In this document: positions 1-64,000 of the stretch, in pieces
Layout of the letters: each line of letters begins with the position of its first letter
How positions within the stretch are numbered: position 1 is the first letter of the stretch
Source: Crambe crambe
Lineage: Eukaryota > Porifera > Demospongiae > Poecilosclerida > Crambeidae
Assembly (NCBI GenBank): GCA_963924555.1
Contig: OZ004589.1
Location: 1,860,001 to 1,924,000 of the forward strand
Length of the DNA stretch: 64,000 bases
Direction: 5' to 3'
Translations under genes and position numbers: made by a program
The notes under the pieces: generated by a model
What the model was told of the DNA's origin: nothing
Seen by the model: the letters and a program-made list of their open reading frames with translations, nothing else
The model's database searches: none

Positions 1-666
1 CGAGAGCTAGCGCGCGCTCAGAGAGATTGCAATCACTTGATCATGAGCGGACTGACTACTACAACTATTGAACTGGAGGACGTCCTTCTCAATTTGTCAA
101 ACACAGAAAGAGATTTACCACTGCCAGTAGGAAGGCTCACGAAAGTATCTCGACCAGAGAGAAAATGTTTCATGATCTCTTCTTGCTTTTCACGAAGACT
201 AGAATAGCCCATTTCTTCTTATCCTGGCATTTTAAATATTTAAATCTCTTTCTCCTAACTGCGATTGATAGTTTGCCACGTGAACTTTAGACAATCCATC
301 TGATAATCTCGTGACAGCAACACCCATTTTTTTAAAATCTGAAATCTGATTGGTTCCACCAAGATTCTGGCGGAGGTCCATGAAAACCTGTCAATAGTTA
401 CCAGACCTTTCCCTCCCCTTCCCCCTCCCCTTCTGTCTGCAGAAAGGTCTGGCGCGCGAGACTAACTTTATACATGGTAGCTGTAGCCAAGTAGCTATGT
501 ATATTATTTCCATCAAAGAAGAGAAGAGTGTTGATAAAGAGATATTTTCATAATGGCTAGCTATGAAACCTGCCTTGACATGAACCTGATTCATCCTGAT
601 AACGGTGTTCCTTATGGAGGACAGGCAAGATTAGCTTAATAACTCATCTTGTTTCTTCTTCTCCAG
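1..666. other. 5' flank or first exon of the Gln/Asn-rich gene
   Basis: No firm gene. A 54-codon reading frame opens with ATG at 43 and stops at 205-207. A donor-like GTATCT follows codon 34 (after 144), in the right phase to join the exon starting at 667, so 43-144 is a candidate first coding exon. Nothing else coding is visible. A polypyrimidine run lies near 408-432. Confidence 0.25.
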
Positions 667-1676
667 TATGACGGAGACACGGAACACACACTTGATCGAC
701 CAGCAGGTAATAGGCAGGGAGTTCCCTTCAACCTCCGTGCCACTGTAGACGGAGATGCTCGCAGGGGAAGGAGACACTCGTCCGATGAGTCAGCAGTTGG
801 AGGTCAGTCTGTGACGGAGTTGGATCACTCGGATTACCTTCAAGGCTACCAAAGCTCCACCCCTATGCAACCAGGTATAGCTTATAGTTCAATATAAGAC
901 CAAAGCATTGTAATCAGAACTACATGAAATTAGCTATATCTAGCCATTATGAGGTCTTCACTAGCACACTCAAATTCTGTAGTGTCTAGTCACTGTTACA
1001 GTAATGAATGTCATTCCAGTATCAATGCTATAGCTAGTAAGCTAGAAGTCTATCTACATTCACCATGTCCCTTCACTATAACTGCTATAACTTTCTCAAT
1101 TCTTAACCAAATTTCTAGTTTAATGCATCAACAGAGAACTGATTAACCACTCTCTCTCTGCTGGTGTCTGAAATTTGAAATTTGGTTAATAGCTAGCTGA
1201 TGAGTTCGAGTAAGGGGCAAGGTGAATGCAAATCGACTTTAGTTAGGTTAATAGTAGTCTTGGCAATGTTCTCATAGCAAATTTTGCTCTCTTCTTCAGG
1301 TCAGAGAATGGGAGAGTTTGACATGTTTGCATCTCCTCGTGATCCTGACAAGCCCTTCAGACCATCTCTTGAGCATGCTCAGAACGAATGGGAACAACAC
1401 CAAAAACAGCTTCAGAGTCAAAGGTCCCAGCAACAAAGCCAGCAGAGGGTGACTACAAATCAGCCCAACCAACGACCTCCAGTTAACCAGCAACAGATGC
1501 CCAACCAAAGGGTTGCTAGCCAGCAGTTGCCAGGTCAACGGCTCCAACAGCAGAACCAGAGGGTTGCTAATGGTAACCAGCAACAGCGAATGCCAAATCT
1601 TAGGTCTGCCAATCAGCAGCGAATGCCCAATCAGAGGATAGCAAACTTAAGAGCCAAATATGGTCAAAATCAATAA
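667..1676 (+). CDS. Gln/Asn-rich protein, 3' part (two exons)
   Basis: Exon 667-874 follows the acceptor TTCTTCTCCAG and ends at CCAG|GTATAG. Exon 1299-1676 follows CTTCTTCAG and runs to TAA at 1674-1676. The split glycine codon joins them in frame. The first exon is charged and Ser/Asp-rich, with an arginine cluster (RRGRRHSSDE). The second starts with an Asp/Pro/Phe-rich stretch (FASPRDPDKPF), then becomes very rich in Gln, Asn, Arg and Pro, with irregular NQQRMPNQR-like repeats from about 1480 to 1660. I do not recognise the family. The low-complexity tail suggests a disordered, possibly RNA- or chromatin-associated protein, but that is inference. The 5' end may be the 43-144 exon or lie outside the window. 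Confidence 0.5.
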
Positions 1677-2288
1677 ACAAAAGTAATAGAATGGATAATT
1701 AACTTATGCATAAAATAGAGGACTGTGAGTTTTTTTAAATGTCATATCTAGTTTATATTTTATAATGAATACATGTTATCTTATCAATTGCCATAATTAT
1801 GTATTTTGGATCAATTTAGCTCCTGCGTCTCAGTTCTGGTGTGCTGGAGCAACTATAGCCTTACTTATAAATGCAGATTTATGCCAGCATTTTGGGACTA
1901 ATCAGGACTTCAGGGAACCATAATTTGCCAGAATAATGGGGTACATTTTGGGGAATAACTGGAGCTGCTGCAAGCTAACATTATCGATCAGAGAGAGTGT
2001 TTTTTCATTATTTTTACAGAGCAATTACTATAGTATTTGGGGAATAAGGGAAAAAATAGGTATAGTTAGCATTTTGGAGCATTGTTGAATAGAATAACTG
2101 GAGGAATTTTCATTAACTAGCTACCAAAGCCTAAGCAACTGCCATAACCTGTAACAGCCAGTTTTAGTTGACTATAGCTATAAAGATAAGGTAATCCTAG
2201 TATCAATTAACTGCCCCTTTTATCACTTCTACAAAATAATTAGTTTAGCTATACAGTATCTGGCTAGGGCTAGGACTAGGAGTCGGCA
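1677..2288. other. Intergenic, no gene seen
   Basis: AT-rich spacer with TAGCTA strings between the Gln/Asn-rich gene and the kinase gene. No exon-like sequence, RNA gene or clear transposon end was found. Confidence 0.5.
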
Positions 2289-3343
2289 ATGGCATCCTGG
2301 TCTCAGAGATGGCGTGATCTTTCACAAGCATTCTGGAACAACAGCCACCTTCAGCAGTTCATGCTGACTGATGTTACTCCAACAGGAAGGGTTCTGGGAA
2401 CAGGCTCTTATGGTTCAGTGGAAGAGGTCGGTCTTACTGAATGGACTGACTCATGCAGCTCTCCATTTCTGCATGGCTAGCAATCATAGCATTACTTCTA
2501 CTTTTGTAGGTGAAATACAGGCATCTTGTGTGTGCTGGTAAAAAGTTTCATGAGATTCTCTTGGAGGCTTACAATGTTGGAATGCCTATTGTTGTTCGCA
2601 AGTATGAGCAGGAGTGCCAGTTGATGTCCAGTCTCCGCCACCCTAACATCACCCAGTTCCTTGGCCTGTGCTTCCTCCCAGGGACTCAACTGCCTCTACT
2701 GGTGATGGAGCGATTGGAAACAAACCTAGATGACCTCTTGCAGCACAAGCGTTCTGTCCTTGAAGATATAGCAAGTGGGTTAGTGTACCTCCACAAGAAT
2801 CGACCTCCTGTTATCCACCGAGATCTGACTACCAATAATGTCCTCCTCACTTCCTCTCTGGTTGCAAAGATCTCTGACATGGGTAACTCATGTATTATCA
2901 ACATGCGGCCTGGTCAGTTGGCCAGTACCCTCTCACGTTTGCCAGGGACACAGTTTTACATGCCTTCTGAAGCTTTGAATGAGTCCCATCATTATGGACC
3001 ATCCTTGGACATCTTTTCTTTTGGACATCTCTCGTATTGGGACAAAACGTTACACTTTCATATTTACAGAGTGATTCCAAACATTGAAACTGCTAAGAAT
3101 TGATAGTTATAAATTCTGGATTTTCATTATAGCTAGCTATACTTCTTAGTTACCATAGCTGGATTAGATAGCTATTTCTAAGAAGTCTCAGTTTCAAAAT
3201 AAAATAATTATAGCTAGCTATAGATGTTTGGAAATTACAGTAGCTAATGGACACTATTGCATGGGGCCCAGCCTTGTAGAGATGTTGTCTTCTTTTGGAG
3301 GTTATGTATTCAGTGGCAGCTGAGGGTGGGGTGAGCCTCCCCC

Positions 3344-3374
<31 letters not shown>

Positions 3375-5057
3375 ACACTTTTTTTGACCCATTATATTAT
3401 TGACTAACTGCAGCAGTAAAGTTTACTGTCTAGTCACTAATGATGTTGCATATTAGTGGCTGCATTGTTTCAAGTCATTGCACATTAGTGACTGCATTGT
3501 TGTTTGGCCACAACATGTATAGAATCAAAACCTTCATGAATATCATTACAGCTCATCGGGGTAGTCATCGATGCAAAATTTTGAATCCCCCCCATCCCCC
3601 CCCCCCACTTTTAGGGGTCCTCAGCCACCCCTGGTATGGTACAATAGAAAGTGGCTTTAGATGCCATTTGTCTTCATTGGAGATTCTATACCTCTTCACC
3701 TGATGATCTTTCAGATATTTCCTGGAAGTCTGCTACCACACACATTTTCTGATCCTGATGACTCCAGGGGTATGGTGGGCCGTACAGAGGTGGAGTGTCG
3801 TGGGGAGTATGTTCAAATAATGGAAGAAAAAATCTGCTATTTTTAGTTCAACTAGTCAAGCAGTGTCTGCACAATGTCCCAGAAGAAAGGCCAATCACTG
3901 AAGAGGTGCTGGAGAGACTTCAAAGGATAAAGACAGAAGTGGAGGGAGTGTATGGCGGGAGTTTTGTGAAGTTAGATATCAGCAGAGTACTTCTGGCCAA
4001 GGAGATGAAAATGAAGGACAGAAAATTGAAAGAAATGGCGGTACATAGCTACATAAGCTAGACAGAATGACATAGTTTCCTCTTTGCAGGAGAACCTTGA
4101 AGCAACACTAGAAAGAATGGATCATTTATCTAGAGAGCTTGAAGTAAGACTATAGAGTTAGCTAGCTACCACTTTAATCATCCCTTCAGTCAGATGATTG
4201 GATGAGCGAAGTAAGCCCCACACTATAAGGACTCAGCAATATTCATATTGTTCTAATGCTTTAATGATGATACTCATTGGGTGACTCAGAATATGTGCTC
4301 GCCCCACAATGCTTCTCTGTGTTCTAGGCAAGTCGAGAGAAGCAAGAGCAATTAAACAAGGATACAGAGGACTATGCAAGAGAGTTTCAACAGCTGCAGA
4401 GAACTATAGAGGTGAAAAATAGAGAGCTCCAACAGAAGGATCAAGACATAGAGGTGAAAGATAGACTGCTCCTACAAAAGGATCAACACATACAGTGGCA
4501 AGATAGACAGCTCCAAATGAATGATAGACAGCTCCAAAAGAAGGAGCAATGTTTAGAGATGAAAGAGAGAGAGCTCCGAAAGAAGGATGAAGTCATAAAG
4601 GGAAAGGTGAGGATTAATAATTATGAAGGCCAACCATCATTCTTCCATATTCTGTCCACAGTTTTTATTCCCCTTGCCATGTTCAGCAGGAGAATGCAAA
4701 CGAGAAGGATATAGTAGTCTGGATGGTTTCTGTCCAACTTGCTACAAGAGAAATTCATTTAAAATATTATCTTGCAAAGAATCAAGGTGCTCATTCAAAG
4801 GATATATGAGGCTGGATGGCTATTGTCCACATTGCTTCAGTACTCGTACTCCTATGGAAGTTCATCCTTCTAGATTTGATCTTCTAGACAACTATCCTCT
4901 TATAGTAGTGATACCGGATGCTATGGTGGGCGGGGTCAATTTTTTATACGTAAAGATAATACTGCAGGACGGCACCAAAAGTGACCAAGATATAACCTGG
5001 CTGCGAAGGTCCAGATCCAAAGAAATCCAGAAAAAAAGCATATCAACAGAATCCTAA
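2289..5057 (+). pseudogene. Protein kinase with coiled coil and A20-type zinc fingers, damaged
   Basis: Exon 2289-2426 has the glycine loop (GTGSYGSVEE). It joins the exon from 2510, which carries the ATP-site lysine region (CAGKKFH), the catalytic loop HRDLTTNN and a DMG in place of DFG. Later exons: 3715 to about 4040 (C-lobe end, QCLHNVPEERP), 4090-4143, 4328-4606 and 4662-5057 (TAA). The 4328-4606 exon is a coiled coil with a 14-residue repeat (LQQKDQDIEVKDR type). The last exon holds two C-x4-C-x11-C-x2-C fingers, the spacing of A20-type ubiquitin-binding fingers. Damage against the second copy (7617-9360): about 8 codons missing before RSVLED, the frame after SFGHL lost, and about 10 bp missing near 3840 that shifts frame before VQLVKQ. 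The 3' half stays open. Probably a decaying kinase, though a spliced variant could still be expressed. Confidence 0.6.
3339..3380. repeat. poly-C / (CA)n microsatellite
   Basis: A run of about 20 C is followed directly by about 9 CA units and a T tract, inside the degraded kinase intron. Confidence 0.9.
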
Positions 5058-6430
5058 TATTCTAGAGAATCTAACTGTGACAGTTTCTTTTAGATATAGT
5101 GCTAAAATTAGATTTGATGTTCAAAAACATATTTAAATTTCGATTTTCTTATGATATAACGCTTGAATAGGTCATGAAACCATATTTTTTGGAAACTTCA
5201 TCAAAAACTGATTCTGGTACCTTGGATAACTTCTTGCATCAAGCGGAAAAGAAGGCACGCAAGAAGGATAAGGCATTCAACTTATATAACTGATAGGTCA
5301 AAGTTCACGACCTCAACCCTTTCCCGCTAAATTTGAATCTGTGCTGCCTCAGGTGCCTCACCCCCATAGTACACATTTTAATGTAAAATAAAAGTTGTGA
5401 AAAAGGTTTGAATTCTGAATCAATCTCTGAACAACACAAATCAGTTCTGGCTGTGGAGTCATAGTTGATTAATGCTGCAGTCTGAATTCCTTAATAACAG
5501 CAAAGCTCTCAGATCCTGTACATGACTTTGAACATCAATCACTGTCCACTGCAAAGCTTGGAAGCAGAAATTGCAGGTTTAATGCCACAAATTCTAAAAT
5601 ATAGCAAAGCCGTAATACAGTAAATTTGAAATGAGCAACCAAAACACGTTTTAGATGGGGAGGGTAGGCCTACTCAAGTTCCTAACTTTGTCAATGTTGT
5701 GTACATTCAGAACAGGGACAGACTCTAGGACAAATTAACAACGATTGTACAACAGTTTCTACTAGTCTGGTGTAGTCCAGACTACATGGCCTTTTTTTAT
5801 AATTTACCCTTAGTTCTATACTCACTTTCATACTCTTCCATATGAACTTTGTTTGAAGAAAATCCATCCAGTAGATCCTAAGATACGAGCAAAAGATTGC
5901 AGTACTATTAGCCATTATGACCTTTAACCTACTTGGAAAGGTGCCGTTTTTTTAATTAAAAGAAAGTAAAATTTTCCTGTACAATTTCAATTGTAAATGT
6001 TACGTATCTCTGCTTCTACTGGATGGATTTCTATCGGATAAAGTTTATCTGGCTGAGGAAAGAGAGCTTAATATTTTTAAGAAATGAATTTATAGTTTCA
6101 TAGTATTTTTAAAAATAGCCCGGTATCACTAAGTTATAGAAACAAAGTTTACGAAACTATGAAACACAGAAAAGCACATGGCTCAACTGGTTTTTGGCAT
6201 ATCCTCAAGACGCTAAGACTGGATGGTAACTTAATAAGTCCATTCAAGCATTTATGATTGAGCCTGAGCGAGCCCCACACTAGCGGGTTGGTGTAGAAAA
6301 ATTATATTGAGATATATATATCGTACGTTCTATTAACGTGGTTTTCATTCTTTGCGACCATCGGGTATGTCCTTGCGCATGCGCGCCTAATGACTGGTTC
6401 AATCTTGTTTGTTCACTTGCTAGCTAGCTA
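5058..6430. other. Intergenic, no gene seen
   Basis: AT-rich sequence between the kinase gene and the STPR-repeat pseudogene. Reading frames here are short, without motifs or matching splice sites. The kinase 3' UTR probably occupies the first few hundred bases. Confidence 0.45.
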
Positions 6431-6439
6431 CTAAAGAAC

Positions 6440-7538
6440 GAATCAAGTTAAAGCAGACAAACTCAGACGTAGAAGGGAGAGGGAGAGAGCTCAGCGTGCT
6501 TCGAAGAAAGACTCAGAAAGCGAGGAGTACGACATAAGGCAAGACGTGCTGCTCAAAGCACAGAGAAAAGACAGGCTACGTTAGAGCGCTTGAGGGAGAG
6601 TGCAAGTCAGAGGTTGATGTCAGAGACAGCTGAGGAAAGAGAAGCAAGGCTCCAAATCCTGAGAGAGAATGCAGACGGGAGATTGAGGCTCCAAATCCTG
6701 AGAGAGAATGCAAACCAGAGATTATCTTCAGAGACAGCTGAGGAAAGAGAGGCCAGACTCCAAATCCTGAGAGAGAATGCAAACCAGAGATTATCTTCAG
6801 AAACAAGTGAGGAAAGAGATGCCAGGCTCCAAATCCTAAGAGAGAATACAAACCAGAGATTATCTTCAGACACAACTGAGGAAAGACAGACTAGACTAAT
6901 CTGGCCTAGCCAGCCCCGAGCGCCAAAGGCGCGAGGGTCTGGTGACACATAATACTTGGACTTGTTCCGGGGCAGGAAGTGCCGGATGATGCTTCCAATT
7001 ATTCATGTGTCACGATGACGCATTACGCGCGCAGTGGGCAGAACCGCAGGAACATCTCTCCTAGATAGAAAAGCATCCAACTGCTCAAACTTCAACCGCT
7101 ATCCTATAAATTGGTACCCGAATCTAACAGCAGTTCTGTCGGCAGCATCTTTCAGAGTTGTTGCAGAGCATGTGGCTATTTTAATGAGGTCATCCAGTGG
7201 CGCGTGACGTCATTTCGCGTCACTAAACGTCAGAATACGTCACATAATGATATTCATTCATTTAGCAGATTTCTTGCTAAATGAACAAGTCCAAGTATTA
7301 TGTGTCTCCAGACCCTCGCGCCTTCGGCGCTCGGGGCTGGCTGCGCCAGATTAAGACTAGACTTGAGCATATGAGAGACAGTGCAAGTCAGAGTTTATCC
7401 TTAGAGATATCTGAGGAGAGACAAGCCAGGTTTGATAGGTTGAGACAGAATAGAAGTGAGAGGTCATCTTTAGAGACAGCCGAGGAGAGACAGGCTAGGC
7501 TGCAGAGAATGAGCAACTTATTAGCCTCTCCCAATTAA
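6440..7538 (+). pseudogene. STPR-type 23-residue repeat protein fragment, interrupted by a transposon
   Basis: An Arg-rich start (LRRRRERERAQ) is read in one frame near 6450-6500 and a second Arg-rich stretch in another, so at least one frameshift lies near 6510. From about 6590 the frame encodes tandem 23-residue repeats of the type RENANQRLSSETAEE plus RxARLQIL. The second repeat is shortened to about half. This is the length and pattern of STPR (score-and-three) repeats, seen in DNA-binding proteins and often next to helicase-type transposon proteins in invertebrates. At 6896 a 457-bp element interrupts the repeats; the same frame resumes at 7363 for about two and a half more, ending at TAA (7536-7538). 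No helicase domain follows. Likely a broken transposon-related gene. Confidence 0.6.
6897..7353. mobile_element. 457-bp long-TIR DNA transposon (Mutator-like MITE) with 9-bp TSD
   Basis: Ends are inverted repeats of about 70 bp (left TAATCTGGCCTAGCCAGCC, right the complement with few changes), reaching the shared CATAATACTTGGACTTG block. The 9-bp AGACTAGAC lies on both sides (6888-6896 and 7354-7362). Long TIRs plus a 9-bp duplication are typical of Mutator-like elements. No transposase is encoded, so it is non-autonomous. Confidence 0.8.
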
Positions 7539-7616
7539 TTAAGGAACATACATCACATTCTAAGACTTCTGCACATGCGCGAGCGGGTGTGGCAAAGACA
7601 GCGTGATCGTGAGCAT

Positions 7617-9360
7617 TCACGAGAGCTGGGCTCTTATGGCTCAGTGGAGGGGGTCAGTCTTAATTACGGTAGTTCGTAGGTGAAATACCGCATAGCGCGA
7701 TATTTTCGTGGGTAAAAAATTTCGTGGATTTCGTGGTTTTGACACGAAAATAAGAATGGTTCACATATCAATATTTTCAAAACCACGAAAAATTTTGTGC
7801 TATACAGTGTGCTGGAAAAGAGTAGCTGATTTTGTCAGCAGGAGTGCCAGTTGATGTTCAGCCTCTGTCACCCCAGTTCCTGGGTCTGTGCTTCTTCCAG
7901 GGACTCAGCTGCCTCTGCTAGTGATGAAGCGATTGGAAACAAGCCTAGATGACCTCTTGCAGCACATGCCTGGCCTCCCTCTCTCTCTTAAATGTTCTGT
8001 CCTTGAAGATGTAGCAAGTGGGTTGGTGTACCTCCACCAGAATCGACCTCCTGTTATCCACAGGGATCTGACTACCAATAATGTCTTCCTCACTTCCTCT
8101 CTGATTGCAAAGAGGGTAATTCATGCATTAGTGACATGAGGCCTGGTCAGCTGGCCAGGACCTGCCAAGGACACAAATCTACATGCCCCCTGAAGCGTTG
8201 AATGAGTCCCATCATTATGGACCATCACTGGACATCTTCTCCCTATCACTCAGGTAGATGTGGTAATCTTGCTGTGTATGCATATAAGACAATGGTTTGA
8301 ATCTATCCAGCTATGACAATAAGGGCATTGGCTAACTCCGAGCACTAGCTAGCTATATAGCTAACCTTTAATTAGCAAGCTATGCAGAAGTCTACTTTAT
8401 ACATTCAATCTGCTATCACATGTACATTTCCTGATCCTGATGACAATAGGCATATGTTAGGCCGTACAGAGGTGGGAGTATGTTCAACTAATGGAAGAAA
8501 AATCTGCTATCTTCATCCTGCTTTAGTTCAACTAGTCAAGCAGTGTCTGCACAATGTCCCAGAAGAAAGGCCAGTCACTGGAGACAGAAGTGGAGGGAGT
8601 GTATGGTGGGAGTTTTGTGAAGTTAGACATCAGCAGAGTACTTCTGGCTAAGGAGATGAAGATGCCGGACAGAAAGATAGAAGAATTGATGGTATGTATT
8701 CAGAGAGAATGATTCGTTAGCTATAATGACTGCAGTTTTCTTTTTTAGGAGAGATTTGAAGGAGCACAATAAAGAGTGGATAAGTTATCCAAAGAACTTT
8801 GAAGTAAGTTATAATTGTGAGCTCCACCCTCCACCCCAATGTGTTCTGTAGACAGACAAGTGCAATTAAGGCAACAGGACAGCTGCAAGCTATTGGGTGA
8901 AGATTTACAGAGATAATTATTCTGTACACTGTCTCTTGTCACACTTGCATGCAGAGTAGAGATGCTAGGCCAAGGGTAGCAAGGGAGGAGATCCAAAGGA
9001 AAGACGATGAAAATATTAGGTTAAAGGAGGAATTGAGGTGCAAGGAACAGCTGAAGGTAGGTATCTCGATGGGAATGCACCATTCTGGGGGTAGTACCAG
9101 TATGATACCAGGGGTTTACAATCAGCAACATACCATTGCTGCATTCACTTTTGGTTGATCACTAGACCCAATAAATTGTGATTATGAAATCTTGACTAGG
9201 TTCCAGTCCCAAAGTTATATCCATCCCAGCGACTTTATCTCTGTGCAATACCAGGATGCTCATTCAAAGGATATAGTGACCTGGCCTTGTGTCCAGATTG
9301 CTACTTAGAACATTATCCTAATAGTAGTAGAGAATTTTTAGATAAGTATCCCTCGGTTTA
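7617..9360 (+). pseudogene. Second copy of the A20-finger kinase, pseudogene
   Basis: Collinear with the kinase at 2289-5057 but broken throughout. The glycine loop remnant is at 7627-7652. A small inverted-repeat element sits in the next exon (7688-7804), followed by lost sequence. Then comes a good block 7888-8120 (LLQHMPGLPLSLK through HRDLTTNN), which keeps eight codons the first copy lacks. The activation loop is frameshifted after LIAK. Further matches are QCLHNVPEERP (8535-8580), a shortened coiled coil (8640-9060) and one degenerate A20-type finger near 9250-9310, where the C-x11-C spacing has dropped to ten. A TAG follows the finger. The frames do not connect, so it is not a functional gene. 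Confidence 0.75.
7688..7804. mobile_element. Short inverted-repeat element (about 117 bp MITE)
   Basis: Left end GCATAGCGCGATATTTTCGTGG, right end complementary to GTATAGCACAAAATTTTTCGTGG read inward. ATAC occurs at both junctions. The first kinase copy lacks this block, so it is an insertion. Confidence 0.6.
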
Positions 9361-9412
9361 ACTCGACAAAACACAGAAGCATGTGGATGGACCACTGGTT
9401 TCAGCAAACAAT

Positions 9413-9418
9413 TTTATT
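9413..9418 (-). terminator. Poly(A) signal of calreticulin
   Basis: AATAAA on the minus strand, about 135 bp past the calreticulin stop codon; the best-placed signal in the 3' UTR. Confidence 0.55.
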
Positions 9419-9551
9419 TGAAATCCTAACACACAACAAAAACTGATAACATCAAATAAGACTTGATAACTTTATAAGTCCATTTATAATAAGCTGTGTA
9501 CGTGGTATATGATGTTAAACGTGATATAATTATGCTAAGCAAGAGGTGAGG

Positions 9552-12500
9552 TTACAACTCGTCTTTCTGTCCTTGTTCCTCTTCCTCCTCTCCAGATTCA
9601 CCCTCTTCCTCTTTACTCTCCCCTTCTTCTCCACTCTCACCTTCTTCCTCCTCACCATCCTCTGACTCAAACTAAAGGAAACAAATACTCTAATTACTCA
9701 CCACACTTAAGGTCGGCCTGCATACTGTCTTAGCAGGTTGTGGTTCAAAACACAGGCCCTGAATTTATATGTTTATAACATGTAGAATGTACGAGAGTTC
9801 TCTGCTCATACATCCAACACATTTTTAAGGAATCTGAATTTTGTCTTGCCCAGCCAGTTCATGCAAGGAGTGTTATAGTATTAACAAGTCTTTTATGGAA
9901 ATCGGCTTAAATCACTCTAATAAAATCACTAAGTGTTACTAACAAAGTATTCTCCCTTACATACCTCTTCCCCATCATCTTCTTCATCATCCTCACCAGC
10001 CTCTGCCTCTGCAGCCTTGGCAGCTTCTTCAGCTTTTTTTCTTTCCTCCTCATCTTGCTACACCAAACAGAAAGGGGGTATAAAGGATGTTTTTTTATTT
10101 TTTTATTTACATGATTCACTAGGGATATTCGTATGAGTCACTCTTTGGTCTTTGTGAAAAAAAAAAAAAAAAAAAAGTACAAAATATTTTGTTCAAGAAT
10201 GATCAGTCCAGTTGATGGAATGTTATGCCAATGTTGGTAACCACTTCTTGATCACACTTGACCAATATCCTACTAACTGTTGTACTCAGAAACAAAAGGA
10301 TAGCTAGCATCTCCCAAACATTACTCGTTAAGCTCACCTTGTCCTTCATTGCCTTTTCGGGGTCTTTGGTGGCCCCCCATGTTTCCTCTCCAAATTGTGC
10401 AGCATATTCTTCATCGTCTGTGATCAGAATGTTGTCAAAAATGGTGCCTGATTTTACCTGTGGATAACCGGTAAGCTCATCATTATGAATAGATGGTTGG
10501 CAGTAACGAACTACAAAACTCTCTTTAGAGGTAAAAAAATCGTATAAGATAATAAAATAGTAACTTTAGGCCTAAAAGGTTGTGCTCAAGACTTCACTAT
10601 AATAATTGAGATTTTAGGGAAAGATGACAGTGGCTAGCATTGGAAGAAACATGAATCAACCTGTGTACAAGTATGCACACTCCTCATTCAAGGGACTTTC
10701 TTGAGGGTACACATTGAATTCCTATTTAGTGCACACCTACCTGCCATAAGTCAAACCCAATGGAACCAAAGTCGTCGTACTTATAGAGGTTTTTGTCTGG
10801 CTCGTATTCGGGGTTATCAATCTGAGGGTGGACCCATTCCCCTTTGTAGTTGGGATTGTCAATCTGTGGTGGTTTCCAAGGACCTGAAAAAAAAGAAGAA
10901 AATATTCATTTCAATGAAGGAAGAGGATTATTAGCCAAGTAAAAAGAGTTTATACACCAACAAGTAACAACAAAACATACAGAAAAGATAATTTTAAAGA
11001 CTACAGCGAATCTCCTAATTTGTAAATGCTGGGATCACTTTGCAGTATGTATTAATTCACCCCTATGAGGATACCTCTTTAATCAGGACAACATTTAGAG
11101 GACTTTTGCCCTTCACATTTAGCCATTGTCCTTAATCAGAACACCATATATTTAGAGGTTACCCTTAGAACACCACATTAGAAGTTGCCCTTAATACCAC
11201 ATTTAGAGCTTGTCCTTAATCAGAACGCTGTTCCACTGTTATGTACTCACCATTGTAGTCAGGGTTGGGGATCATGGGAGGTTCCCACTCTCCGTCCAAG
11301 TCCTCGTCCCAATCCTCTGGCTTGGTGGCATCAGGATCTGCAATGTACTCAGGCTTGTCCCAATCCTATATACCAACAAAGGATGGAACGGTTTAAACCA
11401 CCTCCATTGTAATTGTCGAAATGGTCATCTCTTACATTGGTCCCTGCCTTGTTAGTGCTTTCCCCGTAAATAAATTCATGCAAGGCTTTAACATCATGTT
11501 AACACTGCTAATCATTTTTTGATAAAAAACATTTATAGTAGAACCCCTATATGTGGATTTCCTGAAATGTAATCAGGACACTTTTTCTTGTCCCAACACA
11601 ATATAATTTAACCCCTGAAATAGGGACACCTCTCTAATCAGGACACTTCACTGGTCCCAAAGGTGTCCGCATTTAAAGGTTCCACAGCACATATACCAGC
11701 CCCAAGGGAAGGCCACCCTGTTTGGATAAAGGTGATTAATGGAATGATTTTTTCACGAATCTACTTGGCACCATACATCGTGAATTCCACTTTCCATTAC
11801 TAAGTCTTACTTCAGGCTTTGTAGCCTCGGGGTCGTCGATCTTTGGCTTGTCATCCCAGTCTTCTGGTTTCTTTGCCTCTGGGTCGGGGATGGTCTTTGG
11901 TGGCAAAAAGTCCCAATCCTCTTCCAGCTTGCCACTGCCAATCTCCTTGTTGTCAATCTTCACTACGTAGGTGTTGTCAGGCTTCAGGACAAGGGTGTAC
12001 AGATGAGTCAACTCATCATCCTGAGAAATGGGAAGAGATGGGTAAAAGCCAGTGATTACACAATTTCTTTTAGAGGCAGAGATCACTTCCCTATCAAGAC
12101 CACTTTATTGTGGCCCAGAGGTGATCGCTATAAGCAGGTGCACCGATACTGAGACAACCTCAATATTAAGACCAATTTTGGGTGGTCTTACTAGTTTGTA
12201 CAAGTTCTCCCCTGACAATTAACAATTACACACCTTGCATCGCAGATCCTTCTTAATTAGCAGGTTCTTCCCCTTGTAGTTGAAGATGACATGGACTTTC
12301 TTTGTTCCTGGACCACAGATGTCAGGGCCAAACATGATGTTGTAAGGGGATTCCCCATCCATCTTCTCTGGCTTCACAGTACTAGGGAATATCTACCAAA
12401 TAAAAAAAACGAAACCAGTGAAATAACTTCCTGCTTATACCAATTGTAACAGCACAAGCAGGATGAAGAGAACAGCTGTTACAGTTTTACTACTAGCAAA

Positions 12501-14377
12501 GCATTATGGTGAGTGAAGTTTTAGCCAATGCTGTCACCATATCCCACCGGGAAGAACATTTAGTACCCTCCAGGCTAAACATGCCGTCCTTGATCAAGGA
12601 AACGAAGGAAAAGTGTGGCCGACAGAAGAGAAAGACACAATTGAGGAAATGTTACAACACTATGTCCAACAGACACCAAAAGACCAGACACCAACTGAAG
12701 CAGAAACTAACTTTGCATGATTAGTTCCTTGTCATCCTAGGGCTTAATTGCTTGACCTTTGATGGGGTACTAATCATCCTCTCTTCTTCCTTTCTTCTCT
12801 GCTCTTATCATAAACTTTAATGTGAAAGATTAATAGGATGCAACCAGTTTGTGTAGTGTTGCAAGATAAGTTCACACAACCATACGTCACATTATGAATG
12901 AGAGAGATGAATAGTCACTACAACCAGCAAAAGAATATTATACACACCTGCAACACTACTCACTCTAAGAGAAATCAAAAAGCAATTGTCCACACCTGCA
13001 ACACTACTCATTTTAAGAGAACTCAAGGCACTATTTATTATCCTGCTCAAAGCCAGCTACCACAGGATTGTTGAGTTAATAGACTGCAATGCTCAGTTGC
13101 CAATGGTATGGTAATGGTCACCACGAGAATGCTCAGTCATAATCACAAAAAAACAAAAACAAAAAACGCACAAGATATACTGATACATGTACATACATTG
13201 ATGTACAACAATAAAGATACACGAGGTTTACCACCTACACTGATCGATACAACATTGGTGGTTGGTTTCACAATGCCCACACAATAGGTGAATGGTTGCA
13301 GGTAGGCATCTCTACAGAGCAGAACCCAACCAGAATAGCAACAAGTTTGGGGAACAACCAGTGACCACCTTTACTCGGAGTCACAGGTTCAGATTAGATA
13401 AATCCTTCTACTATGGAAATTCATTCTTATTTGGGAAGAGTTACTACCATAAAGCCACCCTTTCTCTTAAATAACTATTATCCTTGGTTTGAGTGTTCTT
13501 TTTCTTTGAAACTAAGTCTTGCACAAAAAAATAACATGTACAAGTTTTCAATAGCCAGATGTTTAGTTACCTTTCACTTCATCACCACAGAGCTTATCCA
13601 AATGCATTAGCAGATGTTCAGCCCTCTAATGTGAGCAAATCTCGTACCCACTATCCTGTACCACCAAATCAACACTTCAGGCCTCAAGTTGACGCACTAC
13701 TCAACCCTGTGCCTGTATACAGTTTACTCCCACTGGGGCCACATGTACCCATATCTCAAAGGACTACGACCAAAATTTCCACTATTTTGAGCACTGCTAC
13801 TACCACAATTTTATCCTGCATCAGGACCTACTATTACTAAGGCTCAGTGCATTCACCAAGGTCTCACCTTCGCATAGCCACCTCCGCAGTCAATTTTCTG
13901 CTCATGCTTGACAGTGAACTGAACAACCAAGGTCTTGCCTTCATTTGAAAACTTGTCATATGTGGCCGAGAGAGCATAAAACTTGGCATCTTGCGTTGTT
14001 TTCAGTCCTAGATCAGGAATTGAAAAACAGTAATTTTTGACCTATGGTTCTTTTTACCCACCTTTGTCTAGTTCTGCATCACCATAGAAAGCTCCAGCTG
14101 AGATGTCAAACTTTCCATAGTCTGACTTCGCCTTGGATAGTGTCCATCTATCTGCAAAACTATCTGCAAGGGGAAATGGTCAGTTCAATTGACTCCTGTC
14201 TGCCAAATACATAGTACGGCTATCATATATAGCAAAAAAAAAAGTAACACCAACATCAAAAAAAAATACACCACTTTTGCTTCAATTCTCACCTGTTTCG
14301 AATTTTTCCATGAAGTAGATAGTTGGATCAGCTAGTGCTAGACCCACTAGTGCTACCAGCAGGTAAATTGACTGCAT
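9552..14377 (-). CDS. CALR: Calreticulin, ER calcium-binding lectin chaperone
   Basis: Ten exons (minus strand): 14377-14293, 14163-14062, 14007-13868, 12392-12234, 12020-11811, 11365-11251, 10883-10741, 10457-10338, 10057-9965, 9671-9552. All have GT-AG borders and the phases close, giving 428 aa. Seen: a signal peptide ([16 protein letters not shown]), the N-domain signature [12 protein letters not shown]-domain repeats ([26 protein letters not shown], then [11 protein letters not shown] and [10 protein letters not shown]), and a Glu-rich calcium-storing tail ending KDEL. The protein folds glycoproteins in the ER lumen by binding monoglucosylated glycans and buffers calcium. The start is fixed by the signal peptide. 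A TATA box and an ER-stress-like element lie just upstream, shared with the divergent SelJ-like gene. The 1.5-kb intron 3 holds only non-coding sequence. Confidence 0.97.
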
Positions 14378-14454
14378 TGTGGCTACTAAATCCCCTCAGT
14401 ACCTGTTTCTTCTCACCTAGATTCTACTTGCTCCCCCACTTTTTGCACGAGGAT

Positions 14455-14461
14455 CTTTATA
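14455..14461 (-). promoter_or_regulatory. TATA box of calreticulin
   Basis: TATAAAG on the minus strand, about 80 bp before the calreticulin ATG, which fits a start site near 14425-14430 and a short 5' UTR. Confidence 0.5.
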
Positions 14462-14500
14462 GGCTATTGCGCATGCCCATGGTTACAAATATCCGGAGCA

Positions 14501-14525
14501 TGTGGTGAACGCTGATTGGTCCATG
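14501..14525 (-). promoter_or_regulatory. ER-stress response element-like motif in a divergent promoter
   Basis: On the minus strand: CCAAT, nine bases, CCACA, one base off the ERSE consensus CCAAT-N9-CCACG. On the plus strand the same ATTGG is followed by one base and CCATG, one off ERSE-II. It lies about 125-140 bp before the calreticulin ATG and about 115 bp before the SelJ-like ATG. Calreticulin is a classical ERSE target in other animals; function here is inferred. Confidence 0.5.
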
Positions 14526-14637
14526 TGGTTGTTATAACACGTGCCACGTACGATGGGTGTGTTTATGGGTGGAGCTCGAGACTAGCTCCGCCCGGGAAGT
14601 AAAACGGTGCTAATTAGCTACAGCTAGCTAGCTAGCT

Positions 14638-17345
14638 ATGGGGGTGAAGGAGTTGCTAGCAGAGGCCAAGGGTTTACCTACACCTGAACAAGTCAGAGTG
14701 GCTGCCATACTGGGTGCTGTTGTAGCTGATGCTGCATGTAAGTGTGCCTATATAAAACTTACTTCCCGAGTGTGGTGAGATCTCAGCCTAGTCTCGTGAA
14801 CCAGCCCGTTCTATAGCTATCATCCGGGCGCCCACTGGCTTGAGCCAAACAAAAGTAGTTTGCTTGAGGAAGTTCTAATATCAAACATGGCTTATTTCCC
14901 TTGTAGGATTCTATAATATACCTGCAAAGCACATGATCACGTAATTGAGCCCCAGGGCTCATAATCATATCAGATTCTATTCCCTGAAATACTAGTTCAA
15001 CCTATACACTGGATCTACAACCAAGATGCCATGAAGAAGGCAGTTTCTGGATGTCCGGACGCACCCGAATTCCTTCCCATTTCAGCAAATCCATTCTATT
15101 GCATTCCAACTGGTAATCAGAGTCTCTATGGAGACCAGTTGTTGGTCATGCTGGAATCACTAGTGGAGAGCAAATGTAAGGAGGAATCAAATAATAGCTA
15201 AGAAATTTGTTAAAGGAAATTTTTTGTGAGCAAGTCGTAACTCTGCTCATTATAATGATAGTAGCTAGATATTAGTTTTTCATCTTTTAGCTACAGTCTT
15301 TAATTAAAATGTGACCCATGCCAATAAGGGACTTCAGACATTCTCATTTAGAAGGGATTGCAGAACATATAACACCATCCTCTCTTTGTCTAGACCTCAA
15401 CAAACAATACTTTTTTTTTAAAAATCTATGCGTATTAATCAGGGTGAGTCCAGTGACTCTCACAGTAGGGAATTGGTCAAGGAACTCTATTGTACATTAG
15501 ACTATAGCTAGTCACATGCCAGTTACCTGATTGGTCAGTTAGGGGGACTCTAAATCCGGTAGAGTCCTACTGAGCGGGTTCTCTAAATGCTGCTGGCACT
15601 TAGAAAATCCGGTAAAGATGGTCATTTCAATTGGTCCAATTCTAGCAACGCATTGCGGTGGCCACAGTTATTGTTTCTAGGTGTGCTCTGATTCATGTTT
15701 GTTGCATTTAAAAACCATGGTTATTGTTTCCAAGTGTGTGTTGAGGTAAGTTAAACAACTCCAGTGATTGATTATAGTCTAAATAAGTTAGACACCTCGA
15801 CCAACGGGATCTATGGCCTGTTTAGAAACCCTTGGGCCCTTAGTAGCGCCCTTGCTGCGCTCGGGACGCTACAGCCCAGGGCTTTCAGGTTTCTAAATAG
15901 ACCATAGATCCCTTGGTCTCGGTGTCTAACGTATATTTATTATTGTAGTTGTTATTGACTGCACATGCCACAACTAAGTAAATCTAAATGATTTCCCCTC
16001 ATATTACAGGCTTTAATCCCAAAAATAGTGCCGAGAAGCTTTTCCAGAACTTCGGACCAAATTCACCATATGATCGCAGTGAGCAATCCAAGCTTTACTC
16101 AAAGGGTATGAAGGACAAATCTATGTACCCAATTGACGGGAAATGGCAAGGATTCCTCCTTCGCCGGTTTGTAAAATGCTACTCTGAAGGAAAAACTGTC
16201 GAAGAAGAGCACGAGTTAGATGACACAAATGTAGATCCCGATAACTTGGTCCGCAACATCCCCCTGACTCTACTACTGGCAGGGAAGCCAGAACTTCTTG
16301 AGACTCTTCGCGAGTCCCTTTTGCAGATGCAGACCAATGATATGATGATTGTTGTTGGAATGGCAGTATCGAGACTCATCGAGCGATACATTCTAGATGC
16401 AGCCGATCCACAGAACCCTGATGATGTTGTCCATCCTTTGAAGCGAGTGATAGAGGATTTGAAATGTCCCGATCGAGCCTGTGCTGACTCTTTGGACAAA
16501 GGCATGGTGTCTCACTTGAACGAGGTGCTTGAGAACAAGACTTTGAGTATCCCCGATGCTCATGCCAAATTCGGAATCAGCTGAAGTAAGTTATTAGATA
16601 TTAGTGTAGCTATGCTATATATCTGAGACATTTTGGTAGACTTCATTGATTAGCCATACCTTTGTGTTTTCTACTTATCTATGGTTCCCCTCTTCCTCCT
16701 CCCCTCCTCCCCCCTCCCCTCCTCCCCCTCCCCTCCTCCCCTTGCTTGATTAGTGTGTGAATACTTATTATATTTGCAGCTAGACTAAAGTTCAACAGCC
16801 TTCCCCGGCCTGAATGTTACCTTTCGTATACTTGTGACTAATTACCACCCGGAAATAAGGACACCCCTCCTTGGTATAATAATAGTCATGTTAAGGATAT
16901 CATATAATTTGAGGTTATATTCAGTGTTTCCCCCAAAGAGGGGTCCTTCCTCCCAAACTCACCCTATTTTCTAGCTTCCTCTAAGCTGATAGTAACTCCA
17001 TGGTTATAGTGCACACAGTGAGGGCTACTCCTCGGTAGCCACCCCTCCAACTCCTTAGCTATTGATTTCCTCATGGGAGAAGTGCTATTATTTGGTTTGC
17101 TCTTCCATGCAGACATGCCTGGGTCGGTCCAGTCGGCTATTCACGCCATGCTGGATGCAACCGACTACGTGGGGACCATACGGAAAGTGGGATTGGTGGG
17201 AGGGTGCAACTGCTCCAGGGTGTCTTTGGTGGGGGCATGTCTTGCGGCAAAGTTCGGCCTCGAGGCCATTCCTATTGAATGGATCGAGAAGACTGATGCA
17301 GCTGAAAGAGCCCTTTCTTTGGCTCTCAAACTGGTCAAATTTTAA
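14638..17345 (+). CDS. SELENOJ-like: Selenoprotein J / J1-crystallin-like ADP-ribosylglycohydrolase family protein with in-frame UGA (Sec)
   Basis: Four exons: 14638-14737, 14996-15175, 16010-16585, 17113-17345. GT-AG borders and phases agree, giving 362 codons with TGA as codon 285 (16582-16584). Family signs: GAVVADAAFQPIHWIYN near the N-terminus, ISANPFYCIPTGNQSLYGDQ, and a C-terminal GGCNCSRVSLVGACLAAKFG, all typical of J1-crystallin/SelJ members of the ADP-ribosylglycohydrolase superfamily. The TGA sits one base before a perfect donor (GTAAGT), and the next exon continues with NMPGSVQSAIHAML, where relatives have Cys before a similar NPGS motif. So TGA stands at a Cys position. Read as a stop, the protein would lose 77 conserved residues. 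A SECIS-like hairpin follows the TAA. Function is unknown for the family; a catalytic redox role for Sec is inference. Confidence 0.85.
15787..15930. mobile_element. 144-bp foldback element in SelJ-like intron 2
   Basis: Both ends start GTTAGACACC and the arms (to about 55 bp) read the same on opposite strands, with GATCTATGG in each. The centre is a short GC-rich loop. No coding capacity. Confidence 0.65.
16683..16744. repeat. Polypyrimidine CCCCTCCTCC repeat in SelJ-like intron 3
   Basis: About 60 bp of near-pure C and T in irregular CCCCTCCTCC units, roughly 100 bp after the exon that ends with the UGA codon. Confidence 0.85.
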
Positions 17346-17408
17346 ACCCCCATATTTTATTGTAACTGCAGTACACAATAACTATGGTAACTGTGAATCA
17401 AGTAGTTC

Positions 17409-17501
17409 ATAATGTACATCGATTTTTTATGATGCCCGAAAACAAAACTTGCAATTGGTAAGTGTTGAGGGCTGATTTTTTATTAATTCTTTGTACTTTA
17501 T
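17409..17501 (+). promoter_or_regulatory. SECIS-like element (form 2) in the 3' UTR
   Basis: Starts about 64 bp past the TAA. Visible parts: helix I, ATAATGTACA (17409-17418) with TGTACTTTAT (17492-17501); the non-Watson-Crick core, ATGAT (17429-17433) against TGAT (17473-17476), giving the U.U, G.A, A.G, U.U quartet; helix II, GCCC/GGGC, a GA-rich internal loop, then AAC/GTT; unpaired AAA (17444-17446) on the 5' side; a six-pair mini-helix ACTTGC/GTAAGT (17447-17452 with 17458-17463) closed by AATTG. The spacing of ATGA to AAA (11 nt) fits eukaryotic SECIS rules. It would recruit SBP2 to recode the UGA at 16582. Confidence 0.8.
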
Positions 17502-17822
17502 GATCACTTTATTTTCATTATGAATCATTTTTAAACCCTCAGCACGTATAGGATCTACTAGTATAGGAGTCTAGAATTTCTTTCTCAAACATTTTCAATT
17601 TAGTCTACAGTGAAACCTCTCAACAACAGGGCAGGAAGAGGTTGGCCCAGGTCATTTTATCCCATATGTTTGGCTGTTGTAGAGAGTTTGGCTGCTTTTC
17701 GGGTCCCCTTGTTTGGATCAATATCTATACAACTAATAGATCAAAAAATCTATATTTAAAGTCATTGTCTAGTTGTTTGCATGTAGTCTACATGTACAAT
17801 ATCATAGGATCTGCAGCCATGC

Positions 17823-18118
17823 CAGGGTTTCATCTAGGAATTTCACCTTGGGGGGAAGCTCACCGATCGTGTGGCCATAGGCCACAGTGAGGGGGAGGGT
17901 GCGGGAGGGGGCCGTGCCCCCTCCCATGCGAAGCGTGATGCCAAAAAATGCTTACTACTCTGAAGTATCTCAAATTGGTCCTTAATTACTCCCTTTGGTG
18001 ACTACATGTAACAACCTGTGGTCACCAAAGGGAGTAGCCGTGGGGGAAGTTAATTAGTTTGAAGGGGGGGGGGGGGGGGAAAGCTTCCCCCCTGCACCCC
18101 CCAGTAGATGAAACCCTG
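17823..18118. mobile_element. 296-bp TIR element, copy 1
   Basis: Ends CAGGGTTTCATCTA and TAGATGAAACCCTG. The interior is G/C-tract rich (CTTGGGGGGAAGC, a long G run near 18063). A second copy, in opposite orientation, is at 30984-31224. Confidence 0.7.
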
Positions 18119-18179
18119 CATGCAGGGGAGTGGGAGCTTAAACAAACCAAAAAAAACCACACACACAAAAAAAACAGAG

Positions 18180-19800
18180 GAATCCTACGAAAGATCCTCT
18201 GACTACCGGACATGAGACAAGTAAGTTTGTCAGTATATTGAGTAATATTGAGTAAATTGGATTAATATTGGGTTTGTCAGGTGGCCACAAGGGCCACTCA
18301 GCAAACACCCACATACCATATTTATTCCATTCAAATCAACCACTTTTAGGCATGTTGGGTTGTGCTGGAATGTGTGTATAAACATATTCACAGCCATGAA
18401 TTGTAGTAACTTGAAATCATGATAATGTCAATGCATATCATGCACTGAACCTGGAACTACCTATTGCCATGTTTTTAAGCACTGATCAAAATCCTTCTAT
18501 AATAGCAAGAATAACCACCATAATTAGGAAGGAATGAAAACTGCTTCAAGAATAGCCACCATTATTACGTAAGAAAGAATGAAAACTGTCTTGGGATCAT
18601 GGATGTCCTGCTTATAGCTACTGTAATGATCAATAACAAATAGCTACCAGCAGTATAGAGTGTATAGCTACCAGCAGTGTACCATGCTGGACAGCTGTGA
18701 ACTAACTGTAACAAAAACAAAACAAATGAGGAAAACCTGATATAATCCATCAAGAAATAGTTCTCGCAATGAGATAAAACGTGTTTTATGCGAGCTTTGG
18801 TCACCTACACTTCCACCAGAATAACCACCATAATTATTATACGAAAGAATGAAAGCTAATCATCTTCATAGCTACAATCATGTCATTACATTACACATGC
18901 ATTACATTATGTAATGTATTACATTATGCATGCATTACACATGCATTACACATATATACAATTTAGTGTTTCTAAATTGACTGATTTTCAGGATTTTGAG
19001 GGTTGACAAGTTCATAGCTGTCTAGCATGGGGGAGTGACGGATTTAGGACTAAGAGATGGTGGAATCTGAGCCAATTTAAGTAATGAGGATGGGGACAAG
19101 CCTGCCATGTCCACTGTGTGAGGAAGGCACCTTGTACGGAGGAGCAGATTACAGTAGGAAACTCCATGTCACTGAGGATACCAGACATCATAATACATAA
19201 ACTGCTGTTTAATTTTTACATCACCCAGTGAACTCTGTAGTTTGAGTTTAACTCGATCCCTCTTCAGCGATGCAGTACAGTAGTGGACTTGGGAATAATG
19301 AATGCAAAAAAAGACAAACTGACAAAACAACAACAACATAAAACAAACAAATAACAATAACAACGAAAAAAAAAAACAACCCAGAGGAATCCTACAAAAG
19401 ATCCTCTGACTAAAACCTGACATGATCCTACATGGATAGGAAAGTTCTCCTGAATGAGATATAACATGCTTTATGGTCAGGTGGCCACAAGGGCCACTAT
19501 TGTATTACTCACATACTGTATTTATTCCACTCAATACGATCACATTTTGGTACACTGGGTTCACTGGAATGTGCATATGAACAGATTCATAGGTATGTAG
19601 TAGTTTAATAGCGGAAGTCTTACTATTGATATATACCATGATAACAGAAGAGGGAATATAATTTGTGTGATGTGTACGTTATAAATGTCTATAGCTATAT
19701 ACCTGAAAGAATAAATAAAAAAAGCTTGTTACTATAAATTAGGAAACAACAACAACAACAACAATAACAACAACAGAAGATAACCATACCTATACAGCTA
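18180..19800. other. Repeat-rich intergenic block
   Basis: Holds diverged copies of a segment also found near 33365-33600, 49190-49280 and 51200-51300 (AGGTGGCCACAAGGGCCACT, then ATTCCACTCA and GGGTTCACTGGAATGTGCAT), plus A-rich and ATTACACATGC simple sequence near 18880-18960. These are 3' flanks of the zinc-finger duplications. No intact gene. Confidence 0.5.
19100..19178 (+). pseudogene. Copy 1 of a duplicated CxxC-type exon
   Basis: Reads LPCPLCEEGTLYGG in one frame, matching PCLFCKEGTLYGS of the copy at 32959-33118. Surrounding frames are broken. Part of the segmental duplications; no known family recognised. Confidence 0.35.
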
Positions 19801-19817
19801 GCTACAGTTTTCCATTT

Positions 19818-20110
19818 TAATTGCAACCTCTTCATCCCTTTATCCAGTAACCTGTCTATCTCTTCTTCATCACTGCATACTGGAGTCCGATCTTGGTCAT
19901 TCCAATCTGTGAAAGAAGAAGAATTGGTAGATAAAACACTTCCACTGTCTGTACTGTCATCATCAGGGATGTAGTCAGTTTCAGGAGGTTCAGAAGAACA
20001 GTTATAACCCAATTCCATGCACTTTTGACAGTGGTTGGCATCATGAGGCTTTTGGTCTTCTCAGGCTGCTCTTGATGGCTTAAGTAGCCAAACAAACATT
20101 TGATGGCATT
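19818..20110 (-). pseudogene. Fragment of 3CxxC zinc-finger gene (copy 1)
   Basis: Matches the end of the last exon of the zinc-finger genes at 33862 and 51495: MELGYNC, then DDDSTDSGSV, SFTDWNDQDRTPVCSDEEE and MKRLQLK. The TAG stop after LQLK is TGG here, so the frame runs on, and the finger part is cut off near 20110. A remnant only. Confidence 0.7.
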
Positions 20111-20961
20111 ACTTGGCTGCTTTCATTTTACAAGACTATACTTCCGATCACAAATCTAGACTTAAATCTCTTCATCTGTTGCCGCTAATGATGTTGCTTG
20201 AGCTCAATGACATCATGTTTCTCATTAACAGTCTGAAAAATCCCTCCAATTCTTTTGATATCTCCTGGACCAATTATGTGTCATTCAGTTCAACTGCAAC
20301 CAGGTTGGGTTCCCTTAAACTTTTCAAGATCCATCTCCAACTCCCAAAGACACTTCTATTTCAACAGGCTGACTAGATATGGAACTCTCTACCACCGATT
20401 GATATAACCTTAGGTGCTCCTACCATCAAATCCAAACTCAAAAAAGATTACTTTTGGTGAGTGGTTTGTATGGTAGCTATATCCAGGGGAGGCTGCATTG
20501 CCTAGTCTTAAATTGGTAGCCAACAAGTCTACATGTACCTACGTATGCACAAGGACCACTATTTCATTACTCATAATTATTTATTCCACTCATAACCCCA
20601 TAATATTAGACACTGGGTTCACTGGAATATGCATGTAAACAAAATCATAACCATGAATATTGGTATGTAGTAGTTAGCAAAAGTCTTACTTAACCATGAA
20701 TACTGGTAGCTATGTAGTAGTTAGCGAAAGTCTTACTATTGTTGGCATAAATGCAGATGACACCATGATAATAAAAGAGGGCACATAGATAATTATTGCA
20801 TGATGTGTAGCTACATGTAATTATAACTGTCTATAATTATAACACTTTAGCTACTAACTGTAGCTATTGTTAATGTAGTGTCTAATAGCAATTTAAAAAA
20901 AAACTTGTTACTAAAATAATAACAAACAACAACAAGAAGATATACCTATGCATGCCTATAG

Positions 20962-21738
20962 CTATTTTAATTGCAACCTCTTCATCCCTCTATCCAGTAA
21001 CCTGTCGGTCTCTTCTTCATCACTGCACACTGGAGTCCGAAAAGACACTTCCACTATCTGTGCTGTTATCATCAAGGATGTAGTAAGGTTCAGAAGGTTG
21101 ATTGCGACAGTCGTAACCCAATTCCATGCACTTTTGACAGCGCTCAGTATCATGAGGATTTTGAACTGCTCTTGATGGCTTCAGTGGCCGAACATCTGAT
21201 GGCATTACTTCACTTTCACATTTCCTACACTTTTGCCATTTCTCAATCCACGTGTTTCCACTTACCCAACTGTGACCACAGCTGCAATTATATTTACCAA
21301 ACATTCTCGTGTTTAGATCCTGCACATATTATAAATATTCAGCATAACTATAAGTATTTCCTTAATTTGAAGCTGATTTACCTTTCTTTTGACATGTCTT
21401 TTTTTGTAGGGTTCGATAAGAGGCTCCCTACAATTAAAGCATTGCTTTGGTTCAGCCTCTAGATGGATACTCTTCCATTGTTTGTCACAATCAGGACACT
21501 TGTACTTGAAAGTCCACTATGACAGTGTATAAAGCAATTATCAATACAGTCATAGTAGAGCTTCAGCTATGTATAATACCTCATTCTCATAACCTTCAAC
21601 AGCTTCATCTTGATCTGGTCTCAGCTTGTAGGGATCAATAAAACTCTTCATACATTTTAAGCACTGCTTTGCAACACCAGAAGAGCGTCTAAACTTCCAT
21701 TTGTAGCCACAGTCTGGACACTTATACTTGGCTACCAT
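20962..21738 (-). pseudogene. Zinc-ribbon / 3CxxC zinc-finger gene, copy 2, truncated
   Basis: Three exons remain: 21738-21580 (MVAKYKCPDCGYKWK, a CxxC-CxxC ribbon), 21516-21382 (second ribbon, WTFKYKCPDCDKQW) and 21319 downward (YNCSCGHSW, GNTWIEKWQKCRKCE, the 3CxxC finger). Against its paralogs the last exon lacks 52 bp of the Ser-rich tail at about 21040. This shifts frame and ends the protein at DSSVQ (21020) instead of LQLK (20962). I found no short first exon (MAE-type) upstream. Might still make a shortened protein; most likely decaying. Confidence 0.6.
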
Positions 21739-21759
21739 CTATGTATGCAGTTAATAACA

Positions 21760-22791
21760 TTCAAGACTAGTGTAGACTAAAAGTATTGTGTGCGGTAAGA
21801 GCGCATGCTCAAGCTCATCACGAAAAGAAGCTGCAATAATAATAATTATGCTAGAAAGTAAATATATAGAAGTCCATCAGCCAACTATAGTCTTGCCCCA
21901 ATTAGTCTTCATGTTCCAGACGCTAAGAACTTGGATTCAAAGGTTTCTTGCATGGTCCATGAGCAAAGGTTGAGTTAAGTAGCTCTTGGCAGATAGATCT
22001 TTCAGAAGCTTTCATGCTATATTTCATTGAGGATGAATGTAATATAATTATGGTGACAGGTCAGATGTGAGCATAATTATGATGAGTAATGAATGCCTGG
22101 AGCTAGAAAGCTAAGAAAATAGCTGCCCCTTGATCAACTGCTATAATTTTTTTCAAACACCAGCAGAGAGAGTGGATAATCAGTTAATTGTCTGTTCATC
22201 TTAGCAGTTATAGCTAGTGAATGATCAAGGGGCGGCTTCTAAGGTAACAGAAATACCTTTGGGTTAGCTGAAGTAGCAAAGCTGCCTTTGATTTTTGATT
22301 TTGATTTTTGCTTTGCTTTGTTCTCTTTGATGATTCCAGTCGATAAATCGTCTAACCCTATAAAATTAGGGAGTTTGTTATACAAAATTAAAAGCAGTGA
22401 TTATTGGGGAGTGTCAGCTGATCAGAAGTATCTGTCATACACAATTATAGACCTTTTAACTATAGTTGTGCCTAGGGTTAGGTAGAACTTTATTTTAAAC
22501 AATGTCATCTTGCTTGCTTGCTCACTATCGAAAGTTGCATATTGCCTTATAGCGCATTGTATGGAACATGGGTTGTGTAAAAGCTTGCCTTGCTTTCTTT
22601 CTGGAGTAGCTAAAGCAAATTGACAATTTAAACAACATCTAGCATCATTGAGGCTGAACTTAAAGTGTTCTAATCGCTACTGGGTGCAGAGTTTACAGCT
22701 GCAATATATAGCTAAAAATAGCTACAAATCTTGTGCAAAGGAAAGTATCATAGCTAGAAAGAATACTTGCATCTGTTTCTATTTGGCTTAC
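21760..22791. other. Intergenic / 3' region of the Roc-COR gene
   Basis: No confident exon. The Roc-COR gene may have a further 3' exon here, because its exon at 22792 ends at a donor-like GTAAGC. If that site is not used, a TAG follows at 22754-22756. Confidence 0.35.
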
Positions 22792-25700
22792 CAAGATCCA
22801 CTACTTGATGCATATCATCCCATTCTGGATAAGCATTCTTCACTTTGAGTATATCGTTCCATTCTGGATTAGCATTATTCATGAACCACCACTCCACAAC
22901 TTTCCTCAAGGCAACTTGAGCATCCATTCGTGAAGAAACAGTAATGATATCTGTTACCGAACTAGGCAAACCTAGTGAAGATGCAACCCTAATCCACTGA
23001 TCTGATAGCTTTAGTAACACGTTAACAGCATTAGCAACTGTCAAGGGTTCTTGAACTTTCCCATCACCTGTATATTAATTAAAAAATAATACATACAACC
23101 TAGCTATCAGAGAGTGTTAGCTCTCTCAAAGTAGGGATGGCAGGTCAAAGGTCATAAGACTCTATTAAAAACTCTTTTACCTTGCTCTACATACCGTAAT
23201 CGTATAAATTTTCGATGGGGTTTTATTTTCGTTATTTTTGTAGTCGATCAGAATCCTCTAAAATAATAAACGAAATCTCAGTATTATGACGTCATATATG
23301 ACGACGATGCGCATGCGTGTGCGATGCGATATCGATAGCAGCTGGAAAAAACCTGGAGCAGATAGTCCGTGAGACGAAAGTATCATGCTTCATTACTGGG
23401 ATCGTGGCTGTTACCTGTCTCTCTTCTACAACAAAGCGCCTCGCCTTCCGTAGCAGTCTAGATTTTAGTCTGGCGTTGCCAGCCCAGCTTTTCTTCTTTT
23501 TGGGGGACTATCTAGATTTCTCTGTAGTAGCCACGAATCACGTCACTCGGTCCCAGCAGCAGGCAATGATATAGCTATTATGCGCATGCATTATTTTCCA
23601 TGTGTTTGCTACGAAAATTAGACCTGTGGAAATTTTTTATTATAGGAACAGCTCCGGAAATCACGAAATTTTAAACCTCCGAAAATTTATACGATTACGG
23701 TATTCTCAACATTCTACACTGACAATTAACACAGGATAGGGAAGAATGTTCTAACTCATTTTGCCACACTTTTATTCTCTGAATTCTACCTCCATCTGTT
23801 AAAGTACATAGACAGACTGTTCTTATAGCTACCTCAATAATTTGTGCTATGACACTATTGGTCTGCCATTTTGGTAAGTAAAGGTTTGAGTAATAACTGT
23901 ATGTCTAGGGTTTTTTACAAGTGGTTAATCTCTTATTGTACCAACTGTAATTTAGCCTAGCTATTAGGTTTAGCATGATCCTTACCTAACCATTTCATAT
24001 GGCTAGTTCCTGGAAAGATGCTGTTATTTTTTTCACATTTCATGGATGTATCACTGTGGTAAACACATGTGTGTTTTTCATCAATCCTCCCACATCTGCA
24101 GTCGAACATAATATTATTGAAATTGAAATTGAAATTATGGCCATTGGTGGTATTTATCTTCTCCAAACATTGCAGAATAATTGAAGCAATCTGGTGATAA
24201 TTAGTCGGCTTTTTCTGATCATCTGACTTCACATACACTTCAACATACGGCAACTCAAATGCAACAGTCACAAGGCATTGAAATTCTTCAGCTCTTAACA
24301 TAGCACAGTTTTTATACAAGCACATTGGATTACCAGGTTGATCTCTTGGTATAATCCATGATTGATTCAATAGACATGATATCAGCATTGAAATGAACTT
24401 ATTACCTGTAGGACACTTTATAATCATAGGAATAAGATTCAAATCAATAGATTTTTCACAAAATATCTCTCTGTCCATTTTATTTAAAGGTTGAAGCAAG
24501 GAAGGTATGATGTATCTGGCATCACCATCAAAAGGAGCCATTACCATCAACTTAGTAAATAATTTGATCAAGTCATTGTCAGATATGTACGTCAATTTAT
24601 TAGTATAGACTCCAATCTCATTGAGCAAGTCTACTTTGGTGACAATTGATGACTTCCAGTCACTTAAATGTTTGATTTTGTCATACAGAGAGGAAAATAT
24701 CTTTGAAAAAATTGTGATTCCTGAAAAAACAATATCAGGTAGAGCATCTCTGAAGTAAAGTACCATATTGTGCTGTGACAAATGTTCAAGTGCCACTTCA
24801 ACTGTTGCTCTGTTCATATTCAAACATTTGCCAATTTTCATGCAGTGTCTTTCAACACTTAGAATAATCAAATTTGAGGAGGCAATGCATTCTTTTAATT
24901 TGAAACCAAATACATGCCATGAAAATGGGAATTTCTTGGAATCGGTTCCTGACATCACATGCTTAATAACTCTGCAACCAGTGTCATAATCCTGTCTTTC
25001 TGGTGTTTTATAATTGAGGGGGAAAATCTGGTTTTCATTACTTGAATTGCTTAGATTTTTATGCAGAAGAGCAATTTTTTCTTGAATGTTAACATCCTCT
25101 TTAATATATGTTCCAATAATAAGCAATTTAGAGCTTGGTGTTGCAGTTTGTAATAAATCATCACGTTCAGTCTGATGCAACTCCTTAGATAAATCAGTAA
25201 CAAAAACATAAAAAGTTACATTCCTGATAAAGACTTTCAAAAGTTCACTGAGTTTGATAAAGTTAGATCCACAATTAATCACATGGAGCAATTCCATTTT
25301 CCCTTTAGTCTGGTACTGGGATATGAATTCTTTTGTATTTGTCACACTATCAGATTCAAAAAATCGATCAAGATCTAAATCTTGTTTCGATTCATGTTCT
25401 TCAGATTTATGTGCATCCACACTCCTTGCAGAAGTAGTTTGCTTTTCATGTCCTTCAGATTTGTGTGCATCCACACTCTTTGCAGAAGTAGTTTGCTTTT
25501 CATATTCGTCAGATTTGTGTGCATCCACAGAAGTACTTTGCTTTTCATGTTTATCAGATTTGTGTGCATACTCACTTTTTACCAAAGTAGTTTGTCTTTC
25601 ATTCACTTCAGGAATTATTGAAAATGCTATGATTTCATTGTGATGATTGGTTTCCATCTTTTTAAACACAGCATGATCATGATCAGCAGCTCGATAATAA

Positions 25701-28700
25701 ATCTCATGCTCAACTGGTGACATGGATTTTGGAGCTGTGGGCACAGGTTCTTGAAGTGCTACATGTTTAGCACTTGTAACTTCAGAATCAGAGACTCCAA
25801 AAAAGATGACTGATGCAGTGCTTATATCAAGAGAACCTTTGTCCATTGCTTCATCAAAGATATGAGTAGCTTCACCTATGTAAGGTTAACAAAACAATGA
25901 AATCTTAATTTTTCAATGGGTCATTAATCAATAGCTTACCTCTAGCTTTCTCTGAAGCCTTTTGTTTTTGGAACCACACTAGTTCAGACTTCTTGAGTTC
26001 ACCTACTTGTCGATTGCTACATTCACACATGTTTGATTCCAAAACTAACTTCTTCATGACATAGAAATGCTTTGTATTTGATGCTGAGCAACTGCTGTTG
26101 TTGCAAGCTAATGTTAAATCAAATTCTCTTTCTTCCAGCCAACGTGGTACTATTCGCTGAAGCTGCACATTTAATGTGGATAAAATATGGTAGTAGATAT
26201 CTTCACTCAAGATGGCATCATTGTATGAAATACAGTCAACTCGAATAAATTGGGAAAATTCAGTAAGTATCACACAGATACAGTCATTCACTATAAATTT
26301 AAACTGATTTCGGCAATATTGAACACAAGGTTTGCTATTTTCAAGTGGTATTCTCCATTTCGTGTTGCCGATAATAACTCCAGCTAATGCAGTTAACAGT
26401 CTTGTAAATATACCGGTAGCAATGTATTCAGATTCTGGAACAATGTACAAGGGGGATACAACACAGTCTAAATGCTCCAAAATGGCTCCATAATCATCCT
26501 TTGTGGGTACTGGCAATATCGAAGGAACGAAATAGCAAATCTCATGTCCTATTTTGACACTCAGATGATGTTCTTCTAGAAACTCCATAAACCAGGAATC
26601 ATCAATTTTAGATGGTTTCTTCTTGAGAAGGGATGTATAAAAGCTCATAGGCATGATTCCCTTCTCAATTAAACTGCTCCATTCTGGTTTAAGAAGTTTA
26701 GGATCATAACAAAACAAAGCAGCAAGCACTTTTAGCAAAGCTTTTGGATCAATTATTACAAAGTTTTTAATATTCTTTTTTTCAGATAAATGGTACCACA
26801 TGATCACACCAAGCTCATGAAAGTACATTAATGCTCCTTTAGGTTCCTTGACTTTGCACTCTTTGCCGATTGAAATAGCTTCATCTAATGGGAGAATACC
26901 AATACTGATACAATCAGTGTAGCACTTTCTTTGTAAGGCTAGTCTGAATGCTTGCCATGAGCGAGGAATTTCAATATCTGAAGACTCATTGGCACAAGTT
27001 GATATAGTGTTTCTAAGTGATTCTAGTCCTGAATCATTGACTTCCCTTCCTGATCTCGTATTATCAACTTTGTATACATAAGACTCTCCATATTGATAAA
27101 GTGATATGCTACTCTTGTTTTTGCTAGCAAACTGGCCAATATTGTGATCAATCTCTTGGAGAATTTCATCTGAAGCAGTTGTTTTATCTCTGTGAGTGCC
27201 AATGACAACAGCTGCAGTAGAAGCTTTTTGTGAATCTTTTGACTTCAACTGTTGAGGTAAGTTTAATTGCTTTCTTTGTGTGTTGTATGAAAATGCTTGG
27301 ACGAATGACAGATTACGGTACACTATATCTCTATTGGTGAAAGGAGATACAGTTGGTTCAAGTAAAGGCTTGCAGGGTCGGATTTCTGACTTCTCATCAA
27401 ATTTTTCCAAATCACTCAAACGGAAAACTATTCCATACATACACTTTAATCGAGCAAAGCAAGGCAGTAAATCTTGGAATATCGGTTGACCTCCAGTGTC
27501 CCACATGGTGAGAAAGATTTTACTTTGACAGTCTCTGGGTAGATCCAGTAATGGCTTGAAGGCACCTCCTGCAACAGATTCACGATAGAGGAATTCAGGT
27601 TCCATGACAATTGTGGGTCGTTCATTGTCATCTATAGGCTCATTCTTCAGATGCTTTCGGAGACTTGTCTTTCCAACACCAGTGTGACCTATCAGAATGA
27701 CATGAATTTGAACTTCATCTTTAACAAGATCACCATCAGCAGGAATTTTTATCAAGCCAATCCACGTCTTTTCCGTTTCTATAAAACATAATCGGTATAA
27801 TAAGTTTGGGGTGCCAACCACCACTATAGTATAGCACTTACCTAGTAAATGTTGAAGTTCATCAGCTAATTCTGAATAAGTATGAGGCCTGAACTGTGTA
27901 TCCTTAGAAAGCCACTTTTGTTCAATCATTTTCTTCAGAATATGTTGGCCAGGAATTTCAACATGGGAAGTACTACCACCACCACCACCACCACGAGATG
28001 AAATAAGAAGTATTATGTCCTTTATCCACAACAAGTCATCTAGTAGTAGTGACCCATGTTGATTATTGGGAATTTCTCCAACGAGTGAGTCACCATAAAC
28101 AGGAATGAATTTTGCTTTGTATTCAGCATCATCCTCTTGAATTAATATGTGGTCAGTGGACACCTTAACCTTATGGTTAAGCTTTTCAAATCTCTTTGCA
28201 GCACTTGCAATGTTCGAAAGGAGAGATATCTGAAGCAGATTGACACCTGATTCATCATAATTAGCGGGAAAAGTGATTTCTTTTAAAAATTTTAACTTTT
28301 CAGTGATTACCACAGGATATTTTTGAAATCCTTCTTCTTCTGGTGGATAGTACAACCCTTTAATAGATGGTACTTCTTTATGATCACGAATCAAAACTTC
28401 CATATACTCAATGTACTTGATATCAACCTCGGATTCTTCAGAAAACTGATTTGGATAAACAAGAGCCATACACTCCTCTCCCTGATGATGAGCAGATTTT
28501 ATAATCTTACCTTGTTTCTCATATGCTGGAGATGATTCTGTTGGAGGTAACGAGACATTTGTGAGAGTTTTCCAATGCTTTAGTACCACTTCATGGTCTT
28601 TAAATCTGTAAGATCTTACAGAAGTAGATTTAAAAGCTTCTATTTTCCTTGAATAGAGAGGTCGATACAGTAACATTTTCAAGAAAGAATTAGGAATTTG

Positions 28701-31700
28701 AACACGAACTATAACACTTCCTCCTTCAAACCCAACTGATAATATTTTAGTATCATCAATTCCTATATATTCACTCAGATGTAGCCTGAAAGTGAACAGG
28801 TCACCAATTCTGTACTGATCTTGATTTGCATCTATAATAAAAAGAATGCTAAAATGGTTATTAAGAACTGATGAATACATCTGGCTGCAATCAATTATTC
28901 TGCAATTGACATGTTTTTCAAAGCTATCCATGTAATCTTTTGCATTTCTTTTGTCTTGTTCAGATCCAAACCATGGAATAAGTTTCTTTACAAGAATGCC
29001 AAAATTTATGAAAGACTGATGCTCATAAATCTTTTCCAAGAGCTTCTTCACATCATTACTTGCCTTTACTTTGTTCCTAGTCTTAGAATCAATTGAAAAT
29101 ATATCAGATATCATGTGACACCGAAGCAAAAAATTCTCATCATTAGTTGTTTTTGATAAAGTTTCACAAAAATTATAAAGCAATTTGCTGAATTCCCATG
29201 TTATATCTTCTGTTTTTTTCTTTATTCGTGCTAAATAGCTTTGTTTAGGAGGCCAGTTAAATGCACCTTGACTTAGCAAGGATTGTTCAGTAGGGCAGAC
29301 TAATTTTTCAACTTTTCCTTTGGGGAGATAACATGTTTCAGATGATAAAATGCCTTTGTCTTCTTCTTGGGGGAGATAACATGTTTCAGAGGATAAAATG
29401 CTTTCATTTTCTTGCACATTACATGGTCTAGCTGGAATGTGGTGGTCTGCATAATTGTGATTGTTGAAACATAAATATACGTGTAATAAGTGTATGTACG
29501 TGTGATAAAAACATATGCAATTGATGTGTCAAATATAAAAGTACACCTGACGAAGTTTAGATACCTCAACCTTGCTATATGGAGGTATGGCAAGTGATGC
29601 ACAATGTCATACTACTCATATTGGCAGAGGCGATGTCATGTGACTTATATACAGTAGCCAGATTTGAGTATGTCCATGCAGTTCAAAATCATTGCAGTTC
29701 AATCACTCAGGGTTAAATTGCCACTTCATTATGTATGGGATCTGGAATTAAATTTTATGGTGTAAAGCCTACTGTCATAATTATTTCATCCTAACTTTAT
29801 ATCAGACCACCTGATAATCACATGGCTATCATGATAGATATTGCCACAATCAAGTAAACCTCACTGTTATTTTAATGTCGACCAGTAGCCATTATTTTAA
29901 ACTTCTCAAGGACTGTTTCTTACTCACTGTTATTATTGACATAAAGTTATAACACATACCAAGTAATTACAGGCATCCTAGAGCTTTATTCTTCCCATCT
30001 TGATCAGCAATAATACATTCTCAGCCATTGCTCAGAAAAATCAGTGAGGCTTGATGTACATGTAGCACTATTTATTATTGATGACCCTTACCCAATACAT
30101 GTATAGAGCTAGCTAGAGTGCCAGCAAGGGTAACAACCCTTACCTCTTATATGGGTTCCCGAAGCACAATTATAACGTCCAATCTCCCAGTCACTTGTTT
30201 AGAATAGGAGATTAGAGGTTTAGTGGTTCCAAACTCTAGTGCTTACTAGTGCACCAAATCAGTCAGTTTGCCGGTTTACCCCTACCCAGTACCTCCCATC
30301 CAATTAATGGTGCCCAGCATACATAGATTCATTGGACCAATAAGTAATATCCATGGATGATCCATTAATGGTACTTGGTACTGTCATATGGGTACCACTG
30401 GACACCAAATCGTTTATAGTGTACGTTCTATTATCTATGCATCTGCCTGACTCACCTGCTCTATGTCTGTTTGCAATCTCTTCAGCTTCAGCCCTGTTAT
30501 TCCCTCCAAGAGGATGTTCGACAGCATCAACCAGAACCTTCCAAGTTGGTGGCTTACGACTACTGTTAGGATAATTCCTATTAAGCCACTCCACAATCAC
30601 TCTCCTCATAGCCGCTGCTGCACTCAAATTTTCTCCATGAATTACTTCTAGTGTATTATTTGGCAGATCAAGTCTCCCACCTATTCCCTCATAACATGCT
30701 AGGACATTCTTCAGCTCATCCATTACTTTATTGACATCATCCAAAACTGCATTGGGAAGGGGGGGGGGATAAAAACAAACAAAATAAATGAACAACAACA
30801 AATAAACAAATAAACAAACAAAAAACCAGCTATAGAAATTCATTTGCTCAAACAGAAACTGAGTTCAGTCTTCTTGTTATAGCTACAACTATAGCCAGGG
30901 GTGAAAATGGATGCTCATCGATTTTAATTAATCACACAGCAATAGTGGGTTACACAGAGAAGTTGAATACTGAGGTATCTCACCAGGGTTTCATCTAAGG
31001 GGGGGGGGGGGGCACAGGGGAAGCTTCCCCCCAAACAGCTCAACTTCCCCCCCCTCCCTCCCCAAACTAACCTAACTTCCCCCCAAGGTATAAATTCAGA
31101 GTAGTAAGCATTTTTGGCTTCGCGCTTTGCATGGGAGTAGTCCCGCACCCTCCCCCTCGCTGTAGCCTATGGCCACGCGATCGGTGAGCTTCCCCCCAAG
31201 GTGAAATTCCTAGATGAAACCCTGCCCACCTACCTAAAATGGTGGTATTATCTGCATCAATACCTGCAAAGAGAGAAAGAGAGTAGTGATTGCCTGGTTC
31301 ACCACAAACCATCGTGTTAGGGTTTCTACCTCAAAACAATAACACAAAAACCGCTCATGCAGAAGAGAGAGCTATCCCTTTTCTTGAAGTAATTTAAACT
31401 CCGCTGGCACATGCCACTAAATTGAGTTATATAAATACTTACCAGGACCAGGGTTAGTTTCAACATCACCAGCTAATATCAATAAGAAGGAAGTCACCAC
31501 TTGATGATCAGAATAGTGAACAGTCTTAAGAACTCTTCTTCTTCTGTGGCACTTCCAGTTGTCTCTAAGAGGTAAAATCACGATGGAAACATTTTCCCTT
31601 GTGATAGTGCAGCCATTTTGATGACTAGTGCACATGGTACATGAGCAGTGTGGGCCATTACGAAAGCGAGTCTTGGTCGTCCCTTCAGATTCAGTCACTG

Positions 31701-32578
31701 CAAGCTTCCACCACAATATAGTCAGCAAAAAGTTCAAATAAAGCTCGTATCTCAGGATTTCACCTACACACAGCATGAATAATATGCATTAAATCACATA
31801 CACATCAGGTAAGTTGATGCTGGAAGGCAGATTTGTCTACTGCTTGTTCTACTGAGATTCTACTTTCACAAGTTTCAGTGATAACTGAATATATATACGT
31901 AAGTGATGACCATGCATATTAGTTCTCTACTTGACAATTATTAATTTATGCCCCAGACAAAGGCAGAAAATGACTGGAAAATGTCCTGTGACTGACAGTT
32001 ATTGTGAGCCCTGCACTGTAAGGGACATAAATCAAACTGACATAGTCTGCTACATATGTCAAATAGAGAATTACCCTGCTTCTCAATTTTATAGTCTTGC
32101 ATTTAAAACTGCTATTAGATAATCATGTCCAGACAATGATAGAGTGTTTGAGCCCTGCTCACATAATGAATTGGGGTGGGAATTTAATAAGGTGATTTCA
32201 AAAGGCGGGGTGATTCTGAACAAGGTTCAAAACCAGGCTTAAGTTTAATATGAGCTCCATGTCATAGTAGATATCCTCCAACTTTGAGCTCAGAAGTCTT
32301 GGTAGTTCAGAAATATCCTTCTATTCGGAATCACCCCACTTTAGGCTAGCTAAATTGTGATTCACACCTGCACTCAATAAATGCTCCATCTTGAGAGTGT
32401 ATAGAAAGATGACAGCTATCAACAACCACCATAAGGTCAATATGAGAGGAATGAACCAGACATGGCGGGAAATGGCCGGGGAGCCTCTCTGCTTTGGCTT
32501 CTGTCCATGGAAACAGTAATACTGCCTCAGGTGTTGGACCCGAGACTTCCACAGGTCTACCAGTTGAGACCTCAGCAT
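22754..32578 (-). CDS. Giant death-domain Roc-COR protein with N-terminal 2A peptide
   Basis: Exons (minus): 32578-32368, 31763-31443, 31263-31234, 30746-30456, 29446-27842, 27778-25940, 25875-23986, 23067-22792, all split in phase 1; at least 2154 codons. In order: a TM-like segment (about residues 41-60, WFIPLILTLWWLLIAVIFLY) and a second hydrophobic stretch (about 76-92); a Cys/Arg region; 2A motif GDVETNPGP ending at residue 177; death domain (about 188-284); a long region without known motif; Roc GTPase with P-loop GHTGVGKTS (about 850), WDTGGQP and GTHRD; COR; tandem VDAHKS repeats; a second Roc-COR-like unit without P-loop and with NCGSN where DxGGQ is expected; C-terminal death domain (about 2070-2140). 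The ATG has an in-frame TGA upstream. Probably an intracellular signalling scaffold of the ROCO/NLR-like kind; ligand and partners unknown. May end at 22754 or in another exon. Confidence 0.8.
23192..23702. mobile_element. 511-bp MITE with perfect 23-bp TIRs (TA target)
   Basis: Ends TACCGTAATCGTATAAATTT (plus TCG) at 23192-23214 and its exact complement at 23680-23702. TA at both tips fits a Tc1/mariner-type target. No transposase frame. It lies in the intron between the last two known Roc-COR exons. Confidence 0.85.
25382..25600 (-). repeat. Coding tandem repeat (VDAHKS...HEKQTTS)
   Basis: Four to five imperfect units of about 54-60 bp, each encoding AHKSDxHEKQTTSxxSVD, within the Roc-COR exon 25875-23986. 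Unit lengths are multiples of three. It forms a charged linker before the second Roc-COR-like unit. Confidence 0.8.
27779..27841 (-). other. 63-bp in-frame intron of the Roc-COR gene
   Basis: Donor CTAG|GTAAGTG and acceptor TTATGTTTTATAG flank 63 bp without an in-frame stop. The block separates the N-terminal region from the Roc domain. Spliced or retained, the frame is kept. Confidence 0.6.
30984..31224. mobile_element. 241-bp TIR element, copy 2, beside a splice donor
   Basis: Ends CAGGGTTTCATCTA and TAGATGAAACCCTG, same family as 17823-18118 but reversed. It lies about 10 bp inside the intron from the donor of the 30-bp Roc-COR exon (31263-31234). Confidence 0.7.
31444..31470 (-). other. 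2A ribosome-skipping motif (GDVETNPGP)
   Basis: The frame reads SFLLILAGDVETNPGP, with every residue of the DxExNPGP consensus, preceded by the usual hydrophobic stretch. The exon ends one base after the final proline codon. 2A motifs make the ribosome skip the Gly-Pro bond, so residues 1-176 would be released and the death-domain part would start with Pro. Confidence 0.85.
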
Positions 32579-32958
32579 CCTCCTAAATAGTCAAGATCAA
32601 AACCAGAAGAACTTTAGTACATACGCTGAACCTTACTCGCGGAAAGTTTACTACTCCTTCTTTTGGTTGAGACAAATAGCTTGAATCCGCCCACATGCGT
32701 ATAGCATGCATGCACTAACAACCGGAAGTGTATCAATGTGGGGGTGGCTATTGGGGAAAAAATGAACACTTCCTCTGGATCATGCAATGATGACATGTAG
32801 TAATTTCTGCCATGACATGTTTCCTTAAAGATATGAACATCACATGAACACATTTACATCCACATAGCTAAATAAGTAGATGCACAATCATGTCATTACA
32901 GCTTGTTACTTGTCATTACACATGCTTTTAATGTCTATAAACATGCAAGTCAGTTTGA
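32579..32958. other. 5' flank of the Roc-COR gene
   Basis: No exon seen. Likely holds promoter and 5' UTR of the minus-strand Roc-COR gene. No TATA box stands out. Confidence 0.4.
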
Positions 32959-33118
32959 CATGGGGGAGTGTGACCAAGAGGTTGCAGAATCTCAGCCAAG
33001 TAATGAACATGTGTGGAAGGGGAACAAGCCCTGTCTGTTCTGCAAGGAAGGCACCTTGTACGGGAGTACAGTAGGAAACTCAATCTCAAACTGTCACAGG
33101 ATTAGATGCCCTTATTGA
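32959..33118 (+). CDS. Small CxxC protein or exon, copy 2 of a duplicated segment
   Basis: ATG at 32959, TGA at 33116-33118: about 52 codons, starting MGECDQEVAESQPSNEHVWK and containing PCLFCKEGTLYGS and NCHRIRCPY. The C-x2-C and later C-x5-C spacing could bind zinc, but no known family fits. Diverged copies lie at 19100-19178 and 48404-48570, so the block travels with the segmental duplications. It may be a small gene, an exon or simply repeated DNA. Confidence 0.3.
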
Positions 33119-33299
33119 GCATGTACAATGTAGCTAAACTTGAACTTCTTGATGTCTAATTTCTTTTGTTACCCAGTGTACTTAGCTAGCTATTACTTTT
33201 ATTTATTTATTCATGAATACTTGATCTGTAATTCTGTATAGAGTAGAGGATGTAGCCTACACACAAAGTCATCATAATTTTTGGGGACCCTCAGCAATG

Positions 33300-33861
33300 C
33301 AATACTGTGGAATAAAGAATGTAAAAAAGAAACAAATCAAATAAACAAAACAACAACAACAACAAAAACCTACAAAAGAACCTCTGACTAACCTGACTTG
33401 ATCCATCAAGAGCTCATGGTAGAGATAAAACGTGTTTATACGAGCTTTGGTTAGGTAGCCACAAGGGCCACTGTTTTATTACTCACAATAATTATTGTAT
33501 TTATTCCACTCATATAACAATCACTTGACACTGGGTTCACTGGAATATGCATGTAAACGAAATCATAACCATGAATATTGGTATGTAGTATAGTTAGCGG
33601 AAGTCATGAATATTGGTATGTAGTAGTTAGCAAAAGTCTTACTATTGTTGGCATGAATGCAGATGACACCATGATAATAAAAGAGGGCACATAGATAATT
33701 ATTGCATGATGTGTACATGTAATTATAACTGTCTATAATTAGAACACTTTAGCTACTAACTGTAGCTATAGTTAATGTAGTGTCTAATAGCAATTGAAAA
33801 AAACTTGTTACTAAAATAATAACAAACAACAACAAGAAGATATACCTATGCATGCCTATAG
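33300..33861. other. Duplicated 3' flank of zinc-finger copy 3
   Basis: Shares long blocks with 20540-20960 and 51200-51480 (GGGTTCACTGGAATATGCAT, GATGACACCATGATAATA, AGAGGGCAC). No coding content. Confidence 0.6.
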
Positions 33862-34773
33862 CTATTTTAATTGCAACCTCTTCATCCCTCTATCCAGTAA
33901 CCTGTCGGTCTCTTCTTCATCACTGCACACTGGAGTCCGATCTTCGTCATTCCAATCTGTGAAAGAAGAAGAGCTGTTAGTAGATGCCTCAGAAAAGACA
34001 CTTCCACTATCTGTGCTGTCATCATCAAGATAGTCCGTTTCAGGTTCAGAAGGATGATCGCGACAGTTGTAACCCAATTCCAAGCACTTTTGACAGCGCT
34101 CGGTATCATGAGGCTTTTGGTCTTCTCGGACTGCTCTTGATGGCTTCAGTGGCCGAACATCAGATGGCATTACTTCACTTTCACATATTTGACACTTTTG
34201 CCATTTCCCAATCCACGTGTTTCCACTTGCCCAATTGTGACCACAGCTGCAATCATATTTACCAAACATTCTTGTGTTTCTTGTGTTTAGATAACTATAA
34301 GTATTTCCATAATTTGAAGCTCCTGCTTTACCTTTCTTTTGACACGTCTTTTTTTGTAGTGTTCAATAAGAGGCCCCATACAATTAAAGCATTGCTTTGG
34401 TTCACCCTCTGGACGGATACTCGTCCATTGTTTATCACAATTAGGACACTTGTACTTGAAAGTCCACTATAACAGTGTATAAAGCTATTATCAATACAGT
34501 CATATCAGAGCTTCAGCTATGCATAATTTATAGCTACCTTATTCTCATAACCTTCGACAGCTTCATCTTGATCTGGTCTCAGCTTGTAGGGATCAATAAA
34601 ACCCTTCATACATTTTAAGCACTGCTTTGTAACACCAGAAGAGCGTTTAAACTTCCATTTGTAGCCACAGTCAGGACACTTGTACTTGGCTACCATCTTA
34701 ATCTATATCAATGTAGCTAGTTTCATGACATTCAAGTCTAGTTAACTAATTGTACCTTTTTAGCTTCTGCCAT
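33862..34773 (-). CDS. Zinc-ribbon / 3CxxC zinc-finger protein, copy 3, acceptor damaged
   Basis: Exons: 34773-34756 (MAEAKK), 34696-34538 (ribbon MVAKYKCPDCGYKWK), 34466-34332 (second ribbon) and a last exon from about 34290 to 33862 (3CxxC finger, SFTDWNDEDRTPVCSDEEE, LQLK stop). Compared with copy 4, about 20 bp covering the last acceptor (TGTGCAG|GAT) is missing and AACACAAGA is duplicated. The nearest replacement AG near 34296 would put the last exon out of frame. So the last exon is open from ATG 34269, but correct splicing is doubtful. 3CxxC fingers occur in ZAR1- and RTP-type proteins, which bind RNA or assist receptor trafficking; the role here is unknown. Confidence 0.6.
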
Positions 34774-34944
34774 ACTGACTCTTTCAGCTACTGACTATAC
34801 TGACTCAAGATGGTGTAGCACCAGAGAAGCAGTCATAGAACTTTATAGCTACACTGCATGGTTGTTTAAATAGCTACACCTTAAAAAGCTAGCTACGTAG
34901 ACGTTCTTAGAATAACCACCATATTAGGAAAAGCAATGAATAAC

Positions 34945-35954
34945 TACAGTGCTTCTAGCTTAGTCTGTCAACTTTTGCAATTTTTGACTAATGATGATAT
35001 TTTTTATTGCAGAGGGAGAACCATAGATTATATGCAGTTGATATTTGTATGTATGTTTATCCATCATTCTTGAGTATGTGTGTCAATTTTTAAATGTAAT
35101 CATCACCCGTCCATGGAATTATCTGCAGTCAAATGGAGACTATTCACTAACCTGAAGTTCAAAAAGTGTTAGGGCTGGTAGTTGAGATGGGTTATTAGTT
35201 AAGAGCTCTGACTTCATATACAGGTAGTAGAGTAGCTAGACTTTCAGTGCTGCAAGTTTGGGATCTTAACTACCTTGTATGCTTGAAAACCAGCTGCAAA
35301 TACACTAAAAACAGGGGTATTTCCAAGGCCAAAAAGTGTTAGGGCCGCAAAATCTTCATTTTGGTGAGTTAAGAAAAGATACTTTGGGATAAGATAGTCC
35401 GATAACTAAAGATTTTTTTGGCTGCAAAAGCGGCGCTGCTACTTAAGCAGCATCTTCAGGGCGAACTAAAATCTTTCCCCGTTTCTGCCGTCTCTGCAGT
35501 CTCTGCCTTTGCGGTGACGAAGTATTACGCTAGCTTTATATGCGCATGCTCTTTTTTTCAACCGCGATTTTACCGCGAGAGAGACAGTGCTTCTTCTGTT
35601 GGTTCTGTGGGTTGTCCCCTGCCTTCTATCTCTTCTCAGGCCAGTGAATCGAGTTTTATGACGCTCCCACTAGCTAGGTACTGTCTTTGGTATTATCGAC
35701 TGAAGGGGGATTCCCCTCGCGCGGTAGATCGATGACATAATAATGACGCATTAAAAAACAGTGACATCATGAACAAAATGGGCGCTTTTATATTGGCTTC
35801 TATAGGGAAAGTGTGATAGGGAGATTTGTGCAGTGTATTTTCTTCAGCTCACATGTCTGACCTAAGAAATAATGCAGTATATAAAATTTGGAGAGTGCAA
35901 TAGCTACAAATCATAAGATATAAAAAGTTGACAGACTAAGCTAGAAGCACTGTA
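34945..35954. mobile_element. 1010-bp Tc1/mariner-like non-autonomous element with empty-site evidence
   Basis: TIRs of about 32 bp: left TACAGTGCTTCTAGCTTAGT, then CTGTCAACTTTT; right its complement. TA at both tips. The flanks GAATAAC and AGAATCATAAGCATCC are contiguous at 52600-52640 in the paralogous segment, which shows the unoccupied site. No transposase; the open frame at 35418-35735 has no recognisable motif. Confidence 0.85.
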
Positions 35955-37165
35955 ATAGAATCATAAGCATCCATATCTGATTCACTACAGACAATGATGA
36001 CATCACAGTGCTTTTAATGTAACAGGTAATAACAGATACACTGAGTGTAGAGTACTGGTATTATTAGGTACTCAGTATAAAACATGAATGGTATTCTGTC
36101 ATGACATGACACATTCTATATTAGCTCTGACTGATGCTATACTAGTCTACTCAGTGCTCACTGAGCCCAGGATCTAAAACAAAACACCCAAGTTAGCTGG
36201 AAATTAATACCTGCAGGTAGTTTCCCAGGTAGTTTTCCCAAGTAGCTACCCAAGTAATTTTTTCTCTATTAGTGTAGCTAATACAGTGGAAGGTGGTTAT
36301 CCCAACCTCATTGATTCATATTATTAGCCTCCTACCCAGGCCCAATTTTTGTACAAGGCTATGGTTCATGCATGATATGTGTTTATGACTTGAGCAGATC
36401 CATTATGAAAGATATCCATACAGCTAAATATGATGATTGATGAACTAGGGTCATCAAGACTCTTGGATACCTGGACTGATCCAGTCAGCCAGCCCTGCAC
36501 ACATTCTAAAAGTGAAAGTGTATACTATAATATACATACAATGCATGGGTATAATTTATATAGCCTTGTCCTGGACGAGGCTAAAGGTATACACAGCTTT
36601 ACTTTCGTAAACTGTTTACAGGGAACATTCTTTTTGCATGGTATAAACTACATGTTTGCAGTGGTGCACTCTACAGAGCATGCTTTCCCTCTTGAGCATA
36701 CTCTGCCAATATGGAGCACTGATATACAGTAACTGGAAGCACAATGTCAACGTAATAGTCAACATAATACATCTATACCCTTCGCATTCCCAGTTCAATG
36801 CACACATCATTGCACGTAAGGAGGAAAAATATAGTTCTGGTCAGGGCTAAAATTATTAAAAATAATATATTCTATATAACAAGTTGTTCCTAAGATACAC
36901 TTTCAAAAGCTACTTTAAGTGCATTGACTTCAACTTGTCTTCTAAGAACCTGTCATAATGACGTGAAATCATGCACAACATACCTGAATTATAGTGTACC
37001 AATAAAATGTATTTTTAAAGGGGACAAGGTCATGTGTACCAGCCAGTACAATAGTGCATATGCTTGCTTGCATGCATACAGATGCACAGTAGCTAGCTAG
37101 CCAGCTCGTATACAAAGGCATGAACTGAAGCTGACATGTTGAGCTGCTTGGTGAGGCCTGTGTAA
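35955..37165. other. Segmental duplicate of 52620-53700
   Basis: Follows the same order as the region between zinc-finger copies 4 and 5: ATGATGACATCACAGTGCTT, TGAGCCCAGGATCTAAAAC, GGTAGTTTTCCCAAGTA, and CTACTTTAAGTGCATTGACT. No gene except the remnant below. Confidence 0.65.
36910..36955 (-). pseudogene. Remnant of the type-B zinc-finger gene's last codons
   Basis: Matches the last 46 bp of copy 5 (stop CTA at 36910-36912 reading LK before it), then diverges at 36956. The rest of the gene is absent. Confidence 0.7.
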
Positions 37166-38300
37166 CTACTTTGATACCTCTCTTTCATTGCATTTAATTT
37201 TCGTAGAAAAAGTTAATTTTAATTGTATGAAAATAGCATCTGTAGCTAGTCTGGAATCACTACAAGGGAACAACTCGTCATTAGTAAGTTTAAGGGTGTG
37301 AAAGTCCTGGGAACTGATGTTTGAATAGCCACTGTGAAAGGTAGGTGATGAAGTACTGCCAATACAAACTTGCAATGTCAATCTCTTGGCCACTTCCCTT
37401 TTGACATCATTACAAGTGAATAACAATTTCATGTATCCCAGCTATTACAACTGAGGAAGTGGTCTTGTTGTCATCTGTGCATGCTTGCTGGCTGGTGTAT
37501 CAATATTGTAACTATTAACCTAAAGGAGTCCCATTATTATTTTGTAGCAGAAAGCGTGCTCACTAGCTATACAAAATGGGAGCTGAAGGATACTACGTAC
37601 TGTCTAATACCCACAAAGCCCAATCATTTGGACATTATCATTTTTTTTTTTTTTTTTTTTTGCTCCCCTAAAGAGGCATTGGGCTGCTGTATGGAAATGT
37701 CCTTAAATTTCTTTTGAAGTAAGCAGCACCTACTAATCTGATAAGCCGTCACTATCTCTGTTTGTGATCCAGGGATGCTTCTACATGGCATGGTGATGAA
37801 GGAGGTGTATCTGAACAGAGTTTTTAAGAATGCCTGCTTGCTCATTCCAAAAGTGAAGTCACAACCGCTGTAGATGTATAATGCCTGCATGACCTCTTTT
37901 ATCATGGGCTTTGGCAGATTCCGATTAGCTTGTTCAGATGGAGTAATTGCAGCTGGCGTCCAACTGCACTGAGTGCTACAATGATTTCATTGGAGCTGCA
38001 ATTAGCATTGGTCAAACCAGTACACCTGTGTCAGGTGAAAATAGAAGCTTCTTCGTCCCCATGCAGTGAGTACTTCAGGAGCCATACTCTCATATCTGCT
38101 TCTTCCGAATTGCAAGTGTAGTTCTCGACCATCTGAAGAATGTCCAGCAGACCCAAACCCCACATGCAAAACTATACCAGGTATAGAAGTTTTCAGGTCG
38201 CTTGACACAAAAATTTGTCCATGCAAAAATATTCAAGCGAGTCTATGTCTTAAGCAAACACAAATATATAATTCTGCAATTTTTGTATAAACCAACCTGA
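37166..38300 (-). other. Possible transposon-derived fragment
   Basis: The minus-strand frame 37905-37624 reads YIYSGCDFTFGMSKQAFLK, which resembles a motif in uncharacterised, often transposon-linked proteins of marine invertebrates (GCD then GKxxFLK). Neighbouring frames have no recognisable motif and nothing links them by splicing. Weak evidence; otherwise AT-rich DNA with a poly-T run at 37641-37661. Confidence 0.25.
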
Positions 38301-38611
38301 AAACCTCTGTAGTTACACACACATCATTGGCAAACCCCTTGAATAGTTTATAGAATGACTTTTAGCTATTGCTTGTTGAGTCTGCAAGGATGAAATTGAA
38401 TCCAGGCACTTGATGTGTCCACATTTGACTTATATACCATTGCACAATCTCACCCCCCTTTTTAACCAGGCATTGATCTAAGTCATTCCCACATTACTTA
38501 AGACTGCATGAATTCTTGAGTTGGCTATAGATACTAGCACAAATATACTGAAATAATGATGTCTTAATTATAGTTATATTCAGTCAACAATAATGCATCC
38601 AGAAATTCATC

Positions 38612-41600
38612 TCAAGCATTGATAGTTTGGTAGGAGTACCTCCTTCTGTGTACAATGAAGATGCAGCAAGGGATACAGATCACCACCAGCAACAGCAGCA
38701 AACCAACAACAACTGCTACAGTGATCCCCATGATAAGCCCTACAGCTATTGGTGAATCTGCAGAAAAATGATTCTTTTTGAGAATAGTGTGCAGTGTAGC
38801 CTTGCCATGATCTGTGGCTATTATGGGTGTATGTGATATGCATGCATGGTGGCTTGGTGGCTGAAAAATAAGGCTGGCCTAATGATGCTCAAGAATTAGA
38901 TACCTCTCTCACTTACTAATAGGGCCATACCTATTTGATTTTATGTTTTGTGGGCGAACTGGCTCTTGATATTGGGTCGGTAGGTAGAAATGAAAATGAT
39001 AATGATTCTCATTATCATGGTGTATAGCATGCTGAAATAGCTCAGTGCCAGAATGGCTGATTCTGGCACTGAGCCATTTCAGCATGCTACGTACAATCAT
39101 GGTAACATGAAAATAAAAAAGAACACAAAAATTTATTCCTTGAAGGCTGTTTGCCTCACTTAGCTGTCACACCGAGCCAAGCTACATTTGTCATTTGGGG
39201 TGACAGGTGAGAGTTGGCAAGGACCCTAAACATTTCAATGTTGAAAAAATTGGGTAGGTAGGGCCCGTGAAACATGAAATCAAATTGGTATGGCCTAAAC
39301 ATACCATATAGTGCTTAATTTTCGAGAAGCGTGGCTGTTTTCACAGATTTAATGAGAAACGCAAAAGTTAAGCTCTGAAAAAGTTGATATATTTGCACAT
39401 ACCTCTGGCTGGCCAGCCACATAAGCACATATGTTATCTGCTATTTCTCTACTCTAGAAGAGCTATATTATAGTCAAAAATCTTCTTAGGTACATAGCTA
39501 TCCAACTACTGTCATGCTCGCTCAGATACTTACAAAATGTAGTAACCTCTGGTGTAGCAAATTAAGGGGTGTGTTTATTAGTGAATGTGTGTGTACTCTT
39601 GGCAACCACGACAGTTAGTTCCGCGAAAATCTGATCTATGAAAGTTGAGCTCTTTGAAATTAAAGCACTATGACTTTAGAATTTAGATATTTCATAGTTC
39701 CAACTCTTTTTTTATCCATACATCACCTTCATTTATTTGAATAAATGTTGTGGTTTTTTTTACTAATGAAAAGATTGCTGTATGGACTCGCTGAAATTTT
39801 TCACAGCTATCTACTATAATTATGGAGACTGATCTTTTGGGCATTTCTCTGACTAAAGTTCTACTCTAAAAAGCTGTGATACAATACTCTTTCTCACAAT
39901 TAGAGGGATAATTATCAACTTATTGCAAAGCAACTGCAATGAAAGTCTTGTATGCTATGGGCAGACATGCCTGGGCAAGCTACTCGTTACTTTCCATTAG
40001 TGTTGATCTGTAGTTCAGCCTAGCTATTAGTGTTATTTCTATCTAGGAATTAAAAACAAGTGATCTCCATGAATAAAAATGTGAAGTAGGGATGGCCTCA
40101 AAATCTAGATGGCCTACTGTATTATATCTTGTCCTTTATGACTTGGTACAGGTCACTGACAAAAATATGAATAGTATATGTACTTCAGTGTGCTGGTAGT
40201 AGGAGGAACTCATGATATCAAGTACGAATGTACACAATCTTATGTATATAGCCGTTATTAAATTTTGTTTCAGGTGATAATAATAATGAAATTGAGTCAA
40301 ATACAGTGACTTACTGGAGCAGAGGGAAGGAGTTCCATAGCTTTCATTCTCCAAGCTAGTATTAAAGGCTACATAGAAATTAAGATTTTCAGTTGTTGCA
40401 TTTGAATACGTATGTGGTGCAAGTTATAATAATGTGAATGGTGCAAGTAAGAGTTTGAACTTATGTGCACATGCATCTTACTCTACCTTTGGAGATATTA
40501 CACTGCAAAAACGATTGGGTTAAAACAACCCACATTTACCTGAGTTGCAGATTGCCATGGAAACTGCAACTCAGGTGTAATTATAAATATGGGTTGTTTT
40601 TACCCAATCGTTTTTGTAGTGTATGATAGGTACATTTAACAGCCTCAATACTTTTTGCAGTCATCCATTTAATTCTAGTCTATTGTGTAGTTGTAACTAC
40701 AGTGTGTATAGACTTCGTGGAAGAAGATATCCAGCTACATATTATATCGCTATGAATTATGTCTTCTTATGATCAGTTCCCGATGAAAGCATGTGGCAGG
40801 CAGAAAAAAATTGGCTTGAGAAACTGTGGCAAAGGAGAGCAGTCCTGAAGAGGAATTCTTAATTGCTTAGTTGCATGCAGAAATAGCTATCCAGCTAAGC
40901 TATAAAAGTAGCTACATCTAGAGCTACATCTAGGGTAGGGACTAGCACCTCTCAATTGAACTGGTAGGTCATCTTCTTTCACTATTTCTTGTCATTAATG
41001 CACACTTGCATATGTTGCCAGGGTACTGCAAACTAATGCAGCTGTTTCATCTTGAATCTGGCTCACCACTAGTATGTACGTTGTTATAGGGAGGTTAATG
41101 TAGACCCTGCTAAATAAAATAATTATTGTGGACCTTCCATTGCAATGAATCTATGGAGGCGAGTTTATCCTTGTAGTTGGCAGTAGCCTCACTGGAGAAT
41201 GGTGAGACAAACTTTCCTGCTCTAGCTGTAAATGGTTGCGAGCTGATCCTTGTGGTGAGGTTTTAGTAAGTATTTAGTCAATCTATCATCCATGCACTCT
41301 GAACTTACTGCATGTGATTAAACTGTGATTCTTGCATTGGATATGAACATCTTCATTGGGATAGGAGAAACAGCTCCTTAGGCAAGGAGAACTCTCAGTG
41401 CAATGGAAATCATTCAAACCATCTGCTAGGATATAATCATGACTGGAAGGAGGAGTGGAGGAGAAAGAGAGAGGAGGAAGAAAGTATCATATTTGAACAT
41501 AATTACTACCAAAAGAAGCTTACAAATTAAGTTCACTGTATCCAACTGCATTGGTGTACCCGAGTTGCCGACATGCCGAATCAGCATCATACTGTTGGAT

Positions 41601-44600
41601 ATTACACACGAGTCCCCACCATTCACGGACAAACACTTCTAGGAACCCATGTGAGTTGCTTCCTCCCACCAGCCTGACTTGGGTATCATATGGTTTCACT
41701 TCCATTATATCAGAAAGGACTAAGAAAAAAAATTACATAGTGCCACAAACTTAAAGATGAAGGCACATCCCTGAACTAGCCCATGCATAGCACATGTACA
41801 GTACATGCACAGCAAAATGACATGAACAGTAAACATAACAAAGTATATATTTTATGGGATTTTTATGCTTTTTAACAGTTCCTCCCAGGCCCAGCTAGAT
41901 ATGCACAGTACATGAGCAGCACATGCACAGTACATGCACTTCTTATATCAGAAAGGACTACATAGCAAGTAGCTAGTAAAACTAATTAAGATTGTGTAAA
42001 GTTCAAAAAAGTTCATGAACAAGAGATCTAATTTTCAACAACCACACCCAACTACTCTATCGCTACTTCATTCCCCATGAGTGCTCTGAGTGAAGTAGGG
42101 ATAGAGTAATTGGGTAATATGAGTGTGGTCACATAGGTCTCTTATTCATAAACATAATTATGCCTTGGGTTTATGCTCTGAGCACCAATCTCAAAAGAGA
42201 TCTTCTCTTTGACCAATCGATCGTTACAACACCCTGGGTGACAGCAAATATGGTAGACTAAGAGCTAGAGATTAGCTAGTCAGACACAAGGTTAGGACCC
42301 AATCAAGATGGCGTGGCCAGTACACTGCAAAAATGCCTACCATGTTGTAGGTTGGGTTGGAAAATGACACACTATTTTTGAACATGCCCAGTTAAAGGTA
42401 AAGGATTACAGTGCAGTCATTTCCGAGTAATTTCTGAAATTAATCTGTGAAAGATGAAGATGGTGAACGACCAGATAAAAACGGCAATTTTAGAAGTCGC
42501 GATACTGCTTTATCTTCTGCTCTTCATACTGGAGTCCTAGCACATTGAAGATGTTCTGTCTGTCAGGAGCAGTGGAATGGAACGCTATTTTCCCCCCCTA
42601 GCTGTCACGTACTTTGTAATTTTTTAAAAAAATATCGGCAACCCTTATCCAATGCAGCATTAAGCCATCTTCTAGTTCTCGGCCATTGCTGCGAAAACAC
42701 ACTAGTTCAGTGAGGCCAGCAGAGTTTAGAGCTTAGACTAAAGTACACAATAGTTCAAAGGATGAAGTCGAATCCAGGTGCAGTCACTAGGTGACGTGCC
42801 CACATTCGACTTCAGTCACTAGGTGACGTGCCCACATTCGACTTCATCCTTGCATAATCTCATCCATTCAGCCCTTGTTCCAACTCTTTTTTTGACCAGT
42901 TTAGTCATCCCTACATCACCTTCACTTATCTTAAATATTTTTTCTTTATTTGTAGTAATTTTATCTACTGAAACTGCATGCTATCCACATCAGACAATAT
43001 ACTTACCACATCTGATTCCCATGTCATAAGTATGGTCTGAAGTGCCATCATACTCGTAATGACACCTCAGAATGTGTGGAACAGCATTAACAGGATTCTT
43101 CTTGTATGGACAATGCACATGATGTAACCAGGCACTTTCACTGTCATTGGCTTTTGGGAAACTGCATGAAGAGAGAGAGAGAGACATAGTCTGTGGTCGA
43201 CATGCCTGGATCTCAGGCTTCCTGTCTGTCGTAGCAAACCATAATTACCACTCCCCCTCTGTCTGATTTCAGATTCTGACTGCACCCAAGGTTCTGAGAC
43301 TACAAAGCTACTATTTTAGCCATGACATACTTAAAGCTTAGATCTGTAACTGATCCATAGTGTGCTACATCATAGAATCCCAACTGTCTGCAAATAGCTT
43401 GAGCAGTGCCTTCTTGTTGGTAGCCAGATGCATCGTATCTGATTGTTCCCCACTGATTAAACAGATAGATCTCCACCCTCCCTTCCCAGTGGCCCAATCC
43501 ACCAACAATTCTTACGTCACCATTCTGTTGAGCACCTATGATGTGCAGAAAAGATTATGTCTCATAGTGGGCTTCTTATAAGACCAATTAGCCCAGGGGA
43601 ATGTAAGGGGACCACAACTGAGTTATACCACACCACCACTGGCTGGGATGTTAAGGAATTTCGAGTAAAAGATAGGTGTCAGTATCCATGCACGCTATAA
43701 TATTAAGGCGGTGGGCAAGTAAAATTTTTGGTTTGCTCCAAACAGATGGACCAATACAAATCAAATCCAGTAAGTAGAGTGACAGGGATGCTATAAATCT
43801 GCAGAATCTTTGCTGTGTGCAGTGAAGCAGAGAGACAATGCTAGGATGAAGCCTGCTGTAAAAGGTATTTCACTTCTGCATGTCTCACCTGGGCTCTGAC
43901 ATGGAGTTGGACTTACCATTCTTCTGCAGAGCTAGTTACTACATACATTTGGAAGGGAGATCACATCATTATAGGGTTATTCCATGTCAATTCAACACAA
44001 AAAAATCCCTGCCCCCTTCAATTTTCATGAAAGTTGGTGAGCATTATGTATCCATGAAGTTACTAAGCCACACTGAATTTTAGCGCCATAAGTTTATTTT
44101 TCTGCAAGATATGGTATTTGAAATTTGTTAGTTTCTCAGGTTTTTCACTGTACGATTGGTACTCTCATACCTGCAAGATATGGTATTTGAAATTTGTTAG
44201 TTTCTCAGGTTTTTCACTGTACGATTGGTACTCTCATACCTGTAACTTTGGAGATCATCTTGAAGCTCCTTTGATGCTCTTTCATATGATATGCTACACA
44301 TTCCAATAAATAATGAAACTGAAAGTTAAAAGGTTATTGTTGATCTTTGACCCTCTTTTTAAAAAAGGTTGTTTTAAATTTAGCTATTCCAAAAAAAATT
44401 TTTTGGAAGTTCTCAAATCAACCCTTTTCATTCCTCAAAGTTTTAATTTGGGACTCCAAAGGGATCACATAATAAAAATAAAGATATATCTTGATTGAAG
44501 TGGTTAGCAATTCTTTGCAGAACCGATGAAGCAAATGGTGAAAACTACACCTGAATTATTCTTGACTCTGACTGAACACTGACAGTTAAACTTCATCACG

Positions 44601-46157
44601 ATTATAATTGCAGCGAGTGAGTGGTCTCAGGTCATGACTCATAGTATAACATAGAATAGCATACCAAGAAAAAGGGTCGGCACCGCCAGACTATGCCTAC
44701 AGATCAAAGATTAGTGCTTCGGTGCCTAGAGGGTGTAGCTAGTCTCTCGTGCGCAGCCCCCTGTAAAAATATAGGGGTCTGGTCTAATCCATATACCTTT
44801 CTCATTCTCAAGGTGTGGTTTATTATGACGTAGCTATGCCATTAAAAAAAGTGCAAGCATAATTTTTATATAGAATTGTTGCAGCTTGTGATAGAGCAGA
44901 ACGCAATGCAGCTGGTAGTTAAACACGAATAAACTTTTGACTAATGATGATATTTTTGTTGCAGAGGGGGAACCATACACAGAATTATCTGCAGTCAAAT
45001 GGAGGCTATTCACTAACCTGAAGTTTAAAAGGTGTTAGGGCTGGTAGTTGAGATGGGATATTAGTTAAGAACTCAGACTTCATATGTAGGTGTAGACTTT
45101 CAGTGCTCCAAGTTCGGGACCTTGAACAAAATGGTGCTTTTATATCGGCTTCTATAGGGAAAGTGTGATAGGGAAATTTGTGCAGTGTACTTTCTTCAGC
45201 TCATGTATAAGAATAAGAGTATATAAAATTTGGAGAGTGCAATAGCTACAAATCATGAGATATACAACTTGACAGAAGCACTGTATACTGTCCTTTTTGT
45301 ATCTACATCTACAGAAAGTTCTAGAACACACAGAGCACCAACACAAAGATGATCTACACCTAACGAGTAAATGCACAAATCAAAGACATGAAACACACTT
45401 GATAACGACCTTTAGAAATTACACATTAGTGTCATACTTTACAATCAACAACTGGTCATCTGGCCTCTTACAGAGATGGGAGAAGAAACAGAGTTGCAGC
45501 TCAACATTGCAAGCAGTAACCCAAACACTTCTCTCTTTAATATAGCTAGAACCAGGCTATGGCTGCAACTTGATCCTTCATTTAGTGCTACTAGAGGAGA
45601 CACTATTAATACAGTAGACTTCTTGTCTACCTATCGAAGACACTAGGAAGTAATTGATTTTCCATAGCCAGTAGGGAGTGACACAAAGACATTATGGCCA
45701 GTTACAAATTTCTGAAGAGCCCTATCTTGCTCTGGCTTCAGTGAAATAGCCAAGTAACTCCGCCATTCTGAATAGAATTTGGCCATACTTGGAATCAGGC
45801 TCTAGAAACTATGCTAGAAGCTTGCCACTAGCTGCTAGCTAAAAATCTATCTCGCAATTTTTTACACCTCTCACGTGTTCCATAAGCTAGCTATACAGCT
45901 CTAGTATGCTCCTCCAGATTTTGGAGGAGAGAACGAAAAAGGTATATGGATTAGACCAGACCCCACATGCTAACAATTTACATTTCAGGCCCGTAGGCTG
46001 TGCCGGGTGGTGGTGGTGGGAGGAATATGATTATGATTAGCTAAGTAGTCTCTCCTAGAAAGATTAAATCTGCCATTGAACAATAAATATATGGGTTTCT
46101 CTTACCACACGTAACCAGGAGGAGTGTCACAAAACCAAGATTCATCCAGAGATTCAT
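38612..46157 (-). CDS. Single-pass membrane receptor with two SRCR domains
   Basis: Six exons (minus): 46157-46106, 43535-43331, 43161-43007, 41719-41524, 41442-41309, 38757-38612. All splice phases fit, giving 295 aa. Order: signal peptide (MNLWMNLGFVTLLLVTC); SRCR 1 (VRIVGGLGHWEG, AICRQLGF, ending CHYEYDG and MGIRC); SRCR 2 (VRLVGGSNSHGFLEVF, WWGLVC, ACRQLGY, ending IQCKNHSLITC); TM helix (VGLIMGITVAVVVGLLLLLV); Arg-rich short tail (HRRRYSYQTINA, TGA at 38612-38614). SRCR 1 has Arg where the usual WGTVC cysteine stands. SRCR receptors bind microbial or self ligands and are abundant in sponges. Each domain is split by one intron. The introns hold transposons and repeats; extra exons cannot be excluded but none is needed. 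Confidence 0.85.
39026..39088. other. 63-nt near-perfect hairpin
   Basis: Arms AGCATGCTGAAAT-A-GCTCAGTG... and their complement pair over 28-29 bp with one A/C mismatch and a loop of about 5 nt. Lies in the last SRCR-gene intron. Could be a microRNA-like precursor or a tiny foldback element. Confidence 0.6.
40499..40623. mobile_element. 125-bp foldback MITE
   Basis: Ends TACACTGCAAAAACGATTGG and the complement of TACACTACAAAAACGATTGG. A second inner inverted repeat is CCTGAGTTGCAG / CTGCAACTCAGG. Non-coding. Confidence 0.75.
42782..42845. repeat. 32-bp tandem repeat, two copies
   Basis: AGTCACTAGGTGACGTGCCC plus 12 bases, repeated exactly twice head to tail. Confidence 0.9.
44102..44239. 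repeat. 69-bp tandem repeat, two copies
   Basis: Two identical 69-bp units starting CTGCAAGATATGGTATTTG. The period is a multiple of three, so an open frame crosses both, but no family is recognised. Confidence 0.9.
44774..45964. mobile_element. About 1.2-kb TIR element in SRCR-gene intron 1
   Basis: Left end GGGGTCTGGTCTAATCCATA, then TACCTTTCTC; right end the complement (45931-45964). The interior 44930-45290 matches the inside of the 34945-35954 element, so one element contains pieces of the other's family. No transposase frame. Confidence 0.65.
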
Positions 46158-46744
46158 CGCCCTAGTCTGGCGTAAGGAAGGTAAAGGGTCGGCAACGCCA
46201 GACTACCGCGTAATTACGTAACGTTTAACGTTTATCAGATGAGAGCGCGCGCGGTACGCAGTAGCTAGTCATCCCTACATCACCTTCATTTTTTTTTCTT
46301 TACTTGTATCTATATCAGTACCAGCATGTGGAGGCCATAGCCATGCCTGACCATTTTTTCAGGCAAGATTCGGAAAGGATCATCATATACAAAGACTAGA
46401 CAAGTTCGAGGGGGTTAACTCTGAAATTGAAGCAGCTAGGCTGTTTATAATAAAGCACATGCACATCATGCCACATCCCGGGATAAGTGGGTGCTTCTAA
46501 TTTAAAGTGGGCATGGTTTTTGAAAAATTTTCCCGCATGCAAACTTTCCTTCCTCCGGCCACTGCTATTATCCTATGTCCCGTACTTTTATCAATTCTAG
46601 CCACCAAAACAGGTGGAGGAACCATGGGGGCAGTGCCCCCGTTCTTTTGCAGGAACGAGGGCATTGCCCCCACACAAAAATACAGGTGTGACATTTATGT
46701 GTACATACATAAAGAGAGAGAGAGAAAAAAAAACCAGGAACAAG

Positions 46745-47007
46745 TAAGGGAAAAAACATTTCCGTGAAATGAAAAAAATGTAGGGACGACCATTGCTCAA
46801 AAAAGTAAGGAAGCAAGGGTAGGGAGTGGAAGCGGGATCAATCTTTGTTCTGTATATCCAGCCAACAATCCCTACATATTACGTACACTATAATCTGAAG
46901 CTACCCGACACGATGTACAAAACAAAGATTGATCCCATTTCCACTCCCTACCCTTGTTTCCTTTTGAGCAATGGTCATCCCTACACCATGGAAATGTTTT
47001 TCCCTTA
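46745..47007. mobile_element. Long-inverted-repeat element, copy 1
   Basis: Both ends read TAAGGGAAAAA inward, and the arms share TGTAGGGA(T/C)GACCA and GGGATCAATCTTTGTTCTGT on opposite strands. Family members at 49284-49561 and 59612-59914. Confidence 0.75.
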
Positions 47008-47789
47008 TCGATATTAAATTGTTGTTTGGCTTTTTGTAGTCTAAAATGGGCATCCAGTATCCAAAGCTTCGCGCTTCACGCGGGAGGGGGCACATCCCCC
47101 TCCCCTCGCAGCAGCCTCTGGTCGCATGTTACAGATAACCTTGTCAGTCTTGCCCTCATACTCAAAATCATCTTCCTCCGCCTATGCAAAACTACGTACA
47201 CACTACCTGTCAAGTGTAGTACATAATGTTATGTGATCTTTTTGTGAAATCTGTCACAGATACATAAATCAAGAATATTTAATACCTGTTACTCGGACAT
47301 TAACAAGTCTGATGTGGTCACAGAATGATCTTGTAACAGCCTTTCTACTCACCCAATCTACCCACGACAATATTATTGTACGTGAACTCTTTAAGGTTTC
47401 CAAAATACCCTTCACTTCAGATGTGAGCCCCACCCCCCTTTTGGATAGCTTGAGTGTAAAAATTATTTGCATGCAGGCCAACTAATGTTGTAAATATGAG
47501 GTGCAGGCATGCTCAGTAACCTGAGCACTGGACTTCCATGACACACCCTCTGTGGGTTATGAGTATAGCTAGCTACCATTGGGATCCAGGAGTGCTGTTC
47601 CAGCTAGCAAGCCAGTTCTACTGAATAATTGTCACAATGATACTTACTAAACATTATAGCTAGCATCACAACATAATGATTAGGGCACCTGCTAAGTAAT
47701 TAGGGCCACAAAGTGAGGTCAAAATACATACGAATTGAGCCGGCTTGTAGTTCATGTACTTAATGTAATGTTATTATGAAATGTACTAT

Positions 47790-48300
47790 GCTGGATATCA
47801 CAGGTATGTGGTGTAGGGAGACTGCCTGGAGCTAATTGGGTGCTGGACACCACGGTTATGTGGTGTAGGGAGGCCACTTGGAACTGATTGGGTGTAAGAC
47901 ACCACAGATATGTAATTAAGTGCTTGATACCGTGGTGGGTATGTGGTGTAGGAGGACCAATTAAGTTCTGGACACCATGGTTATGTGATGTAGGGAGACT
48001 GCTTAGTGCTGGACACCACGAACCACTAATGGATGTCTATATACAGTCAGACAAGGTGTAATAATGTAACCACATGTATCATGACTTGACCAAAGTGGTG
48101 GTGTGACAGAAGTTGTTCTAAGCCAGTCTTTTTTGTGAGTTCTTTGTTTGAGAAAGTACAGCTATCCAATTCAGCTTTCATGCACTTAATTGGTCCCCCT
48201 ACACCACATATCCATGGTGTCAAGCACTAAATCAACTCCCTACCTAGTACACAATATATCTGTGCCCAATCAGCTGTGGTGGGTCTCCCTGTACCACATA
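47790..48300. repeat. Degenerate minisatellite (about 60-bp units)
   Basis: At least five diverged units of GGACACCACGGTTATGTGGT followed by GTAGGGAG lie in 47790-48020. Inverted relatives are at 48190-48300. No coding content. Confidence 0.7.
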
Positions 48301-48403
48301 TAGCATTACTTGTCATTACAGCTTGTTACTTGTCATTACACATGCATACAGCTTAATGTACTCATGCCAAGTCTATAAAGGGTTAGCATGCAAGACGTTC
48401 ACA

Positions 48404-48570
48404 ATTGCGGAGTGTGACCAAGATACGTATGTTAGCTAAAGGGTTGCAGAATCTGAGCCAAGTAATGAGCATGCATACATGGAAGGGGGAACAAACTGCA
48501 AGGAAGGCACCTTGTATGGGAGTACAGTAGGAAACTCGATCTCAAATTGTCACAGGATACTCTTATTGAG
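48404..48570 (+). pseudogene. Copy 3 of the duplicated CxxC-type exon
   Basis: Shares AAGGAAGGCACCTTGTA and GAGTACAGTAGGAAACTC with 32959-33118, but the CLFC cysteines are deleted and frames are broken. Confidence 0.45.
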
Positions 48571-48800
48571 CATGTACAAGGTAGCTACAAACAATAAACT
48601 TGTGTCTAATTTCTTTTATGTTATATACCAAGTGTAGCAGCTACTTAGCTATCTTTTCTCCTACTCCCTGTGAGTTGATCTGTATAGAGTAGCTAGAGGA
48701 TGTAGCCTCGTTGTTGTTTTTTTGTTTTTTGTTGTTGTTTTTTTGTTGTTTTATTTTTAATTTTTTTCACTGCACTCTTATGTTCACACATTGAAGCATC

Positions 48801-48953
48801 TATAGCCCCCGGGGGTTCTACCCGGATTCGCTTCGTGTGTGAATGGTACCAACCCAGATTCCAATCCAGGTAGCCCAACCCACATCAATTACGTGAATTG
48901 GAATCTGGATTGAATCTCAACCTGGGTTGGGCGCGTGTGCAAACACGGCTTAT
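48801..48953. mobile_element. GC-rich MITE, copy 1
   Basis: Reverse copy of 62652-62834. Contains AACCTGGGTTGGGCGCG and CCCGGATTCGCTTCG; ends TATAGCC and GGCTTAT. Confidence 0.65.
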
Positions 48954-49283
48954 GGGATTCATAATATGAACTACTTTGACATGGTTCATATAACATCATA
49001 ACTGCTTTCTTAAATCCTTTATCTAAATATTGACTCAATATGAGAGAGTATCATCTAAAATAGAAATGTTCTAATCACTAGCTATATAGCTAGCTACTCA
49101 CACACAAAATCATCATAATTTTAGAGGAGTGGGAGCTCCCCCCTCAGCAATGCAATACTGTGGAATGCAAACAAGATAAACACAAAACACCCTCTACATG
49201 ATCCATCAAGAGCAATTCTCGTGGTTGAGTTTATATAAGCTTTGGTTAGGTGGCCACAAGGGCCACTGTTTCATTACTCACAA

Positions 49284-49561
49284 TAAGGGAAAAATCATTT
49301 CCTGAAATGAAAAAAGATGTAGGGATGACCACTGCTCAAAAAAGTAAGGCAATAAGAAGGATGGAAATGGGATCAATCTTTGTTCTGTATATCCAGCCAA
49401 CAATCCCTACATATACGTCGGGTAGCTTCAGATTATAGTGTAGTAATGTACGTATATGTAGGGATTGTTGGCTGGATATACAGAACATAGATTGATCCCA
49501 CCTTACTTTTTTGAGCAGTGGTCATCCCTACATCTTTTTTCATTAAATGATTTTTCCCTTA
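49284..49561. mobile_element. Long-inverted-repeat element, copy 2
   Basis: 278 bp, near-perfect palindrome with TAAGGGAAAAAT ends and a short centre near 49425-49445. Shares GTAGGGATTGTTGGCTGGAT on both arms. Confidence 0.8.
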
Positions 49562-50216
49562 CTTGTTCCTGATCTTTTTTTCTCTCTTTTATGGTTTTAG
49601 CTATGTATAGAGTTCATTCTTTCTATGTGTATGCAGGGACAGATGAAAGAAGCCCAATCATATCAACGAGTCAAGGTGTTATGTCATTGTTGAGCTATAC
49701 TTGGAGGTCCAAGATGCTGAAATAGGTAGATGGATTGGTGAATCTAAATCCCCGAGTTGATACACGCAGCTAGCTAGAGATAGCTGAGTAATATTATAAT
49801 TTTCGAATAATTGGATATCAAATACATGCGCATGCGTATTATAGAAAAGATGGCTTATTAGTCGAGTGCCGTAGTGTCTCCTTTTTAATCGACTCTTTCG
49901 AGGATCAACGAGTAGAAAAGATCGTAGTTGGTAGATTTTAGAGTGGATTTATCCAGAAATCATAGCTGTAGCTTGAGTGGTTCGAGAGATTATGGTTGTC
50001 TAAGAAGAATGAAGAAGAATACCTGCTTGCCGTACGTATTTCTGAAACGGTAAGCTTCCTGGTCCTGAAACTTGGTCTGCACATTGTAGTAGGCTCTAGT
50101 AGGCTGGATAATCATTCACAGTAGCTTTTGTTAGGTCTAAGTGGGGGAACTAGAATTTCACTTTTGTATTAGTCTATAGGCGGCGCGCGCGGCAGTCCGA
50201 GTCATCCCTACATATA
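49562..50216. repeat. Composite repeat attached to the inverted-repeat element, copy 1
   Basis: Collinear, in reverse, with 58886-59611 (CTTTCGAGGATCAACGAGTA, TGTCTAAGAAGAAT, CATTCACAGTAGCTTTTGTT, GGCGGCGCGCGCGGC). Together with the palindrome it forms a unit of about 0.93 kb ending GTCATCCCTACATA. Confidence 0.7.
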
Positions 50217-51494
50217 GTGCTACCGCACTCTCTGATATTGTATCATGGCTGGAGGCAGTGCTATGGCTGGTATGGCCATGGCCTTACCACCATTCAGAGT
50301 TTTTATTTCTGTGTGTACGTGTGTGTGTATGCAATTTAAATAATAACAATGACTTAGTTAGTACATGGCATTGCCTAGATCATACCAGATTGAAATTGAA
50401 TCAATAACATTAAATTTTACTGGAGGGCAGCTAACAGTGGCAATGTTGCCAATAGTTATGACCAGCAAATCAGTACGCAGGGATGCAGCCATCTAGCAAG
50501 CCTCCGGCCACCAGAGACATACAAGAGAAACGGTAACTATACAGTTCATAGGTGGCCCAATGGAATGATTTACTAATGATGATCCATACAGCTCTTGGAA
50601 TGTACGTCATGGTCATACAAGTAATGATTATCCAGAGGTGGAGGAAGCAAATTTTCATTGGTCAGGCAAAAACCATACATGAATTAGCTAGAGATTTTAT
50701 TGCAAGCCATATTATTTGAAGCCTGCAATTCTGATTTCTCATTCATGCTCATCCCCACTCTACATTAAAGTCCAACTTCTCTGCTATTATTCTTGTAAAG
50801 ATGTTTATAAAGTCATAAACATTAATGGTTCAATTGTGCTTGTCCCATGGTATACTTTGTAACTTATTCCACTGTAGCTATGGCCTAAGAAGCCTACTTA
50901 GCTAAGCTTTTATTTTTTAGTTAGCTAGCTAGCTAAATCCACTCTCCTTTTTTCCTTTGCTAAATCTGCCCTGCCATTTTCAATCATTATGGGCGTGGCA
51001 GCGAATTGGTGTGCGTTAATTAGAGATCGCTCTGAAACGCCGTAGAACGTTCGAACTAGAAAGCTGCGACACTGCGACTTAGCTCAGGTTTACAACATTA
51101 TAAGACTACCTTAGGCTTTTTTTTTCAATATTGGTCCGGCAGCTGCCGGGTCTGCCGGGCCGGTTCCGGCGCCCCTGTTATCAGCTCTTGGCTCCGGCTC
51201 TGTCAGTATTTATTCCACTCATAACAATCACATTTTTGACACCACATGGGTTCACTGGAATGTGCATGTAAACAAAATCATAGCCATGAATATTGATATG
51301 TAGTAGTTAGCGGAAGTCTCACTATTCAGTATATTGGTTATGGCATGAATGCAGATGACACCATGATAATAGAAGAGGGCACGTGTACATGTAATTATAC
51401 CTGGAACTATAACTTTAGCTACTAGTTAGCTATAATCTTTCTAACAATACTTAAAAGCTTGTAAAAACAACAACATGCCTATAGCTACACTTTT

Positions 51495-52417
51495 CTATTT
51501 CAATTGCAACCTCTTCATCCCTCTATTCAGTAACCTGTCTGTCTCTTCTTCATCACTGCACACTGGAGTCCGATCTTCGTCATTCCAATCTGTGAAAGAA
51601 GAAGAGCTGTTAGTAGATGCCTCTGAAAAGACACTTCCACTATCTGTGCTGTCATCATCAAGGATGTAGTCAGTTTCAGAAGGTTCAGAAGGATGATTGC
51701 GACAGTTGTAACCCAATTCCAAGCACTTTTGACAGCGCTCGGTATCATGAGGCTTTTGATCTTCTCGGGTTGCTCTTGATGGTTTCAATGGCCGAACATC
51801 TGATGGCATTACTTCACTTTCACATTTTTTACACTTCTGCCATTTCCCGATCCATGTGTTTCCACTTGCCCAACTGTTACCACAGCTGCAATTATATTTA
51901 CCAAACTTTCTTGTGTTTAGATCCTGCACATATATTCAGCATAACTAAGAATTCCCATGATCTGAAACTGCTTTACCTTTTTCTTGACACGTCTTTTTTT
52001 GTAGTGTTCGATAAGAGGCCCCATACAATTAAAGCATTGCTTTGGTTCAGCCACTGAGCGGATACTCTTCCATTGTTTGTCACAATCAGGACACTTGTAC
52101 TTGAAAGTCCACTATAACAGTGTATAAAGCAATTATTAATACAGTCATAGTAGAGCTTCAGCTATGTATAATTTATACCTCATTCTCATAACCTTCAACA
52201 GCTTCATCTCGATCTGGTCTCAGTTTGTAGGGATCAATGAAACCCTTCATACATTTTAAGCACTGCTTTGCAACACCAGAAGAGTGTCTAAACTTCCATT
52301 TGTAGCCACAGTCAGGACACTTGTACTTGGCTACCATCTTATTCTATGTCAATGTAGCTAGTTTCATAATATTGTCTAGTTAACTAATTGTACCTTTTGA
52401 GCTCCTCCTTCTGCCAT
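51495..52417 (-). CDS. Zinc-ribbon / 3CxxC zinc-finger protein (type A), intact
   Basis: Four exons: 52417-52394 (MAEGGAQK), 52337-52179, 52111-51977, 51923-51495; all phase 0, 248 aa. Exons 2 and 3 each encode a CxxC-CxxC ribbon (KYKCPDCGYKWK; KYKCPDCDKQWK). The last exon encodes a 3CxxC finger (YNCSCGNSWASGNTWIGKW, QKCKKCE, VMPSDVRPLKPS, RCQKCLELGYNC) and a Ser/Asp/Glu-rich tail ending LQLK. 3CxxC fingers are the core of ZAR1- and RTP-type proteins. With two extra ribbons the build suggests nucleic-acid or protein binding; the exact role is not known. This looks like the intact model for the broken copies at 20 and 34 kb, and it sits directly upstream of a type-B sister gene. Confidence 0.8.
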
Positions 52418-53633
52418 ACTGACTCTTTCAGCTATTGACTATACTGACTCAAGATGGTGTAGCCTGATATTCACCGGAGAAGCAGTCATAGACTGAGCAC
52501 AAACTTTATAGCTACACTGGTTGTTTGAATAGCTACACCTAAAAAAGCTAGCCAGCTATTATAAACGTTCTTAGAATAACCACCATATTAGGAAAGCAAT
52601 GAATAACTAATAAATTACTCAGAATCATAAGCATCCCTATCTGATTCAGTATATGGCTACAGACAATGATGACATCACAGTGCTTTTAATGTAACAGGTA
52701 ATAACAGATACACTGAGTGTAGAGTAGCTACTGGTATTGTTATTAGCTACTCAGTATATAAAATATGAATGGTAGCTATTCTGTCATGACATGACACATT
52801 GTCCTTTCCCTAAAGCATGAACATCACATGAACACATTTACATCCACACAAAATAGTATAGCCACTATATAGATGCCATATGAGTGCTCGCTGAGCCCAG
52901 GATCTAAAACAAAGCAAACCCCAAGTTTTCCCTTGATCCAATACAGCTACATTCCAGCTGGAAATTAATACCTGGAATTTCCTGCAGGTAGTTTTCCAGG
53001 TAGTTTTCCCAAGTAATTTCCCCAAGTAATTTTTTCTCTATTAGCTAATTCAGTGTAGCTAATACAGTGGAAGGTGATTAGCCTCCTACCCAGGCCCAAT
53101 TTTTGTACAAGGCTATAAGGTTCATGATAAGTGTTTATGACCATTTAGTTTGAGCAGAAAGATATCCATACAGCTATAATATAATGATTGATGGGCTAGG
53201 CCAGCCCTGTGCACATTCTAAAAGTGAAAGTGTGTACTATATATACATACAGTGCTCTCTATAAACAGTAAGGTATATATAGCCTCGTCCCCAGGTCCTC
53301 TGGGGACGAGGCTAAAGGTATATACAGATATACCTTTACTTTTGTAAAACTGTTTACAGGGAACATTCCTTTGGTATAAACTACATGTTTTGCAGTGGTG
53401 CATGCTTTCCCTCTAAATAGACTTGAGCATACTCTGCCAATATGGAGCACTGATATATATACAGTAACTGGAAGGACAATGTCAATGTAATACATCCATA
53501 CCCTTTGCATTCCCAGCTTAATATGCACATCATTGCACATGAGGAAAAAAAAAAAAATTTCTGGTCAGGGTTAAAATTATTAAAAATAATATATTCTATA
53601 TAATAAGATGTTCCTAAGATACCCTTTCAAAAG

Positions 53634-54528
53634 CTACTTTAAGTGCATTGACTTTAACTTGTCTTCTAAGAACCTGTCAGCCTCTTCTTCATCACTGCAC
53701 ACTGGGGTCAAATCTTGGTCACTCAACTGCTGATCCTCTGCAAAAGAAGAAGAACTGGCAGTAGATGCCTCTGAAATGATGCTCTGATCATCTGGAAAGT
53801 CCACTGTGTCTGGATCATCTTTAGGGGGGACATAATTTCGACAGTTGTGACCCAATTCAATGCATTTTTGACAAAGATCAGATTCATGGGGTTTTTGAAC
53901 ATCAGTGAACCTTCCCGAGGGTCTCAATGGCCGAATATCTGAAGGCATCACCTTTTCTCCACATTTGAGGCATTTTTGCCACTTTCCAACCCACGTGTTT
54001 CCGCTGGCCCAACTGTTACCACAGCTGCAGTTGTATTTGCCAAACTTTCGCTTAGCCTGTAGATCCTACAATTATTACAAGATCAATTATATCTACGTAG
54101 CCTGGAATACTGTACCACTTTTAACTAACTACCTGCCAGTTAGCTAGCTATAGCTCCCTCACCCTAGCCAATGCCCACCATATTATATAGCCAAATATAG
54201 TTATAATCATAGGCAGGGCATTGGGCCCATAGGTTCCTCTGCCTATGATATAATGTAAGATATAATGTAAGCCTTACCTTGTCTTTGACAGGTCTCATCT
54301 TGTAAGGCTCAGTGAAGGAGCCCTTACAATTCAAGCACTGCTTAGAGCCACCAGAGGAGTTAACACTCTTCCATTTCTTGCCACACTCTGGACACCTATA
54401 CTTGGCTACCATCTACATATAGGCGCACCACACAAGGTCTTTTTTTTTTTTTCTGGGCAAAAGAACAAGAATGACATTACCTTTTGATTGGAAACAAATA
54501 TACTAGCTGCCTCTGTTTTTTCTGCCAT
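53634..54528 (-). CDS. Zinc-ribbon / 3CxxC zinc-finger protein (type B), intact
   Basis: Three exons: 54528-54481 (MAEKTEAASIFVSNQK), 54412-54278 (one ribbon, KYRCPECGKKWK...QCLNC), 54065-53634 (3CxxC finger YNCSCGNSWASGNTW, QKCLKCGEKVMPSDIRPL, LCQKCIELGHNC; acidic Ser-rich tail; SMHLK stop). Phases are all 0, giving 204 aa. Compared with type A it lacks one ribbon exon. The stop is fixed by sequence; the start follows the MAE-type first exon seen in the sister genes. Only the last 46 bp of its duplicate remain at 36910-36955. Function unknown. Confidence 0.8.
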
Positions 54529-55954
54529 AGCCACCCTTCTTTCTGCTTTCTGATGGATCACTGGAGACTCAAAGTCTAAGGAATAGCTAGTATGCCCAAG
54601 TGAGTGGCAACTAGCAACTGTTTATAAATTAGGACTAGACAAGTTTTTCCTCCAAGACTTTATCATAAATAACTTTTCCTGGTCGAGTCAGTGAATGAGA
54701 TTGTTATTTTAGCCAGTTGAGAGCCTGCTGTAGATAAAACAGATTGGAATGTTGATAAACTAATATGCATGCATACAAATCTGTATTAGTACCGGTAGCT
54801 ATGACAATACAACATGTACATGCACATAATCTTGCTGTATTTAGCTAGAGCTATCATAGCTAATTACTAGCTATTATTAGCTATCACCATAATGTACTAT
54901 CTATTATTAGCTATCACTATAATGTCCTATATTTAAACAAAATGATAACAAATGACAGCTAAAGATAGCTAACAAGGGATGGTCCTTGTTGCTAAGTACT
55001 ATCTACAGGCATTTAGCTATGTAGCTAATATATTAGTCAGTTAGTCAGGGCACAACAAAAGTGGGGGGGGCCCCCCCCCCCCCCCCCCCAGTATCTCTGC
55101 CATAAAAAATTGCTGTGCTCAAATGTCTAGGGGGGGAGGAGGAAGAATGCAAAACAGTATAAGACTGGCTCACTTTTTTTATAACAACTACTAGCTAGCT
55201 ATATATAGCTAGCTGGCATAGCTAATAGGAATTGAACCATTATGATTGAACAAAGCAAAGTGCATAAGGATATGACAGCTTATAAGGGGAATGCAGTCAT
55301 GAATATGAATAGAAGCCTGTCAGTTACAGGAAGCTATGAATATTTTATTCCTGATAAGAGCAGTTCAGAAGAACTGATGTTAACATGACCACATATAGAC
55401 ATGACTGCATGTGCATACCAGGTAAGTAGCTAATTTTGGATGCAGCTCTAGCTGCAGTGTTACTTTCATTATATTAGCTATAGACATGCTCTATGGAGTA
55501 TAGTGACTACATAAGACCCTCTCCCTTCTTTCCATGCACCAAGTAGCTAGCTAGCTGTGTGTATGCTAACTTGCTTACTCAGAGTAGGACTGGAATTATA
55601 GTACCTGATAGATGGTTTCCTAAAGTCATGGTACATAGCTAACTATACTGCTTGTTTCAGCACCTTTACAACAAGCCTAGAGCACACTAAACCTCAGTTT
55701 ATACTGGGACTATTGTACTGGGAGTAGGATTAGTGTAAACTGTGGCTTGGGTGATTTCTCAGTTGCAAACAAGCTGTACTACTTCTGTAAAGTTTTAAGT
55801 GGCTAAATTAGAAACCAAGAGACGTAGCATGATGAATAATAATTATAGTACAAAGGTTGAATTACAACAAGCATAAATTATATAGTTTTGTGCAACACAG
55901 CAATATGAATAAGTTGAGTGTAGCTAGCTATAAAGTACAAATATGGGTGCAAAT
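54529..55954. other. Intergenic with G/C homopolymer
   Basis: AT-rich spacer with many TAGCTA strings. A G8-C18 inverted homopolymer lies near 55063-55089, able to form a strong hairpin. No gene seen. Confidence 0.5.
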
Positions 55955-58075
55955 TTAAAATGCTTGAATACGATGGTTTTTTGTGTCACACACATAGACC
56001 ACACCACTCCTGTCTACTGTTATGCCACATGGAAACATAAACTCTCCTGATCCACTCCCCAGCCCACCAAATGATGTAATAAACTGACCCTCAGAGGTAA
56101 ATACAGAGATGCGATGATTACTGTACCCCTCACAGACATACACAACATCATTAGCATCCACAGCGATATCCATCAATTCAGTCAGTTGCCCCCTGCCAAC
56201 ACCATGTCTTCCAAACATCCGCAAGAAACGTCCCTCGGCTGTGAAGACTTGGATGCGATCGTTAAAAGAATCAGCCACGTAAACATTCCCAGCGCTATCA
56301 AACCCTACACCATGCACACCCTTAAACTGTCCCTTGCCACTGCCATACTTCCCAAAGGCACTGTAATAAGTGAGGTCAGAGTTCAAAATCTGAACACGAT
56401 AATTACCACTATCTCCAACATACATTTTATTATTAGTCGCATTAAATCCCAGATAATAAGGTGCGTGAAGTTGCAAAGGACCTTTACCAATTGTTCCAAT
56501 TACTGAAATGAAGTCATCATTTTCAGCGAACTTCTGAATACGATTACTTAGAGTATCTGCCACAATGACATTACCCTCACTATCCACTGTCACCCCACTA
56601 GGTTGTTTAAACTGTCCCTGACCAGAGCCATGTGTGCCAAATGACCGAATCCTCTCCCCACTGGGACTAAAGATGGAGATGCAATGTTTACCACGTTCCA
56701 CTACCACCACCTCTCCTCTCTGGTTGAGTGCCACTCCTATTGGTGTATCCACTCCACTGATAGTTAGTATTGGAGTGCCAAGCTTCTCGAGAGGCAGCTT
56801 TGCAACTATAGAGAATGGACTCCCCTGGATGTGGGCATCTGCAACTTTAATGCTCAGCTGGTGTTTCCCTTTGATAGTGGGCCGGTAACTGATTTGATAT
56901 TCATGAAGTCCCTTCCGTTTGAAAGTGCCTCTCTCAGTAGTACCTGTCATCTCAGACACAAGCTCGCACTGCAATGAATTGATTGACTTCATACATAGCT
57001 CACCTTTATTCATGAAACTACAAATGACAGCAGTAGACTTTTTCCCAACTACAGCCTCTTCCAAACCTTTACTTGTGATCTGGAATTTCGATTGATCAGG
57101 TGAAAATTCTACTTGTCCATAATTTCGACACTTTGCAGTCATGTCTTGGGGGACTATGAATTTCATGTCTGCTTCAGTACTAGGCTCACTCATGTCTGGG
57201 TGTAAAGGTGCAGTCAGATTCTTCATTTGCTTCACTATGTTTGTCTTCATCATCAGCACTTCTCTTTGATTTCCTGTCTTTAGGCTCTCTTTAACGAAGT
57301 TCAGACAACTGCTCAGCTGAGTCAGGATGGTCTCAATCTGGTCTCTCTGGACTGAAAGTTCCTTTAACTTCCTCTGAGTGATTTGATCCAATTGACTGAT
57401 AAGCTCAGTCTTCCTGACGTCCAGGACTTCATGGAGTTGTCTGAAGGTGCTATGTATGTTGGCTTCGATAGCTTCTCGTTGGACAGATATCTCCCCACAA
57501 CGCTTGTCCAACTGTGCAAGTGCTTCCTTGACAGTCACCAGTTTCCCCTCCATTGGCTCGAGTGATGGTGCAATCTCACCCTTGTACCTCTCAAATGCTC
57601 TGTCCAATACATAGTGATCGTGAGTATGATGCTTCCCTCCTTTAATGGCACATTCATAACAGATCAGGTCTTCACACGTCTCACAGTAAAGCTCTCTCTC
57701 TTTGTCTTTATGTTCGAAGCAATTGACAATGTTCTTCATTTTTGAAGGAATGGGTTGTGTCACGTCAGTTTTCACCACCTCTTTACTGGCTGCTGTATCT
57801 TTAGCCTTCTTGTGATTTTCCAAGATCTCTAGGAGGGGGGTGACTTGAAAGGCTGACTGGAGACCTGTCACTCCATTGGCTGGAACAGGTGTGACCTGAC
57901 GACAAGATGGGCAAGTAAGGGAGAGTTGTCCCTGCTGGTCTCTGACCACGAGCTTCACAAGGCACTGCCTACAGTAGATGTGGAAGCATTGGAGTAGTTT
58001 AGGGTCAGTAAAGGTGTCCAGACAGATGGCACAATTGAGTTGATCTTCCAGTTTCTTGATGGTATTTTCAGCCAT
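55955..58075 (-). CDS. TRIM-NHL protein (RING, B-box, coiled coil, filamin, NHL), copy 1
   Basis: One intronless frame of 706 aa from ATG 58075 (MAENTIKKLEDQLNCAICLD) to TAA 55955-55957. The upstream seven codons lack ATG, and the same MAENT start occurs in copy 2. Domains: RING (CAICLDTFTDPKLLQCFHIYC, then CPSCR; about 18-70), B-box 2 (CFEHKDKERELYCETCEDLICYEC; about 120-160), coiled coil (about 165-290), filamin-type Ig (about 325-425, ending GSPFSIVA), six NHL repeats (GVALNQRGEVVVVE, NRIQKF and so on). The plan matches TRIM2/3/71-type E3 ligases, which ubiquitylate partners or bind RNA through the NHL propeller. Tandem with copy 2; specific target unknown. Confidence 0.92.
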   Translation of the reverse strand: MAENTIKKLEDQLNCAICLDTFTDPKLLQCFHIYCRQCLVKLVVRDQQGQLSLTCPSCRQVTPVPANGVTGLQSAFQVTPLLEILENHKKAKDTAASKEVVKTDVTQPIPSKMKNIVNCFEHKDKERELYCETCEDLICYECAIKGGKHHTHDHYVLDRAFERYKGEIAPSLEPMEGKLVTVKEALAQLDKRCGEISVQREAIEANIHSTFRQLHEVLDVRKTELISQLDQITQRKLKELSVQRDQIETILTQLSSCLNFVKESLKTGNQREVLMMKTNIVKQMKNLTAPLHPDMSEPSTEADMKFIVPQDMTAKCRNYGQVEFSPDQSKFQITSKGLEEAVVGKKSTAVICSFMNKGELCMKSINSLQCELVSEMTGTTERGTFKRKGLHEYQISYRPTIKGKHQLSIKVADAHIQGSPFSIVAKLPLEKLGTPILTISGVDTPIGVALNQRGEVVVVERGKHCISIFSPSGERIRSFGTHGSGQGQFKQPSGVTVDSEGNVIVADTLSNRIQKFAENDDFISVIGTIGKGPLQLHAPYYLGFNATNNKMYVGDSGNYRVQILNSDLTYYSAFGKYGSGKGQFKGVHGVGFDSAGNVYVADSFNDRIQVFTAEGRFLRMFGRHGVGRGQLTELMDIAVDANDVVYVCEGYSNHRISVFTSEGQFITSFGGLGSGSGEFMFPCGITVDRSGVVYVCDTKNHRIQAF

Positions 58076-58885
58076 GATAATGCAGCATAGCCACAATAAT
58101 TATGAATTAGTGAGAATTGAGGGTTGTTTAAATACTTAGCTATATTTACCCAAGGCAATTAGCTATAGGGAATCAGTGTTTGCTATAAAACAGAAATAAT
58201 AAATAACAGTTTTCCCAAACACTTTAAAAGTGAAAGTGTGTACTACATTAAGAGAAAGAGAGGTGGTTGTGGAAAGTGGGCTATGTAACTTCAATGTATT
58301 TGGGGAGGAATATACTGAGCTCTCATATCAGCAAGCTCTGCTGCAGCCACCAGAATCCAGCACACTATCCAAATATCCTCTGCACTACATCTTGCACCCG
58401 CTATTAGTATATTGGTAGTAGTCCAGTGAGGAATGCTCTCTGTAAGCTATGTTATAGAGAACATTCCTTTGGCTAAAGTATACACTCTTGTTTATATACT
58501 GCAGTGTATCGTGAATTGTACACTAGCTACGTAAATAGCTATACATTCAAGCTTGCCAAACAAACAATTTCATGGCTGCATGCTTTGGTAAATAGATAGC
58601 TATACTTCATGGCAAACTCAGCCATCTCACAGCACAGATCATGTGATCATCACCTGATCTGCTTTTTATTGTAGTATAGCTAGCTAATGGAATTAGCTAA
58701 GTGAACTAATGATTGCTATTACACTGGAATTAGATTTACACAAAGTTCAAAGTACAAAACAGTAGCTACCACAAACAGTAATTACTAAAATAAATGGAAT
58801 GATAGTTAGTAGCTATTGATGGGATTTAGCTACATTGTTTTCCGAGTCACTTGTATCAGAGAGTGCGGTAGCACTCTCTATGTAG

Positions 58886-59611
58886 GGATGACTCGGACGG
58901 CCGCGCGCGCCGCCTATAGACTAATACTAAAGTGAAATTCTAGTTCTCCCACTTAGACCTAACAAAAGCTACTGTGAATGATTATCCAACCTACTAGAGC
59001 CTACTACAATGTGCAGACCAAGTTTCAGGACCAGGGAGCTTACCGTTTCAGAAATACGGCAAGCAGGTAAATCGTCTTCTTCTCTATTATTATTATTATT
59101 ATTCTTCTTCTTAGACAACCATATCTCTCGAACCACTCAAGCTACAGCCATGATTTCTGGACAAATCCACTCCAAATTCTACCAACTACGATCTTTTCTA
59201 CTCGTTGATCCTCGAAAGAGTCGATGAAAAAAGAGACACTATGGAGCACAGCACTCGACTAATTCAATTAGGAAGCCATCTTTTCTATAATACGCATGCG
59301 CATGTATTTGAATATCCAATTATTCGAAATCATAATATTACTCAGCTGTCTCTAGCTAGCTAGCTAGCTACTAGCTCTAGCTGATGATAGACTACTGTAT
59401 CTATTCGGGGATTTAGATTCACCACGGTAGACTCTATTTCAGCATCTTCGACCTCCAAGTATGGCTCAACAACACAACACCTTGACTCGATAAATGATTG
59501 GGCTGTTATGCTATTGGAGAACTTCTTTCATCTGTCCCTGCATACACATAGAAGAATGAACTCTAATCATAGCTAAAACCATAAAAGAGAGGAAAAAAGA
59601 CCAGGAACAAG
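58886..59611. repeat. Composite repeat, copy 2
   Basis: Reverse complement of 49562-50216 with about the same order. An imperfect ATT microsatellite lies at 59085-59110. Ends next to the palindrome 59612-59914. Confidence 0.7.
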
Positions 59612-59914
59612 TAAGGGAAAAAGCATTTCGTGAAATGAAAAAAAGATGTAGGGATGACCACTGCTCAAAAAAGTAAGGAAACAAGAAGGATGGAAATGGG
59701 ATCAATCTTTGTTCTGTATATCCAGCCAACAATCCCTACATATACGTCAGGTAACTTCAGATTATAGTGTAGTAATGTGTGTATATGTAGGGATTGTTGG
59801 CTGGATATACAGAACAAAGATTGATCCCATTTCCATCCTTCTTGTTTCCTTACTTTTTTGAGCAGTGGTCATCCCTACATCTTTTTTTCATTTCACGAAA
59901 TGCTTTTTCCCTTA
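59612..59914. mobile_element. Long-inverted-repeat element, copy 3
   Basis: 303 bp, best-preserved member. Arms of about 140 bp start TAAGGGAAAAAGCATTTCGT; TA at both tips suggests a TA target. Confidence 0.8.
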
Positions 59915-60211
59915 TACACCACTCCACTGCCATCAACTGCTATATATGCCATATGCATCGCACCTAAACTCTACAAGTATGTATGTTCATCACAACACAC
60001 TGCTATGTAGGACATTGTAGCTAAGGTGAGTAGGAACTCACCTGATAGAATAGTACTACTTCTGCAAAGGAACCACAATAACATCACTAATTTTTATCAA
60101 ATATATAAAAACAAAAACATCACTATTGTATGAATGTATGTAAGAATATAGTAAGTACAAAGTACAAGTATCTAGCTATAGATAATAGTTTTGTGTAACA
60201 AAGGAATAAAC

Positions 60212-62350
60212 TTAAAATACTTGAATACGACTATTGCTTGAATCACACACATACACCAGTCCATTGCTGTCAACTGCTATGCCATGTGGACCAGGATCAT
60301 TAAACTCTCCTGGTTCACTCCCTTCTTGACCAAATGAGATCACAAACTGACCCTTAGAGGTGAACACAGAGATGCGACAATTAGGGTAACCCTCGCTGAC
60401 ATACACAACATCATTAGTATCGATAGCTATATCTTTTGGATAGCTCAGTTGCCCCCTACCGTCACCACGCCTCCCAAACATCCTCAAGAAACGTCCACCA
60501 GCTGTGAAGACTTGGATGCGATGGTTGTTACAATCAGCAACATAAACGTTCCCAGTAGTATCAAATCCTATACCATGCACACACTTAAACTGTCCCTTGC
60601 CACTACCTTCCTTTCCAAAGGCACTCTGGTAAGCGAGGTCAGAGTTCAGAATCTGGATACGATGATTAAAACTATCTGCAACATACACTTTATTATTAAT
60701 AACATTAAATCCAATGAAATGAGGTGCAGAGAACTGCAGAGATTGTTTACCAATTTTGCCAACTATCGTGAGTAAGTCTCCATTCTCAGTGAACTTCTGA
60801 ATGCTATCATTGTCAGAATCTGCCACCAGAATGTTACCTTCACCATCCACTGCCACACCCCAGGGCGTTGATAACTGCTTTGGCCATACAGTGCATGTAT
60901 CAAATGATCGAATTCTCTCCCCATTGGGACTAAATATTGAGATACGATGTGTAACATGTTCCACTACCACCACCTCTCCCCTCCGGTTGAGTGCCACTCC
61001 TATAGGCTCTCCCATTTCACTGCAGTCAACAGTTAGGATTGGAGTGCCAAGCTTCTCAAGGGGCAACTTTGCAACTATAGAGAATGGACTCCCCTGGATG
61101 TGGACACCTGTGATTTCAATACTCAGCTGGTGTTTCCCCTTGATGGTGGGCTGGTAGCTGATTTCATAATTGTTAAGTTCATTGTGCTTGATATTACCTC
61201 TCTCAGTGACACTTGTCATCTCAGACATGAGCTCACACTGAAATGAATTGATTGATTTCATTAATGGCTCACCCTCAAAGTTGAAAGCTAGAAGGACAGC
61301 AGTGGACTTCTCCCCGACCACTGCTTCTTCCAAACCCTTACCTGTGGCTTGGAATTTCAATGGATCAGGAGATTGAGCAAAAAATACCTGTCCATAATTT
61401 TGGCACTTGTTGGTCATGTCTTGAGGGGCTATAAATTTCATGTCTGCTTCAGCAATAGGCTCACTTATGTCAGGTTGTAAAGGTGTAGTCAGTTCCTTCA
61501 CTTGCTTCACTATGTTTGTCTTCATCATCAGCACTTCTCCTTGATTGTCTGTCTTTAGACTCTCCTTGATAAAGTCCAGACAGCTGCTCAGCTGGGCTTG
61601 GATTGTCTCAATCTGGTCCCTCTGGACTGCAAGTTCTTTTAACTTCCCCTGAGTGATTTGATCCAACTGACTGATAAGTTCAGTCTCCCTGATGTCCAGG
61701 ACTTCATGGAGTCGTCCGATAGTGCTGTGTATGTTGGTTCCGATAGCCTCTCGTTGGACAGATATCTCCCCACAACGCTTGTCCAACTGTGCAAGTGCTT
61801 CCTTGACAGCCACCAGTTTCCCCTCCATAGGCTCGAGTGATGGTGCAATCTCACCCTTGTACCTCTCAAATGCTCTGTCCAATACATAGTGATTATGATT
61901 TTGATGCTTCCCTCCTTTAATGGCACATTCATAGCAGATCAGGTCCTCACACGTCTCACAGTAAAGCTCTCGCTCTTTATCCTTATGTTCAAAGCAATTG
62001 ATAATGATCTTCTTTTTTGAAGGAATGGGCTGTGGCATGTCAGTTTTCACCACCTCTTTACTGACTGCTGTATCTTTAGCCTTCTTGTGATCGTCCAAGA
62101 TCTCTAGGAGGGGGGTGACTTGAAAGGCTGACTGGAGACCTACCACTCCATTGGCTGGAACAGGTGTGACCTGACGACAAGATGGGCAAGTAAGGGAGAG
62201 TTGTCCCTGCTGGTCTTTGACCACAAGTTTCACAAGACACTGCCTGCAGTAGATGTGGAAGCAATGGAGCAGCTTAGGGTCAGTATAGGTGTCCAGACAG
62301 ATGGCACAATTAAGTTGATCTTCCAATTTCTTGATGGTATTTTCAGCCAT
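60212..62350 (-). CDS. TRIM-NHL protein (RING, B-box, coiled coil, filamin, NHL), copy 2
   Basis: Intronless frame of 712 aa from ATG 62350 (MAENTIKKLEDQ) to TAA 60212-60214. A further in-frame ATG at 62431 would add 27 residues (MSTDKQSVFTIKG...), but copy 1 lacks them, so 62350 is preferred. Same domain order as copy 1, with RING (CAICLDTYTDPKLLHCFHIYC), B-box (CETCEDLICYEC), coiled coil, filamin-type Ig and NHL repeats. The N-terminal half is much closer to copy 1 than the NHL propeller and filamin parts, where substitutions concentrate (NHL blade 1, RSFDTCTVWPKQLSTP, against RSFGTHGSGQGQFKQP). That suggests shared catalysis with changed target binding. Confidence 0.92.
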   Translation of the reverse strand: MAENTIKKLEDQLNCAICLDTYTDPKLLHCFHIYCRQCLVKLVVKDQQGQLSLTCPSCRQVTPVPANGVVGLQSAFQVTPLLEILDDHKKAKDTAVSKEVVKTDMPQPIPSKKKIIINCFEHKDKERELYCETCEDLICYECAIKGGKHQNHNHYVLDRAFERYKGEIAPSLEPMEGKLVAVKEALAQLDKRCGEISVQREAIGTNIHSTIGRLHEVLDIRETELISQLDQITQGKLKELAVQRDQIETIQAQLSSCLDFIKESLKTDNQGEVLMMKTNIVKQVKELTTPLQPDISEPIAEADMKFIAPQDMTNKCQNYGQVFFAQSPDPLKFQATGKGLEEAVVGEKSTAVLLAFNFEGEPLMKSINSFQCELMSEMTSVTERGNIKHNELNNYEISYQPTIKGKHQLSIEITGVHIQGSPFSIVAKLPLEKLGTPILTVDCSEMGEPIGVALNRRGEVVVVEHVTHRISIFSPNGERIRSFDTCTVWPKQLSTPWGVAVDGEGNILVADSDNDSIQKFTENGDLLTIVGKIGKQSLQFSAPHFIGFNVINNKVYVADSFNHRIQILNSDLAYQSAFGKEGSGKGQFKCVHGIGFDTTGNVYVADCNNHRIQVFTAGGRFLRMFGRRGDGRGQLSYPKDIAIDTNDVVYVSEGYPNCRISVFTSKGQFVISFGQEGSEPGEFNDPGPHGIAVDSNGLVYVCDSSNSRIQVF

Positions 62351-62431
62351 AATAATTATAGCTACTGACATGCATTTGTGAGAAAATGAAGGTCCTTTAA
62401 TAGTAAATACAGATTGTTTATCCGTACTCAT

Positions 62432-63641
62432 AAGGAATCAATAATTTTGCTATAGCATACATCAAAACAATAATTGTTATAGTCACAGGTTTCCCAAACC
62501 AAACTGTAATGGATATGATAGCATCGTGAACTGCACACTAAACATACATTCAAGGCCAAAAGTAGCTTGCCAAACAGAATTAATCACAACTTCATGGCTA
62601 CATGTTTTGGTAAACATGCAGCACCGTGTAGCTACATAGAGGTACCATCTCATAAGCCGTGTTTACACGCGCGCCCAACCCGGGTTGAGATTCAATCCGG
62701 ATTCCAATCCACCTAATTGATATGGGTTGGGCTACCCGGATTGGAATCCGGGTTGGTATCGTTCACACGCGAAGCGAATCCGGGTCGAATCCGGGTCGAA
62801 TCCGGGTTAGAACCCCCATGTAAACGGGGTTATAGATAACACATAGCAGGGGTGTATCCACAGAATTTTGAGTGGCCCGGTGTGCTTGTGCGTGGGATCG
62901 CCATGCCCACTTTATATCATTCACCCACTTATCAGAAGGAGTTTCGATAAAGCTATGCTAATGTGATCATGATTCTTGAAGGTCGCTCATGGTGCTTCAT
63001 ATAGCTACACATAGGGATGGGATGAATTATAATAAAAGTGGTCCAGTGAAAACCGGACCAACCGGAGTGGTGGATACACCCCTGCATAGATTATGTGATC
63101 ATCACCTAGCTCTTATATTTTTATTGTAGCTGATATACTGTCTAGTTACAGGACCTAACACACTACATGAGATTTATAATGACCAAGTTTCGTATGAAAG
63201 TTCAAAGTACAAAACAGTATCACAAACAGTCGAATGATAGCTGGGATTTAATGACATTGTCACATGTACACCACTCCACTGCCATCAACTACTATGCCAT
63301 GATGGAAACCTAAGCTCTACGCTGTAAAAATGAAAGTGACACTTCACACCACCTGTAGTGTGTACTATTCATTTAGTGTGTGTGTGTGTGTTGGGATATT
63401 TTAGTGTGCATATAACACTTCTATAATAAAGTCACAATAGATATTAACTACACTGTGCATGTTGTGAGCACCTATCGGTATATAACCATTGTGTCAGTCA
63501 GTGGGGCAAGCTTGGCTTGACCAATGCATGTCACCACAGCATGGATTGAATGCAAAGAAAAACTGATTACACCTCATTGGCTAAAATAATAACAGTATTG
63601 CCAAAACATACAGATTAGCTACTTTGTAACAGAGTATCGAC
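62432..63641. other. Intergenic with one MITE
   Basis: AT-rich. Contains the MITE at 62652-62834 and a (GT)n run at 63380-63392. No exon seen. Confidence 0.5.
62652..62834. mobile_element. GC-rich MITE, copy 2
   Basis: Ends ATAAGCCGTGTTTACA and the complement of a similar GTTTACATGGGGG-type end. Contains the GAATCCGGGTC motif twice and ATTCCAATCC on both arms. Reverse copy at 48801-48953. Confidence 0.7.
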
Positions 63642-64000
63642 TTATTGTTTCCTTCTGAGTTTGAAGAGTGCATGCTGATGGTGTTGCTGACTGGATGGCT
63701 TCTGTTTCATCTCCAGGTAGGCCATGTCACCTCCCCCTGACAGAGAGGCAATGGAAGCAGTCTTCCTGCTTACTTCTCCACCTCCTCCAAGAAATTGCTA
63801 CGTATACGACAATACGACAACAATATTTGCTATAGCTACAGTCACTCAAACAGCAGAATAGAGTAACGTCTTGAAGGAGAAAATTTATCTTTGCCAAATA
63901 AAAACTCACTCTTTGAGAGAGAGGTGACCATAATTATTTCTCATATACTCTCTCCATGTCCTTATCATACATTCTACACAACCTCTATGATAAGAAGTAG
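63642..64000 (-). CDS. 3' end of a minus-strand gene (two exons, partial)
   Basis: A donor GTGAGT after 63910 ends an exon that runs off the window (reading CMIRTWREYMRNNYGHLSLK). An acceptor TACGTAG precedes 63797. Joined by phase, the protein ends quickly as DNFLEEVEK (stop 63770-63772). In another frame the second exon reads a longer tail, FLGGGGEVSRKTASIASLSG to FKLRRKQ (stop 63642-63644), which also looks coding and would need a different upstream exon or splice site. I do not recognise the family. Confidence 0.35.

Follow-up and report, generated by a model that had tools for sequence, protein, structure and literature searches.

SelJ (SELENOJ) was reportedly described by Castellano in 2005 as a protein resembling J1-crystallins and ADP-ribosylglycohydrolases, with a UGA-encoded selenocysteine (Sec) and a SECIS in its 3' UTR. 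Among vertebrates, it has been reported from fishes (PMC3316567). It is also reported from amphioxus, and the accessible part of the 2012 animal survey lists none for the sponge Amphimedon queenslandica (PMC3473315). Algal SELENOJ has been described with Sec at the position that it shares with animals (PMC7539508). For another sponge, Cliona varians, a transcript was published with 'Selenoprotein Jb; J1a crystallin' as its best match, and Sec is not discussed in the available text of that paper (PMC4144087). We found no earlier report of a sponge Sec-SELENOJ in the open-licence literature. Here we describe a new gene of this already known family in a stretch of 64,000 nucleotides from the sponge Crambe crambe (the window). 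Judged from its sequence, it is very probably a four-exon SELENOJ in which the UGA at codon 285 is read as Sec, giving a protein of 362 residues.

A four-exon frame with a single TGA

The four exons (Table 1) join into a single frame of 1089 bases, or 363 codons with TAA as the last, and the sole break in this frame is the TGA at codon 285 of 362. The TGA is followed by a single base (A 16585) and the donor GTAAGT at 16586; the acceptor of the last intron, ...TTCCATGCAG, ends at 17112. The sequence-only reading had named the TGA, the donor one base on and the 77 in-frame codons thereafter, and its coordinates are exact. Each junction has GT/AG ends and falls in phase 1, and we infer that the last one is spliced in this way; when exon 4 is translated in its three frames, family sequence is seen in the joined one alone. 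The Pfam domain PF03747 (ADP-ribosylglycohydrolase) matches residues 22-339 of the joined protein over profile positions 1-285 of 287 (E 2e-22), and thus spans both sides of the TGA. When the sponge's own genome (143 Mb, 119 contigs) was searched with the joined protein, all four exons were found in order on contig C12, and five weaker matches lie on contig C18. Solved structures gave only weak matches (best E 0.0033).

Upstream of SELENOJ, in the opposite direction, lies a calreticulin gene (window 11736-14377, minus strand; PF00262 E 1.9e-21 for one exon). Its start at 14377 (ATG confirmed, first exon by eye) is about 260 bases from the SELENOJ ATG at 14638. Small ORFs with a 3CxxC zinc ribbon (PF17180) and a weak ZCCHC24-like tail are repeated on the minus strand of the window, which also holds ORFs of ROCO and TRIM-NHL type. 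In a scan of 30 loci out of 121 Peptidase_C1 matches, no variant with a Ser active-site motif, which we take to be of silicatein type, was seen among the 23 hits listed (some loci overlapping).

Table 1. Positions of the SELENOJ features and of other ORFs in the window, with the evidence for each.
Feature	Position	Strand	Evidence
SELENOJ exon 1	14638..14737	+	ATG start, phase-1 donor GTAAGT; 94% match to residues 1-35; joined frame
SELENOJ exon 2	14996..15175	+	PIHWIY ... YGDQ region; joined frame, comparison with P0001, own-genome protein search
SELENOJ exon 3	16010..16585	+	ends with codon 285 TGA and one base; joined frame, own-genome protein search
In-frame TGA, codon 285, proposed Sec	16582..16584	+	Cys at this codon in P0008, P0024 and both C18 paralogues
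SELENOJ exon 4	17113..17345	+	77 codons past the TGA, GGCNCSR motif, TAA 17343-17345; PF03747 E 1.5e-5 (exon alone)
SECIS-like core	17429..17476	+	ATGAT / helix / AAA bulge with mini-stem / TGAT; pattern scans; Rfam SECIS_1 17421-17489
PF17180 ORFs	21020-21325, 33862-34269	-	Pfam-tested (two)
PF17180 ORFs	51495-51929, 53634-53951	-	by eye
Large ROCO-type ORF	25905-29417	-	Roc GTPase match; COR-A just below cut-off
Two similar adjoining RING/B-box/filamin/NHL (TRIM-NHL type) ORFs	55955-58096, 60212-62431	-	Pfam on the second only

Codon 285 and the sequence on either side

The strongest single result comes from the sponge's own genome. The matches on C18 are two tandem J1-crystallin-like genes on the minus strand at about 82.3-85.7 kb (within C18:80500-87500). 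In these paralogues, the exon before the PGS block ends in GGC CTT GCT TGC C/GTAAGT and GGC CTT AGT TGC T/GTAAGT, and the equivalent place in SELENOJ reads GGA ATC AGC TGA A/GTAAGT. Codon, phase and intron position are identical in all three genes, with TGC (Cys) opposite TGA. The alignment of codon 285 with the Sec/Cys column of the family, which the sequence-only reading had put forward as a check, is therefore exact. Cys is also found there in P0008 and P0024, two further homologues that extend beyond the column, so that the in-frame UGA stands where non-Sec homologues have Cys; P0002 has Trp in the column, and its sequence thereafter is unrelated to the family.

A search with the full-length protein gave eight homologues, among 7999 scored candidates sharing most words. 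Five of them (P0001, P0003, P0004, P0005 and P0006; 47-65% identical) terminate one residue before the column; their stops are placed from the ORF ends, so that each may be TGA, TAA or TAG. The closest, P0001 (65% identical), is uninterrupted across the junction of exons 1 and 2 and at two intron positions altogether. Its contig is no longer than 1171 bases, and P0001 is therefore probably a spliced transcript; it ends at the column nonetheless. P0007, from Diadema antillarum and crystallin J1A-like by name, ends near the column, with final residues that align poorly. A search with the C-terminal part returned 15 ORFs, namely the window's own (P0009) and 14 foreign ones that keep the sequence past the TGA at 51-80% identity. 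Seven of these 14 begin at the Met of MPGS, one has an internal start and six carry extra upstream residues; in four of the six, a D precedes the block, as expected from an AG/AC acceptor. The column residue is not certain in the two most distant, P0022 (53%) and P0023 (51%), though P0023 would have Ala there if its coding sequence is contiguous. A third search covered residues 262-362 alone and returned one protein, P0024. Scanning viral contigs and genome contigs with the C-terminal alignment gave one distant relative each (29% and 32%); neither scan turned up DNA from the near relatives. The former is encoded at 5001-5225 of a 179 kb IMG/VR viral contig, and is 29% identical to the C-terminal part of SELENOJ.

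The shared end of five homologues would also fit a true stop, at which UGA terminates without Sec insertion; the product would then be a truncated protein of 284 residues, and exon 4 a relic or the whole gene a pseudogene. We consider this highly improbable. A common end at the column is what is expected when ORF calling meets Sec genes, and these records thus illustrate how such genes are truncated in databases. Furthermore, the conservation of the post-TGA sequence in the 14 foreign ORFs argues against a relic, the frame has no second lesion, and the PF03747 domain would be cut ahead of its GGD.D-type motif. Removal of the TGA by splicing has an equally slim chance. A GT at 16547, which is 39 bases before the donor in use, preserves the phase; splicing from it would take out 13 codons, the TGA among them, without shifting the frame, and connect the remainder to exon 4. 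However, by eye this donor (TGA/GTATCC) is poorer than GAA/GTAAGT, relatives conserve the residues that would be skipped as far as the column, and the corresponding donor is GTAAGT in each of the Cys paralogues.

A SECIS candidate and the decoding machinery

A SECIS-like hairpin (AUGA/AA/UGA core) begins 84 nt 3' of the stop and reads ATGAT-GCCC-GA-AAAC-AAA-mini-stem-GTT-GA-GGGC-TGAT, a layout that presumably belongs to the SECIS class with an apical mini-stem. The scan used simplified published patterns (RTGA, 9-13 nt, AA or CC, paired arms, TGA) and was designed with the SELENOJ candidate in view. With the canonical pattern, it gave a single match at or below -5 in the first 1 kb of the SELENOJ 3' flank, scoring -10.3 kcal/mol, and this element is the top of nine canonical matches at or below -6 on both strands of the whole window. 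With a relaxed NTGA core, it ranks fourth of seven window matches at or below -9. Fifty other loci of the same genome (132,435 distinct bases, about 265 kb over both strands), which are gene-bearing and not a random sample, held one canonical and two relaxed matches that were equally good. Given this rarity, a chance match of the same quality within about 300 nt 3' of the stop would be expected in less than 1% of cases. Rfam SECIS_1 scores the element at 16.8 bits (E 3.6) against a gathering score of 35, and taken alone this match would be at chance level; the window has no Rfam match at gathering scores. Plain folding of the region is unremarkable (z -1.59; 15 of 200 shuffles equally good). 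Across the whole genome, SECIS_1 gave no match, but the controls also went without a match, so this is not evidence of absence. In the stretches examined 3' of the Cys paralogues, 371 and 1001 bases long, no SECIS-like match reaches -5 or lower. Core pattern and rarity thus argue for a SECIS in the 3' UTR of SELENOJ, with the Rfam score below gathering.

Components for reading UGA as Sec are present in the same genome. A tRNA-Sec scores 71.6 bits against a gathering score of 47, with four more matches below gathering, and the eEFSec domain is found with E 1.2e-25, with one TAG in the matched stretch that we take for an intron. For SPS, there are three single-exon matches below the family cut-off; the peptide upstream reads LKG-TGA-GCKVP, with the codon confirmed as TGA. 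No clear SECIS was seen for SPS, the best candidate scoring -8.2 with the relaxed core and Rfam giving no SECIS match. A GPx exon has a TGA in its usual motif (NVASQ-TGA-GLAQKNY), and the GPx 3' UTR carries a SECIS-like element of -10.9 in the relaxed scan, which at 20.3 bits likewise stays below the Rfam gathering score; a second GPx gene match is without TGA and has one TAG in its stretch. The TGA of a SelW-like exon also stands in its usual motif (NA-TGA-GYLPRY), with a downstream SECIS candidate of -6.8 in the relaxed scan.

Near-cognate readthrough of the UGA without Sec, for example as Trp or Arg, could draw on the Trp of P0002, but it is the least probable explanation of all. P0008, P0024 and the own-genome paralogues have Cys in the column, SELENOJ is followed by a SECIS-like element whereas the examined flanks of the Cys paralogues gave none, and the genome has SelW-, GPx- and SPS-type TGA exons elsewhere.

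Thus, at the sequence level, decoding of codon 285 as Sec is supported by a frame conserved on both sides of the TGA, by the Cys of the paralogues, by the SECIS-like element and by genes for part of the Sec machinery. UGA 285 would be decoded by tRNA-Sec and eEFSec, directed by the SECIS of the 3' UTR. The sequence-only reading had proposed just such a gene, a SelJ with Sec and a SECIS of its own, and had seen a hairpin with the SECIS core behind the stop; the former claim is supported by the present data, and the latter hairpin proved to be the best canonical match of the window, albeit below the Rfam gathering score.

Possible function and relation to known systems

A tree separates SELENOJ and P0001-P0007, including P0007 of Diadema antillarum, from the two Cys paralogues and P0008 (split 94/92). 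It has 11 rows, with P0024 and fish SelJ left out, P0008 on a long branch and a root for drawing only, and two of its eight inner branches reach the full mark. The tree is compatible with an old split of Sec and Cys lineages, without proving it. The sequence-only reading had further inferred that this gene, in a sponge-like genome, moves the Sec form back to the root of the animals. This is only partly new: in its favor, the accessible part of the 2012 survey has Amphimedon without SelJ (PMC3473315), but a Sec-type SELENOJ is already on record from algae (PMC7539508), and the evolutionary surprise is for that reason modest, as far as the available text of that report goes. What is added is an early-branching animal in a family reported, in the sources at hand, from fishes, amphioxus and algae. 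Since Sec and Cys paralogues occur in one genome, the choice between Sec and Cys can be compared within one organism.

The predicted product, of 362 residues, would have an ADP-ribosylglycohydrolase/J1-crystallin fold. In an ADP-ribosylglycohydrolase of the same genome, the sequence GGDTDT represents what we take to be the metal-binding motif (GGD-x-D) of that family. SELENOJ lacks this C-terminal motif and reads GGCNCS in its place, and is therefore probably not a metal-dependent ADP-ribosylhydrolase. GGCNCS starts at residue 315, which puts the two cysteines at Cys317 and Cys319. As a guess, Sec285 could carry out thiol/selenol chemistry, perhaps together with Cys317/Cys319; alternatively, the protein may have a structural, crystallin-like role. 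The predicted structure of the Cys homologue P0008 is too poor to place Sec285 (mean pLDDT 54.3). It is conceivable, though on balance rather unlikely, that an ancient pair of Sec-SELENOJ and Cys paralogue was retained in early animals, and that the metal site of an ADP-ribosylhydrolase was converted, along the Sec lineage, into a selenol/thiol cluster of Sec285, Cys317 and Cys319. If true, such a cluster would give this fold a redox active site that has so far gone uncharacterised.

Compared with the canonical ADP-ribosylglycohydrolases, such as the gene on contig C15 of the same genome and others, SELENOJ has the Pfam family PF03747 in common. The C15 exons read YTDDT and GGDTDT, whereas SELENOJ has YGDQL and GGCNCS (the N-terminal pairing by eye). 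The C18 Cys paralogues encode a related protein and share with SELENOJ the position and phase of the intron after the Sec/Cys codon. In contrast to SELENOJ, they have TGC for TGA, GGDNCS or AGDNCS for GGCNCS, additional introns, and no SECIS-like match in the 3' flank examined. The likeness to the SelJ proteins of fishes, amphioxus and algae lies in the family description and the reported distribution. Set against the definition of SelJ attributed to Castellano 2005, the gene of the window agrees in each point.
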